From Arthonia radiata (lineage: Eukaryota > Ascomycota > Arthoniomycetes > Arthoniales > Arthoniaceae), in contig PSQN01000002.1 in assembly GCA_002989075.1 (NCBI GenBank), positions 760,097 to 824,096 of the forward strand: a stretch of 64,000 nt of DNA, read 5' to 3'. The position numbers were made by a program, and so were the translations under genes. The notes beneath the pieces were generated by a model. The model was not told the DNA's origin, did no database searches, and worked only from the letters and a program-made list of their open reading frames with translations. Shown in pieces: positions 1-64,000 of this stretch. Each line of letters opens with the position of its first letter. The stretch's first letter is position 1.

Positions 1-3000
1 CGCAGTGAAGGGCTTCATGAATGAGACGTCAGCACCGTTGTGGATGATGGCGTCGGTGTCTTCGAACAACTGTCGAGCCTCGTCAGCACCCATGCCAAGT
101 TGTGGTTGGGCAAGATCTCCGGCGTGAATGACGATTTTGCGTGACAGTAGTCGTAGAGAGCGGGCGGCTGAGGAGTCGGGATCGCGAACGGCAACACAGT
201 GTACTTGCGCAACAGAGCTGCACATTACTAGATCACGTGCCACATGGCGACCAAGAAAGCCCGTGGAGCCGGTGAGTACGACTGTGAGTGCGCCTCCCTT
301 TGTTGATTTCCCTGCCAGCGGTGACCGGGTGATAGAAGCTTCGTCACCAACAGCAGTCTCAGCCGTCCAGTCCACGGCAGCATTGAGGTTGGGCGGTTCG
401 GGATGCGCATGTACTAAAGGCGCAGCCGCATCACTTTCCAGTCGCAACGCGAGGCTCTCCAGCGTGGTCATGTTGAAAAGTTCCGGTAGCGGGATCTTTG
501 TGCCAAACTCCTTGAGGATGTCCGCCTGTAGGCCGAGCAACGACAATGAGTTGCCGCCCACAGCGAAAAAGTTGGACTTTTTGCCAATCTGCATGCCGGT
601 GTGTCGAAGTAGTCGCTTCCAAATATCCCTGAGCTGGGCTTCAACAGGTGACATTGGCTCCTCTTCCATAGTGATCGTCTTCTGAGGCGCTGCGAGGGGG
701 AGCGTGGCCAGTCGTTTCCGGTCGAGCTTGCCACTGGCGTTCATTGGCATCTCGTGCAGCTCTACACCCTGGGTTGGCCGCATGTAGATTGGCAAAGGCA
801 GATCAGCCAGAAGCTTGGTAAGGTAGCCGACTGGGTCTGCGGGAGCCTTGTCAGTTGCGAAGACAACATAGGCGACCAGGAACTGTTCCGACCCCTGCCC
901 ACCACGAGCGCCGACAGCAGCGTTGACCAACACGCCCCTTGCACGGTCCAGAATGGTGCTGGCAATGTCGGTGAGCTCGATCCGAATGCCACGCAACTTG
1001 ATCTGCGAATCGCCCTCCATACGTCCCATATGGACAATCGAGCCGTCAGACAGCATTCGGCCCATGTCTCCCGTAAGATACATGCGCGACCGAGCGGCTG
1101 AAACGTCAGTGGAAACTGGGTTCGGCACGAACTTGGCACTGGTCAAAGTGCTATTCCCAAGATATCCGGCACTAATGGCAGATCCCGCAACAGCGATCTG
1201 ACCGGGCCAACCTAGAGGCACAGGTTGATTCCATTCGTCCACCAGGTGGACATCGTAACCTGGCATAGGATGACCGATTGGAATCTGCGTTTCGGCATCC
1301 AAAATCTCGTCATTGTAGAGCACATCGTGCACGCTGGAAGCGACGGATATTTCAGTCGGGCCTGCGAGGATTTGTTAGATGATAACACACTCTGCACGTG
1401 GCAAGTCAACTTACCATATTCATTGAAGACTTTGAGGTTCGGTAAGTCTAGCGCGCGGAAGCCAAGTCGTACAGAAGCTGGGAATGCTTCACCGCCACAG
1501 AGCGCGATCTTCCATGCATGGCAGGAAGTAAGAACGCCCTCTGAGTGCTGAAAGAGTGCCGCATACTCCGATGGTGCCATCAAGGTCAGCGACACTTTCT
1601 CTCGTCGCATGAAGTCAGCGATTTCACGCATTTCGGAGCGGTTGCTTGACAAGGCAAGCGTGCCGCCGTTGGCCAATGCATAGAAGATCTGAGCGAGCGA
1701 AGCATCGTAACCGTAGGCGCTTTGCTGGAGTACGGTCTCTTGTTTCAAGCCTAACCGGGAGGTCAAGGCACCGACGTGAGTCATGAAATTGGCGTGAGTA
1801 AGTTCGATGCCCTTCGGTTTACCAGTGGTACCAGACGTAAACATGATAACAGCTGTGTCTGAAGGCTTTGAGTGATCATGCACGTGACGCGCGCCTTGCT
1901 GTTGAATTACTGACACGTTTAGCGCGTTGACGAGCCGCTGCTCGGTGATGCTACTCATGCGTATCTGTGTGGAAGCGTCGCAGAGAACAATCTCAGCTTG
2001 CGATTCGCTCACAATGGTTGCGAGTCGCTCGTTGCTGTTGCGGCTGTCCAGCGGTATGTAAATGCCGCCGACGCGGAGTATAGCGAGCAGAGAGGTGATA
2101 GCATCTAAGCCTTGCTCGCAGAACATACCAACGCGAGTGCCGGGCGTAGCGCCCAACTGTTGCAGACTGTTTGCTATTTGGTCCACCCGTGCGCTCATCT
2201 GTCGATAGGTAAGAGATGCTGACTGGCTCTTCAAAGCAACATGATCAGAGTATTGTCGAGCCATTTCATCTACCCGTTTTACCAATGTAGAGTGCCAAAT
2301 CGGCGGCAAGTTCGGCCCGCGCCCGAATTCGATGGCGGCGGATCGCAGGTTCGGGCTGAAGAGCGCACATTCATCCAAAGTCATGGCAGGCCGAGAGGAT
2401 ACCTGATCGAGAAGTTGGATATAGGTATCCATGAAGAGGTCTGAGCCGGCCTTGTCAAATAGGTAGTCTTGTGTTGAAAGAGTGATACCAGCACGACCCT
2501 CATCCTCATCCACGGACACAATGAAGTCGAACGGATGTTTTGCATCCTCGTATGATAAATAGTCCATCTCGATGTCTCCAACAGATTTCTGCATATTGCT
2601 TCCCATTCGGTAGTTAACCAGAACCTGGAAAAGCGGTGGATGTGTCGAGGCTGTCTCGGCGCCGATATCATGCAGTATTTGGTCGAGCGGTACACCAGAG
2701 TTACCGAGCGCGCCATACACCGTGTCGCGGGTCTTCGAAAATCGATCTGAGAACGACTCGCCGGCGCTGGTCTTAAATCGCAGCGGCAGCGACTCGAGCA
2801 CGAAGCCCACAGTCTGCAAGAAGGCCGGGTCCGATCTGTTGGCGTCCGTCATGCCAAGACACATGTCGTCAATGTTTAGCCACTTGGAGAGAAGTATTTG
2901 CAGAACAGCAAGATAGAAGTGAAAGGGAGTTCCTTTGCCTTCGGCGGATACAGCGCGAATGCTGGCGACGAGGTTTCGATCTAGTTCCACAAAGTTCTCG

Positions 3001-6000
3001 CTGACTGAGTATGACTGTAGACTCTTCCGCACCTGAGTCTTTGCCGGAGGCAGGAGCGGCAGTGTTTGTGGCAGGTCAGCAAACTCCTTCTTCCAGTAGT
3101 TGCGCTTGTCCACAACGGGCTTGGTGTCAATGGTACGCTGCTGCTTTGCCGAAAATTCGATGAATTGTGTGGCGGGCGGCAAGCGCTTCAACGGGTCAAT
3201 GTAGTACTGCTCCACATCCTGAAGGAAAATCTGCCAACTGACGGCGTCGATCATGATGTGGTGGTATCCGAACACGACGGTGTGGTAGTCTGGCTGGTGA
3301 GAAAGGACAGTGGTAATGAACACATCGCCATTTTCAAGATTGTAGTCGTACACTGAGGAATGAGACCTGGCTTTGTCAACATCATTGGAGTCATTGGCTT
3401 CTCTAATATGCTCCAGCCGGAAAGTGGAATAAGCGTTGACGGCCTGCATAGCCTCGCCCGTCGCGGGATCAGAGAAGTAGCACGTGCGGAAGGGCTCATG
3501 ACGATGGATCGCACGCTGAATGGCCTTTTCAAATCGCGCAACATCCAGAGCGCCTTTCAACTTGTAAGTCGTTGTACAGTTGTACGCCGTCTTCTCCTCC
3601 AAGAGCATACAGGGGAGCCAGATGCGCGATTGCCCGAGGGACATCGGAGCAACTTTGTCGTACATGACACCGTCCATGTCCTCGAGCTCACCGTCCGAAT
3701 CGTCCGAGGTAGGTGGAGTATTAATGCCGTCCCAGTCGTCTTCGCGAGAAGAGTCGTCAGTAGTGCTATCATCTCCCGAGCTCAGGGCGACTTCGTCCAC
3801 CGTTGCAGATGCGCTCTTCTGTTGCTCGAACACCTCAGGGACAATCTCATCGATCACTTGCAAGGGTCAGCATGAGCTACTAGGCAAGATAGGCAGAAGC
3901 GAGAACAAACCTTGTGCGACGGAAGCGCCACTCAGTACTTTTAGCACAGGCATGTCCTTGTCGACTTCTTTGAGAAACCATGAGCGGACCGCCACAGCTA
4001 CAAGTGAATCAACACCTAGGTCAATGATGGGAAGGTCAGTCTTCACACCACCAGGCGGGAGCTGTAACATCGCCTCCAGCTGACTTGCGAAGCACTGGCT
4101 TAGCACTGTCCCCATTTCGGCCTCGGAAGTGCAGCTTTGGAGCTGACTTGTGACGCTTTGAGCCGGGCCTGTGTCTTTCGCAGCGGCGTCGGCAGACTGA
4201 AGCGTGAGATGGGAAAAACGTGGCTCTGTGTGCCAGGGCAGTGGATTCCTGGCCACTTCGCTAAAGCGCGATAGGCCAGTCGTTATCTGTGGCGACAACG
4301 TAGAATCGGGCTGGCCCGCCACGATCGCTTCGACAAACATGTGATGAACATCGCGTTCTGAGATTGGGCGGTATCCTTGTCTGCGCAGGCTCTGGTAGAT
4401 CTCGGTGCCACCAGTGCGGTTGACGTAGCCGATGCCGTAGAGTAAGCCTATGTCGATGACGGAGGCTGCAAGGCCGCGCTTGCGACGATTTTGAGCCAGT
4501 CCGGCCATGTACTATGCTGTACGTTAGATGCAGGGAAAAGACAAGCAAAGGGACCTCGCTGTGCGCCAGACTTACCATATTAGCAGCTGTGTAGTTGGAC
4601 TGACCTCTGTTGCCCAGCACAGCAGTCAATGACGAAAACATCATGAAAAAGTCAAGCTTGTCTTGCGCGAAAGCCTCATCCAGGTTCCTCGAACCGTCGA
4701 CCTTCGGACGCAGCACCTTTCTAAAATCTTCCGGACTGACGTCAGCAAATAATCCATCAGCAAGCACCATAGCGCCGTTTACAACCCCGCCAATGGGAGG
4801 ATGGGACTGCGACAGCTCAGCTTTCAGGCGTCGGACGTCCGACACTTTGGTCGCGTCCATGGGTGCCACCGTGATAGTGGCACCAAGCGCTTCCAGCTTC
4901 TTCTTCCAAGATGGGTTACGGTCGGGATTTCTGTGGGATTAACTCTGTTAGCAAGCGGATCGGATTGAGCAGGTATGAGTAGTTCTTACCGGCTGACAAC
5001 AACAATGTAACGCGAGCCGTTGTCTATCATATATTTGCATAGAGATTGTCCGAGGTCACCGGTCAAGCCAACCAAAAGGTATGTTTTTCTTGGCGAGAAG
5101 AGGCTCGCAGGCTCGATAGTCCGGGTCAGGGCTGGAACCAATGGCGTTGCAGACCAGTCGACGACGGTGAATGGTGAGCTCCAACTGTTTTCAACGATAT
5201 CACGAGTGGACTTGATGTCGACCTGATCGGCCAAACGAGATAGTGACGGAGAGCTCCGAATAGCAGCGATCAATGACTGAAGAGTCGAACTGATATCCGC
5301 CTGACTGGAGGAGATCCCTACAGTACTATTGGGGCGCAGGAAGGTGCTGGATGACTCAATAGGGACATCGAGAAGATCTTTGAGCAGCGACCGAGAGTCT
5401 GTAGCTGTTGAGAAATCAATGGCAGACCTAATCGAATGAGGCAGCGCAGCCTTGTTGGCGCGTCGGGTGGCCTGTTTTCGCAATAGAATCATCGACTCGT
5501 GCTGTTGCGCCTTCCTCGCGTCCGTAGTGGAGAAGTAAATGGGTCCACCTCCATGTTGCGAAGCGCCTAGTAGGTCTCGCATCACTGTTGCAAAAGCAGG
5601 GTCGGCCTCGTGGATGAGCAGAGGGGTTGCAAAGGAGTGAGCGACGACCTGCTGAGCGACGACCAAGCGCAGGATCAGCCCCACAAGAGCTGGACCGCTC
5701 ATGTCGGTATGTGGAATGTCATGCATCCTAGAAACAGGATGTTAGCATAGCCCCTTCTGAAGTTTGTTCCGGTTTTAAATAGAGTGTTTTGAGACAACGC
5801 CGGCGCGCTAGCTGCCGAACGGTGGCTTTGGAGCAATAGAAGGGAATTTGTAGATGTTCTAAGACTTACCACGCTCTGGGAACCACGTCGTAAGATGAGC
5901 TTGAAGGGAAAACGCCGAGAACCTGCTTCTTATCCTGCGTCATGCCAAGGCCAATGAACATGTGCCCGAATGCTCCTACTGGACAAGCAAATAAACTGTT

Positions 6001-9000
6001 GTGCAGGATTCGCACGATCTCGTGCTCCACGTTTCTTGCCGCGAGTTGCAAAGGAGTTTGGTTGGTGTTCGTGACGGTATGAGCAGTGGCCGTGCCTGTC
6101 TTTGCTGTGCCGAGCTGTAGACGGAACCGCGCCGGGTCGACTTCGTGGCTAATGACGCGACGAATAGAGTTAGCCCTGTCGTTCATGCTCTTGACCGGAA
6201 GCACCCGAGGAATGGAAATCTGGCCATTCTCATCAACCAACTCATGCTCGGTGGTCCAAAGGTATCGCTTCGCGTCGATCGAATCGGCCAGGGCAAGGCG
6301 GAAGAATGTCTCCCGAACCGTATCGATGGCTGACTTGGGCGCTGCAACATCGAGGAACTGCAAAGTGAACTGTGGAACCTCCTGTTTTAGTGTTCTGCAG
6401 AAACCCATGCTGGCGTAGTGGAACGGATTGTCCGCTCTGAAGCCAGAAGTGAGCCACAAAACAAAACGCTGGGGGCTGAATATCTCCAAGAGCCTTTTCA
6501 TAGTATTCTCAGTCATGCGCTCCATGACCGGTTCGTCCAAATCAGCCAGAATGACAGCCGCGCGGAGATTGTGGGTGTCCGAGGGACTGATCGTCTCAAA
6601 CGAGTCTGCTGTGATCACGCGTCCTTGCCATTGATCGAGGGTCATGTTGAGGCCATTGATAATTGCTCGTGTATCCGGCGTCTTGCCACCGACAATGAGG
6701 ACGTCGCCTGATGAGCCAACCATTTCAAAGTCAGCCTGCAAAGGATGACGCAGGGCCTCGACGACAGGGTCCACAGCCTGGGTCAACAGCATTGAATGAC
6801 TGCTACCTGGGGTGTGATAGTCGAATAATGGCTCAGTATATCCGGCGCCGTTCAACAAGTCCGTGTGTTCAAACGTCTGCGTCTTGCGTGAAGGGCCCTG
6901 CTTCCCTTGCAGACAGCACATCAGCCGCTCACGCAGCAAGCCTTCGGCAAAATGTAGAACGACAAGATATCCACCAGGCGTCATGAGCTTGCGAATATCC
7001 TGCAGTTGGCCTTCTGCAATCTCTTCGTCATCACTCAGGTACTGGCTAACGATGACGAGATCGAATGAGGAGAGTGGCCACGCCTGTTCCGCTAGAGGTC
7101 CATCTTGGAGAGATAGTGTCGTTACATTTCGCGCGGAGTTCTTCGCCAGATGCTGAGGCGAATCTTGGCGATGCGCATAAGTGTAAGATGCGAAAGACTG
7201 TAGAGCGTGCAACACGGTTGAGGTAGACAACCCAGCGCCAAAGTCCAGCTCCAAGATATTCATCTTCGGATAGCGGTGGCACATGGGCTCCACAGCACGA
7301 CTTACTTGTCGATTCAGAGCAGCAACGTCCAAGCTTTCTTGCTTTAGCTCTTGTGCCAGGCCAGGAATGAGCGCTCCAAGGCCGTGTTCGCCAAATTTGC
7401 GCAGTAGCCCTAGTGCCGGACTATAAGGGGATGAGGAGATCAAACTATCGATGCCGCCGTCTTGGATTTTATGTTTTGGATTGAGGTAGTAAGCCGCGAC
7501 CTGCTCGCACTCGGCGTCAAGAGTTGGATCAGACGCGACAAGAATCTCGCCTTCGGTTTGTGGCATGAGACTGCCTGCGTCGGGCTTGAAGATGGTCTCG
7601 AAGTACAACTCGCGATCGTCTGCCTCGATTGACTGCGAAGCATTGACCGTCAAACCTTCGATCTGGATCTCCATGTCGCCGGCTGCATTGAACATCTCGA
7701 TATCTGCAGAGAAACTGGCTTGCTTAGCTTGTGTTGTGGGTGAAAACTCTGTTACGTATGCATCAATGCCTAATTGGCAAGTCTTGTCAGTCACTTCGCA
7801 CTCTGGAATCAGGAAACGCATGCGGTGGATAGTTTGCGGTAAGAATGCTGTCCAAAGCGCTCCGTCGTTCGGCGCTGCGATCGCAACGAACGCGACTTGG
7901 AAGCTGGAGTCCAGCATGGGTGGCCGCACCCGCAGAGCTCCTTGATCCTCAGGGTGAGGCTTTTCCAGATTGGCAGTTGCATATCCGAGACGTCTCTTCA
8001 GCGATGTTACGGATTTGAATGCTCCAGTATACGCCAATCCGGTGTCTTGGATGGAAGCATAGAAGTCTTCTGAGTCCACGTGGCTTAATTCATCGGATCG
8101 CGCAGGCTTCACCGGCAGAGAGGCCGTGCCAGCTTCTCCCGTGCAGACGAGCACCTGGCCGGTGACTGCTTTTCGCATGCGCCGCTCTCCGTCGATCGGT
8201 GCGAAGTCTAGTGAAAATGCTGCATGGAGTTGGTGGGGCTCCTTGGAGGGCTGCGTTGCCAACGTGAAAAGTATCTCCACACCAGGCGAGTCATCAGCCA
8301 TTGCAATACCGTTGTGAATCTCAATGTCTTGCAGCTCGACCATCTGCACAGGGACTGCACCAGCCAAGACGCGGGCAGCGTCGAGGGCCATGATGCAGTA
8401 AGCGGCCGCTGGAACAATAATCTGACCCTGGAAGCGATGGTCTTTGAGCCACGAAATGACGTGCGGTTTCAATATGTTTCGCCAGCGAAGACACGCATCA
8501 TTGTCGTCGGACGTCCTGACACCCAGTAGCTCATGGGGCGCAGCGGCAGGATGCAGGTATTGGCGCGCCATGCGCGAGTCGCGGAAGTGTAGTTGTGAGT
8601 GATCCTAGAAGGTGTCAGCACAGCATGTTCTGGAGTTGGATAATGTTCCCAACAAAGGGCTATTGGACAGCGCCAGCGCTTCAGCTGACTGACAACGACT
8701 TTTGAGGCACAGAACGAAATGTGCAGCTGCTCCGAGACTCACCTAGAAATGAATTGTCAGCACAGCCCATTCTGAAGTTTGTTCAGGCTCAAACAAAGTG
8801 TTTTAAGATAATGCCGGCGCGCTAGCTGCCGAACAGTGGCTTCGAGGCAACGGAAAGGAATGTGTCGATGCTCTAAGACTTACCCAAGGATACGTTGGCA
8901 TATTTTTGACGACTGGAGCATCCTTGCCTGATGCTCCCAAGGTGGCGGTGATATACTGAGCAAAATCAACAGCAGCCGGACCAAGAGTAGTCCATAGCAA

Positions 9001-11691
9001 TGTCATCGTTTCGGACAAGGCCACGAGGTCGTTGGTTCCACGATTGAGGGCGCCAGCATAGGGAAGTGCTTTGCCGATCGCGTCTTGCATCGTCTGGAGC
9101 GCGGGTCCTTTGAGCGCCGCGTGAGGTCCGACTTCGACTACAGCGTCAAATGGCTCTTGCTCAACAAGAGCACGATGCAACGCCTCAGTGAACAAGACAG
9201 GCTGCACCATGTTGTCTCGCCAATACGTGCCAGCAAGCTCAGCCGCCGAGGGTGACCCTACCGGTCCATAAACGCTAGACACCCATGCGCAAGAGGAGCG
9301 CATTGGCTTAACCGACACATTGCAGGCTGCTAGAGATCGTAGGTAAGCCGCTGCGCATTTGTCCATGTGGTGTGAATGATAGGCAGTGTCGACTTTCAAT
9401 GCTCTTGCGAACTTCTTCTGACCTTCTAGCATTGCTTTCGCTTCTTGCACGGCCTCGAAGTCTCCACTTAGCGTCACGCTGGCGGGGGAATTAACTGCAG
9501 CGACGAACAAGCGATCAAGGAAGCACTCCTGCTCACACAGGTCAATCGCTTCCTCGACTCCCAAGCCGGCCGCAAGCATGGACCCCTGGCTATCATCAGG
9601 TCCAGATGCCAACTTCGCGTGGTAACCTCGATAATAAGCGATGAGAATTGAATCGCGCGCCGAAAGCACACCCGCTGCATATGCAGCGCCAATCTCACCA
9701 GAGCTGTGGCCCACGACACCGCTGAAGCGGACGCCTGATGCTCGCATCACATCGACTAATGCGACCTGGATGGCAGTACAGAGGGGCTGTGACAAAGCGG
9801 CTTCATTTAAGCGTGAGTCGGCGGACGCAGCCTGGAGCTCGTTGCGGATGGACCACGGAGGTGGGTCTGGGCACGCTTGCAATGCATCATCCATAGCCTG
9901 TATCGAGCTGCTGAATAGCGGCGAAGTCTGAATTAGACGCTTGCCCATCGTCGGCCATTGGGCACCTTGACCTGTAAATATGCCCAGAATTCGACTGTCA
10001 GCGTCAGCGGGCTTGGAGCGAATGCCGAGTGCGTTTTGAGACTCTTCCGCTTTCGCTACGACACTGGCCATCTTTGCGACTAGCTCCTCTCGAGTGGAGC
10101 CCGAGAAAGCGATTTTGTAGGCCAAATTAGATCGTCGAAAAGCTAGTGTAGAGGCGACATCTTTCAGGCAGACGTCATGGTGGGTCCTGAGGTACTCGAT
10201 ATGGCTTCGAACCATACGGAGAAGCACAGGCTCCGTATGAGCCGAGAAGAGGATTGTGGTGCATGGGGGATCAGTGATATCTTTCGCAGTAGTCTGAGGT
10301 GGTAGTAGCACAGCTCGGCGACCGTTGTGAATGACAGGCTCATATTTCTCAAGCACAGCGTGTGCGTTGGTTCCGCCGAAGCCGAAGGAGTTGACACTGG
10401 CGCGCCGTGGCTGACCTGTTGGAGGTTCAGGCCAAGGTAAACATTGGGTAGGTACTTGAAGATTTTTCATGAATGGAGCGACGCTTTTGTTGACGGTCTT
10501 CAAGTGCTGATTCTGGGGGATGAGTCCGTGATTCATTGCCAAGACGATCTTCATCAGGCCTGCGATGCCCGCAGCACCCTCGGTGTGGCCGATAATTGTC
10601 TTGATGGAGCCGACGAGTAAACGCTGATGCTCTTCGCCGTCGGGCTGTGTGCTGCTTTCGTCGATTTCTCCGAAGAAAGCCGAATGAATGGCTTCTGCTT
10701 CGCGTGGATCACCAGCTTGTGTGCCAGTGCCGTGTGCTTCGAAGTACTGGCAGCGATCGAGCGAGTTTCTAGCGTCGAGTCCAGATCTTGCGTACGTGTC
10801 TCGAATGAGAGCGGCTTGCGCCTGAGAACTGGGCATCGTGATACCCTTTGACCGCCCATCAGAGTTCACGCCAGTCTCGCGGACTATACATTCGATGTTG
10901 TCCCCATCGGCTAGTGCTTGGGATAGCGTTTTGAGGAACAAGACGCCAAAGCCATCCCCTCGTGCGTAACCGTCCGCGCCGGCATCCCACATCTTTGACG
11001 TGCCGGTGGGCGAAAGCATGTGCAAGCTGGATTCTGCGATGAAGTTCTCAGGTGTGAGCATAATGTTAGCGCCTGCTGCGCATGCGATTGATGTTTCTCC
11101 GCTCCGCAAGCTGAGAGCTGCTTGGTGGAGCGCGACCAAACTGGATGAGCAGGCGGTATCGATGGTCATTGACGGTCCATTCCAGTTAAAAAAGTAGGAA
11201 ATGCGGTTTGATATGATGGATCTGGCGGTCCCCGTTGCGGTGTACTGGCTCATGGTCGCCTTGTCTTCGCCCACTAGGCCAGCATAATCGGCCGTCATGG
11301 TGCCAACGTACACGGCGATCTGCTTCCCGGAGCATCCGTTCAGCGTTAGGCCAGCAGACTCCATACCTTCGTACACTGTTTCGAGAAGAATTTTTTGTTG
11401 CGGATCGATAGCTTCCGCCTCCTTGGGAGTGATGTTGAAGAAAGAGGCGTCAAAGGCTCGGGGGTCCTGCTCGAGCCAATAGCCCTTTGGAGCGTTCGTG
11501 GTTCCATGATGTTCTCCATCGGGATGAAAGAAGCCCTCAGCGCTGAATCGATTAGATGGAGTATCTTTGGAGAGATCGACTGGATCACTGAGGAGCTTCC
11601 AAAGTTTGGAGGTGGAGGTGACGTCGCCGGGGAAGCGACAGCCGCTGCCAATAATTGCTATGGGCTCCGATGGAGCCTCGGTATAAGTCAT
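1..11691 (-). CDS. Hybrid polyketide synthase-nonribosomal peptide synthetase (3' end outside window)
   Basis: Builds a reduced polyketide chain and couples it to one amino acid. Exons (minus strand): 8884-11691, 5870-8604, 4990-5727, 4576-4930, 3911-4511, 1415-3856, <1-1361; phases agree and give 3,680 residues before the window edge. Domains: KS (DTAC, C181; later EAHGTGT and an IGHTEG histidine), AT (GHSSG, S663), DH (H992 in DHRFQG, D1168 in LDSSFQ), a methyltransferase region near 1380-1520 with a poor SAM motif, a pseudo-ER linker, KR (SNYTAAN, Y2207), ACP (GVDSL, S2381), C (HHIMIDA, H2611-D2616), A (SGTTGKPKG near 3085; NEYGPTE across an intron), T (GGNSL, S3498) and the start of a reductase release domain (TGSTGFLG near 3590). 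No cis ER domain is visible, matching the enoyl reductase gene at 22665. Two intron positions hold copies of a repeated intron. The release chemistry (aldehyde or Dieckmann) cannot be decided because the R domain is cut. Confidence 0.96.
5728..5869 (-). repeat. Introner-like intron copy C (142 bp), intron 2 of the PKS-NRPS
   Basis: On the minus strand it starts GTAAGTCTTAGAAC, has TGCTAAC and ends TTTCTAG. It shares long blocks with copy A (CTTAGA after the donor, the GCGCGCCGGC core, AACAAACTTCAGAA near the 3' end). It lies in the pseudo-ER region; splicing restores the frame across a split Trp codon. The other introns of this gene are 53-64 nt and unrelated. Confidence 0.88.
8605..8742 (-). 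repeat. Introner-like intron copy B (138 bp), second half of intron 1 of the PKS-NRPS
   Basis: On the minus strand it starts GTGAGTCTCGGAGC, has TGCTGAC and ends CTTCTAG immediately before exon 2 (GATCACTCACAA...). It is the most diverged of the three copies but aligns end to end with copy A. It can be excised together with copy A as one 279-nt intron or after copy A in a second step. Confidence 0.82.
8743..8883 (-). repeat. Introner-like intron copy A (141 bp), first half of intron 1 of the PKS-NRPS
   Basis: Read on the minus strand it starts GTAAGTCTTAGAGC, has a TGCTGAC branch site and ends TTTCTAG. Its end directly touches the GTGAGT donor of copy B with no exon between them. It is clearly similar along its whole length to the introns at 8605-8742 and 5728-5869, including the shared block GCCGGCGCGCTAGCTGCCGA (plus strand). 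Confidence 0.88.
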
Positions 11692-13250
11692 GATTGCTCA
11701 AGTGGAGGGTCAACCGATGAGCATGTCGAGATGAACTGTACAACGAAGGACAGGAGTCCAGGAGCTCACAACAAGGGAAGGAACGTAGATAGGAAAGAAT
11801 CCTGGAATGACAATCAGAGAGCCAAGGCTACAACAGATACTAAAGGGATGACAAGACGCCTTCTGAGCTGCTCCCTTCCACGATTTGGAACGGCATTTCT
11901 TTGTGAGTGTAAGGAAACGTTGAGAAGAAACGAGTCAAGCAGACCAGCAGCTTCGCCGAAGTGGCATTACCCGTGAGATCGCGGACGTGGTCCTCGGCGA
12001 CTCTGGCGAAGACTACGATCACCGCCCGCCACCAGGCATGAGCAAGAAGCAATCAATACAGACGGCTGGAATGAAAACGCAAACAGCAGCAACGGCCCGC
12101 ATGTGAGCCTCGGGGTTAGTGTGAAAACATGGTCGGCACGTGTACTTTGCTAGCGCACGACGCTACCACCACCGTATCGGAGGTGTGTGTTACCCCTGGA
12201 TCATACCGTACGGACTTAAAGTGCAGCCTTTGTCTGCTTCGGCGATGGAATGCTAGTGCTGGGATGGCAGTTGATTGGCTTTCTCTCAGGCTACCAATAG
12301 TACCGGCACCCACAGCGGATCTGACGCCTTGACGCTGCAGAAAGGTGCCTTAACACAATGCCGGCGAAGGAATGTTCTAGAAGCCCGTCAGCTCTGCGTC
12401 GGTGGTAGCAGACTTCAATGTGCTGCCGCGGAGTCCATGTAGTTGTTGCCCGCTCCACGGGCGTTGCCATGACTGGGAACCCGTCCCTTGACCGTCTCTG
12501 TGCTTCCCGACCACGTTGCTCAAGGCGCGCAGGTGTCTTCGGACGGCACTTTCATGTCAGCTGTCGTTAGAAATCTGCGTATCGGGAGCGCCTGCAAGTT
12601 GCCGAGCAGGTGTTCCTCGGGAGAAATTCCGCTCTGGGCAGCGACTCCGCGCCAAGTGTGGCCTTCATAGTAATATCCATCAGCACTCGGAAAGCAACAT
12701 ATGACAGGCGTGGACGCCCGCATGCATGGCGGAACGTTTTCAGCCGTGATGACACTGGTTGCCGGATGGATGCAGATTGACAGTTCGGCACGTGGCAGGA
12801 GCGTGGGCGTCAGTCCCTGCGTCACACCCTGGACAGTGATAGGAGCTGATGGATCGTGGCAAGGGAACGGTCGTTCCGAAGCAAGCGTGCCGGATCTCCC
12901 TTGCGCATTGCCGGTCGGCGTTGGCGTTTTCGGTGCTGTCGGGGTCGGGGGCCGAAGTGGATTCGGCATATGTAGGAATAGCAAGCGCACGGAAAGTCAC
13001 GTGCTTTGCCAAAGCGTCTCTCAGCAGCTGGTCTTATTGCTCAGTCGTCGTTGCTGCCCACTCGCCATCCTCTTTTCAACGCTGTCCCGTCTTACCACCG
13101 CCAGCAATCGCCATAGCAGTGCCTTCAGCCAAAGCGCTAGTAGCGGAAGCTCGTTTTCTATCGCCTTCAGATTGTTTAGTGAGTCCTTGCTGAAGCAAAA
13201 AGTCTTCCTCGCGAATACAGACCTCGTTCCTCGCACGATCCAATACCACA
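11692..13250. promoter_or_regulatory. Divergent promoter region between the PKS-NRPS and the small membrane protein gene
   Basis: About 1.56 kb without a convincing gene; open frames here overlap each other and show no domain. It contains candidate cluster sites: GCTTCGGCGATGG at 12236-12248, GTCGGCGTTGG at 12914-12924 and ATTCGGCAT at 12961-12969. The 13-base string at 12236 recurs exactly at 16846 upstream of the transporter gene. Confidence 0.5.
12236..12248 (+). promoter_or_regulatory. Candidate cluster regulatory site, TTCGGCG type
   Basis: GCTTCGGCGATGG, about 545 bp upstream of the PKS-NRPS start and identical over 13 bases to a site in the MFS gene promoter. Assignment to the cluster regulator is inference. 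Confidence 0.4.
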
Positions 13251-14011
13251 ATGTCCACCGAATACGCCTCGCATGGGCTCGACGCCTCACGCCTTGGCCT
13301 GGCGATGCTGCGCTTGAGCCCGCTCATCATCTCCTCCGGCTCACTGATGTGCGCGTGGGGTATGTATCCATCAGGGTAACGCTCTTTGTTCCAAGAAACA
13401 AGTGTGTTGACATCGACAACTAGATCAGCAGAACGCGTTCCGCTCCTTCCTCGCAGACTCCCTCGCTAAGAAGCCCGGCCACATGTCGGCGCAAGTGCTC
13501 TGCGACTGGTTTGCCGAATTCGCGAAACCCACACAATACGTCATCGCGTTGGCTTACCCCTTTGCGCTCTTCTTCGCGTTTCTCAACTCCTTTGGCGCGG
13601 CCGGCGCAGGGTTGCACCCGCATACCAAATATTTCTACATGGCCGGCGGTGTGCTGAGCGTGCTGCACTATTACTTTGGCTTGTGGTCGATGATGTGGTG
13701 AGTTCACAGCCTCCACGCTCTGGGTCTTGTGTTTCTGAACTGTGATGGCGACGGCCGAATCACCGGCGTTGTCACGGAGGATTTGTCATCAACGCTCAGA
13801 GTTTCAATTCAATGGAACTACTTTCCCAAAGACGTTGTGCTGACATTACGCGAACAGGAACGCGAAGATGTCGAGCAAGGAAGACATCGGCCGCAAGAAC
13901 ATCGAAGCCCTTCGAGGCTGGCTGGGCAACAATTTCTCTCGTATGTGCTGGGTCAACTTCCCAGCGTGGGTCATGTTCGTGTGCGCAACGGCGACTTTTG
14001 TGAAGATTTGA
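13251..14011 (+). CDS. Small four-helix membrane protein of the biosynthetic cluster
   Basis: Three exons (13251-13359, 13424-13697, 13858-14011) join in phase into a 178-residue protein. The junctions are a split Asp codon (donor GTATGT, acceptor CTAG) and a split Trp codon (donor GTGAGT, acceptor ACAG). Four hydrophobic stretches are visible near residues 15-36, 70-95, 103-127 and 157-178. Conserved-looking aromatic and charged residues (YYFGLWSMMW, then GWLGNNFSR) flank helices 3 and 4. Size and layout resemble DUF1772/anthrone-oxygenase-like membrane proteins. Small integral membrane proteins of this kind take part in oxidative cyclisation in some PKS-NRPS pathways, which is family knowledge; the link here is inference. 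The gene is transcribed away from the PKS-NRPS from a shared upstream region. No single-frame reading shows the full protein, so it is easily missed. Confidence 0.72.
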
Positions 14012-14604
14012 CCACATCAGTCTTGCAAGACCTTGGGTCCAGGTACAGCGAATGGCATGGTCACCACTCGGGCTGCGGGGGGAGGGCGGAGAGATTAGAG
14101 TCGCATGACACTTGCAGCCATTGCCGGGGGTCGAAGTAGTCAATTGTGTAGTGAGGTATGACTACATGTTTGCACGTTAGCGTTTCTTCTGTATTATATT
14201 CGCAATTGAAAGTGAGCAAAAGTTTGTTGCGTTGCATAAACAGACTGCATCTATCTGGTGGAAATATTTCTGTTGGAACGATTCAAAAGCAATCTTGATG
14301 CAGATTTGTGTAGGCTTCTTGACGATGTGAAGCGCTGCAGGTTCATTGATGATGTGTTTAATTGTCCGCTGGTCTGTGAAGAATGGAGAGGGATGGAAGA
14401 TGAAGAGACGGCTCAGGGGAGCAAGGAAGAGTGGGGTGGATCCAATGTTCTTGGCACCACGCTACGAGAATGCTTGGTCAAATAATCCTGACACTCCTCG
14501 TGGACTCTACCCGGAGAGCGAAATGCCGTTAATTATGACAGCGGCCCCGCCCTCTGGAAATGCCTGGCATCTGGCGTGTTCGAACGTGCCACCTCGATCG
14601 TCTC
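14012..14604. other. Intergenic region between two convergent genes
   Basis: 3' flanks of the membrane protein and transporter genes. I see no gene, tRNA or repeat here. Confidence 0.5.
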
Positions 14605-16494
14605 TCAGGTGCCATTGCTCGTGCTCTTCTCTTCGTCCGACTGCTCCTTTCCTTCTTTCAGCTTGAAATCACTCTCTACCGTGGTCTGCATCGCCACCTC
14701 CTTTTCAAAAAACGCGAGCAAGAAGCAAGCCCCCGTCATGGCGACACACACTTGCCATAGTAGTCGCAAAGTCTCTGTATACACGTGCAAGACCTCGAGG
14801 CGGGTGGCAGCGGGCAGGGATGCAACGAAGCCCCTGGAGATCCGCGAGTAGGCGTCGCCGCCACCGAGTGCCTGTCGTATGGCGGGATCAGAGATGGTTG
14901 GGAGCAGGTTGGCCGCGCGACTGTTGAAGATGGCTGTCGGCAGGGCGATGCCCCAGATGTAACCGTATGCGCGGATGAAGCCCCATGTCGACGTCGCGAC
15001 GCTCGTCTCTGACGCTGGCAGTGCTGCCTGAATGGCTGGAAGAAGGGTGGTGAGAAGCCCGCCGCTGCCGAAGCCCGTCACACATTGATACAGAACCACC
15101 TTGGCCAAGCCGGAGCCGGTGTCGAGGTCGATGAAGAGCCCCACTCCTAGTGTCATGATGCCGAAACTGACCAAGTGGATCGGCTTGTAACGGCCATACT
15201 TGCTCATCAGTGTTCCAGAAACCATGGCTGAGGGAATGCCGATCAAGACGGACGGCAGAAGCAACACGCCGGATCGCCCGGGAGACACGAGGAGCACCGA
15301 CTGGAAATAGACCGGTAAAAAGTAGATGACCCAGTACGTGAGCGCCGCATGGAAGAATGTGAGGATCAGGCCAATAAAGCTGGTGCGCGTCGAGAAGACC
15401 TTGGGGGACACGGTCGGCCGGTAGCACCAAGGCGAAGCTTCCCACACATGGAACATGGCCCAGCCGACGAAGCCGAGGACGAGTGGGAAGATGATATGCC
15501 AGTCAGACCAACCGTAGCGTGTGTTGGCCCAAGACAGCGCAATGAGTACCGACAGGACTGAGCCAATGAGGACGAAGTTGCCGACCCAGTCGATCTGCTT
15601 CATCTTCTCGCTGAAGGTGGTCATTTTGCGGTGCGTCAGCTGCAAGAAGACGAACTGCAGAGCGAGCGTGACGGCGCAGATGGGGAGGTTGAGGTAGAAC
15701 ACCCAGCGCCAGCTGTCAGTGGACCCATCTCCCACAATGACACCGCCCAGGACCGGCCCAATGGAGGTGCCGATGCCAAAGACGGAGAAGATGATGCTCA
15801 TGTACTTGCCCCGCTCGCGGACTGAGACGAGGTCACTGATAATCAGCTGTGTCAACACAGAGACGCCGCCGCCGCCGCAGCCCTGGACGGTGCGCCCAGC
15901 GATCATCATGGCACTCGAGGTTGCGCCGCCGCTGATGCCGCTGCCGACCATGAAGACCGCGACAGCAAGCATGATCGGATATCGACGCCCAAATACATAT
16001 GCAAATTGGCCCCACAGGGGCAGCGCGGCGGTGCTGGAAGAGGGTCAGCTTTACCGAGGTGATGATTGAGGAAGGTATACTTACTTAGTGAGAAGGTACG
16101 CATTCGCGTACCAAGTATACTCGTCCCCAGCGTGCAAGACTGCAGAGATTGTTGGCAGCGCGGTAGATGTCACGGTCGACTCCAGCGCCACGAGCAAGGT
16201 CGCAACACACAGCGGCGGAAAAATCATCCAGAATCTCCATCCCTTGGCTGCTGGCTGCTCCGGATCTTCTGTCTCGGCGCCGTCCCGCAGTATTGGCTCA
16301 TCCTGAGCTGATGAACTCTCTTGGTGTTTTCCACTTGCGTTATCTTGAGAGTCTCGTGGTTGGTGGGTGCTCCTTGGCGAATGAGTAGACTGGGTTTGGC
16401 TTGGTCCAGAATCTGTGAAGCTCCCCTCGCTGACCTCTTTCTGGTCGACGTGGTTCTGCTGAGCTGCCGAGACGCGCTCTTTGGCATCGTCCAT
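14605..16494 (-). CDS. MFS drug/metabolite exporter, DHA2-like
   Basis: Two exons (16085-16494 and 14605-16033) give 612 residues; the junction Thr-Asn-Thr is split by a 51-nt intron (GTAAGT..CCAG). A long hydrophilic, Ser/Gln-rich N-terminus (about 85 residues) precedes the first helix (WRFWMIFPPLCVATLLVALE). The segment after the junction (ALPLWGQFAYVFGRRYP) carries the loop 2-3 GRR signature. GIGTSIGPVLGG is the antiporter motif C, and about 14 hydrophobic segments suggest the 14-helix drug:H+ antiporter group. In the plasma membrane it would export the cluster product or give self-protection. Its upstream region has three TTCGGCG sites, suggesting co-regulation with the cluster. Confidence 0.92.
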
Positions 16495-17360
16495 GTCGTG
16501 CTGCTAAAGTGGAGGTTGTTGGAGGCAGTTCGTGCGCGTGGTCCGAAACAGGCAGCTTTCCAGCAGATAGATGGTCAGTGAAGTGCTACGATTGCCGACG
16601 ATGGGCCAGTATCAGTCCGACCGTTTCGGCCCTGGGGTGCGAGGAGGGATGCACGCGTGGTGACAGACGGGGCACAACCAAGGTCTGCAGGGACTCACTC
16701 ATCGAGCACAACGAAGCGTCCCTTCTCCGTACAGTCGAGTATCACCAAGAGCACTTTCTCTTTTCTCGATCGGGCACGCTAAGCGTCGATCATTCGGCGT
16801 TGGTCGGGTTGGTAGCGCAACGATTTTCTCCGACGGCCCGCTCCGGCTTCGGCGATGGCGGGGAACGCCGAATGAGTCCTCCTCCAAAAGCTTAGCTTCG
16901 GGCCATCTCAGCCTCCGCGTCTGTGTTTGCTCAAGTGCTTCCGTAAGCGAGAGCAGACGCAGCCTGCAGCTCAGTTGGCAATAGAAGGCGACGCCTTGCT
17001 TGCAACAGCAATACCTCCGATTGGGCAAACCCTATACGAGCAAGACCCGTGAAAAGAAGACGGGTTACAATGTGGGATCCGCTTTGAGCGAGCTGAAGAA
17101 GCTACTGGTGAGAGTCAGATTCAGTGCGCTCTCCAATCAGCATTGGCAGCGAGCAAAGGCACTGAAGGAGACTCTACGGCGTAGGAACACGCGCGCACAC
17201 AAGCCTCAAACCGTGCATCAAAGGCAACATTCAATATCGCGGGTGTGACTGATGGCCACGACGAGAGGATTCCATTTGATACGTCGGAGAAACTTGATTG
17301 TAATGGTACAGGCCTGCTTTTATGTCTGTGTTCTGTCGTAATGTCGTTTGTAGCAATGCT
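16495..17360. promoter_or_regulatory. Promoter of the MFS gene with three TTCGGCG sites
   Basis: 866 bp between the transporter start and the 3' end of the regulator gene. ATTCGGCGTTGG lies at 16792-16803, and an inverted pair TTCGGCG (16848-16854) / CGCCGAA (16866-16872) with an 11-bp spacer follows. No gene is supported here. Confidence 0.5.
16848..16872. promoter_or_regulatory. Inverted pair TTCGGCG-N11-CGCCGAA
   Basis: Perfect 7-bp inverted arms around an 11-bp spacer, about 355-380 bp upstream of the MFS start codon. CGG half-sites inside the arms fit the DNA-binding style of Zn2Cys6 dimers (family knowledge); the regulator at 17361-19015 is the obvious candidate. Confidence 0.45.
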
Positions 17361-19015
17361 TCACAAGTGGTGTTTGAGAAGTTGGGAGCGAACGTCCCGG
17401 ATCAGGCTCATCACGCGCTCCTCCCGAATGGAGATTCCCTGGATTGGAATTTCGGACGATGAGCTTGAGCCCTCCAGGTCCCGTTGGTCGCGCCAATCTG
17501 ACCTCGTGCTGCTGCTACGGCTTCCCTGTGCGAACCGTCGCCGTCCATCATTTCCACCGTCGCTGTTGCCAGTGAAGATACCGTTGCTGCTGCTGTTACT
17601 GCTGGCGCTGCTGCTGCGATCGCCAGGCTTCAATAGACTTCCAATGTGCTGAGTTGTTCTCTCTACCAGCTCGAGACCGAGCGACATCTTGAGGCCCGGA
17701 TATGCGTCGAGCGAAGAGTTGCCAACGAGCACGGCGGGAAATTCGAGCCAGGAGAGGTCTTTTGAGTAGTGCGTCGACGGGGAGGAGGTGGAAAGTTCAT
17801 CCGTCACCATGCTGAGTAAATCGGCGTAGGAGTCGAGCAGACGAAGGTAGCATGACGAGAGCATGAGCGCCGATGCGGAGTCGACGCTGTCAACGATCGA
17901 GCGCGTTTCCGTAGCACCGGGACTGTGAGCGGCGTGGTACCTCCGCTGCAGGCTTGAGGGACTGTGCTGCCCCACCGCGTCGCAGGGTTGCACCGAGAGC
18001 TCGTACAAGACGTCCACCAGTTGGAAACAGAGCTTGAGGACCTTCTCGAACGTGGGCTTGAAGGCCTGAAGCTGGGTGGTCCGCCGGCCAATGTCCGCAG
18101 AATTACTTCCCCTTCTGAGGTGCTCGGAGATACTGTTCGCGAGCGTGTATAGCTCAACATTGATCCTTGTAATCTCGGTGAATCTGTCGGCGTTGCGCTT
18201 ATTGAAGTCTACGGCCCCAAATGCTTGACCGGCTTGACTCTCGACCGCATGAGCGATGGCAGCAGCGTCTGGTCCGAGTGTTGTGGTGGCCCCTTCCATG
18301 TTCAGGGACACTGGCGTTTGAAACCCGGAGGCGTCCCACGTCTTTGGTGTGAGCCAAAGGTCTGGGACGGGGCCATGCATCGCAAAGGTAGATGCATCGA
18401 TAGATGTATCTAGCATATCGAGGGTCAGGTGGTGGGGATCCACTGGTGCGGCAGATACTGCATCGCGCATGTCTGCGTCGCCATCATTGGGGGGCTGCTG
18501 CTTCTGTTGTCGTTGTGAACGCTGTCGTGACTGCTGTCCGGATTCGAGCCAATTGCTTGCATTGTGGTCGCTGTAGACGCCGTGAAGAGACTTCTCTTGC
18601 TCGGACAGCCACTGCGGCCGTGGGATGAACGAAGAAGGGTTGTCAAAGGTCAGGTCGTCAAGCGGTTCTACGGTGGTTACGTCGAGCTCAGGTCCGGGAT
18701 TGACTGGATGTACAGTTTAGCGGAAGAACACCACATGGCGGGTGGAGTTGGCAGGGCTCTCGTCGCCAAGTACTTACCCGTATTGGCGGCGGAAGAAGAA
18801 GAAGAAGACCCCACCGACTCCGGATGTCTCTGCTGCCGATCTGTCCGATCTGGCTCCGAGACCTGGCGTGACGATTTATGTCTCAGAGAAGGACTTGTCT
18901 TGCATTGAGCATTGGCTTTGATGCAGCGAGCGCAGGCCGACGCCCCTTCGCGAGGGCAGCTCAGCTTCTGCTTGTGGCACCGATCGCAGGCCTTTCGCAG
19001 CCGTTGCTCCGACAT
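17361..19015 (-). CDS. Zn2Cys6 transcription factor, probable cluster regulator
   Basis: Two exons (18778-19015 and 17361-18703) give 526 residues. The start ATG at 19015 is followed within a few residues by the binuclear zinc cluster [11 protein letters not shown] ... [11 protein letters not shown] (C-x2-C-x6-C-x7-C-x2-C-x6-C, residues about 10-38). A Ser-rich linker (a run of six Ser) and a Gln-rich stretch follow, then a mostly helical region with no clear motif; the C-terminus ([16 protein letters not shown]) is helical. The overall plan, with a zinc cluster near the N-terminus and no fungal_trans motif that I can see, resembles AflR-like pathway regulators. It sits in the middle of the cluster, between the exporter and the P450, so it is likely the local activator. 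Confidence 0.9.
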
Positions 19016-19718
19016 GAGCGCCAGGGTGTTGTCAGAAATGCGATGCAGGTACGGGGGGTAAATGAGGCGAGGCCTGCGAGGACTTAAGAGCTCCCACGTT
19101 GCCGTCACGCAGCTCCAGAAAAGTGAGGGCAATCTACGAGCCGGGAGTCATGCCCTGTGGAGAGTCGAGCGACGGCAGCGTCAGAGCTCGGTTAGGCTGA
19201 AGTTTGTGAGGGAGACGAGTATGGACATTGATCCGCTAGAAGCTGCAGGGTACAGACGCAGCGGGCAGAGTCAGCGCGTGAGCAGGCTGGCAAGCGACGG
19301 CAGATGCGGCGAGCCCAAGAGCCACGAGATTAGATCAGCAGCCGCTTTGGGACGTGGGGATTGGGCGACACTGCGCGGCTGGACACGCACAAAGAAAGTG
19401 TCCTGCATACGACATAAACGGGCGGAAAAGTGCGAGGCCAGCAATTGGCTGAGGTGCGGCCTGCTGCGTCGGACGCGTGAATGATTGCAGATGCTGCGCA
19501 CGTTTTTAATGCCTGTAACGCCTTGTCATCCCTGATCATATTCGCACAATGATAGTGAACGTTCTCGACCCGGACCCCAAACGGTGTGAGAGCGGCCCTT
19601 TCAGAGTCCCGTGTCAGCTGAACAATCAATAATCACCACCCTCTTCTCTGTTTGTTCTCGGGTCGTACTTTGGGGGTCTGACCCCCGGCACGCGCTAAGC
19701 CCGCTTGGGGACAGCGCG

Positions 19719-19734
19719 CGGGTTAGCTAACCCG
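19719..19734. promoter_or_regulatory. 16-bp palindrome with CGG-N10-CCG spacing
   Basis: CGGGTTAGCTAACCCG reads the same on both strands. Inverted CGG triplets separated by 10 bases are the classic layout of a Zn2Cys6 dimer site. It lies about 700 bp upstream of the regulator start and 860 bp upstream of the P450 start. Confidence 0.4.
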
Positions 19735-20364
19735 GAACCACGTTCCCGAAGAACAGCCTGCCCTGCCGATCGATCCGGCCACGTGGGAGGTCACCTGACT
19801 CGCCCCACTCATCATCTTTCGTCCCACTCCTCCTCCCACCTTGTTCCCATATTGGAGTGGCGCCGTCTACCCACGTCGGCTGTGCCTGCTCGCACTCGCT
19901 GCTTAATATATCTCGTGATCCTCCCTGCGACGTACAGGCGAGGTCTGCACACGGTGAACGCTGTGCGCGCTCGTCTTGTTTGTCAAACCTCGGCCACCTG
20001 TGCCATGGATCACAGCATTTCTTTGTTTGTGACGTGCTTAGCATTCTGGCGGCGCTGCAGCACATGACTCCCGCGCAAGGTGCACATGCCCCAACTCTCC
20101 TTGGTCGCTGACTCTATAACGTCTCAACACTCTCAAAGGATGCGAGCTTGAAAGAAGGCTCCTACGCAGCAGTGGACTGATCCTTCTCACAGCTGATCCT
20201 CGCGTGGACCCGGAAAACGACGCCGATCTCCCGCAGTCATCTCCCGCCATCTGACCAAGCCGTTGTCGGGGGCGGCACACGCGTGGCGCATCGGCCCTTG
20301 TAACTTGTCAGTGGCCCGAACGAGCGCTGTGATGTGCCACCGGCTCACCGCCGACTGATGAACA

Positions 20365-20407
20365 ATTCGGCGCTCCCTTGGCCCGGGTCTCGGCCCCCAC
20401 GCCGAAT
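20365..20407. promoter_or_regulatory. Inverted pair ATTCGGCG ... CGCCGAAT upstream of the P450
   Basis: Perfect 8-bp inverted arms (20365-20372 and 20400-20407), 187-229 bp upstream of the P450 start codon. The same element is found in other promoters of the cluster. Confidence 0.45.
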
Positions 20408-20593
20408 CCCTTCGTCCCGAGCGGCATTCCGGGTAGGAACCGACCACCGAGCCACACGGCGCTGCGTCCCGCAATGCTTCGCTATACGACCATTCAACCT
20501 GCACGTCAAGAAGATGCTTCTCACGTAGTGTTGCTCGTCCTACGTAGGTTGTTTCGCATTCATACCCCCTAGCAACATCTCATCACCTTGAAT

Positions 20594-22182
20594 ATGGCGT
20601 CGTCTGTCCTGCAGACCACCGCCAGCACCCTGCGCCAGTATGAGCCCAAGGAGTGGGGAATTCTCTTGGGGGCGGTGCTCGCCGCCTACCTCGTTGTATC
20701 CGCTGCACGAGACATCTTTTTCCATCCGCTCGCCTACTTTCCCGGGCCCTCGACCTGGATTATCAGTCGAATCCCACAGGCTAGAGCCCTGCGCAGAGGT
20801 AGCTTCATTCACGACCTGAAGCGCATGCATGACTATTATGGCCCCGTCGTCCGCTTCTCTAGGGATGAGCTGTCTTTTATCAGTGCCCAGGCGTGGCAGG
20901 ATATCTATGGTCATCATGGCGGGGAGAAGAACTTCCCTAGGAACCCGAGATACTACCACCCAGCGCCTAACGGAGCGCACAACATTCTCTCCGCCGACAA
21001 TCGCACCCACGCCCGTATGCGTCGTCTGCTCTCCCATGCCTTCTCCGACAAGGCACTCAAGGAGCAGGAGCATCTCATTCAAGTGTACATTGACTTCTTC
21101 GTTGAGCGGCTCAAGGCCAAGAGCGACTCTCGTCCCATCAACGTCAAGGACTTTTTCCAGTTCGCTACGTTCGACATAGCTGGGGATCTCGAATTCGGCG
21201 AATCCTTTGGCTGTCTCGAAAACGAGCAGTATCACTACTGGCTCGCGGTGATGCTTGCACACTTCAAGAGACTTGTTCAGCTGGCGTCTCTACTGATGAC
21301 AGCACCGTTCTTGCGACCGATTGTGCAGTCTTTGATCCCAAAGAAGTTGCGCGAACAGCGGATGCAGCGTTTTGAGTACACCAGGGAAAAGGTCGGTAAG
21401 CGCCTCGCGGTCGGCGATGATCCCAAACGTGCCGATTTCATGACCCATGTCTGTCGGTACAACGACGAGAAGGGCATGACGCGTGAAGAAATCGATGCTA
21501 CGTTCGACATTCTCGTCACCGCTGGCAGCGAAACGACCGCTACGCTTTTGACTGGTACTTTGCATTATCTCCTGCGCTCTCCAGCTAAAATGCAGAAGCT
21601 GACGAAGATCCTTCGCGACACTATTCATGACGCTTCCGACATCAAGATGGCCAGTATGGCCAATATTCCTTATCTGAATGCCGTAATCCAGGAAGGATTG
21701 CGCATGACACCGCCTACGCCCACCATGCTTCCGCGTCTGGTTCCTCCAACTGGCGCTCAAGTGTGCGGACATTGGCTGGCTGGTGGGGTAAGTTGACGCT
21801 CTTGTACTTTGCTTGTCGATCCTTGCTAACGCCACTGCGCCTGTAGACCGCCGTTGGAGTCTCTCAGTGGGCGACGTTCCGTTCCGAGTCAAACTTTGAG
21901 CGACCTATGGAATTCATTCCCGAGCGCTGGATGAAACCTGAGGAGGGCGGTGTGTCTCTGTACCCACACGAGACTGATGCATTCATGCCGTTCTCTTTTG
22001 GACCACGTAACTGTCTTGGCCGCAATCTGGCCTGGGCAGAGGTCCGACTACTCCTCTCGAATTTGCTGTGGCACTTCGAAGTGACGCAGAAGGGCAAGCG
22101 CTACCGCTGGGAGGATCAGGTTACCTATGTCATGTGGGAGAAAGAACCTTTGATGATTGGTCTTACCCCCGCCAAGAGGTAA
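20594..22182 (+). CDS. Cytochrome P450 monooxygenase
   Basis: Two exons (20594-21787, 21847-22182) give 509 residues; the 59-nt intron (GTAAGT..TGCTAAC..TGTAG) interrupts a Gly-Gly-Thr stretch. An N-terminal membrane anchor (ILLGAVLAAYLVVSAA) is followed by a proline-rich hinge (FHPLAYFPGPST). The oxygen-binding helix has AGSETT (residues 310-315), the ExxR motif is EGLR (367-370), the PERF-like motif is FIPERW, and the heme loop FGPRNCLGRN places the ligand Cys at 454. All key residues are present. The sequence style is that of CYP65-like tailoring enzymes. It would oxidise the PKS-NRPS product at the ER membrane. An inverted TTCGGCG pair lies just upstream. Confidence 0.95.
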
Positions 22183-22664
22183 GGAAAGCTAGCAAGCGAC
22201 TCATATGTATACTACAGATCGCAGCAGTGTTGTCTCAGCAGTCGCAGGTGACAGTAGAGGAGCAGTACATCTTTTGAGGCGCTTTTCAGAATTTGTGGAT
22301 CTGCAGATTGATGTACAAGTTCTCCAGCTAGACGCTTCCGTTCTCACCCGAGAATGGAGCTACGGGCGCTAGGTTCATTTTCCATAAGGCATCAATCATC
22401 CTCAAGAATTTTGACCACCGGAATAATCAAGTGACATACTTTTCACGATGCGAGAACTTTCTGAATACCACAATCGAAGGGAAGATGAGGATACGTGGCA
22501 GAACGTGGGCATGTTGACACGAAAGAATGTGTACCAACAATTACTCTATCTCATCTATAAACTTTGTTACATGGCAAGGTTCAGCTGCAAAACTTCCACA
22601 ACAAACTCCACTTGGCTCAAAAAATCTCCCAGAAGCGTAACGCCCTTATTATCAAAAAACAACC
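22183..22664. other. Intergenic region between convergent P450 and enoyl reductase genes
   Basis: 3' flanks only; I see no gene or repeat. Confidence 0.5.
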
Positions 22665-23747
22665 TTAGCGCTTTCCTTCGAATGGGAAAACCAATTTTCT
22701 CCCACTGTGCTTTCCCTGCCGCATCTGGTCCAGTCGAGGAACGATCGCTCCCAGTCCTCCGATATGCGGCTCCAGTGGGTGCGTCTCCAGCTTGCGCTGC
22801 TCGAGGAGCTTCTGCGAAATCTGAATCCACTCCGCTCCGAAAGCACGGTCCTCTGGCCTCGCCGGCCGGTGATACGCTCCTGCCAGCTGTACCTCCTTTC
22901 CAAACAACGTCCATCCAAGGATCCAGTCGTGCTTGATGTTTCGGCGGCGGATGGTAAGTCTACGGGGATAGGCCTCCAGCGCTGTGTACGCGCCGCCGTC
23001 ATCGCCAATGGCGCGATAGCACAGCGTCATGGTGGCTGCTGAACCAATGCAGTCGAGCGCGTATTTGAGTTGGTTGCTGGTGAGGGTGCGGATGTCGTCG
23101 CCGCAGCTTGGACTGTTGTAATCGAAGGCACGGAGCGCGCCGCGGCTTTTCACGAGCTCGAAGTTGCGCGGTGAGCATGTCGTGAGGACGCGGTAGCCCG
23201 CAAATTTCAGCATCTGAATGGCAATTGTGCCAGTGGCCGTAGCGCCGCCGTGGACGAGCACCCAGGGCTTGACACCATCGCTCGAAGGGTCGAAGGACAG
23301 ACCCAGCGAGCGAAACGCCAGCCCTGTGGTCATGATACCCATGCCCATTGAGGCCGCGGCTTCAAAGCTCATGTAGTCTGGAATGCGTATACATAGATTT
23401 GCTGGCGCTGCAACGTACTGCGCAAACGCGCCATTGCCGGGATTTCCTGGATTTGCGCCGAAGGTGACACCAAAGACACGGTCGCCGATACTGAGAATGT
23501 GCTGAGCGGCCTCGCCGACTTGAACGACGGTGCCAGCGTAGTCACTGCCGGAGATTGCGCCCACGGTAGTCGACTGGTCAAGGAGCTTGTGATCAGAGGG
23601 ATTAAGTGCCACTGCACCCGTTTTGACAAGGACCTGATCCGGCTCGATCTGAGGAAGAGCCGCAATCTTCAAGGCGAGTGAGCCTGGACCGGTGGCGCAC
23701 AGCGCGCGCTGGGTGCGAGGGAGCTTACGGGTCTGAGCTACAGCCAT
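22665..23747 (-). CDS. Trans-acting enoyl reductase (MDR family) for the PKS-NRPS
   Basis: Single exon, 360 residues, the usual length for stand-alone enoyl reductases of the LovC/CcsC/TenC type. The N-terminal GroES-like fold contains ALNPSDHKLLD and GSDYAGTVVQVGE; the Rossmann half has the NADPH loop HGGATATGTIAIQML. The C-terminal half ends in a typical LEPHIGGL ... GRKLVFPF pattern. It would reduce the enoyl double bond on the growing chain at chosen cycles, replacing the ER domain the synthase lacks. The start ATG at 23747 is preferred: the open frame runs further upstream, but without family similarity. It is transcribed divergently from the hydrolase gene across a 472-bp region with TTCGGCG sites. 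Confidence 0.95.
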   Translation of the reverse strand: MAVAQTRKLPRTQRALCATGPGSLALKIAALPQIEPDQVLVKTGAVALNPSDHKLLDQSTTVGAISGSDYAGTVVQVGEAAQHILSIGDRVFGVTFGANPGNPGNGAFAQYVAAPANLCIRIPDYMSFEAAASMGMGIMTTGLAFRSLGLSFDPSSDGVKPWVLVHGGATATGTIAIQMLKFAGYRVLTTCSPRNFELVKSRGALRAFDYNSPSCGDDIRTLTSNQLKYALDCIGSAATMTLCYRAIGDDGGAYTALEAYPRRLTIRRRNIKHDWILGWTLFGKEVQLAGAYHRPARPEDRAFGAEWIQISQKLLEQRKLETHPLEPHIGGLGAIVPRLDQMRQGKHSGRKLVFPFEGKR

Positions 23748-24219
23748 GATTGAGGTGATGATGATGATAAGATGGCGACGAAGAGAGGTTGTGCGGCGAG
23801 GGTGATGTTTGAAGGAGAATAGGGAATGTGGAGCGTACGGTACTCGAGCAACATCGGCTTCCGGCAAATGGTCATGAATCCATCGCCGCAGGCACCTGCA
23901 TTTGGGACCTGCATGGGTTAGCATCCAACAGCCCTGCATGCACTCAAAGCAGAGGATCGCCGACCTTGGACCCCACGCCGAGCGGCATGGCCTCCACGTG
24001 TGACGCCGATCCATTTTCGGCGTCTCATGCACCCAATACGGTGCATGGGATTCGGCGTTCTCTGCGGGCCGAAGATTCACGGCCGAAGGTGCACTCTCCG
24101 AATAGTATCAGGTCAGCGAAGACAACACCAAGTAGTTAACACCTCGTTGGTGATTTTGTCCTTGCCCTGGTGAATGCTTCAGTAGACAATAAACCCTTGT
24201 ACAACGACTTTGACCAACC
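23748..24219. promoter_or_regulatory. Shared promoter of the enoyl reductase and hydrolase genes
   Basis: 472 bp between divergent starts. It contains TTTCGGCGTCT at 24015-24025 and ATTCGGCGTTC at 24050-24060, plus further CCGAAG-type half-sites to about 24090. This matches the element seen in the other cluster promoters. Confidence 0.5.
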
Positions 24220-25506
24220 ATGCATCGCTTATTCAAGTCCGATTTCTTCCACTTCGAGGCGATTCGCCTCCTCAGTTTCGCCCCGTTTGAAGGTTGCGAA
24301 GTCGCCGAGTTCTTCGAGGCGTGCGGCAAGATTAAGGACCTCGATCTCGAAAGCTGGTATAACGTGTGGATGGACGCAGGTGGTAAGGCGGAGGAGCTTG
24401 CTGATGAGGCGGAACTCGCGGGCAACCGCGCGGCTGCACGACGTGCATACTTTCGCGCATCCAACTATCAGCGCGCTGCACAGTTCATGCTCAATGGTCG
24501 CGATCCGACCAAGGACTCGCGCATCCTGGAAGCTTCCGAGACTTCCATCTCGAATTTTGGCCGCGCGCAGCGCCTGATGGATGCGACAGTGATCAACCTC
24601 GACATCCCCTTCGAAGGAATCATGCTACCAGGCTATCTCTACCTTCCTGATCCTTCCAAGCGCATGCCCGGCAAGCTTCCACTTCTACTGCAGACCGTGG
24701 GCGGCGACGCCACCCAGGAAGAAATCTTCTTCATCTTTCCGCGAGAGGCGATTGAGCTGGGATATGCGTGCATTACCTTTGAAGGACCTGGCCAAGGTAT
24801 CGTCTTGCGACGCGACAAGGTTCCCATGCGCCCTGACTGGGAGACGGTCACTACTCCAGTCATCGACTTCATCTATGAGTACTCGGGGCAACACCCGGAG
24901 TTAAACCTCGACCTCGACCGACTGGCGCTTGCTGGCTCTTCTGTGGGAGGCTATCTGTCTCTGCGCGGCGCTTCAGACCCTCGCGTCAAGGCTTGCATCT
25001 CCATCGATCCCTTCTACTCGATGTGGGATCTGCTCAAAGGGCGCATGCCCGATTTCCTCATCTTCGCCTTCGAATCGAACGGCTTTGGCACCGATCTCGC
25101 CTGGGAAGGCGTGATGAGAACTATCTGTTACGCGAATACACAAACTGCCTGGGAATTCAATCATCTACGCTGGATGTTTGGACGCGATTCGACGCCCGAC
25201 GTTTTCCGTCGGATGATGGACTTCACTTTCGCAGTACGCGACCAATCCAACTGGCTGTCGAAGGTTCAGTGCCCGGTCTTCGTCACGGGTGCCGCTTACT
25301 CGATCTATGCCAAGCCTGAGATCAGCACAGAGAAGATCTACGAAAAGCTGGCGCATCTTGGAGACAACAGAAAGCAGTGGATCCCGAAGGATGCGAGCGA
25401 GGGTGGTCTGCAGTCGAAGGTGGGCGCGTTTGGGACTTTGACGACGAAGACGTTTGCGTGGTTGGACCCGGTTTTCGGCATTGATCGCAAGATCACGTCG
25501 AGATAA
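24220..25506 (+). CDS. Alpha/beta-hydrolase-fold protein of the PKS-NRPS cluster
   Basis: Single exon, 428 residues. An N-terminal helical cap of roughly 150 residues (AGNRAAARRAYFRASNYQRAAQFML) precedes an alpha/beta-hydrolase core (LPLLLQTVGGDA; ITFEGPGQG). The nucleophile elbow is GSSVGG with Ser241. The family resembles Ayg1/pseurotin-type hydrolases commonly found beside PKS-NRPS genes. Near the C-terminus (about residue 395-405), where many relatives carry a Gly-x-x-His-Cys-Gln stretch with the catalytic His, this protein reads SEGGLQSKVGA with no His. It may therefore be a weak or non-hydrolytic member, acting as a cyclisation helper or binding partner; this is inference from memory of the family. 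It is the last cluster gene I can recognise on this side. Confidence 0.9.
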   Translation: MHRLFKSDFFHFEAIRLLSFAPFEGCEVAEFFEACGKIKDLDLESWYNVWMDAGGKAEELADEAELAGNRAAARRAYFRASNYQRAAQFMLNGRDPTKDSRILEASETSISNFGRAQRLMDATVINLDIPFEGIMLPGYLYLPDPSKRMPGKLPLLLQTVGGDATQEEIFFIFPREAIELGYACITFEGPGQGIVLRRDKVPMRPDWETVTTPVIDFIYEYSGQHPELNLDLDRLALAGSSVGGYLSLRGASDPRVKACISIDPFYSMWDLLKGRMPDFLIFAFESNGFGTDLAWEGVMRTICYANTQTAWEFNHLRWMFGRDSTPDVFRRMMDFTFAVRDQSNWLSKVQCPVFVTGAAYSIYAKPEISTEKIYEKLAHLGDNRKQWIPKDASEGGLQSKVGAFGTLTTKTFAWLDPVFGIDRKITSR

Positions 25507-27123
25507 GCGACGCAAATGCTCGTATGCTCCCCTCGATAGTGAGCCTTGTATGTCTAGACGAACGTTTGACAATGGTGTGGAGTTGAGAGCGTAGTAGATA
25601 GTGCGTACAAGAAGTCTTGCATGCTTACATTGACCTTTGCAGGTGACAGGAGTGTATGTCGTGAAAATCAGAATATGTTGCAGGACTGCTGGAGGCTGTT
25701 TGCTTTTTCCTGCGCTAGTAACGTTCCAAGCCTAGCGGGTTTTCTTGTGTGCTCCAAACCGCATCTCTGTGAATGCTCAGCCAATTTGGCCAATTCGAAC
25801 GGTAAACATCGCTAAGGTCAAATTCCTGCGCTGAATCCAAAAATCGAGGATGCAACATTGCGGTGTTGGTGTGGAGGGAACGACAGGCGTTTTGTCGATT
25901 TTACACTATCCATGCGCTAGTCACCCTTCCAGCATAGTGTTCTGGCTCAAGACTTCGCGAGTAAAGCTTTACGGAATCTGCATCAATCTTGCTCATTCCA
26001 CCGGTTTGCGCTGACTCCGGAAATCGACGTTGACGAGCAGCGCTAAGTCCTCGGCCGTGCAAAAGAGATGCTTGGCGATGGCCGTCACGTGAGATGAGGT
26101 GTCGCCAAGCACGGGCCACTAGAACGGGGGTTTCAGTTGAGAGAGCGATAGACGGCAACGTGGCACCGTATTGGTCCTCTTAACGAGCGCTCGGGCCCTG
26201 CCTTCATTTTTAGCCAAAGGTGCCGCTTGCATTTGCGTTTCACCCACCCCGTGCTGTTCAGTCAACACAATGCGCTGTACGTGCCTCGCTCGCCACCCAG
26301 CTTCAATGACCTGAGACGCTGGCGCAACGCGCTATATACAATCAGGTAAAAGACCAGCCAAGGTCTGTGCGCTGCTCTCTTGCCAGCACCCCAGCACGTT
26401 TCCACTTCAGGGAGAGGATGTTTCGTCGCTCGTCATTTGATGAGGAATCGAGCGGAATTACACAGCATGGGAAGGACAGCAAATGCACAGTTGCCACCTG
26501 AAACACATTGAGCACAGGTATAGTCAGCAAGGGTATGTTGAAGGAAGCAATCTTAGCGAATTTCCGGTTAGCAAGAGCATAGACGAGGAAAATCTGTTAC
26601 AGTAGTCCATTGTATAACATCACGCATTGCTAGGCCGACGTATTTTCAGGCCGACGTATTCCTATATTGATGGAAGACCACGTAGTCCACAGCGAACATG
26701 TACTTAGTTACGCTGAATGAGAAGGAGGTCCTAGAGATTCGTTTCCTTTCTGTCACCCAACCAAATATGGCCTGCGCGTGCTGCATGATGAGCCCGAAAT
26801 CGCCCAGCCCACGCCTGCGCAAGCAGTCCCTTCCCTCTAGGAGCATTCCCTTCTCGCTTCACCACCCCAGCACAGTCAACGGGCCTTTGTCTTTCTTCAA
26901 TCCAACTTTCGCACACTTCTGCCCTCCTCAAAACATCCCAGAGAGTCATCGGAGCAGTACGGACTCTGCGCTCAAGCAGCATCCGCATGCTCACCAACCA
27001 CACTTCCACTGGACGTCACGCAATCACCGCAAAGGCCGCCATGGCTCCCACCTCTCGCGCTCTTCCCGTACTGCACGTTGTCATCATCGGTGCCGTCCAT
27101 CCACGTCCCGCGTGTGGGTTAGT
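25507..27123. other. Intergenic region at the right border of the cluster
   Basis: About 1.6 kb. An open frame begins at 26698 and runs into the next gene, but its residues before 27124 look like random sequence (His/Ser/Arg-rich, no helix or motif). An ATG in strong context at 27041 opens another frame that I could not splice to the next gene. Nothing else seen. Confidence 0.4.
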
Positions 27124-28272
27124 ATGGTAACAACTTGCCCGTACTGGGACCTCAGCTATGTTATTGCTGTGCTTTTCCTCGTCGGCTGCGTCCTCTGGCT
27201 TGTCGATGGGTTGCTCTTGCTGATCCCTCTCGCTAGGGGAATGTCCCCACTCGTAAATGTCACGCCCATTATTGCCTTCTTTGGAACGAGTTTCTTCCTG
27301 ATCGATGATTTACTGGAAGTACTGGAGGCAATCAACGAATCCCAGCACCGATCTCGTGCCGAGAATCTTCTTGTAGCACGGCACGATCACGAAGACGAGG
27401 ACGGCGGTCCCGTCGCGGTCATTCCACTCCGAATTCAAAGCTCAGAAGGGCATGACCTTGCTCCAGTTGCGACCGAGCTTTGCCAGATGCGACAGAGAGA
27501 TCAGGTCATATCTCAGCAATCCCAAGAGCAGCAGCCTTCGGAATCTGAACAGAACCAAACCTTTCAGCAACAGTTGCAAGAGCAAAACACGGAGCAGATA
27601 CAACGTCAACAACAACGGGACGTCGAGCAAGCACAGCAGAACCAGGTCAACACAGCGATGGAGCCAAATGAGCTTGTCCAAGAGACACGCAAGGGACATG
27701 GCACCAATGAGTACAATCATGCCAACCATCATCCTGACGATGCCTCAGAGCCCAAGCAGCATTGCACGCCTCAGACCCAAAGCTGGCGTTGGGCGCCGTC
27801 GTGGTCGGAGATACGCCGCCACTATGCATACGACATCGGTTTCCTGGCCTGTCTGATCAACCTAGCCTCGACTGTGCTATTCATGATCGGCGCAATCGGG
27901 CTCCTGCCTCCAATCTACATCTATCTCTCCCCTCCGCTACGGTACATCCTAGTATGGGTCCCGAAGGTTCTTGGTAGCGTCGGCTTTGTTATCGCCGGTG
28001 CGCTGTTCATGCTGGAGACACAGCATACATGGTGGCGGCCATCGATTAGACAATTGGGTTGGCATGTTGGGTTTTGGAGCCTAGTCGGAGGCGTGGGTTT
28101 TGTCGTGAGTACGGCATTCAGCGTTATGCCCGGGGCAAACAAGGCTGCTCAGCTCCAGGCTGCGGTTGCAATGATATGGGCGACACTGGCATTTGTTGTC
28201 GCAGGATTTGTTTTACTGTATGAGAGCTTGGAGAAGCACTGCGCTCCGATGCTTGCTTCGAGCAAATGTTAG
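27124..28272 (+). CDS. Fungal integral membrane protein with six helices and a Gln-rich loop
   Basis: 382 residues from the first ATG next to the conserved start CPYWDL. Two helices (about residues 10-37 and 45-70) are followed by a hydrophilic loop of roughly 140 residues very rich in Gln/Glu. The WRWAPSWSEIRRHY-type entry to the second half precedes four more helices (GFLACLINLASTVLFMIGAI and on). The pattern WxPxWxExxxHYxYxIGFLA and QLGWHxGxWxLxGxxG is one I know from uncharacterised membrane proteins widespread in Pezizomycotina. Function unknown. The true start may lie in an upstream exon (see 25507-27123). It is not obviously part of the cluster. Confidence 0.75.
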   Translation: MVTTCPYWDLSYVIAVLFLVGCVLWLVDGLLLLIPLARGMSPLVNVTPIIAFFGTSFFLIDDLLEVLEAINESQHRSRAENLLVARHDHEDEDGGPVAVIPLRIQSSEGHDLAPVATELCQMRQRDQVISQQSQEQQPSESEQNQTFQQQLQEQNTEQIQRQQQRDVEQAQQNQVNTAMEPNELVQETRKGHGTNEYNHANHHPDDASEPKQHCTPQTQSWRWAPSWSEIRRHYAYDIGFLACLINLASTVLFMIGAIGLLPPIYIYLSPPLRYILVWVPKVLGSVGFVIAGALFMLETQHTWWRPSIRQLGWHVGFWSLVGGVGFVVSTAFSVMPGANKAAQLQAAVAMIWATLAFVVAGFVLLYESLEKHCAPMLASSKC

Positions 28273-28794
28273 AGCGATGGTCTGCGTGTCTGCGTCCGTT
28301 AACGGCGCTGTCAGGGGCTACGGGGGGTTTCGGCCCCCACAATATACATTTTCTTGTGAGCATTTTCCCAAATTTAGTGGCACCTCGCCCCTAGGCTTAA
28401 GATTAAGCTAATCATGAGCTCGCTTCTGACTTTTAGGAAACAAGTGTAGTTGGGTCATCGGTCACGAGTGCTACGCCGCATGCGCCGCATACACTCTGGG
28501 GTGAAGTTTCCTAGGGCTGCCTTGACGCCTCACGGTGTTGCCAGACGAGGCAGCGTTTTAGAGAGTACCAACACAAGATCCAACTTGTACCGCAAGTCGC
28601 TTCTGCAAACGTGCCGAGATTGTGACGTTTCGTAAGTACGACATGTGTCCGCACGTACCTTCAAACAGATGAAATGTCTTCGAAGGGGTACATCTCTCTA
28701 TAAGTATTCTCAAGCCGTAGAGACAGTGAGTGAACCCTGTCTGTCGTCCTACTTTCCACATCGAAATTCCCAGATCCAGCACCACCTACGAACA
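28273..28794. other. Intergenic region
   Basis: 522 bp upstream of the kinase-like gene; no gene, tRNA or repeat seen. Confidence 0.5.
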
Positions 28795-30216
28795 ATGAAT
28801 CAGATCTCACAGCTGACTCTTGACAAACGCAGGCGGGTCAATTTATCAAGACACAAGACCAAATTTCGCAGAGATACGGAGACCGAGGTGGCACCTGAGG
28901 GGTTTGTCAAGCCAAAGTTACTCGCCATGATGCCGCATGTCCGACCTGGACTGGAATGGAAACGTGACGACTTTGATAATCTATATCCGCGATGGACCTT
29001 CGACCCTCGGGTGAGCTCTCCACCGACATTCTCATAGTCCAGGCTAAACAAGCAACAGCAACGGGAAGTCAAAACGGTCGTAGAGAGGGCTCTTGGTGCA
29101 AAACACGATGTTCGTGTTGAAAAACTGGCCCGCGGTGCATTCAACATCATCTATCAAGTCAAAGGCGGCGAACATGACTATGTTATGCGCGTTGCACTCC
29201 CCATCCATCCCAATAACAAGACCGAGAGCGAAGTCGCTACCATGAAGTGGGTGAGAGAAAAGTCCAAATTACCCGTAGCAAAGCTGGTCGCCTATGAATC
29301 GACATCGTCGAACCACATCGGGTGTGAGTGGATGCTTCTGGACTATATGCCTGGGGACACCCTGCACAGCCGTTGGGCTTCTGTCGACATTTCGGAAAAG
29401 AAGACACTCGTGAAGCAGCTGGCTGCCTTCGCCAGCTCGGCGTACAAACAGCAGTTCTCAAGCATCGGAAGTCTCTACATGAACAGCAGTAGCTCGCCGG
29501 AAGTGAAAGAGCTGGTGTCCATGCACTTCATCTGGGGCGGATATGACCATGGTGTATCGAAAGGTCCCTTCAAATCTAGCCGAGACTGGGTTGAGGCACG
29601 TCTTGCAGTCAGCGAAGCAAGATCAAAGCATGATACAGCCTGGCACTTAACGTCTCGTCCAAGCGAGCATGCGGAAATCAAAGAAGAGGCCGAAACGACG
29701 CGGCGCGTCATCGGTCGTCTGCGGGAGCATCTGCCAAAGATCTTTCAATCCAGCTCGCACGAAGCCACAATGCTTTGCCACGATGACCTCTCTAAACGGA
29801 ACATACTTGTCGATAAGCATGGCGCTCTGTCCGCGGTGATCGATTGGGAATTTACATCGACACTTCCACTATGGAAAGCCTGTCAACTCCCCGCCTTCCT
29901 CAAGGGCCAAGACCGCAAAGAGGAGCCCGAGAAGAAACACTTCTCCGAACCCAGACATGAGGATGGGTTCTCTATGTACGACGAGGCCATGGAGGAGTAC
30001 CAGCTTACCGAACTCCGTAAAGTGTTCCTCGCAGAGATGGCTAAGCTCGATCACGGCTGGGTCAAGGTCTATGAGTCTAGTCAGCAGCAAAGACACTTCG
30101 ACATGGCGTTGGACAACTGTGACAGTGTGCTTATGCAGAAGACTATCATGAGGTGGCTGGATGACTTTGAGGCAGGCCGTAAAGATGCAACAGGTCTGGA
30201 GAAACGTTGCGAATGA
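28795..30216 (+). CDS. Aminoglycoside phosphotransferase-fold (APH family) protein
   Basis: Two exons (28795-29010 and 29059-30216; 48-nt intron GTGAGC..GGCTAAAC..ACAG) give 457 residues. The N-terminal lobe has GAFNIIYQV (nucleotide-binding loop) and YVMRVALP with a VAxxW-like follow-on. The catalytic loop CHDDLSKRNILV supplies the Brenner-type Asp and Asn, and the metal-binding VIDWEF replaces DFG. This is a large fungal family of small-molecule kinase-like proteins; the substrate is unknown. All residues of the phosphotransfer site that I can check are present. The gene is next to a broken methyltransferase and shows no tie to the cluster. Confidence 0.9.
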
Positions 30217-30499
30217 TTAAGCAGAGTCAATTTCGAAGGCCAACCATCACGCTCGCCATTTAAATTCATGAACTCGCTTGAAAAGCGCGACAGTGTAAGC
30301 CGCTGCCGGAGTTGAACGAAGCTGACCCTCGAGTAACCTGCAGGCTCCCAGTTTACCCCACCTAGCTTGTAACCCTAAGATGTATAAGGTTTCGCAGTCT
30401 TAGCGTATATGACGGATTGCATCTGTGCGAGAACTCTGGGGTATAAACTTTGCTACTAAGAAATTCGCGACATCATCACAAATCCTCGAGTCTTCTGTA

Positions 30500-31157
30500 A
30501 TGGCAGAAGCCCCTCCACCAAACAGACATCAGGTCGCCTGGTCAAAGCACTACTACGACTCCCGCAACTCTACACACGACACTTCCCGGCATCCACATTT
30601 CGTAGCGCAGCTTATCTCATTTCTCACCTTCAATCCAGGCGACTGTGTCCTCGATCTCGCGTGTAGCACGGGCCTCGCGAGCTACTAGGCTGCGCCACGC
30701 ATCCAAGCTCATGGATACGTCCTAGGCATCGATGTGAGCGATGGCACGCTCCCCGTTGCAAGCGCGAAGTGGGCAGACTTCGTCGCGGAGCATGGTCAGC
30801 AGGTTCAGGGTTTGCTCGATTTCGAAGAGCAGGATATAGCCGATCTGGATACCCTTGCAGCACTTCATGGTGCAAAAGGGTCTTTCGACTTTATCCTTTG
30901 TGCGTCTACTTTGGTGCTCATGACTGATTCAGCTGCGAGCGTGAAGCAGTGGGTTGAGTATTTAAGATCTGGTGAATGTATTGTACTTGATGTGCCGCAT
31001 TCTCACAATCATCGAAGCGATAATCAACTGGAGAGAGCGCAGGGAAACATGGGCGTGGAATGTGTCGATTACAACAGGATTTGGGTGCAGGGAGTCATTG
31101 GTGAAGATTTTGGAGGCTGCAGGATGTGAGGCTGAACAAGTTCATTTTGTCGATTGA
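30500..31157 (+). pseudogene. SAM-dependent methyltransferase pseudogene (nonsense plus frameshift)
   Basis: Reading starts at ATG 30500 and runs into the SAM motif VLDLACSTGLASY, then hits TAG at 30686-30688. The same frame continues with good family-like sequence (GYVLGIDVSDGTL, FDFILCASTLVLM, CIVLDVPHSHNHR) to about 31085. The expected C-terminal SLVKILEAAG pattern then lies in another frame and ends at 31157. No GT..AG intron can remove the TAG codon. The DxACSTG loop and the acidic second motif identify a class I methyltransferase of the type 11 kind. The rest of the C-terminal part is degraded. The lesions are isolated, unlike the heavy RIP damage in the transposon block. Confidence 0.78.
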
Positions 31158-31634
31158 ACTGGATAGTGAGTCTTGGAATGCAGCTCATTTCCGTAGCTTC
31201 CAGTTTTTGGAGGAAATTGATTGTCGATAGTCCTCTCAAGAGCTCGGTGTGCAAGGTGTGGCGATGATGCATACTTCCGCAGGGTCGACAATGATTGCCG
31301 GGAACACGAGCATACGCAGTGTTTGTGTGTTTGAGGGGCTCAAGTGTAAAATACTACAAGAGAAGACCTTGGGCGAGACGAGCAAGCTTAGAAACGCATT
31401 TATCAGTGAGTGAGAAGCTGGAGAGGAAGCTGATGAGAATGTACTGGAGGTCGACAGTGTTTGGGCGGCAGCAGCGAGAAAGAACTGTGAAAGATATCGG
31501 GGAGTCAAAGAAAGCTTGTGATTGCTTGTAAAGCCTCCCGAACACTGCATTATGCGTGCTACTTATTTTGCTCCGCCTCTGCCCCAAATTACAAGCGATG
31601 AGTGTGCAATCGATTCCTAATACAAGGCTTTCCG
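31158..31634. other. Intergenic region between convergent units
   Basis: Remnant 3' sequence of the methyltransferase may extend to about 31230. No other feature seen. Confidence 0.4.
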
Positions 31635-33519
31635 TCACGATCGGTAAGGCAGCAATCGGGCCCACTCCTCTGACGGTGGGCGCCTTTGTTGGCCATTCAT
31701 ATGGGCACCAGTACCTTGCTTGGATGAGGCTGGGTGACGTGCGCTTTGTCGTTGGTCTGTAGCCTTTTCCGGCTGCAGCGATGCTTCACTAGTGCCCATG
31801 TCTCCACATGAACTATTCCGCGACGCGCCGCGGTAGTTCGACTGCCTTCCTGTTAACGAAGTTGCAGAGGAGTTTGCGTCGCGCTCAAGCGTCGACCGAC
31901 TCGTTGTGTGAGAGGATTTCGTGAAACTTTCAGTACGGCCACGCAGGTCGCTCTTCTGATCTCGCTGCTTCGATGATGACGACTCTCGTGACGACGAAAA
32001 GCGTCTTTCAAGCTGTTGCAGAGGCGAGTGATCTGGAACACGGTCCATTAGAGGCACTTTCAGCCGAGCCGCTTCGTTAGCTCGCGCCATCGTCTGGCGG
32101 TCATGTAAATCTCGCAAAGCACGATCCACATGTGCTCGCTTCTTCGCTTTTTCGACAGCCGCCCGACTTCTGGGTTCCACAAAGATCTTGAAGTAATCGC
32201 CGAACGAAAGACTGAGTAGACGGTCGAGAGGCAGGGTCTTGTCCAGGGGTCCGACAACAAAGGGATGCTCGGAGACACTGAAGAGCGGAAGCGTCGGGTC
32301 TTCACGAAGCGCGCTTGTTGAGCCACTGCCGGGCATATCTCCGACTAGAGCGTACATAGAATTGGCAAGAAGTATGTGAGGCTGCTTGTCAACATACACC
32401 CAGGCGCATCTTCCAATGTGGCCTGAGTTCGGATTTAGTGTACCGTTGCTGTGGAACCGTGGCAATAGGCCGAGGGCTTCACTAGTCCATCGACCTGGCC
32501 CATCTGAGTCCTCGCTGAGCTTGTGGTGCACAAGCAGAGCGGCCAAGGTGCGGTCATATAAGAAATATTGCCGCTTGATAGAACCGCGCTTGGGAGTTGG
32601 CCCTCGAGGTTCAATGTTCTTGAACTCTCCGATGCTATCAACTAGATACTCAACAGGATGCAGTCGTGCGAAGCCATCTCTGGTAGCATCTGGAGGAGCG
32701 TCGAGCTTTCGAGATTTCACAGTGATGCAACCGGGCGGGGCTGGGCTTTTGAAGGTCAGTTGTACCTTGCTCTGCTCCGGAGTAGCGTATTCGATTGTTA
32801 TTGCCGATGAAGGTCTCATGGTGGTGAGTCAAGTTGTTGACCGCTCCGCGCAAGATCCGGCAGAAGTGGATACTTACAAAGTGGAAGCGAGAGTTGACCT
32901 ACGACATGGCGCCAAACACGTGAAGTGAAGGTGCAGCCGAGGTGCTTAGCAGCGGAGCTACCTGGAGGCGAGGGTTGGACAAGCAAGAAGCACTGGCTTA
33001 TCCATTTTTGAGACAATCCATACATTTGCCACTGTGGAGGACCCACTGTGCAAACGGAGCTGTCCTGCGTGGTTCGTAACGACCAAACATAGAATCGACT
33101 CAGCGTCTTTCCCATCGGCCTCCCTAATGGAGACAGAACTTGGTCTCACTGAACAGCCGACGTAAGCGCGACCTCCCGGCTTCTTGAGGCTATACTCGGA
33201 CAGCATTATAAGATCATGAGCGCGCGAGACAGACTCAATAATAGCAACATGCTGCGACTGGAAGCTTTCCAAGCGAATCGATGTCTGCACAGTGGCTACT
33301 GGAGGATAGTGCGATTTACAAGCACTCAGCAACAGTTGCGTCTGTGGCCACTTTTAAAACGCCATTGAACCTCGACTCTGGTCCACGACGAAAATCGTCG
33401 TCATCATCATCGCCATCATCATCGTCAACATCAGTGTGCGATGTAGCGCAATGAACCGAGATCGATGTTGTCTGGAATCCTTGTCTAGCCGGGCCTGACA
33501 TCCAAAGAACTATAAACAT
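31635..33519 (-). CDS. Unrecognised protein, multi-exon, low-complexity C-terminus (5' end unresolved)
   Basis: Three exons join in phase: an exon ending at 32962, a 21-nt exon at 32878-32898, and 31635-32814. Both introns are 63 nt with usable donors (GTAGCT, GTAAGT); the last acceptor is GAG, so it is less certain. The 3' exon encodes about 220 residues of folded-looking sequence (LHPVEYLVDSIGEF, RQYFLYDRTLAALLVHH, FGDYFKIFVEP). A Ser/Arg/Gln-rich disordered tail follows. The upstream exon covers at least 32962-33332 (SILCLVVTNHAGQLRLHSG). A candidate first exon from ATG 33519 encodes an Asp-run (13 consecutive residues, all Asp except one Val and one Gly); its link to the next exon is not resolved. 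I do not recognise the family. It could be lineage-specific. Confidence 0.55.
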
Positions 33520-33806
33520 GCTTTCAGTGTATCAACACGTAGGAGTGGGCAGGTGCAACGAACTGTATATATAGATATATTGCTCAAATCGGCGCCAAAT
33601 CAGTGCTTGACAAGGCTTCTTCAAGACGTGAGCCAGAGTTGGGAGGCTGACATAGGGAGTGTCAACAGTCGATGACTGCAGGAAAGCAATGAACCTTCCC
33701 GCGAAGGTCAATCCGGGCTTTCTTCACAGCTTTCGAGCAATCAAGACGCTACCTCCTCCTGACGTAGCACAGAAGTCTCACAAGGTTGTGGCAGGAAGTG
33801 AGTGGA

Positions 33807-35252
33807 TCAAAAGCGTATCTCGTAATTGCCTGCTCTAGTCATGTATCGCACCCATTTGACACTCGTGTAATTGCTTTTCTCAAAGACCTTGAGATAGCGG
33901 ACAAGCAAGCCGCTGCTGGTGAACATGAGAAGATTGAAAGTCATGCTGATCGGCGGCCGACTCCAGGCCTTTTGATTCGTCGTAGCCGTCAGCTGTGCTT
34001 CGCTGCTGAGCGTGAATTCCTTGTTGCCTTCGAAGCGCTGTATCCTCCATACGAGTGCATTTGACTCAGGCTCGTACTTGGCTTTACCGTTCGAGGTTCG
34101 CGTGCCTTCAAGCTTGGCAGTATTAAGCGGCGTCGGTATTCGCAGGATCACTCCAGTCGCAAATAATTTGTGTGAGTAAGTGGATCGTATGGAGACGTTG
34201 TAGGACACCTTTGTACGTCCAATCTCTTGAACGATAGCCTGCACTCTGAACGGAAGATTGATATGCTCCGTTGAACGATACCGCATGAGCTCAAATTCGC
34301 CATCCGGTGGAATGAACGAAATGATGCGATCTGCCGAGAACTGCCCAAGCCTGACTGACTGATGAAACTGACAATCTTCGAGGGCGACAGAGCCGGCCGC
34401 GGCTTTTGTACCTGCACCGGCGCCGCCCTTGGCGGGCTTCGAAATACTGCGGTCATCTTTGAGACCATCACCCACTGTCAAGCGATCGTTCAAGCCGAAC
34501 TTGCACTCTGGGTTTCCAGACAGATATGCGCGCATGACGATTTGACCATTTACATCAGCTCGCAGGATAGTCTGGTTAGCAGACATGAGTAGGTTGACGT
34601 CTTCGATGACGTCCACGAAAGCTTCATTCTTGCGATACTTGAGATTAGCTCTTCGCCACGACTGGGCGCCTGTTGCCTGCATAGTGATCTTAGAAGAGTC
34701 TTCGGTAGTCTGAGCAGTCTTGACGCCCTCCGTGGTGATGTACATCTTCAGCGTATCCGTTTCGGTGTTTTGCGGATAACCAAAGTCGATGACTTCATCC
34801 AGTAGTTCGTATACTAGCACAAAGTTGTTCTTGATGGCTTCTTCGTCAAACTTGCCAAAGTACGACTTGCCTAGGCTGATGAGCTTGTACAAGAATTCGA
34901 AGATGAGCGCAGCGTTAGCGTTACTCTTCGTGACCGCCACGACGTAGATGTTTTCATGACGGACATGGCTGAAAGTTGTTGAGCCTAGTGTTAGCAGCGG
35001 CGAGCGAACCTGAGCATTAGAGATGACCTGTATCCGAAAGACGTCGGCCAGTCTCGGCCTGATATCCGGCCTGAAAGCTCTGATGATGACGAGTGTCAGC
35101 TCGTTGTCTTCGTCTTTCTCTTCAATACTATCGACCAGACCTACCTGAAGATAAGATTCTGAGCGAGAGCATTAGCATTCTTGACGTCGAGCTTCGACGG
35201 ATTTGTGACGTACTTCGCCCTTCTGATTGAAAATCAAGATGCCGCTAATCAT
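33807..35252 (-). CDS. apm4: AP-2 clathrin adaptor complex subunit mu
   Basis: Three exons (35214-35252, 35145-35158, 33807-35079) give 441 residues, the normal length for mu2. The second exon is only 14 nt (Asn-Leu-Ile-Phe plus two bases) and the phases fit only if it is included. The N-terminal longin-like domain starts MISGILIFNQKGE and continues RAFRPDIRPRLADVFR and HENIYVVAVTKSNANA, then YELLDEVIDFGYPQ. The C-terminal mu homology domain begins near residue 165 (KNEAFVDVIEDVNLLMSA) and ends SVKWVRYMTRAGNYEIRF. It binds Yxx-phi cargo signals and phosphoinositide at the plasma membrane in endocytosis. All exon joins use GT..AG with clear branch sites. Confidence 0.95.
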
Positions 35253-35683
35253 CTTGAATGCACTGGACTTCAGTCTCCCCCACTGTAGCAAGCACCACGG
35301 TTACACCACATCCGAAGAGAGCCTAGTCAGTATCTTCGCGAGAGATTCACAGTCCGCTTGTCAGGCTTTACGATCATGCGAGGAAAGCGATTCTGATGAG
35401 TTGAAGTAAAAAGAGATGGGGATGTAATTTAATGTCTGAAGAGAGCCTGACACTTCAGGCAGACATTATTTCGGTCTTCTACATTCAAGCTTACTCTGCA
35501 GCACACTTAAGATCAATAACGTTCGCCCTCGAGAAGACAATGGAGCTCAATGTTCAAGTGTTGCTTGCGGCAGGAGTCGGATTTCATCCCAGTGCTATTT
35601 GAAAGCGCCCGGCACCACAACGGATTGGCCATCAGCGCCCAGAAATCCCATGTATCTCATGTAACAAGCTCCTTGCTAAGCTC
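35253..35683. other. Intergenic region upstream of the AP-2 mu gene
   Basis: 431 bp holding the AP-2 mu promoter and the 3' flank of the ligase gene; nothing else seen. Confidence 0.5.
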
Positions 35684-36733
35684 CTATATCAGATCCCGCT
35701 TGGTGAACTCCGCTCGCAGTGTGCTGCCCAAAGACGCCGGCGACCTCTCCACAATCACACCAGCCCCTTCCAACGCCGTAATCTTTGATTTTGCGTCGCC
35801 CTTACCTCCGCTGACAATTGCTCCGGCGTGACCCATTCTCCGTCCAGGCGGCGCACTGATACCCGCAATGAAGCTGACCACAGGCTTGTTTGAGGTGTTG
35901 TTCGCTTTCAAAAAGTCCGCCGCATCCTCCTCAGCGCTTCCACCAATCTCACCAATCATGATAATACCATCCGTCTCTTGGTCCTTCAAAAACACATCGA
36001 GACAGTCAATGAAGTTAGTGCCGCTGAATGGGTCACCCCCAATGCCGACGACTAGCGATTGGCCCAAGCCGGCTTGTGTTGTCTGATTGACAGCCTCGTA
36101 CGTGAGTGTCCCAGATCGCGAAACAATGCCGATGCGGCCGCGCTTGTGGATAAAACCCGGCATGATGCCAATCTTGCATTGCCCTGGCGCAATAAGGCCT
36201 GGACAATTCGGGCCAACCAGACGTGTTTTGTTCTGGGTCTTGAGGACATCGGTGATTCGAACCATGTCATGTTGCGGTATTCCCTCCGTAATACACACTA
36301 CGAGAGGCATCTCGGCCGCAATGGCTTCTTCGATACCAGCAGCAGCTAGCGGCGGCGGGATGAAAATAGCGCTTGCATCTGCGCCGGTCTCCTTCATAGC
36401 ATCTCCGACATTGGCGAAGACAGGCTTTCCCAGATGCTCCGTCCCTGCTTTCTTGGGGCTTATGCCGCCAACGACGTTTGTTCCTATTCAGATAGAGCTC
36501 GTCAGCGTTACTGCTCCCGTCCGAGGATTTGGGAGGCAGCTACCGTATTCAATTGCTTGTTGCGCATGAAAGCTGCCTTGCCTGCCAGTGAAGCCTTGAT
36601 ATATCAGGCGCGTATCACTCGTCACCCTCAAGTTGGTGTTGGTCGAAGCATATCCAGACCTTGCTGTCGAGTAGCTTCTCCTGCTGAGAGCGGTCTTCAC
36701 AGCTCGAGGCGCTGCCGGCCTGAAGGCGTTCAT
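35684..36733 (-). CDS. LSC1: Succinyl-CoA ligase alpha subunit, mitochondrial
   Basis: Two exons (36544-36733 and 35684-36483; 60-nt intron) give 329 residues. A basic, Ser/Arg/Ala-rich start ([19 protein letters not shown]) is a mitochondrial targeting peptide. The CoA-binding domain contains [20 protein letters not shown] and GGISPKKAG; then come PNCPGLI and [21 protein letters not shown]. The ligase domain holds the phospho-His in [13 protein letters not shown]. It catalyses the substrate-level phosphorylation step of the TCA cycle together with the beta subunit. It is transcribed divergently from ELP3 across 582 bp. Confidence 0.97.
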
Positions 36734-37315
36734 GATGACCAGCAAGCACACGAAAAGTCAGAGTGGTATGAGGAGTGGCAGGTGGCTATTCGACGTTCAT
36801 GCTTTGACTGAGCAAGAAGATGGGCAGAGTAGGTCCAGAAGTTGGGATGAAGGGAAGCTTCCTCAAGCTCCACTGCGACCCTGAAGCGTGCACAGACCCT
36901 CTCTTGGCAAAAGTCTTGGCAAATTTAGATTCACATGTGATCCATCAAATTCCCCAGTCTTGCCTTCCCATCAACAACAGAACATTGCGATACTACAAAT
37001 ACCCAGTAACATTCAAGAGGAGCACATTTCCGCAACATCGCAGTCGTCTCAGTTTAGACGACTCCGACCGGGACTCAGGCGCTTGTTCCACGGTTTGGAG
37101 ACGGTCTCGGCTGGTTCGAAGTCTCATCTATGTGAACAGGAGTCTTGTGCGTGCCTAAAGCCGCGCTGTGGACGAATCCTACTCGCGACTTTGCAAGAAG
37201 TGGGAGTTTAGAACTAGCATAGACTCCAACCTTGAGGGCCACATACCCAACCACCGTCGAGTCTGCGTGGCGAAAACATTGATACTTGCTCTTTCGAGCT
37301 TGCACGAGTTCCACT
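36734..37315. promoter_or_regulatory. Divergent promoter of the succinyl-CoA ligase and ELP3 genes
   Basis: 582 bp between start codons on opposite strands. No specific site recognised. Confidence 0.45.
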
Positions 37316-39061
37316 ATGGCTACAGTAACGATCACAGAACGGCCAAATCAGAGACGCCTGCCCAAGAATATCAAGCTTCCACCGGAAAATGAAAGGTATC
37401 TGCGAGCTTGTGCTGATATTGCCAATGCCTTGATCTCGGACTATGAGTCGCAACAGGACTCTGAAAAGCCCAGAAGAGATCTCAATCTCAATCAGTTACG
37501 AGGGCAAGTAGCTAAGAAACACTACCTAAAATCACAGCCCCCTTTGACAGCCATCATAGCTGCGGTACCCGAGCATTACAAGAAGTATATCTTGCCTAAG
37601 CTGATCGCAAAGCCCATTCGTACTAGCTCAGGTATCGCTGTCGTAGCTGTTATGTGTAAGCCTCATCGATGTCCGCATATCTCCTACACTGGAAACATCT
37701 GTGTTTACTGCCCAGGTGGCCCAGACTCGGACTTTGAGTACTCAACACAGTCGTATACTGGATACGAGCCGACGTCTATGCGCGCCATTCGCGCGCGATA
37801 TGATCCATATGAGCAGGCACGAGGTCGAGTCGACCAGATCAAGTCACTTGGTCACAGCGTAGACAAGGTTGAGTACATCATCATGGGCGGCACCTTTATG
37901 TCTCTGGCAGAGTCGTACCGAGATGAATTCATCTCACAACTGCACAACGCGCTCTCCGGCTACTCGACCAACTCCGTCGACGAGGCCGTCGCAGCCGGCG
38001 AGATGTCCAACACGAAGTGTGTGGGCATCACTATCGAGACGCGACCTGACTACTGCCTGGACAACCACCTTACTGCCATGCTCCACTACGGCTGTACGCG
38101 GCTCGAGATTGGAGTACAGTCACTCTATGAAGACGTAGCGCGCGACACAAATCGGGGCCACACCGTTACTGCCGTCGCTCACACATTCTGCTTGGCCAAA
38201 GACGCCGGCTTCAAGGTCGTCAGTCATATGATGCCCGACCTGCCCAACGTGGGCATGGAACGTGATATCTTCCAGTTCCAGGAGTACTTTGCGAACCCAG
38301 CGTTCCGCACTGACGGCCTGAAAATCTATCCTACGCTTGTCATCCGCGGCACCGGGCTGTATGAACTGTGGCGTACAGGACGATATAAGAACTACACGCC
38401 TAATGCGTTGATCGATCTCGTTGCTCGTATTCTTGCTCTGATACCCCCGTGGACACGCATATACCGCGTGCAACGCGACATTCCCATGCCGTTAGTCACA
38501 GCAGGTGTCGAGAACGGCAATCTCCGGGAGCTGGCTCTTGCGCGCATGAAAGACTTCGGGACCACATGTCGAGACGTACGAACACGCGAGGTCGGCGTCA
38601 ACGAAGTCAAGAACAAGATACGGCCGAATCAAGTCGAGCTCGTACGGCGCGACTACAGCGCGAACGGCGGCTGGGAGACATTCCTAGCCTACGAAGACCC
38701 CAAGCAAGATATCCTCATCGCGCTCCTCAGACTGAGGAAGTGCAGCAAGGCGACGACGTTCCGGCAGGAGCTGACGGGTCAGCAGAGCAGTCTGGTGCGA
38801 GAGCTGCACGTCTACGGGAGTGCTGTACCGGTGCACGCCAGGGATCCGCGGAAGTTTCAGCATCAAGGATATGGTACGCTGCTGATGGAGGAAGCTGAGC
38901 GGATCGCACGAGATGAGCACGGCAGTACGAAGTTGGCTGTCATCAGTGGCGTGGGCGTGAGGAGCTATTATCGAAAGCTTGGATACTTTTTGGATGGGCC
39001 ATACATGAGTAAAATGTTGGAGCGAAAGGAGGTAGATAGTGATGAGGAGGATGATGACTGA
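37316..39061 (+). CDS. ELP3: Elongator complex catalytic subunit 3 (tRNA carboxymethyluridine synthase)
   Basis: Intronless, 581 residues. The radical-SAM iron-sulfur motif is [14 protein letters not shown] (C-x9-C-x2-C), followed by [20 protein letters not shown], nearly invariant in Elp3. [22 protein letters not shown] and [15 protein letters not shown] continue the radical-SAM barrel. The C-terminal GNAT acetyltransferase domain has [16 protein letters not shown] and [14 protein letters not shown]. Elongator modifies wobble uridines of tRNAs in the cytoplasm. The open frame extends 10 codons upstream without an [13 protein letters not shown] is the likely start. The C-terminus ends in an acidic run of Asp/Glu. 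Confidence 0.98.
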
Positions 39062-39465
39062 ACGGTCTGCAATAGGTGAGGACAACGGTCTGCGGGAGCC
39101 GTCACGAGACCTCGAAACTGCACATGCGGGTATGACTGACGATCATGATATTGCATTGCAGGTGTCGTGTACAGAAATTCTAGACGAATCGGCCCAAAGC
39201 TGGAGCTGTTGACATTATGTTGCTCAGAAAGCTCGAGTCTAACTCCTGCGCCAATTTCTCACAACGCCGTTCCCATGCATATCGCTGAGTATGTTGCGAG
39301 GTTCTTCCGTATGTGTCCCTTGTCTTCCAAGCTTTGCCGTGAGGGAGTGATTTTCACTGTCGCGGACCGATGCAATCGTAACGATCTACCACAGCCTCCT
39401 GCAATACCTTTCTGAACGATGAGCACGGTTGAGCTCACTCAGATCTGGCACCAAGTCCGTCAAGC
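39062..39465. other. Convergent 3' intergenic region
   Basis: 404 bp between the ends of ELP3 and the V-ATPase subunit gene. Nothing seen. Confidence 0.5.
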
Positions 39466-39815
39466 TCATTGCAAAGCAATCGCGCCCTTCCTGCTGTTCC
39501 GCCAGTGCCAGAGTGCTTGTGTGGCGCAAAAGAAGAGGAAGCCAGCGTATATGACAACCGCACCAAATATAGCGCCCGCGACCGCTTTGCCGTCTTGCGG
39601 ATCTTCTGTGCTTCCCATCATGGCGTGTGATCCGCTCTGTATGCCATGCGTTAGTATCGTTACTGTTGAGACTGGCCGATATGTTGGAGTATGTAAGCAA
39701 GAAGGTGTCCACGTACCCTAAACAGACCACCGATCATGGAGAGAATGACGATTGCGAAGATTGAGACGACGATACTGTTGTAGATTATGTTAGCCCAGTT
39801 TGAATAGGTGGCCAT
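39466..39815 (-). CDS. Small two-helix membrane protein, probable V-ATPase subunit f (RNase K/YPR170W-B family)
   Basis: Two exons (39717-39815 and 39466-39636) give 89 residues. The 80-nt intron has a perfect ATACTAAC branch site and ends ATACAG. Helix 1 is SIVVSIFAIVILSMIGGLF; after the loop SHAMMGSTEDPQDGKAVAG, helix 2 is AIFGAVVIYAGFLFFCATQ, followed by a basic WHWRNSRKG tail. The pattern (short N-terminus, helix, a Gly-Ser-x-x-Asp-Pro-x-Asp-Gly loop, helix, basic tail) matches, from memory, the yeast YPR170W-B protein, a subunit of the V-ATPase membrane sector. The gene is hidden because the exons lie in two frames. The family call should be confirmed by search. Confidence 0.78.
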
Positions 39816-40670
39816 TCAAGGGTATGGCCGAGAGTGGCCCATATGCCTCGCCGCGGTCTTGATGGGGAAGTTCATGGAAGGATTTGCGCACCACGACCAC
39901 GCATTCAGCGCAGATACGAGAGGCTTCATTGTGAGGGCTTGGAGTGGATGATGTGTCGAGTTGTGATGGAGGGGACTGGCCCGCAGCCGTGTCTAGGCGT
40001 CCAGGGCTCAGGACTGGGAGCAGTATTATCGCAACAGTATCCGCGTTATAGGCGCTATTTGCGTTGAGTAGTAGTCGAGGTGAAAGGGTATCAAAGGGTG
40101 AGGAGGAGTGTAAGTGAGAGAGGTAGAGACATCGCTATCAACGCCCGTCTTGCCGCCTGCAGCTCATCATCCTGTCTAACTCAGCCCTACATCTCGCTTT
40201 ACCCAAAGCGGAAAAGCACCCTCGATACGTCTATTGCTTCTTCACCTTGTCAACAAATACTCAACGTTCTTGAACACCCGCCTTTCCATCTTCTTTCACT
40301 TGACCGTGCCAATGGCTCTTGTACAATTCAAGCAGATAGTCCATGCAGGGCGAGAGCCCCTCGTGCATGTTCCAGAGGCATGGCACCATACCGGCCACGC
40401 AAGCACTGCGACTCTGGAAACATCGCCGGCTTGAAGCCTCCACGACAGAAGTCACACCAGCGTCCGAAGCTCGCAGAATTTTCCTGGTAGGCGCATCTGT
40501 GTGGAAGGCTAGATAGTGGCTGTCTCACCCTTCGCCATGTGTGCATTTCAGTTTTGGTAGCGGATTGCTTATCCACGCAGGCTCGCCTATCCAGCTCGAG
40601 TAAGACCGAAGAAACCGGACATGAATAGCGACGCCAATAATATGTCAAGCCATCCCCATACTGCATTCCT
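39816..40670. other. Intergenic region
   Basis: 855 bp between the V-ATPase f start and the 3' end of the glycosidase gene. Short open frames on both strands have no recognisable domain. The first 250 bp presumably hold the promoter of the V-ATPase gene. Confidence 0.45.
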
Positions 40671-42401
40671 TCAGTCAAAGATGCTGTAGGCCGTGCACTC
40701 TGCTATGTAAGTACGGGCCGGGATGCTGATAGCAATGGGAAAGCCCCCCTCGTCGGGGTGGTCATTCGGCATGATAAGACACTCCCCTCCACGCGTTTCG
40801 TCGCCGTTCAGCAGCCTTACTGTTCGCAGCTCTCCGAACTCATCCATCTCTTTCTCTGATGCTGACATGATCCCGGTGAAGCTAGCACCGGGTTTGGTAC
40901 TTCGGAAGGAGACTCTGAAGCCATAGCCGACGAGCAAGAACGTGCCGTTCCCTTTATCGAGGGCTAACCCAGCACCAGGCTCGGGCCTACCAAACACGAA
41001 AGAACGTTCAACTAGTAGTTCATGATCGCCGAATGTTCTAGTCCACGATTCGCGGCCGCCTTTGCGGTCAATGTCGTCGAAGAAGAAACCGAATGAGTAT
41101 TCCGGGCCTTTAGCTCGCGCCTCATGTATGTGGCGCTCAACTGTCGCCAAGAGTCCGAAGACGCGCGCAAATGCGCAAGACCGAGGATCTAATGTGTCGA
41201 CACCGAAGGGACTACATCCGAGCGCATTATAGGTACCATACGCCAGCATCAGCCGCCGCGCGCCTTGCTCATCTCGCCGTTGCTCGGGTATGAATAGAGG
41301 GTTATCTGGCAGCTTGTACTGCGAACACACCCAATCATAATCATGTAAATATACGTCCGGCGACACGAAATCGAGCGCTGGAGCATTGATCTTGTATACG
41401 TCAATGTGGTGCGGACACACCCCGCCTGAGGGATAGTCGCCCGCGACTGCGCCTCCACCGGCGACGGTCGTCATGTCGTGCTTCAGAGGGATGCCCTCTA
41501 GGTCGAGCGTCTTTTCATCATCACAGTTCAACCAAGCGTTTACGAACATTGGCAAAGAATACTTGGCTTTCCCTGCCGCAGCTACCGACCCAACGTATCT
41601 GGATACTTTGTCCGCCATGTACATCTCATCTGCATGCTTACCGAATGCATAAGTCCAGCTACAAGAAGCTTTGGCAGTGAGCGCATCCGGATAGCGCGAT
41701 TCGAAAGCGGGATGAAGATCTTCTCCTCTCGTTCTCAACTTAGACAACAAGTCATCAGGCACAGGGGACGAAAAAGCTTCCTCTGCAGCATCAGATCGAT
41801 CTCGAGAATCCTTCAGCAAGCCCGGCTCGTTCTCCACCTGCACCATTATGACGGTGTTATCCGCGCCGTCGAATTGTCGCAGATGCTCCATAAGCGCCGC
41901 AAAGGCGCGAGCGTCTGCCTCCCAGTTGCTTGAGAAACACGGCGAAAGCACCTCGATGACCTTTTTACCCTTGATTGAATCATCATTGTCCTTACGTATC
42001 TTCGCTCTCGGAAAGCGGACTGGATCGAGCTTGACCCAAGATGGCACGTACGTGCTCAAGGCGTTCTTGTAGCTGCCGAACCAGAGTAACACCAATCTCA
42101 GGCCATGTCGTCGAGCCTGCTTAATATTCTTATCAAGCTCGACGAAGTCAAAGATGCCCTCTTGCGGCTCGATGGCCTCCCAGCTAACCCCGCCAAGGAC
42201 TGTATTGATATTCATGGCTTTCAGCTTCGGCCATTGCTGGTTCATATATGCGGCGCTGCTGAAGCTTGAGTTCTGCAGCTCGCCAGGTAGGCAAAGAAAG
42301 GGTTTGCCCCTGACGAACAGCTGCGGACCAGAAGCCGTGGCTCTGAAGTGAGGTAGCGGCTGGCCATCATTATCATCTGGACCCATGCTCGGGTTGCTCA
42401 T
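40671..42401 (-). CDS. GH35/GH42-like beta-galactosidase with DUF5597-type C-terminus
   Basis: Single exon, 576 residues from the ATG at 42401. The TIM-barrel half starts FLCLPGELQNSSFSS and continues NINTVLGGVSWEAIEPQEGIF. The acid/base Glu is in MVQVENEPGLL, and FIPEQRRDE probably supplies the nucleophile Glu. The domain after about residue 400 (SFVFGRPEPGAGLALDKGNGTFLLVGYGF) looks like the DUF5597 beta-sandwich found on this enzyme group. There is no signal peptide, so a cytosolic enzyme acting on imported galactosides is likely. The frame stays open 33 codons upstream, but without an ATG. It is divergently transcribed from a secreted arabinanase, suggesting a shared role in plant cell wall side-chain use. 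Confidence 0.88.
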   Translation of the reverse strand: MSNPSMGPDDNDGQPLPHFRATASGPQLFVRGKPFLCLPGELQNSSFSSAAYMNQQWPKLKAMNINTVLGGVSWEAIEPQEGIFDFVELDKNIKQARRHGLRLVLLWFGSYKNALSTYVPSWVKLDPVRFPRAKIRKDNDDSIKGKKVIEVLSPCFSSNWEADARAFAALMEHLRQFDGADNTVIMVQVENEPGLLKDSRDRSDAAEEAFSSPVPDDLLSKLRTRGEDLHPAFESRYPDALTAKASCSWTYAFGKHADEMYMADKVSRYVGSVAAAGKAKYSLPMFVNAWLNCDDEKTLDLEGIPLKHDMTTVAGGGAVAGDYPSGGVCPHHIDVYKINAPALDFVSPDVYLHDYDWVCSQYKLPDNPLFIPEQRRDEQGARRLMLAYGTYNALGCSPFGVDTLDPRSCAFARVFGLLATVERHIHEARAKGPEYSFGFFFDDIDRKGGRESWTRTFGDHELLVERSFVFGRPEPGAGLALDKGNGTFLLVGYGFRVSFRSTKPGASFTGIMSASEKEMDEFGELRTVRLLNGDETRGGECLIMPNDHPDEGGFPIAISIPARTYIAECTAYSIFD

Positions 42402-43019
42402 CGTAACAACGCCTCTTGAGCACTCGTTGTGTTGCGAACATGCACTTTCTCGCTGTACGACGTCGCGCGCACTGATCAGCTCGGGCTCTTCAGCATACAA
42501 TCAAAGTTAGCTGCTTCGTACTCCGTACTCACTGAAAGGATCTGCCGGATGCTTGGCTTAGCGTTTCGGATGTTGTTTGTTAGCTCGCGCCTCCTCCACA
42601 ATGTGGGGGCCGAGCACAATTCTTGGCGTGGAGCCACTCAAACTGACGACAGTGTTTCATATCATTTGTACCGAGAGTGACAAGAGATCAAGAGCTAACA
42701 AGCCTTATTGAGATGCGATGAGATTGCCCTTGACGAGAATGCCACGCGCGACCAATACAGCAAGGTTTGTCTTATGCTCGCGTCTCGTATGGCCTGCATG
42801 GCCGACATGGTTCTGCCACCGTCATTTGCCGACGACGGCAAGTGCAAAACAGGTAGGTAGGTAGATCAAGGTTCGTTCCTGCCATTAAGCGTGGGGTAAG
42901 ATGCATGCCTGCGACGATCTTCAGGGCGAGAAACATCGTCCCCAGCCTCATATATAAAGACCCCATCCAATGTTCAAGGTGCTTTGCCAGAGCATTAACT
43001 TGGCTCCAACGCACACAGC
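42402..43019. promoter_or_regulatory. Divergent promoter of two glycoside hydrolase genes
   Basis: 618 bp. A TATA box, TATATAAAGA, at 42951-42960 lies 69 bp upstream of the GH93 start codon. A short GGTAGGTAGGTAG run is near 42851. Confidence 0.5.
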
Positions 43020-44162
43020 ATGGTCGCCCTAAACATCCTCACCACGCTGACCCTGGCAACTACCGCCATCGCCGGCGTTCTTCCGAATAGCCTCTTCAAG
43101 CGCGACATCGCCCAAACCACCCTCTTCGACCCACCTGCCGACTGGCGAGACCCCGGTACCCTCTACGCCCGCACCGTCGAGCTCACCGACGGCTCCATTC
43201 TCGCTACCTGGGAAGCCTACTCCCCCGAACCGCCCGCCGTCTCCTTCCCCGTTTACAAATCTACCGACGGCGGTGCCACCTTCGCGCCATTCTCTCAGAT
43301 CCAGGACACCGTCAACGGCTGGGGCCTCCGCTATCAGCCATTCCTCTACCAGCTTCCCGCCGACTTCGGCACTTACAAAGCTGGCACCCTCCTCGCGGCC
43401 GGCAACTCCATCCCCTCCGATCTCAGCTTGACCAAAATCGACGTCTACTACTCAACGGACGGTGGCCTGACTTGGACCTTCGCCTCCAGCGTCGCCAACG
43501 GCGGTGAAGCCCTCCCAAACAATGGCTTGACACCCGTCTGGGAGCCCTTCCTTCTCCTCCCGCCCGACAGCGATGAGCTCATCTGCTTCTACTCTGACCA
43601 GCGGGACCCCGCGCACGGCCAGAAGATGGCGCACCAAACGACCAAGGATCTCGCGACCTGGGGTCCCGTCGTCGACGATGTCGCCTACCCGACCTACAGC
43701 GACCGCCCTGGCATGCCCATCGTTTCGCACCTTCCCAATGGGCAGTGGATCCTAACGTACGAGTACGGCGGCGCGCCTGAGGGCGACTTTACCGCTTACT
43801 ACAAGCTCGCTGCGACCCCGTATGACTTTGGGCCCGCAACGGGGAATAGGATCGAGGCTGAGGATGGCAGCTTTCCTAGCAGCTCGCCGTACAATGTGTG
43901 GGTTGCTTGTGGTGGCGAGAATGGCACCATCATAGCGAGTACGGGCAACGATGCGGATCTGTTTCTGAACACGGAGCTGGCGGCGCCGGGGAGCAAATGG
44001 AAGAGGGTGTCACCTGGCGTGCAAGCGAGTTACACGCGATCTCTCACATTGCTCAACGGCGGAGAGAACTTGTTAGTTACAGGCGGTGGCCGCATCGGTA
44101 TCGACGACAATTCAAACACGGTGACGTACGGCGTCGACACAGTACATACTCTCGTAGGGTAG
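43020..44162 (+). CDS. Secreted GH93 exo-arabinanase-like enzyme
   Basis: Single exon, 380 residues. The N-terminus (MVALNILTTLTLATTAIAG) is a signal peptide, followed by a Lys-Arg at about residues 27-28 that suits Kex2 processing. The mature protein has Asp-box repeats (KSTDGGATF, YSTDGGLTW) of a six-bladed beta-propeller, with GTLYARTVELTDGSILATWE and WEPFLLLPPDSDELICFYSDQRD in family-typical places. GH93 enzymes release arabinobiose from alpha-1,5-arabinan in plant cell walls. A TATA box lies upstream. It is paired with the divergent GH35-like gene. Confidence 0.93.
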   Translation: MVALNILTTLTLATTAIAGVLPNSLFKRDIAQTTLFDPPADWRDPGTLYARTVELTDGSILATWEAYSPEPPAVSFPVYKSTDGGATFAPFSQIQDTVNGWGLRYQPFLYQLPADFGTYKAGTLLAAGNSIPSDLSLTKIDVYYSTDGGLTWTFASSVANGGEALPNNGLTPVWEPFLLLPPDSDELICFYSDQRDPAHGQKMAHQTTKDLATWGPVVDDVAYPTYSDRPGMPIVSHLPNGQWILTYEYGGAPEGDFTAYYKLAATPYDFGPATGNRIEAEDGSFPSSSPYNVWVACGGENGTIIASTGNDADLFLNTELAAPGSKWKRVSPGVQASYTRSLTLLNGGENLLVTGGGRIGIDDNSNTVTYGVDTVHTLVG

Positions 44163-44238
44163 ATTAGCTTCACAAACCCATCGCAAACAACATCACCTTC
44201 CACGCTTCCTTCCATCTCCCACTCCACCCCCTCCACAA

Positions 44239-44856
44239 CTAATCCCTCCCCAAAACCTCCACCAAATTCCCATCCGGATCCACCACCATCAACACATCAT
44301 CCGCAAACCCCATCATCTCCATCCCCTTCAGCGCCGCCCTCGCCACCTCCACATTCCCCCTCACCCCAAACGCCCCCATAACCTCACTCTCCACGTCCAA
44401 ACTCTGCCCCAGGCGCTTCACAATCCGCACCCCGTACTCCTCCATCCGCGCCTGTGCGGCCTTCACATCCGGCACCACGACCCCCACGTGAGAAAACGTA
44501 TTCGGCACGGCCATACTCGCCGGCACGGCGGCGCCGTCGCGTATACTCAGGAACTCCAGCAGCCCCTCGCGGCTGCGCTTCTCCGCTAGGATTTCCGCGC
44601 CGCTTTGGTGGTCCGTACCGCTGGGCCCGCCGCGCGCGTGGGATATGTAGGTTAGGGAGTAGGAGGGGGAGGCGTGGAAGGTGCAGACGTGGCGCATGCC
44701 GAGGACGGCGCCGTAGAAGTGCATGGTCGCGGGGAGGTCGGACACGATGAGCGCGATGTGGTTGATTGTGTAGCCGTGGGTGGTGGGGGGCGCGGGGGGG
44801 TCGGTGCCTATTGTGAGGGCGGAGGAGGGGTCCGCCGGGGGGTTGGGGTCGGGCAT
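44239..44856 (-). CDS. Glyoxalase/VOC superfamily protein
   Basis: Single exon, 205 residues. A Pro-rich leader of about 27 residues precedes a beta-alpha-beta-beta-beta unit starting INHIALIVSDLPATMHFYGAVLGM, where His is a metal ligand. LLEFLSIRD supplies a Glu. The second unit begins TFSHVGVVVPDVKAAQARMEEYGV and ends VDPDGNLVEVLGRD with a C-terminal Glu. The layout matches lactoylglutathione lyase (glyoxalase I) relatives in fungi, which detoxify methylglyoxal, but the substrate cannot be fixed from sequence. The 3' end is only 76 bp from the end of the convergent GH93 gene. Confidence 0.88.
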   Translation of the reverse strand: MPDPNPPADPSSALTIGTDPPAPPTTHGYTINHIALIVSDLPATMHFYGAVLGMRHVCTFHASPSYSLTYISHARGGPSGTDHQSGAEILAEKRSREGLLEFLSIRDGAAVPASMAVPNTFSHVGVVVPDVKAAQARMEEYGVRIVKRLGQSLDVESEVMGAFGVRGNVEVARAALKGMEMMGFADDVLMVVDPDGNLVEVLGRD

Positions 44857-45936
44857 GGTGGGATGGATTATGGTTGGTGGGCTGGCTGATGATGGGGATG
44901 GTGTTTGCTGTTGAGTTTGAGGATTGAGAAGATGCGGCGTTGTTGACTCTTGAGTGCTGAGGGCAATAGCTGCCTTATATGTTCTTATCGTAGATTCGAG
45001 TAATGCCTACAGGATTTATGGTACCTGTTTAGGCCGCAGGATTTACTTTCAGCCGCGTTTTTGGTGCCTATATTGAATATGCGGGGATGAAACAACTCCA
45101 CATTAGGGTTCCGATTCACCTTTGCTGTTGGCGCTAACCACGAGCAGCTGGAAATGCGCTCCGAAGCTTCCGAAGCTGTCGAGGCTGTCAGCTGAAAGGG
45201 AAACCGAAGTCGACTTTACAAGACTGTGAGAGAACGAAGGCAAAATGGTACAAGACGCTGTCGAGGTTACACACGTCTCATTGGTTTGCTTTGCTGTGTC
45301 AACGCGCGTGAATACTGGCCGATGTTTATCATTGTATGATAATGGACTTCCTCTACCCTCCAACAATGCGTCGTTGTACGGTAGACGGTTCAATTGACGG
45401 CGATGAAATGTCTGTATAGTGAGACAGTAGCATTGTGTACCGGACCGACTAAGGGCAGATGCGAGGCTTCTACGAGCAACGCTCACCTCCCTGTGCCGAT
45501 ACGTCCATGGACAACGCTTGCGTGTTTTCGAAAGTGCGCGCAAGAGATGCTGAAGCCATTTCGCCTTTGCGAAACGCGTCTCTTGAAGTGTTTGCCACGG
45601 TGTATCTTTCCGTTGGGACAATCTTGACCGGAGGTGTGACTTAGTGCCTCGTATTGGCGCCACCAGCAGGGTTACACGCATGATTGACGCGATATGCCGC
45701 TCGCGATATTGAGTGTGAACGCCGGGAGCTGGCGGCGATTTCTGCTGAGGGTCAGAAAGTAAGATTCTGTTGTTTTGTTTCATGGTGGTTCCGTTGTTTT
45801 GATGTGCGAAGTCGGTTCTGCGACCACGCTTGCAGACTGTGTTGCTGTTCGTCGTAAGGCATATCCGCGGTATCATGAGCTCCTATCGTTATCACCTCCA
45901 TGAAGTCGTCAAAGTCATATCCCGCTCTCCTCATCC
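44857..45936. other. Intergenic region
   Basis: 1.08 kb between the glyoxalase start and the 3' end of DCP1. A 257-codon open frame on the minus strand (45103-45876) has no domain and a composition unlike its neighbours, so I do not call it. Confidence 0.45.
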
Positions 45937-46653
45937 TCATCCACCAGCCCTCCCACTCCTCGCCCTTGCAAAAAGACTCTGCAGCACATCCGCCCCCCCA
46001 CTCTCACTATCCGCCGCGCCATCCATCCCCACCCCCCCACCACCATACCCTCGCTTCTCTTCCACCCTCCTCCGACTCGCCTCCGCCCACCTCGCACACT
46101 CCGTAATCACGCTCGCGACCAGACTCCTCAAATCCTCCCCACCTTCCCCACCCTCGCTCCCAAAGATCCACAACCCCGTGACTCCCATCTCCATTCCATT
46201 CTCCTGCTCCTGCTCCTGCAACATCACAAACTCCCCGCTCACCTCCACATCCTCCGCTGTATACAGCTGCGTCTCGAAGTTCTCCAGCCCCTTGCGATTT
46301 AGCACCAGCACGCCGTACCGCTCGTATCCGTCGTTATAGTCGAGGGCAACGACGAAGAGGGTGCCTTCCACGCCTGTTTTCTCCCAGCCGGGCGTTTTGT
46401 CGGCGGCGGTGGACTGCGCAAAGGTGTAGACGACGGCGAAGGGCGCGATGGAGAGGATGTGCGTGACGTGGGGGTTGTGGCGCTGGAGGACGGCGAGGTT
46501 AAGGGAGGCGGTGGAACGGGTTTGGTAGTGGGTTTGGAGGGAGTTGGTCGGTGGGTCGTTGTAGTGGGGTTGGGGATGGAGGTATTCGGGGAGTTGGGTG
46601 GGAGAGAGGGAGGTTTGGTGGGTGTGGTGGTGGCGGGGACTGGCTTTGGGCAT
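45937..46653 (-). CDS. DCP1: mRNA decapping complex subunit 1
   Basis: Single exon, 238 residues. A variable His/Pro/Thr-rich N-terminus leads into SLNLAVLQRHNPHVTHILSI. The EVH1-like Dcp1 core follows: APFAVVYTF, GWEKTGVEGTLFVVAL, YERYGVLVLNRKGLENFE, then DVEVSGEFVML and GLWIFGSEGG. These blocks are diagnostic of Dcp1, the activator of the Dcp2 decapping enzyme in cytoplasmic P bodies. The C-terminus is Gly/Ala/Arg-rich and short. The gene has very high GC at its ends with long C or G runs. It is the last intact gene before the AT-rich repeat block. Confidence 0.9.
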   Translation of the reverse strand: MPKASPRHHHTHQTSLSPTQLPEYLHPQPHYNDPPTNSLQTHYQTRSTASLNLAVLQRHNPHVTHILSIAPFAVVYTFAQSTAADKTPGWEKTGVEGTLFVVALDYNDGYERYGVLVLNRKGLENFETQLYTAEDVEVSGEFVMLQEQEQENGMEMGVTGLWIFGSEGGEGGEDLRSLVASVITECARWAEASRRRVEEKRGYGGGGVGMDGAADSESGGADVLQSLFARARSGRAGG

Positions 46654-47433
46654 TTCGGGGATTTGCTGTGGACTGGTATCAGTGTGTCATGGAGGAAAGA
46701 GAGTCGCGAGTAAAGGATGAAGAGGGCTTTGAGTAAGTGAGGCAATGAACAAAGGTCGAAAGTGACGTGCAAACAAGTCCCGGGCATTAGGGACTTAAGG
46801 CATAGATAAGCCCCAAAATTAGAGGCTTGTGGCGCAAGTTTAGGGGCTAGTGGCTAGCTAGAGCGTGAAGCTGCCAAGAACGGGGCTGAACAAGAAGCTG
46901 TGCTAAGGTGGGACGACAGCTGCCTCGAACGCATTAGGTTAACGATATTGGGCGTTTCGAACGGATGGCACAAGGACATCCTAGGATACGCAACAAAGAT
47001 TTTCGCGTTGTCCGAAGCGCTAGGGATGTCACAAAAGGTGGTCAGGAAGAGGCACTTCCGCTGCCAAGACTTACGGTCAACTTCCCAATTCTTGGCAACG
47101 TTGATAGTTCCCGTCTTTACTATAACGTCGGAACAGTAATCGTTATTCTTATAATTCTAGGTGCAACCAATACCTCACTTTTAGAGATAATACATAACTA
47201 TAAGGAGCTTCTTCTATTTATTCTAATATACTACAAGCTATAGAGACATAGGTATATCTTTATATCTTATTAGGTTATCTAGTAACATTAGTAGCTAGAT
47301 GTATATCTATCTAAGATAATATTAAGAACTTATATAGTAAGTAGTTATACTTATCCGCTATATTCTTTAGTATATATAATATATTAGCTATATTAAGTAT
47401 TATATTAATCTTTAAGATCTAGAATTAAATTAG
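46654..47433. other. Boundary from gene-rich to AT-rich repeat sequence
   Basis: DCP1 upstream region to about 47100, then an abrupt drop in GC near 47130-47200 (TA-rich, many ATATA/CTATA words) before the first LTR at 47434. No gene supported. Confidence 0.55.
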
Positions 47434-47940
47434 TGTTGGAAATTAACCAACTAGCTGGTTAGTCGGAACCCCCAGGGGCCCGGAGTATTGGACAGGTCTT
47501 ACCAGCTGTCTTGGCCTAAAATAGAACAAGCCTTTTACCTAAAGGGTCGGGCCTAGTGGCCCGGGCCTAAGACAAAAAGAAGCATTGTACGATCCGTCCT
47601 AGACAGCTGGCCTGTAGTCTAAGACAACACAAAATAGACTTAGAGACTAACAGTTTTAAATAAACGAAATTACTGTCTTATGCAGTAAGTTACAGGTTAT
47701 CTGGCTCCTATTAAAAGAACAGATATCTAGTAAGTCCTATACGGGCCGCTAAACTTAGATATATAAGCTAAAATCCCTCTAAAAGATTCTAGCTAACAAA
47801 ACAGACAATATAACAACAGCTTCTTCTTGCTACTAAGTATTGTACCTATATTAAGCCTGAGTATTGTACTAGTCTCAAGCTAATCTCGTCTTCCTACTCT
47901 TTGTAGTAGTATTCTTCTTCTTCCCTGCACCTTTTTAACA
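47434..47940 (+). repeat. Copia 5' LTR, 507 bp
   Basis: Starts TGTTGGAAATTAACC and ends CTTTTTAACA. Same length as the solo copy at 62259-62765 and the rejoined 3' LTR. Confidence 0.92.
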
Positions 47941-48144
47941 GGGGTTATAAGCCCGGACTAGCACCAATTCCTTTCGAATTTCCTTTTTAGAGAATATTTC
48001 CTCTACGACATCTATCGGCACCTCCGAACGATCCTATCACCAATCGACTCTAAATTTTAAGCCTAATTCAACTATTATAACAGGATTTCCTTTTTTTGGA
48101 AATCTTTGACTATATATTCGGCTATAAACTCCTCTCACAAGATC

Positions 48145-48987
48145 CCTAAACTTAAGGGCTCTACTAATTGGGACATTTGGTCGATTCGAATGGAGGCCCT
48201 TTTAACTGAAAAGGGCTATAGTAATGTTATAATCCCCTTTTCCGGCTATTTAGCTGGAGATATTACCGAAGCTAGCCGCTAGGAACGGTCGACAAGGGCA
48301 GCAGCCCTTATTCGACTAACTCTAGAGGACGGTCCTCTTATTCAAACAAAGGGGATTTATAACTCTCTAGAGCTTTAGAATAGCCTAAAAAGGTTATACG
48401 AATCGAAAGGTTTTAGTTTCGAGTTTCTAATTTGCAAGGAGCTCTTTAGCACTATACTTAGTAAGATAAAAACCCTTGAGCTTTACCTTGCTAAAATTAG
48501 GCAATTAACGGACGATTTAGCAACCCGAGGACTAGCACTACCCAACAAGGTGGTAGCTGCCTACGTCCTTTACAATCTGACCCCTAAATACGAGCATACG
48601 GTGGCTATTATTAGCCAAAGCTACCGGCAAACGACTAGCGATATAAGTCTACAGGACTTATTTAGTAAACTTATGAACGAGTCTCGCCGAATCCGCGGTA
48701 GTACTCCAGCAGAAAAGGTTTTTACTGCAATAGACAACAAATCGACTCAAAGGACCAGAGATAAATTAAAATCTCCGGATAAAAATCAAGAAAAATGCCC
48801 CTTTTGCAACAAAAAAGGGCATAAGCCGGCAACTTGTTGGAAAAAATATCTAAACCTCCGGCCAAATTCCAACAAAAGCTCTAAAAACACCGATTTTTTA
48901 ATGTTTTCTGTACACAGTTCTAACCTACAAGAAAAACAATGCTTTATAGCATTACTAGACAGAGTTAATTACTCTACTAATTCTTAG
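48145..48987 (+). pseudogene. Copia gag relic with CCHC zinc knuckle
   Basis: In one frame from before ATG 48190: NWDIWSIRMEALLTEKGY, then TAG codons at what are probably Trp positions, then an open stretch from 48550 (VAAYVLYNLTPKYEH) through the knuckle CPFCNKKGHKPATC (C-x2-C-x4-H-x4-C). This is the retrotransposon capsid and nucleic-acid-binding part. Stops inside make it non-functional. Confidence 0.85.
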
Positions 48988-51900
48988 ATCCTCGATATAG
49001 GCTCAATAAGCTATATTTGCTCGAATATTGACCTTCTAACGGATATCCGGCCAACTAACCAGATTATTCGTTAGAGAGAGGGGAAGTCAATCTAAGCCTT
49101 ATAGACAGGCAAAGCAAAACTGTTCTTTAAGAATAAAATAATTGTTCTAGACAAAGTTTTGTTTGTTAAGGAATTTGGAATTAACCTCCTAAGCTTCGAT
49201 AAGCTTAGAAAGAGAGGAGGTAAGATAACTCTTAGCTAAAACAAGCCAAAAGTTGATTAAGCCGGACAACTAACTACCGAGGGGCGGTATGTTAACGGCC
49301 TAATAGTAATAGAAGCTCAGACTATTAATATAGTTCGATCTCTCTACACTATTTCTTCGAAAACTGACCTTTAGTATTAACGAATAGGACATATAGGCGA
49401 AAACGCCTTAAGACAGCTTAAAAAAGTTGCCCTAGGAACAGATTATTTGGACAAATTAGGAGATAATTACTAAATTTGCTTCGAAGCAAAGGCAACGGCT
49501 AAAGTTAGCCGAGAAACTCCGGACAAATTAGCCAATTATTTAGGAAAAGTCTACTCGAATATCTACGGGCCAATTATACTGTAAACTCCTTCCAAAGGTC
49601 GATTATTTACTAGCTTTATAGACAATAAAACCCGGTATACGACTACCGAGGTACTATAGTCTAAAGGCTAGGTTTTCGATGTACTATCTATCTATATTAC
49701 TCGGGAAGAAACGTAGTCTGAGCATCCTTTTAAACGATTACACTTAAACAACGTAAAAGAATATCGAAAAGGCCGGGTAAAACAGCTTTTAGAACAGAAA
49801 GGAGCTATTCTAAAATATCCGTACTATATACCTCTCAGTAAAACAGACGAGCCGAACGCTTTAACCGAAAAATTATTAGTAAAGTTCGAGCAATACTTTA
49901 TACCGCCGGGCTACCCCGGATATATTGGGGTAAAGCGCTAAAAGCAGCTACCTATATCTATAATAGGACCCCTTATACCGGATTACTAGGGTTTATTACT
50001 CTGTACGAAGCAAAATATAGCAAAAAACCGAATGTCAGTACTATTAAAATCTAGAGCTTAGTTACTTACCTTAAAGAACCTAAACTAAAGAAACTAGACG
50101 CAAGAGCAACTGCCTATATTCTAATAGGCTACAGATCGAACCAATATAAGCTCTTAGACCCCAATAACCGGAAGGTTTACTAGGGGAGAGACGTCTACGT
50201 TTAGAAAGGAAAATTTATTTGTGACCTATAGGGATCTACAGTTAATCGATTAACCGAAAGTATTTCTAAAGAGCCCGAAGAATAACTAAAAGTTAAGTTT
50301 AAAGATAAGCTAAATCTAACCGCTGAATCTTAAGATAATAGGAAGGTACCTCTTAATGAAGAAGGGAGTCCCCTATATAAGGAACAATATACCTTTCCTA
50401 TATCTTAACAACTAGCAGACGAATCTAGACAAGAACTATACTAATCTAAAGCTCTAAACGAGTCTAACCTTTCTACCGAGTTAGATTATAGAAGTACCGA
50501 AGACCCCGGCCGGGTAGACACCGATTACGCCCAGAAAATAGATTTTATATACAAAAACGCTGACAAAATTTAGTTTAATAAGTTCTACAATAATCTAGAA
50601 CAATACGCCGAACAGGCCTTAGTTGTAGTTACTAAAGAGCCTACTAATTTAAAAGAAATAAGGGTATCCAAGGATTGACCTTCTTGGCTAGACGCAATGT
50701 AGTCGGAGCTTAAAGAGCTAGCTAACTAAGAAACCTAGATATTAACCGAGCTGCCGCCGGGTAGAAAGGCGCTAAAAGGGCGCTGGGTACTAAAGATTAA
50801 GTATTCCCCGGAGAGCGAGCCGATTTTTAAAGCCCGCTGGGTAGCTAAGGGCTGCCAGCAAAGACCCGGCCTCGATTTTATAGAGACCTTTGCGAATATA
50901 GTAAATTTAATTACCTACCGGCTTATACTAGCCTTAGTAGCAGAGAAAGACTAGGAAATAAAGCAATAGAACGTAAAATTAGCTTATTCTAACGTAAAGT
51001 TAGACAAGGTTATCTATGTCAAGCAACCAACTAGCCTATCTAACGAAACTAATAAAGTTTGTTGAATAAAGAAGGCCCTTTACGGTTTAAAATAGGCCGG
51101 CCGACAGTAGAAAGCCTATCTTTAAGAATTACTAAGGGGTATAGATTTTAAACCCCTAATATCCAATTAGTCGGTTTATATTCGAAGAACCAGAAAGCAG
51201 GCAATTTTGATCGCCTACGTAGACAATATATTAGCTGTATCCGATTCTACCGAAACAATCTCCGGAATCTATTAGGAACTAAATAAGACTCTTATATTTA
51301 AGAACTTAGAAGACGTTAGTAAGTTCCTAGGAATTAAAATTACTCGAGATCGCCCGACGAAAACAATTCGCCTAGATTAGTCGACTTATTTAGCTAAAAT
51401 TTTAACCAAATACTCGAAGAACAACAGCCGAATGCCCGGAAAAATACCGCAACCCGTCGGCTTAAAATTGGCACCGAATTCTGATTAAGCTAGTAGTACC
51501 AATATTTCTAATTATTAGCAACAAATTGGGTCGATTTTGTATCTAACAACAAAGATAAGACCCAATATTGCCTTTACAACTAGCCTACTAGCCCGATACA
51601 TATTGAATCCTAGCGAGGAGCACTAGAGAGTTTTAAGTAGCCTTTAGGCTTACTTAGATAAAACTCCTAACCTTAGCCTTTACTATAAATCTCCCTTAAT
51701 AGACAGTATAACCGGCTATTGTAACGTAGATTGGGGGGGGGGAGCTCGGCACTAGGAGATCGACTACCGGCTATATCTTTTTACTCAGAAACAGAGCCCT
51801 TAGCTAGAATTCGAAGCTATAAAAAACGGTCGCCTTAAGCTCTTGTGAGGCCGAATATATGGCCCTTAAAGAAGCTATAAAGGAACAGTCATTTATCCGA

Positions 51901-52300
51901 TTAATTGCTACCAAACTGTCTGGAATTTTCGAAGAAAATTCGATTACTACCGTTTTAGCGGGTACTTTTAAAAAGTCTGCGGATAAAAAGACTCGGCGGA
52001 CTCTAACGCACCAGGCAAGCATATATTTGCCCGGGCAAGCCGGTTAAATTAGACTAGAGACCCCGGTTTTGCTGGTAAAACTGTTACTTACCGACAGCAA
52101 TTCGGCAAAAGAACTTACAAAAAACCCTACCTTCTGAGCTAAATCTAAGCATATTGATATACAGTATCACTATGTTAGAGAAAACGTTCAGGTAGGTCAA
52201 ACAGAGCTCAAATACGTTTCTACAAAGGAACAATTAGCAGACAGTTTAACAAAACCGATCGACTTAGCTAAAATACTAACGTTTAGAACTTAAATTAGCT
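48988..52300 (+). pseudogene. Copia pol relic (protease, integrase, reverse transcriptase, RNase H)
   Basis: Recognisable in order: a protease-like ILDIGS stretch; an integrase zinc region RIGHIGENALRQL and core with NIYGPI and FTSFIDNKTRY; reverse transcriptase KARWVAKGCQQRPGLDF and the active-site block AYVDNILAV, where the expected second Asp is Asn; RNase H SSCEAEYMALKEA; and the C-terminal IDIQYHYVRENV ... EQLADSLTKP that closes copia polyproteins. Dozens of stop codons, almost all TAG or TAA. Confidence 0.88.
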
Positions 52301-52338
52301 TACAATCTGGCTAAAACAACTAGTCGATTAAGAAGGTA

Positions 52339-52400
52339 TATTGAAAATTAACTAACTAGCTGGTTAGCTGGAACCCTTAGGGGCCTAAAGTATCGGACAG
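52339..52400 (+). repeat. Copia 3' LTR, left fragment (62 bp)
   Basis: TATTGAAAATTAACT... corresponds to bases 1-62 of the 5' LTR. It ends in GACAG, the target copy used by the gypsy insertion. Confidence 0.9.
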
Positions 52401-52872
52401 TATAACGCCGGTCGCTGAGAGGACCGAACTAAGGCTCACTTGCCTTGTGTGCTTGTCGACCTTGGTAGTAGGTGTCTCGTGTACTAGAGACTGAAAGGCA
52501 GGAGAGGCGAGACAGATTATAGAGAGTAAGAGAGGCTTGACTAAAGTAAATAGAAGGTAAAGCACGTTACCTAAATATAGTTAAGAAACTTGTATTTAGA
52601 TATTAAGTTAACAGACTAAAGTCTATCCTAAGGTCGGCCATCAGTCTAGCTATATAGTCTAAGGTACATAGGAAAGTTCCTCTATGTCCGTTAATCCCGA
52701 TAATACCTATATCGGGTTTATAGGGAACGTAGGCTCTTATAGCTGTCTTGTTCGATAATGCCTACGGCGGGTTTATAGGCTTAGTCGGGAATAATGCTAG
52801 TAGGGCTAAGATAACTGGCGGTGGTTAATACTTGGATGCACGCTAGGCTGTCTGAGGCTAGTGCCCGTAACA
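52401..52872 (-). repeat. Gypsy LTR, left copy (3' LTR on the coding strand)
   Basis: Begins TATAACGCCGGTCGCTGAGAG and ends CCCGTAACA on the plus strand. The opposite-strand reading gives the normal TG..CA ends, apart from one RIP change. Confidence 0.92.
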
Positions 52873-52977
52873 CAATTCCCCCTCTTTTAGTTAAATTGTC
52901 CTCGATTGACCCTTAGCCTTTTAAACATCTATAAGTTGCGTTTCGTCCCTTCTTTTGTAACTAATCTGTAAGTCGCT

Positions 52978-53553
52978 ATGCCTCGTATAAAGTCCGTTGC
53001 TGCGGGTCCTAATAAAAAGTACAGCTAATACCTGTTAATTAAAGCCTGCGGTATCGAAATGCCTTCTTGTTTTAGATATGTGTCGACTAAGGAAAGGTGT
53101 GTAGTTTAGTTTAGGAAGGCGATATGTTCGGTGTGTACTTGAGATAGAAAGAGTTGTGATTTACGGGTATCGATAGTAGATAGTATGCCCTATTGTTGTC
53201 TTTCTGTGATGCCTGAATCTAACTTAGTTGTAGCGCGTTCGGTTCATTCTCAATATTTCTCTCAGTCGGCTGCCCTTCAGCGTACAAAACGTTAGTTACG
53301 CGCGTCAAAGTCCTAGGCAGCAGTGTTAATTGCGGCTGTGCAGCGTAACCGATCTAAGGTTCGGAAGTTAAAAGAGAAGGTTAAGAAGACTTGTGCGCAG
53401 ATAGCAGCGAAGTTAGCTCGAAATAAGTTGTTGAAGCAAGAGAAGTTTGCTACGTTAATAGCTAGTAGCGATACATTTAAATGTCTAAACGGGTTATCTA
53501 TCGACTTTCGGAGTAACCCTTACCCGGAGTTAGGTAGTAGTCCTATAACGTAG
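52978..53553 (+). pseudogene. Antisense ORF relic in the gypsy element: Zn2Cys6-like pattern plus basic coiled coil
   Basis: Runs opposite to pol, between the end of pol and the 3' LTR. One frame from ATG 52978 to TAG 53551-53553 is 192 codons with five internal stops (four TAA/TAG and one TGA) at positions explained by C-to-T or G-to-A. Around codons 34-62 the residues give C-x2-(Tyr, probably an old Cys)-x6-C-x8-C-x2-C-x6-C, the spacing of a fungal binuclear zinc cluster. From about codon 115 a Lys/Arg-rich helical stretch (VRKLKEKVKKTCAQIAAKL) suggests a coiled coil. Antisense or accessory ORFs of this kind occur in some fungal gypsy elements. The function is unknown. Confidence 0.6.
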
Positions 53554-53806
53554 TAAGCTAGTTTATTTGTAGGTAACCTAGATACTAGCGAGGCGTACTA
53601 GGTAGTAAATTAGGGTGTTAGTGCTGCTATAACCAACTAATATTTTAATTTCAATATCGTTAGATAGTGTCTTTATAGTTAGTTAGGTTTCGTTCCGGTT
53701 TCCATTAATTTTTATGTTTAGGATATCCTCTCTATTTTATAAGATACTGTCGTTTGCCTCGATGTTGTTTATAAGCTCGAATCGTTTTAACCTTATACTC
53801 GGGTTC

Positions 53807-56800
53807 TTAATTGTTAGGAAGGATTTCTGAGTTGGGTCGTTCTGCCTCTCGGAAGTAAGCTAGTTTCAACAGCGCTACGTAGAATACAGGATATATTTTT
53901 ATCGTTTTTAGGAGTTTAAGTTTAAACGTTACGAGTCCTAATTGCTGTAAGATTTTAAACGGTTCCGTCTTAGTATAGTCAAGTTTCTTACTTAGTCTAA
54001 TAGTTTTTATATTTCTTATAAGCAAGTAAGCTTTTTCCCCTTCTTTTATACTTGTATTTAGGGTAGTTCTTAACTTATTATACTATTTCCTTGTTCGTTT
54101 GTTAATAAACTCGCTGTTAGCCTTTAACTGCTGGTATAGGGTCTTTATATTCGTTGCTATTCGTATAGCAGTGTCGTTTTCTGCAGTGCTTTGTAGTTGT
54201 CTGCTCTAAAGAGGGTAATAGCCGTATAAGGCATAGAACGGTATTATTTTGGTCGTATCGTTTTTTGTATCGTTGTACGCTGCTTGCGCTACTAGTAGTA
54301 ATTATACCTAGTCGTTCTACTAATAGTTAATGTATGCCCGGAGATACTGTTCTAGTGTTTAATTTGTTTGCTCCGTCTATCTATTTGTTTGCGGATAAAA
54401 AAAACGTTAATATTTTTTATTTTGTTCCTAGCTGTTGTATTAGGGATGTTCAAAATCGTAAGACGAATTTCTGGTCTCTGTCCGAGATAATTCTTTGTGG
54501 TTAACTATAGTTTGCTAAGATAATCTAAAGGAAAGTATATACTAATTGTTCTAAGTTGCTGGCTTCTCTGTAAGGTACGAAGTACGCGTACTTTGTAAGT
54601 TTGTCGCATATAACTAAGATAGCGTCGTAAGCTACTCCTATAAGTAGATCCTTGGAGATTAGTAACTTAGTAATAAAGTCTAGTAAGACTGTATACTATA
54701 GTCTCTTAGATGTCTTTAGTAGTTGTAGTTCACCGTATAGTAAATGCTTCGGGTACTTAGTTCTTGCGTATACGTCGTATTCTCGGATATAATTTTCGAC
54801 GTAATGTCAAATTTTTGAGATATAGTAGGTTCGTATAATCTTTTTAATAGTGTTGTCGATACTCTTGTGTCTCTTCGTTAAGTTATTGTAAAAGTTACTA
54901 ATAATATGTCGGATTAGATTCCTTAGAACGTAGATTTTGCTTTAAAATTTATAATAGCTCTTATTGTTTTTAGTTAGTCTTAGATGTCGTTTCTCGTTTT
55001 TCTAGTAAGTTTTAGAATCGTTTAAGATATCTAAGATTCGGCTGTTTAGTTCAATAATAAACTCTGTTGTTATAGCTAATTAATTGTATCTAATCTCGTT
55101 GTTGTATTTTTAGAATATTGTATGTTCGACGTGTTCCTTGTTATTGAGGTAATCTAGTCGTCGGCTCAGAGCATCGGCTCTATCGTTCTTAAAACCCTTC
55201 TTGTAGATAATAATAAAGTCGTATAGAGCTATAGTTTCTAACTATCTAACTTGCCTGCGGTTAAGTTTCTTTATTGTCGTAAAATAAGTTAGGTTTTTAT
55301 AGTCTGTATATACTATAATCGTATAGTTTGCTCCTTCTAGGTAGGCTCGCTATGTTTCGAATGCTGCTATAATAGTTAAAAGCTCTTTATCGTAAATGTT
55401 GTAGTTCTGTTCTGTGAGTAATATTTTTTTTGAGTAGAAAGCTACTGGTCTAAGCTTTCTTTCCTTGTTATTTTAACTTATATATGCTCCAATCGCATAG
55501 TCTAACGCGTCTGTTTCTATAATAATCGGTAAGTCAGGGTTAAATATTACTAGTACAGGTCTAATCTTAAAAGCTTCCTTAAGCTCTTTGAATGCTAATT
55601 GTTCTTTTTGCGCCTAAAAGAATCCTATCGATTGTTTTGTCTGTTAAGACAGCGGTGCTGTAATTCGGCCAAAGTTGAATATCTATTGCCTATAGTAGTT
55701 AGCAAAACTAAGAAACTATTGTAACTGTTTTATATTCTTTAGTGTAGGCTAGGTTAGAACAGATTAGATCTTTAAATCTTTTATTTAAAGACTGTGCTCA
55801 GTAATTATAAATCTAAGAAATTCGACAGATTGTTAGTAAAACTAGGTTTTCTCGATATTAATTTATAAATCGGTATGCGTCAATCTTTCTAATACCTTCT
55901 TAATATATTCCTTATATTCTTCTAGTATACGGCTGTATACTAGGATATCGTTTAGATAAGCAGTTATAAATATATCTAGATAATCGCTAAGCGTATTGTT
56001 AATTAGTTTCTAAAATAATGCTAGTGCGTTTATTAGCTTAAAGGGTATAACGCAATACTTAAAAAGTCTGTGTCTGGTACGGAAGGCTGTTTTCTATTCT
56101 TTGCCTTTCTGTATATAAATTAGGTTATAAGCTCCTCGTAGGTTAAACTTAGTAAACTATTACGCGTTATACAATTGATCTGTTATTTTGTTGATGCGTA
56201 GTAAAGAATATCGATTCTTAATAGTTACCCTATTTAATTGTCTATAATCTACGTAGAGTCGTAGTTTGCTACTCTTCTTTGGTACAAAGAGTATTAGGTA
56301 TCCGACTAGTAATATTAATTTCCAGATAAATTCCTTTTTAAGATTTTTATTAAGATAGTTGCGGAGCGCTTAATTTTCTGCTTCTAATAGAGAGTATATT
56401 GGACCAAATGTTAGCGTTTTACCTTCTTATAAAGGTATTGTGTAATCCTACGGTTTATATTCTAGAAGAGCTGAGTTTGGCTTAGCTTCCTCGAACAGGT
56501 ATCAGAATTAATTATATTCCTCTAGTATCTTAGTAATCAACTGAGTACTTGTTATCGTATAGAATCGTTGACGTACAGTCGTCTCTTGTTTATACTTACG
56601 TATAGCTAACTATAAATAAGATACTGCATTAAACTTCTCTTATAGAATATCTAAATATCGAAGTATAGTAGTACTAATTTGCGTAAGTTCCTTATCGCGC
56701 TCCTTATTTTTACTACTAAAATTAGCTTATAGAGTATCTGTTCTGTAAAACGACTCTTGTTTAGAGTACTTATACTTAGTAAAGAGGAGTTTCTTAGTTC

Positions 56801-58950
56801 TCTAATCTACTTCTAAGTTATATTGTTATAACTAAGGTATACCTAGCACAGCGTAGTACTAATTAATATCTACAATATTATAAGTAATTTCTTTTTAATA
56901 GTTCTCAATTATTATATCTATTAGCGAAGTCTCGTAGTTAACTCTTTTCTCTGCTCCTTGAAATTTAAACAGTACGTAGGGTAATTTCTTCTTTTATATT
57001 TATATTTAGTACTTCTTAACGCAGCGTATTGAGATAAAGTTGCCTATTGCGCCTAAATCGATTATAATTTTAATGTTTCTGTAGTTTATTGTTGCCTAAG
57101 TATGTAGATGTGTTCTATAGGCAGCCGAGCTCGCGTAGAGCTAGACTCTTAGAGGATTTAACCGTTAAACGGGCCGGTACTACTGCCCTTAAAGCAGTCG
57201 GTCTAGTCTTTTTTCTGTTAATTGTATACGTTCTAGAGTATTTTAGGTACTAGAACCCATTGTCGATTAATTTGCTATAAGAATGCCTGTATAAGGTGTC
57301 CTAGTACTGCTTTTATTATAACGTCTAGTTTATTGTTTACGATCTCTGCTTTAATTATACAACTATTACTAGTTAGAACTCGTCGTGTCTATAAGTTATA
57401 TATTGTTAGTCGAAGATATTGGTACTAACTATATAATTCTAAACCCCTAATAAGGTGGTCTACTAGTTGTCGTAGGCGTAAGTAAATGTATCCCGAAATA
57501 TTGTTAATGTTTCTATTAGCGCTTAACTTTCTATTGTAAAAGGCCAACTAACAAAGTCTCTATATTATTTCTTCCCAACAAATTAGGGTTTGCTCTTTCT
57601 AGTTAATATCGTTCTTAAGTAAGAATTTTATACTATTAGAATCTATATTTTTATCTTTGAGTCGTTATCTTGCCTATAACGTATCGTAGCTGCTATCTTG
57701 CTTAGCTTCTACGGTCTGTTCTTCCTTAGATTCTCCTTAGGTTTCTAGGCAAGGTAACCTAGGTTGTCCTTAGATAAGGCCTAGTTCTTATGTCGAACCT
57801 TATTTTAGAGATATCGGTTTCTTCGGCCATTATCCTAATTCTAATTTGTCAGATTTATAGGTCGTACAATTATTATCGTAGCACGCAGTTTAGAATAGTG
57901 TTTTATGTAGTGTAGCGGTATTTTGTATCTACTGTCTTGGAATAGTACGGTTAATGTTGTTTTAGTCCTATAGGTTTCGTTGTTTCTGTTTTATTTGTCG
58001 TTCCTTTGTTTCTTTCTATAACTCAATGTTTGTATCCTAGTTCTTGTGTAAGTTAAATAAGTTCTATTTGTTGTGCTTTTTGTTAGAAGTAACCTAGTAG
58101 GTGTTCTCCTGTGTCTAGGTAGTTATATTGAAATATTGTCGTAGGAAACAAGGTTTCTATAGTCGTTCGTTATACCCGTTTCTACTAGTACTATTGAACT
58201 GTTATTTCTTAGAACGGTATTCTTTAACTTAATGCCCTGGCTTTCTGCAATATAAGTATAGCTTGTTCTTTATTCTGTATTCTCTTTCTTAGTTGTTTAG
58301 TTTCCCTCGAGGCTTTATAAAATCTAGCTTCATTGAATCGCCTCGGTCTTATCGTAAGTTTGCTCGATTTTTTGTTCTATAGAACCTATTAGTAGGGTTA
58401 CCCTTCTTTTTTATCTATCTTTTAAAGTTACTGTCGTTAATCTCCTTTACTCGTTATATAAAGTTATCGAGATTATTAAACTTCTCTTTACAAATATAAA
58501 TTATTTCCTTAATATAATCCTTAAGTCCTTCGTAAAAGGTCTCGATAAGGGGTTTCTTGTTCTATCCTATTTAATTAGTATACTATATAAATTCGGCGGC
58601 GTACCTGCTTGCTGGTCCTATTTATTTAAGGTTCCTAAGCTTTCTAGTAGCGATGCGTCTAGCGTCAGTCTATCTAAAGATTTTACAAAGCTTCTTCTAA
58701 AAGGAGGTAAAGCTAGTAAAGAACTTATCGGTATCCTTGCGCCTACTCTTTATTAAAGTAAATAAGAAATCGTCGAGATAATACTCAACCTACTTGTAAG
58801 CATCTCTATCTATATAAAAGGTAGCGAATAGAACTATAGTAGTATCGTTCGGGAACTAGTCTTTATAAGTTTTAAAGTATACGGCTAGACGTATTAAGAA
58901 TAAAGTAACTTTAGAACGTTTACTTAAGAAGCTTTTTCTTATCTTAGTAT
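53807..58950 (-). pseudogene. Gypsy gag-pol relic
   Basis: On the minus strand, reading from about 58950 down to 53807. Clear landmarks are the reverse transcriptase active-site block near 55945 and the integrase C-terminal/chromodomain-like segment at 53807-54025; the right-hand part should hold gag. Frames are broken throughout, so I give no exact domain limits. Confidence 0.75.
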
Positions 58951-59080
58951 TAACGTTCGATACCTTACTCGTACTAGCCATTCTATTAGCTAACCTGTCT
59001 GCAGCGTCGCGGCTGTTGAATGCCGAAGTAGTAAATATAACTAATCTACTTTCTTTACTTTCGTAGTAAGTCTATTAAAG

Positions 59081-59552
59081 TATAACGCCGGTCGCTGAAA
59101 GAACCGAACTAAGGCTTACTTACCTTATATACTTGTTAACCTTAGTGGTAGGTGTCTTGTGTACTAGAAACTAAAAGGTAGGAGAAATAAGATAGATTAT
59201 AGAGAGTAAGAGGGGCTTAACTAAAGTAGATAGAAGGTAAAGTACGTTACTTAAATATAGTTAAGAAACTTGTATTTAGATATTAAGTTAATAGACTAAA
59301 GTTTATTCTAAGGTCGGTTATTAGTTTAGCTATATAGTCTAAGGTATATAGGGAAGTTTCTCTATATCCGTTAATCTTAATAATACTTATATCGGGTTTA
59401 TAAGGAATATAGGCTCTTATAGCCGTCTTGTTCGATAATGCTTACGGCGGGTTTATAGGCTTAGTTAGGAATAATGCTGGTAGGGCTGAGATAACTAGCG
59501 GTGATTAATGCTTAGGTGCACGCTAGGCCGTCTAAGGCTGGTACCCGTAATA
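59081..59552 (-). repeat. Gypsy LTR, right copy (5' LTR on the coding strand)
   Basis: 472 bp, same length as the left copy, ends CCCGTAATA (CA to TA). Followed directly by GACAG. Confidence 0.92.
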
Positions 59553-60002
59553 GACAGGTTCTACTAGCTGTCTTGGTCTAAAATAGAACAAGCCTTTTAT
59601 CTAAAGGGTCGGGCCTAGTAGCCCGGGCCTAGGACAAAAAGAAGTATTATACGATCTATTCTAGACAGCTAGCCTGTAGTCTAAGACAATATAGAATAAA
59701 CTTAAAAACTAATAGTTTTAAATAGACAGAATTACTCTCTTATATAGTAAATTACGGGTTATCTAGCCTCTATTAAAAGAACAGATATTTAGTAAGTTCT
59801 GTATAGACCGCTAAACTTAAATATATAAGCTAGGATCTCTCTAGAGAATTCTAGCTAACAAGACAGACAATATAACAATAGCTTCTCCTTGCTACTAAGT
59901 ATTGTACCTGTATTAAGCCTAAGTATTGCACCAGTCTCAAGCTAGTCTCGTCTTTCTACTCTTTATAGTAGTATTCTTCTTCTTTCCTGTATCTTTTTAA
60001 CA
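59553..60002 (+). repeat. Copia 3' LTR, right fragment, with duplicated GACAG
   Basis: 59553-59557 is the second target copy; 59558-60002 continues the LTR (GTTCTACTAGCTGTC...) to TTTTTAACA. With the left fragment it restores 507 bp. Confidence 0.9.
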
Positions 60003-60565
60003 AAGATTGACTAAGAATTTACTTCTATTAGAGATATATAGCTATAACTAAACTAATATTAGCTCTATAACTATATTAATAGTTAGAATAAGAACTATAT
60101 ACTATAAGATTCTAGATATAGTTATACTACTATAGACTCTATTTATAAGAAGGTAAACTAATAATAGTAGAAATATAATACTAAGAGCTCTATTTAAATA
60201 GTAGATATAAAAAGAATTAGATATAGAATAAGAATAAGAGAGTAGATAATACTCTTATATATATTAATATGATTTAAATTATCTAATTAATATACTAAAC
60301 TAAAAATAAGAAAGTTAGAGATAGTAGTATAGTTTATATGTACTATTTAATTATTAAAATATAAGTTAAAAATTAAGTTAGAATACTAAGAGCTAATAGG
60401 GTCTAAGACTAGTTTATAATACTATTTAGATACTTTAATATTTATATTCTACTTTATTCTCTCTAAAGTATATCTAAGAGCCTATAAGATAGAAGAATAG
60501 AGCTATATAATACTATCTATCTATATAATTACTATTTTTAGTCTTCTTATAGATTTAAGAAAATT
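60003..60565. other. AT-rich sequence without recognisable gene
   Basis: Almost entirely A/T with CTATA/TAGAG words. No frame of note and no identifiable element. Confidence 0.6.
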
Positions 60566-61051
60566 AGAGCTCTCTATAGAAGATTATTTTTCTAATGAAA
60601 AATAGAATAGAATAGGAGATAAAATAGAATAGAAGCTAAAACCTCTTTTTTATTAAATTAGAAATAGAATAGAAGTCTAAAAATAAAAATTCTATTCTAT
60701 TCTTAGTATTTTTAGATAAATAGAATAAAAATTATAATAAAAATAATCTTTTTTAAAATATATTTTTAAGTTATTTAAAAATATATAACCTCTAAAGGTC
60801 TCTAAATATATAAAATTAGAGCTTGAAGCTCTAATTATTTTTTTGATAGAATTTTTAGTTCTAAGCTTATAATATATTAATCTCTCTTTTAGTAATTTTT
60901 TATTCTATTTTATTCTACTTTAATAAAAATAGAAGTAAAAGTTAAAATCTCTTTTCTATTCTATTAGCTCTAACTTCTAATCTTCTTTCAATAAAATAGG
61001 AATAGAATAGAATCCTAAAATCCTCTTCTATCTTATTCTATAGAGAACTCT
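60566..61051. repeat. AT-rich repeat with terminal inverted ends, copy 1 (486 bp)
   Basis: Begins AGAGCTCTCTATAGAAGA and ends TTCTATAGAGAACTCT; the ends are inverted copies of each other. Inner parts (GAATAGAATAG-type words) are also inverted relative to each other. The same unit recurs at 63145-63644 in the same orientation. Looks like a RIP-eroded MITE-type element. No coding capacity seen. Confidence 0.65.
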
Positions 61052-62258
61052 AAAGAAAAGTCTAGTATTCTTACTATAGAATTAGATTCAATTAGAGTTT
61101 AAAGATCTATAGCTTCTAAGTAATAATACTTTATATAAATAGCTTAATATCTATAAGAGAAGTACTTATAGATCTAAATACTTCTTGAATCTACTTATTG
61201 TTTTCTATTATAAAGCTAATTCTAAAGATTAGAATATAATTAGTACTTAGCTTTAAACTGAATATATTATTATTTATAGTAGAGGCTTAAATATCTATAA
61301 TTATTAATAATACTTCTATATTAATATCCTAGGATCTATATAAACTTCTACTAATATTACTTCTAATCTCTAATATACTATCTTATAAGGCTAGTAACAC
61401 GACTTTATCTTCTAAAGAATTATCTATAGTTAACTTAGTATTATATAAATTAACTATTATACTATAGAGATTACTAGAAGTCTCTAAGTATATCTAAAAA
61501 AGTTAATTAAGTACTAAATCTATACTATATAGATATCTTACTAATAACTAAGGTTCTATAGTTCTTATAAAAAAATTATATCTACTTATATAAGAAGTCT
61601 TAAGAGCGTAGTATTATCTTTAGAAATATCTTTAATCTTACTATAGAGATAAGTATTTAGTATAAGGTCTTTTATTCTAATATACTCTTTAATACTAATA
61701 GCTAGGCTACAAAGCGGCTCTATAGGTTTTCTATAGGTCTTTAAATAGTTATCTAGTTTCTAAGTATATTAAAGTATATACGCTAAAAGAAGTTCTATAA
61801 TATAGTTAATCTAGATATAGTTGGCGCTTACTTATAAAAATAAACTATATACTATCTATAAATACAAGAAGATTACTACTAAGATCTAGCTTTACTCTTA
61901 TTCTAATACTATAGTACTTATTATATACTAAGCCTTATACTAGAGCTACTCTTTAGAAGAAAGTACTTATAATAGCGACGCTAGAAACCTTCTTTAAAGC
62001 TAATAATAGTACTAGCTTCTTAATATTAAGCTCTGTAATATCTATATTAACGCTAGATAATAACTAACAAGATATATCTATTATATTCTTAGGGAGATAG
62101 CTCTAGATATAGAAGGTATTACTAGAAGCTTTAGATAGTATTATTTTATAGTATTATTAAATAATTATAATAGTCTTCTACTAGTCTAGTACTATTACTA
62201 TATTATTTTCTCTACTATTATCAGAGCTATAGCTTAAAGTATCTTTTAATTAGCTATA
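61052..62258. other. AT-rich sequence without recognisable gene
   Basis: 1.2 kb of degraded AT-rich DNA. It probably contains older transposon remains, but I could not identify a domain. Confidence 0.55.
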
Positions 62259-62765
62259 TATTGAAAATTAACCAACTAGCTGGTTAGCCGAAACCCCTAG
62301 GGGCCCGGAGTATTGGATAGGTTCTACTAGCTGTCTTAGCTTAAAATAGAACAAGCCTTTTATCTAAAGAGTCAGGCCTAGTAGCCCGGGTTTAGGACAA
62401 AAAGAAGCATTATACGATCTATTTTAGACAGCTAGTCTATAGTCTAAGACAATATAGAATAGACTTAAAGACTAATAGTTTTAAATAGACAGAATTACTA
62501 TCTTATATAGTAAGTTACAGGTTATCTAGCTTCTATTAAAAAAATAGATATCTAGTAAGTTCTATATAGACCGCTAAACTTAGATATATAAGCTAAAATC
62601 TCTCTAGAGAATTTTAACTAACAAGACAGACAATATAACAATAGCTTCTCCTTGCTACTAAGTATTGTACCTGTACTAAGCCTAAGTATTGTACTAGTCT
62701 TAAGCTGGTCTTATCTTTCTACTCTTTGTAGTAGTATTCTTCTTCTTCCCTGCACCTTTTTAATA
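62259..62765 (+). mobile_element. Solo copia LTR with CTATA target duplication
   Basis: 507 bp, same length and ends as the LTRs of the element at 47434-60002 (starts TATTGAAAATTAACC, ends TTTTTAATA after RIP). Flanked by CTATA at 62254-62258 and 62766-62770. No internal sequence, so it arose by LTR-LTR recombination. Confidence 0.9.
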
Positions 62766-63144
62766 CTATATAAGAGAGATAAAGATAAAGGAGTAAGATT
62801 TAGATAGCTTATAGCTTTTTATATATATAGTTATAGTATATTATAGTATCTTATAGATATCTAGATAGTATATAAAAGTATTATATATAGAATTAACTAG
62901 TCTAGATAGCTATACTAAGATATAGAACATCTAGTAGAGAATTATATTATAGATATATACTAAGATTATATAATAGATATAGTTATATTTTCTATCTTAT
63001 TCTTATATATCTACCTTTCTACTACATTAGTTAGAATATAATAAAAGCTATATAGCTTATCAAGTTATAAGTTTAGTAGCTTTAATATAGTAAGAAGTTA
63101 TTATTAATAGTAAAGCTAAATAGTAAGATATTAAGATCTAAATT
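62766..63144. other. AT-rich sequence without recognisable gene
   Basis: 379 bp, no feature beyond AT-rich words. Confidence 0.55.
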
Positions 63145-63644
63145 AGACTCTCTATAGAAGATTATTTTTCTAATAGAAGATAGAACAGAATAGAAGAGAG
63201 AATAAAATAAGAGTTAAAATACCTTTTTTATTAAATTAGAAATAAAATAAAGGTCTAAAAATAAAATTTTTTTTCTATTCTTAGTATTTTTAGGTAAATA
63301 GAATAAAAATTATAATTAAAATAATTTTTTTAGAATATATTTTTAAGTTATTTAAGAGTATATAGCCTTTAAAGACCTCTAAATATATAAAATTAAGGCT
63401 TAAAGCTTGCTTTAATTAATTAATTTTTAATAGAAGTTTTAGCTCTAAGCTTTTAATATATTAATCTCTCTTTTAGTAATTTTTATCCTATTTTATTCTA
63501 TTTTATTCTATTTTAATAGAAATAGAAGTAAAAGCTAAATTTTTTCTTCTATTCTATTAGCTTCTACTTCTATTCTTCTTTTAATAGAATAAGAATAGAA
63601 TAGAATTCTAGAGTTCTCTTCTATCTTATTTTATAGAGAACTCT
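63145..63644. repeat. AT-rich repeat with terminal inverted ends, copy 2 (500 bp)
   Basis: Begins AGACTCTCTATAGAAGATTA and ends TTTTATAGAGAACTCT. Aligns along its length with 60566-61051, including shared blocks such as AGAAGATTATTTTTCTAAT and AATAGAATAAAAATTATAAT. Both copies have AAATT on the left flank. Confidence 0.65.
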
Positions 63645-64000
63645 AGATCTAAATATTATTCTAACATTACTAGTATACCTCTTTACCTTTAAAGTATAAG
63701 CTTTTTAAGTATTAAACCTTTAAATCTATCTTATTAATATTATTTAAACTTATTTTTAGATAGTAAAAGTAATACTTAAGTATTAATTATACTAAAGACC
63801 TTATAAGCTAAATTAATAGATAGTAGAATTAAGTATTATTAATAGATACTTATCTACGTAAAATTAAACTGAACTATCTTTATCTTTATCTTTATTAAAT
63901 ATAATTTTTACTATAACTACCAATAATTTATTCTTCTTCTACTACTTTAATAGAGCTTCTTAGTAGTATTTAAGGTCTTAAACAACTTTTTATACTTCAA
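63645..64000. other. AT-rich sequence to the window end
   Basis: 356 bp of AT-rich DNA; nothing recognisable. Confidence 0.55.

Follow-up and report, generated by a model that had tools for sequence, protein, structure and literature searches.

How does a fungal gene come to carry two introns of one sequence family with nothing between them? The question is raised by a PKS gene in a 64,000-nucleotide stretch of the Arthonia radiata genome (contig PSQN01000002.1), which we call the window. A preliminary description had placed three introns of this gene in one repeated, introner-like family; its coordinates implied that two of them, copies 1 and 2, are directly contiguous, which it left unremarked. 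The stacking of different copies bears on how such introns spread, and it is the new part of our analysis. We conclude, with a probability of about 0.7, that the introns belong to an introner family in which different copies have been joined precisely at their ends, either by template jumping or by insertion targeted to the ends of introners.

Three introners in one PKS gene

All three window introns run from GT to AG and can be aligned over their full length, as the preliminary description had proposed, and they form one 142-nt family (Table 1). The finer likenesses that it listed held in part: the shared donor context comes down to a G at -1, with nothing further in common outside the introns, and the central block AGCGCGCCGGC occurs in two of the window copies, the third differing there and carrying AAGCGCTGGC. 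The branch-point-like motifs in the table were called with the generally known branch-point consensus.

A profile built from 29 of 32 seed copies, with all window copies left out, recovered copy 3 (5869-5728, E = 1.9e-39), copy 1 (8883-8743, E = 2.6e-39) and copy 2 (8742-8608, E = 3.3e-29); beyond these, the profile had a single window match at E ≤ 0.01, a weak one (13706-13847, E = 0.0019). In pairwise comparison over model columns, copies 1 and 3 are 0.82 identical and copy 2 is 0.64 identical to each of them, and therefore two subfamilies are present.

Table 1. Introner copies, their landmarks and the host gene in the window
Feature	Position	Strand	Description
Introner copy 1	8743..8883	-	141 nt, GTAAGT...CTAG, phase 0
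Introner copy 2	8605..8742	-	138 nt, GTGAGT...CTAG, other subfamily; directly adjoins copy 1
Introner copy 3	5728..5869	-	142 nt, GTAAGT...CTAG, phase 2, stands alone at PRAW|MHD
Junction of copies 1 and 2	8742..8743	-	...TTTCTAG|GTGAGTCT..., zero-length exon (no exon between)
Branch-point-like CTGAC, copy 1	8756..8760	-	read from sequence
Branch-point-like CTGAC, copy 2	8614..8618	-	read from sequence
Branch-point-like CTAAC, copy 3	5741..5745	-	read from sequence
Host gene, part	5400..9300	-	PKS DH domains; exons 9300-8884, 8604-5870, 5727-5400

With the introns left out, the host-gene exons form a single open frame of 1160 codons. Its closest solved relative is a PKS-NRPS, and an alignment with psoA (PKS-NRPS) covers the first 463 residues, passing through the W|D position. 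Copies 1 and 2 interrupt this W|D, in the motif PTYPW|DHS upstream of the DH domain. The same position is uninterrupted in all five other PKS-like matches in this genome, which are paralogues rather than orthologues, and these alignments speak in favour of a possible intron gain in the host gene. At the PRAW|MHD position, a search for a paralogue match in the same genome found none.

Size and character of the family

That the family is dispersed, with many copies at intron positions, was borne out by 45 BLAST matches in the fungus's own genome as well as by pattern and profile counts. A 3' pattern gave 78 rows at 72 distinct places (reversed-pattern control, 0) and a 5' pattern gave 82 matches (control, 2). 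We sampled 325,592 bases in 102 stretches, about 1% of the genome, picked because they hold copies; 20 of 125 planned regions of about 7 kb and 60 of 85 short regions were covered. These bases contain 154 profile matches at E ≤ 1e-3 and 134 near-full-length copies, each covering at least 115 of the 142 positions. Within the sampled stretches, 5'-pattern sites coincide with a profile match at 62 of 66 places (near-full at 52), and 3'-pattern sites at 52 of 61 (near-full at 51). Pattern places are thus not all copies. We put the total for the whole genome at roughly 230-350 copies.

Identity among the sampled copies averages 0.62 and reaches at most 0.92; one copy differs internally in length by 37 nt. 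Elsewhere in the genome, the nearest relatives of the window copies are 0.845-0.867 identical to them. The gain had earlier been called recent, but because top identities are only 0.85-0.87 for the window copies and 0.92 overall, very recent spread is disfavoured.

Judged by their sequence, the elements are spliceosomal introns, about 142 nt long and multiplied across many genes, on the sense strand and at frame-preserving positions, and splicing of the copies is predicted. Donor and acceptor both fall within the element, which has GT, branch point and AG. When the element or array was left out, 33 of 82 joins kept an open frame through 200+200 nt; shifting the join by 2 or 1 bases lowered the number to 9 and 6 of 82. 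Over 120+120 nt, 46 of 88 joins were open, against 30 and 26 of 88 when shifted and 19 of 88 in antisense. These flank counts derive from 90 of 113 groups of copies, after 20 partial groups and 3 lacking a donor or acceptor were excluded, and a further 2 to 8 groups were dropped for flanks that were too short. With the array removed, the join is spanned by a Pfam domain in 8 of the 10 arrays run (out of 27). All ten had been picked for open frames, and the acceptor (from the AGs close by) and the phase were likewise picked to give the longest open frame. In the broad sense of the term these are introners: introns alike over their full length, in many unrelated genes, at sense coding positions with the frame restored.

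Exact joining of different copies

In the sampled stretches, the 113 groups comprise 86 singles, 19 pairs, 5 triples, 2 groups of four and 1 of seven; the groups of four lie on C10 near 1674.9 kb and on C16 near 1922 kb. About a quarter (27/113) are arrays of 2-7 copies, a share that is valid for the chosen loci and not for the whole genome, because the loci were picked by family matches. The array sizes are consistent with a joining chance that stays at 0.27 throughout (expected 82.9, 22.1, 5.9 and 1.6). At 27 of the 41 array junctions the gap is exactly 0, and 26 have an intact AG|GT; five are off near-exact, with gaps of -11, 5, 32, 34 and 36. All 41 abutting pairs are on the same strand, head-to-tail. 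Different copies are therefore joined at their ends, most of them without a base between. Nested copies had no candidate among 224 matches at E ≤ 10. Searched with simple motifs, the positions directly upstream of introners held ordinary-intron ends in 0 of 97 cases, and those directly downstream held donor-like starts in 3 of 98, two of them belonging to a sister family. This sister element has 4 exact-pattern places, and at 3 of them it directly follows an introner; the introners to its left are mutually unrelated (identity 0.56-0.70).

How closely related are the neighbours? The 28 adjacent full-length pairs have a mean identity of 0.628, against 0.620 over 8911 pairs, and 130 of 500 random draws were as high; array neighbours were sister leaves in 0 of 29 cases. 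Tandem duplication therefore does not account for the arrays: their neighbours resemble each other no more than random pairs do and are never sister leaves. On a noisy measure with n = 29, neighbours were uncorrelated both in terminal branch length (rho 0.13, p 0.50) and in nearest-relative identity (rho 0.10, p 0.59). There was no age polarity within pairs, the 5' neighbour being closer to the consensus in 15 of 29. One adjacent pair, the C14/C16 compound, is common to two places with at least 0.8 on both members, where shuffling expects 0.12. Whole arrays travelling together as a general rule was considered and rejected, as 35 of 300 shuffles gave as many shared pairs.

We read these rows of complete, different introners, meeting mostly at splice sites, as the footprint of a joining reaction. 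It takes whole introns, in the same direction in all pairs seen, and nearly only introners, which argues against both tandem duplication and generic insertion at splice boundaries.

How the copies may have been joined

Because the junctions coincide with splice sites, the joined unit would appear to be the excised intron itself. The mechanism we prefer, tentatively and at somewhat under even odds, is template jumping between excised introner RNAs. A reverse transcriptase would copy excised introner RNAs and, on reaching the end of one, jump to another; joining would occur before or during integration, so that one event could insert a whole row of different introns. Single and multiple inserts would then be products of one reaction. 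Insertion of a single concatemer predicts equally old neighbours, however, and the absent age correlation (noisy, n = 29) counts against it.

A close second, and a serious possibility in its own right, is that copies were inserted one after another, each targeted to the end of an introner and landing immediately next to it, whether through reverse splicing of RNA or through an end-recognising enzyme acting on DNA. Some bacterial insertion sequences have an enzyme that recognises element ends. Insertion of this kind would yield exact ends, head-to-tail order and unrelated neighbours, and it suits the lack of age correlation and polarity and the placing of the sister element after introners that are unrelated to one another. 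It would, however, require a hypothetical recognition step specific to introner ends; targeting of splice boundaries in general should strike the far commoner ordinary introns, and almost no such cases were seen. Strain comparison makes the choice between RNA concatenation and self-targeting testable.

An introner-type DNA transposon that moves by cut and paste, with terminal inverted repeats, target duplications and one co-opted splice site, is improbable. A few loci do carry an inverted piece of the element's 5' end, and the usual copies have weakly complementary ends (columns 9-23 with 122-142, 75-86% of cells paired), which would also suit a degraded inverted-repeat element. But direct repeats of 2-6 bases at the element ends, the mark of target duplication, are at the shuffled level in the 90 groups, the element contains both of its splice sites, and the frame is restored when it is left out. 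Nor does the end complementarity show covariation, and the copies fold like shuffles (mean z -0.04 for 110 copies; consensus z -0.60). As a conserved RNA structure, RNAalifold proposed 6 pairs, with 0 compensatory changes among them. A 38-pair structure taken from one copy was tried and rejected, as 80% of its cells were paired against 79.9% when shuffled and no measure beat shuffles; it did beat slid versions of itself (36-44%), as member-derived structures tend to. Rfam was searched with 6 loci and matched none of the elements; a 5S rRNA was recognised in locus L002, away from the elements.

Local tandem duplication of one old intron, which the preliminary description had set against its own reading, is highly improbable. 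It would suit the contiguity of copies 1 and 2, but we reject it because these two share an identity of just 0.64, whereas both have closer relatives, at 0.85-0.87, in other parts of the genome (copy 2 is 0.867 identical to a relative on C13, against 0.642 to its neighbour), and in the arrays at large neighbours differ like random members. Scarcely credible, too, are stwintrons (nested introns, [D1,2] type) in place of stacked introns: they would explain paired introns in one interruption, and repeated stwintron families occur in other ascomycetes according to the available text of PMC8469720 and PMC12403724, but at a [D1,2] junction one would expect ...AG|TAAGT after G, whereas 26 of 41 here read AG|GT, and nested copies were absent among the matches examined.

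Removal of arrays

An array could lose its copies one at a time, with the AG|GT junction serving as a recursive splice site, or be spliced out in a single step between the first donor and the last acceptor. Donor GT is lost at 10 of 37 internal against 10 of 106 outer sites (p 0.013), and the branch motif at 8 of 34 against 6 of 97 (p 0.009); acceptors are lost at 5 of 39 against 6 of 100 (p 0.29). Because internal sites decay, one-step removal presumably must hold for some arrays. One compact genome thus offers many natural introns with zero-length exons for the study of recursive splicing and of the decay of redundant sites.

Comparison with known systems

Dothideomycete introner-like elements (ILEs) were reportedly described by Torriani in 2011, van der Burgt in 2012 and Collemare in 2013. 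Unlike these, the family here lacks unusual secondary structure. As far as the available text of PMC4457414 goes, ILEs are also canonical introns of one sequence family, in sense orientation in many unrelated genes, and longer than ordinary fungal introns (50-55 nt). As in van der Burgt's ILEs, as related in parts of PMC8469720 and PMC4457414, the splice sites lie inside the element and target duplication is lacking. Unlike near-identical ILEs, the family peaks at 0.92 identity with a mean of 0.62, although D. septosporum ILEs are also of much lower identity (PMC4457414, same text). A further difference is the direct stacking, since that text has two ILEs in one gene lying 145-626 bp apart with exon between them. 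In the literature searched we found no report of directly stacked introners, although van der Burgt 2012, Torriani 2011 and Collemare 2013 may mention them.

The family also resembles broad-sense introners in its full-length similarity and well over five copies (Gozashti 2022, PMC9860276), and the ascomycete introner families of that paper in lacking target duplication. Its main text does not use the words 'tandem' or 'nested'. According to the same paper, the transposon marks seen in other introners are missing from fungal ones, which have been interpreted as RNA-based. Hypoxylaceae sister stwintrons are likewise repeated complex introns with seamless insertion, but, in the available parts of PMC8469720 and PMC12403724, they are nested in the donor, whereas the introners here are stacked.

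If template jumping is true, the introns of this fungus would grow by accretion of complete introns, with AG|GT recursive points arising de novo. The genome would then bear direct witness to an RNA intermediate in fungal introner movement, and recursive splicing would have a natural origin. The recursive splice sites, or zero-length exons, of long animal introns read AG|GT with nothing between. Unlike those, the AG|GT in A. radiata would come from two joined mobile introns, and each is a candidate recursive site.

Three introns of one PKS gene belong to a genome-wide family

The three introns of the PKS gene (copies 1 to 3; see table) that the preliminary description assigned to one family do belong together, since a model built without these copies still detects all three. 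Each begins with GT(A/G)AGTCT and ends with CTAG, and a 1160-codon stretch of the gene is fully open once they are taken out. Copies 1 and 2 are contiguous, the acceptor AG of copy 1 being followed directly by the donor GT of copy 2; their removal gives ...PTYPW|DHSQ... in phase 0, and removal of copy 3 gives ...PRAW|MHD... in phase 2. The PKS-NRPS psoA (solved structure 9x2c) aligns gap-free through PTYPWDH, and downstream two PKS dehydratase models match, both over cut-off. Alignment across W|D is continuous in all five other matches from the same genome, so the W|D intron is absent from these paralogues; at PRAW|MHD, the search of this genome gave no paralogue match spanning the position. 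The best PKS-like paralogue match (contig C10:1321530-1322108) has one TAA stop within the aligned frame. Elsewhere in the window, 13706-13847 (+) is a weak opposite-strand match to the family (13.2 bits, E 0.0019), and 48001-64000 is AT-rich (GC 0.38 dropping to 0.22, TA/AT ratio 1.5-1.8), which we take to be RIP-like, with repeats in or near it at 47423, 59485, 62248 and 60570/63148.

A genome search with the 141-nt copy, as the preliminary description had proposed, found 45 places in 33.5 Mb (16 contigs). The 3' end pattern occurs at 72 distinct places (reversed-pattern control, 0) and the 5' end pattern at 82 (control, 2), with both on 17 copies and at least one at 137 places. Capture-recapture from the two patterns gives 347 copies, and scaling by the share of full copies among fetched pattern places (52/66 for the 5' pattern, 51/61 for the 3') gives ~230; the genome thus holds roughly 230-350 copies, given independent decay of the two element ends. 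The 102 fetched stretches (325,592 bases), picked because they contain family matches, hold 154 matches, 134 of them near-full-length. The most frequent length is 142 nt, and the consensus has GTAAGTCTYAGAGC at its start and GCTGTGCTGACA 12 nt ahead of its end. Pairwise identity averages 0.62 (maximum 0.92), and the closest relatives of the window copies reach 0.845-0.867. One copy lies close to a 5S rRNA gene (fetched stretch L002:2298-2418).

Judged on flanking frames and domains, family elements behave as introns. With 200+200 nt of flank and the element removed, 33/82 joins are open, compared with 9/82 and 6/82 when shifted by two bases or one; with 120+120 nt, 46/88 are open in sense and 19/88 in antisense, and with 60+60 nt the true join (73/88) hardly differs from the shifted ones (65/88 and 69/88). 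Flanks carry G at -1 in 65/90 and at +1 in 56/90, with no preference for A at -2 (20/90), and in a target-duplication test direct repeats flanking the elements were not in excess. The two ends of the usual copies are weakly complementary, which could reflect terminal inverted repeats. In eight of the ten arrays tested, which were chosen for open flanks, a Pfam domain spans the join; these domains are phosphorylase, SLX1, Memo, Nup188, ABC-2 transporter (by five residues), ankyrin, ubiquitin-conjugating enzyme and glycosyl hydrolase 28. One of the other two has a domain on one side of the join, and in the other no domain was found.

Locations of introner copies, compounds and sister elements (L, fetched stretches; C, contigs)
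Feature	Location	Strand	Remarks
Copy 1	window 8883-8743	minus	141 nt, PKS gene
Copy 2	window 8742-8605	minus	138 nt, PKS gene
Copy 3	window 5728-5869	minus	142 nt, PKS gene
Long row	C10:1,219.8-1,222.2 kb (L044:2341-4760)		many copies decayed
Compound	L018:1321-1639
Compound	L022:1183-1500
Weaker compound look-alike	C13:523.6 kb
Weaker compound look-alike	C13:1957.2 kb
Weaker compound look-alike	C16:418.4 kb
Sister element	C1:2357205
Sister element	C1:3233956
Sister element	C8:218770
Sister element	C13:1438805

Different copies are joined end to end

The 154 matches fall into 113 groups, of which 86 hold a single copy, 19 hold two, 5 hold three, 2 hold four and one holds seven. Gaps at the 41 junctions are exactly 0 in 27 and -4 to +2 in 9 more (the others are -11, 5, 32, 34 and 36), where 350 randomly placed copies would give ~0.002 same-strand pairs with a gap of exactly 0. 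All 41 junctions join copies on the same strand, and the fetched stretches hold no opposite-strand pair equally close. The long C10 row adjoins a short coding exon, presumably of an aldo-keto reductase.

Duplication as the origin of the arrays is rejected by comparison of neighbours. Adjacent full-length copies are 0.628 identical on average, a mean reached by 130 of 500 random draws, against 0.620 over all pairs. The neighbour is the closest copy of either member in 0/28 pairs, and adjacent copies are sisters in the tree in 0/29. Copy 2 is 0.867 identical to its closest relative, on C13, and only 0.642 to adjoining copy 1.

General splice-boundary targeting would be expected to favour ordinary introns, these being more numerous. 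No upstream flank resembles the end of an ordinary intron (0/97), 3/98 downstream flanks have a donor-like start (a sister family accounts for two of the three), and there were no candidates for one introner nested inside another. The joining reaction takes whole introns, in one direction and almost exclusively introners, and combines different copies.

Two readings predict all four features. In the one we tentatively prefer (probability about 0.4), a reverse transcriptase would copy excised introner RNAs, jumping end to end between templates; a constant jump probability of 0.27 gives 82.9 singles, 22.1 pairs, 5.9 triples and 1.6 groups of four, where 86, 19, 5 and 2 are observed. Insertion aimed at introner ends, an alternative nearly as likely, predicts the same features provided that there is an end-specific recognition step, and the uncorrelated ages of neighbours (rho 0.13, p 0.50) fit it better than they fit template jumping.

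In the compound, an inverted 5'-end piece separates two introner copies. Two genes carry it, with ~85% identity across 315 nt; the flanks of these genes are unlike, as are the remaining members of their arrays, so a product of fusion is itself capable of moving. The inverted pieces could be a residue of strand switching during copying.

Internal splice sites decay

Counts here are biased, many loci having been picked via patterns needing an intact end: donor GT is lost at 10/37 internal and 10/106 outer sites (p 0.013) and the branch motif is absent at 8/34 and 6/97 (p 0.009), while acceptor loss does not differ significantly (5/39 and 6/100, p 0.29). All junctions are intact in 15/27 arrays. 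Together these suggest that functional AG|GT junctions can be present in an array and decay later, so at least some arrays, if removed at all, would be taken out as a single intron.

Relation to known introners

A rare sister element, starting with GTAAGTTCAACAGCGTC, has four exact-pattern places, and at the three that were fetched it lies directly 3' of an introner copy; these preceding introners are unrelated to each other. Intron-like elements in five fetched stretches (L052, L055, L056, L067 and L078) match the family over the first ~36-45 nt and then diverge, that in L078 having 100 nt in common, and are probably related introner families. The parts of the introner literature searched, a scope with the founding papers on introner-like elements (ILEs) outside it, yielded no description of directly stacked introners. 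Unlike fungal ILEs as usually described, the family does not fold unusually (mean z -0.04 over 110 copies), and it is more divergent. For these reasons we file the family as introners in the broad sense and not as ILEs in the strict one.
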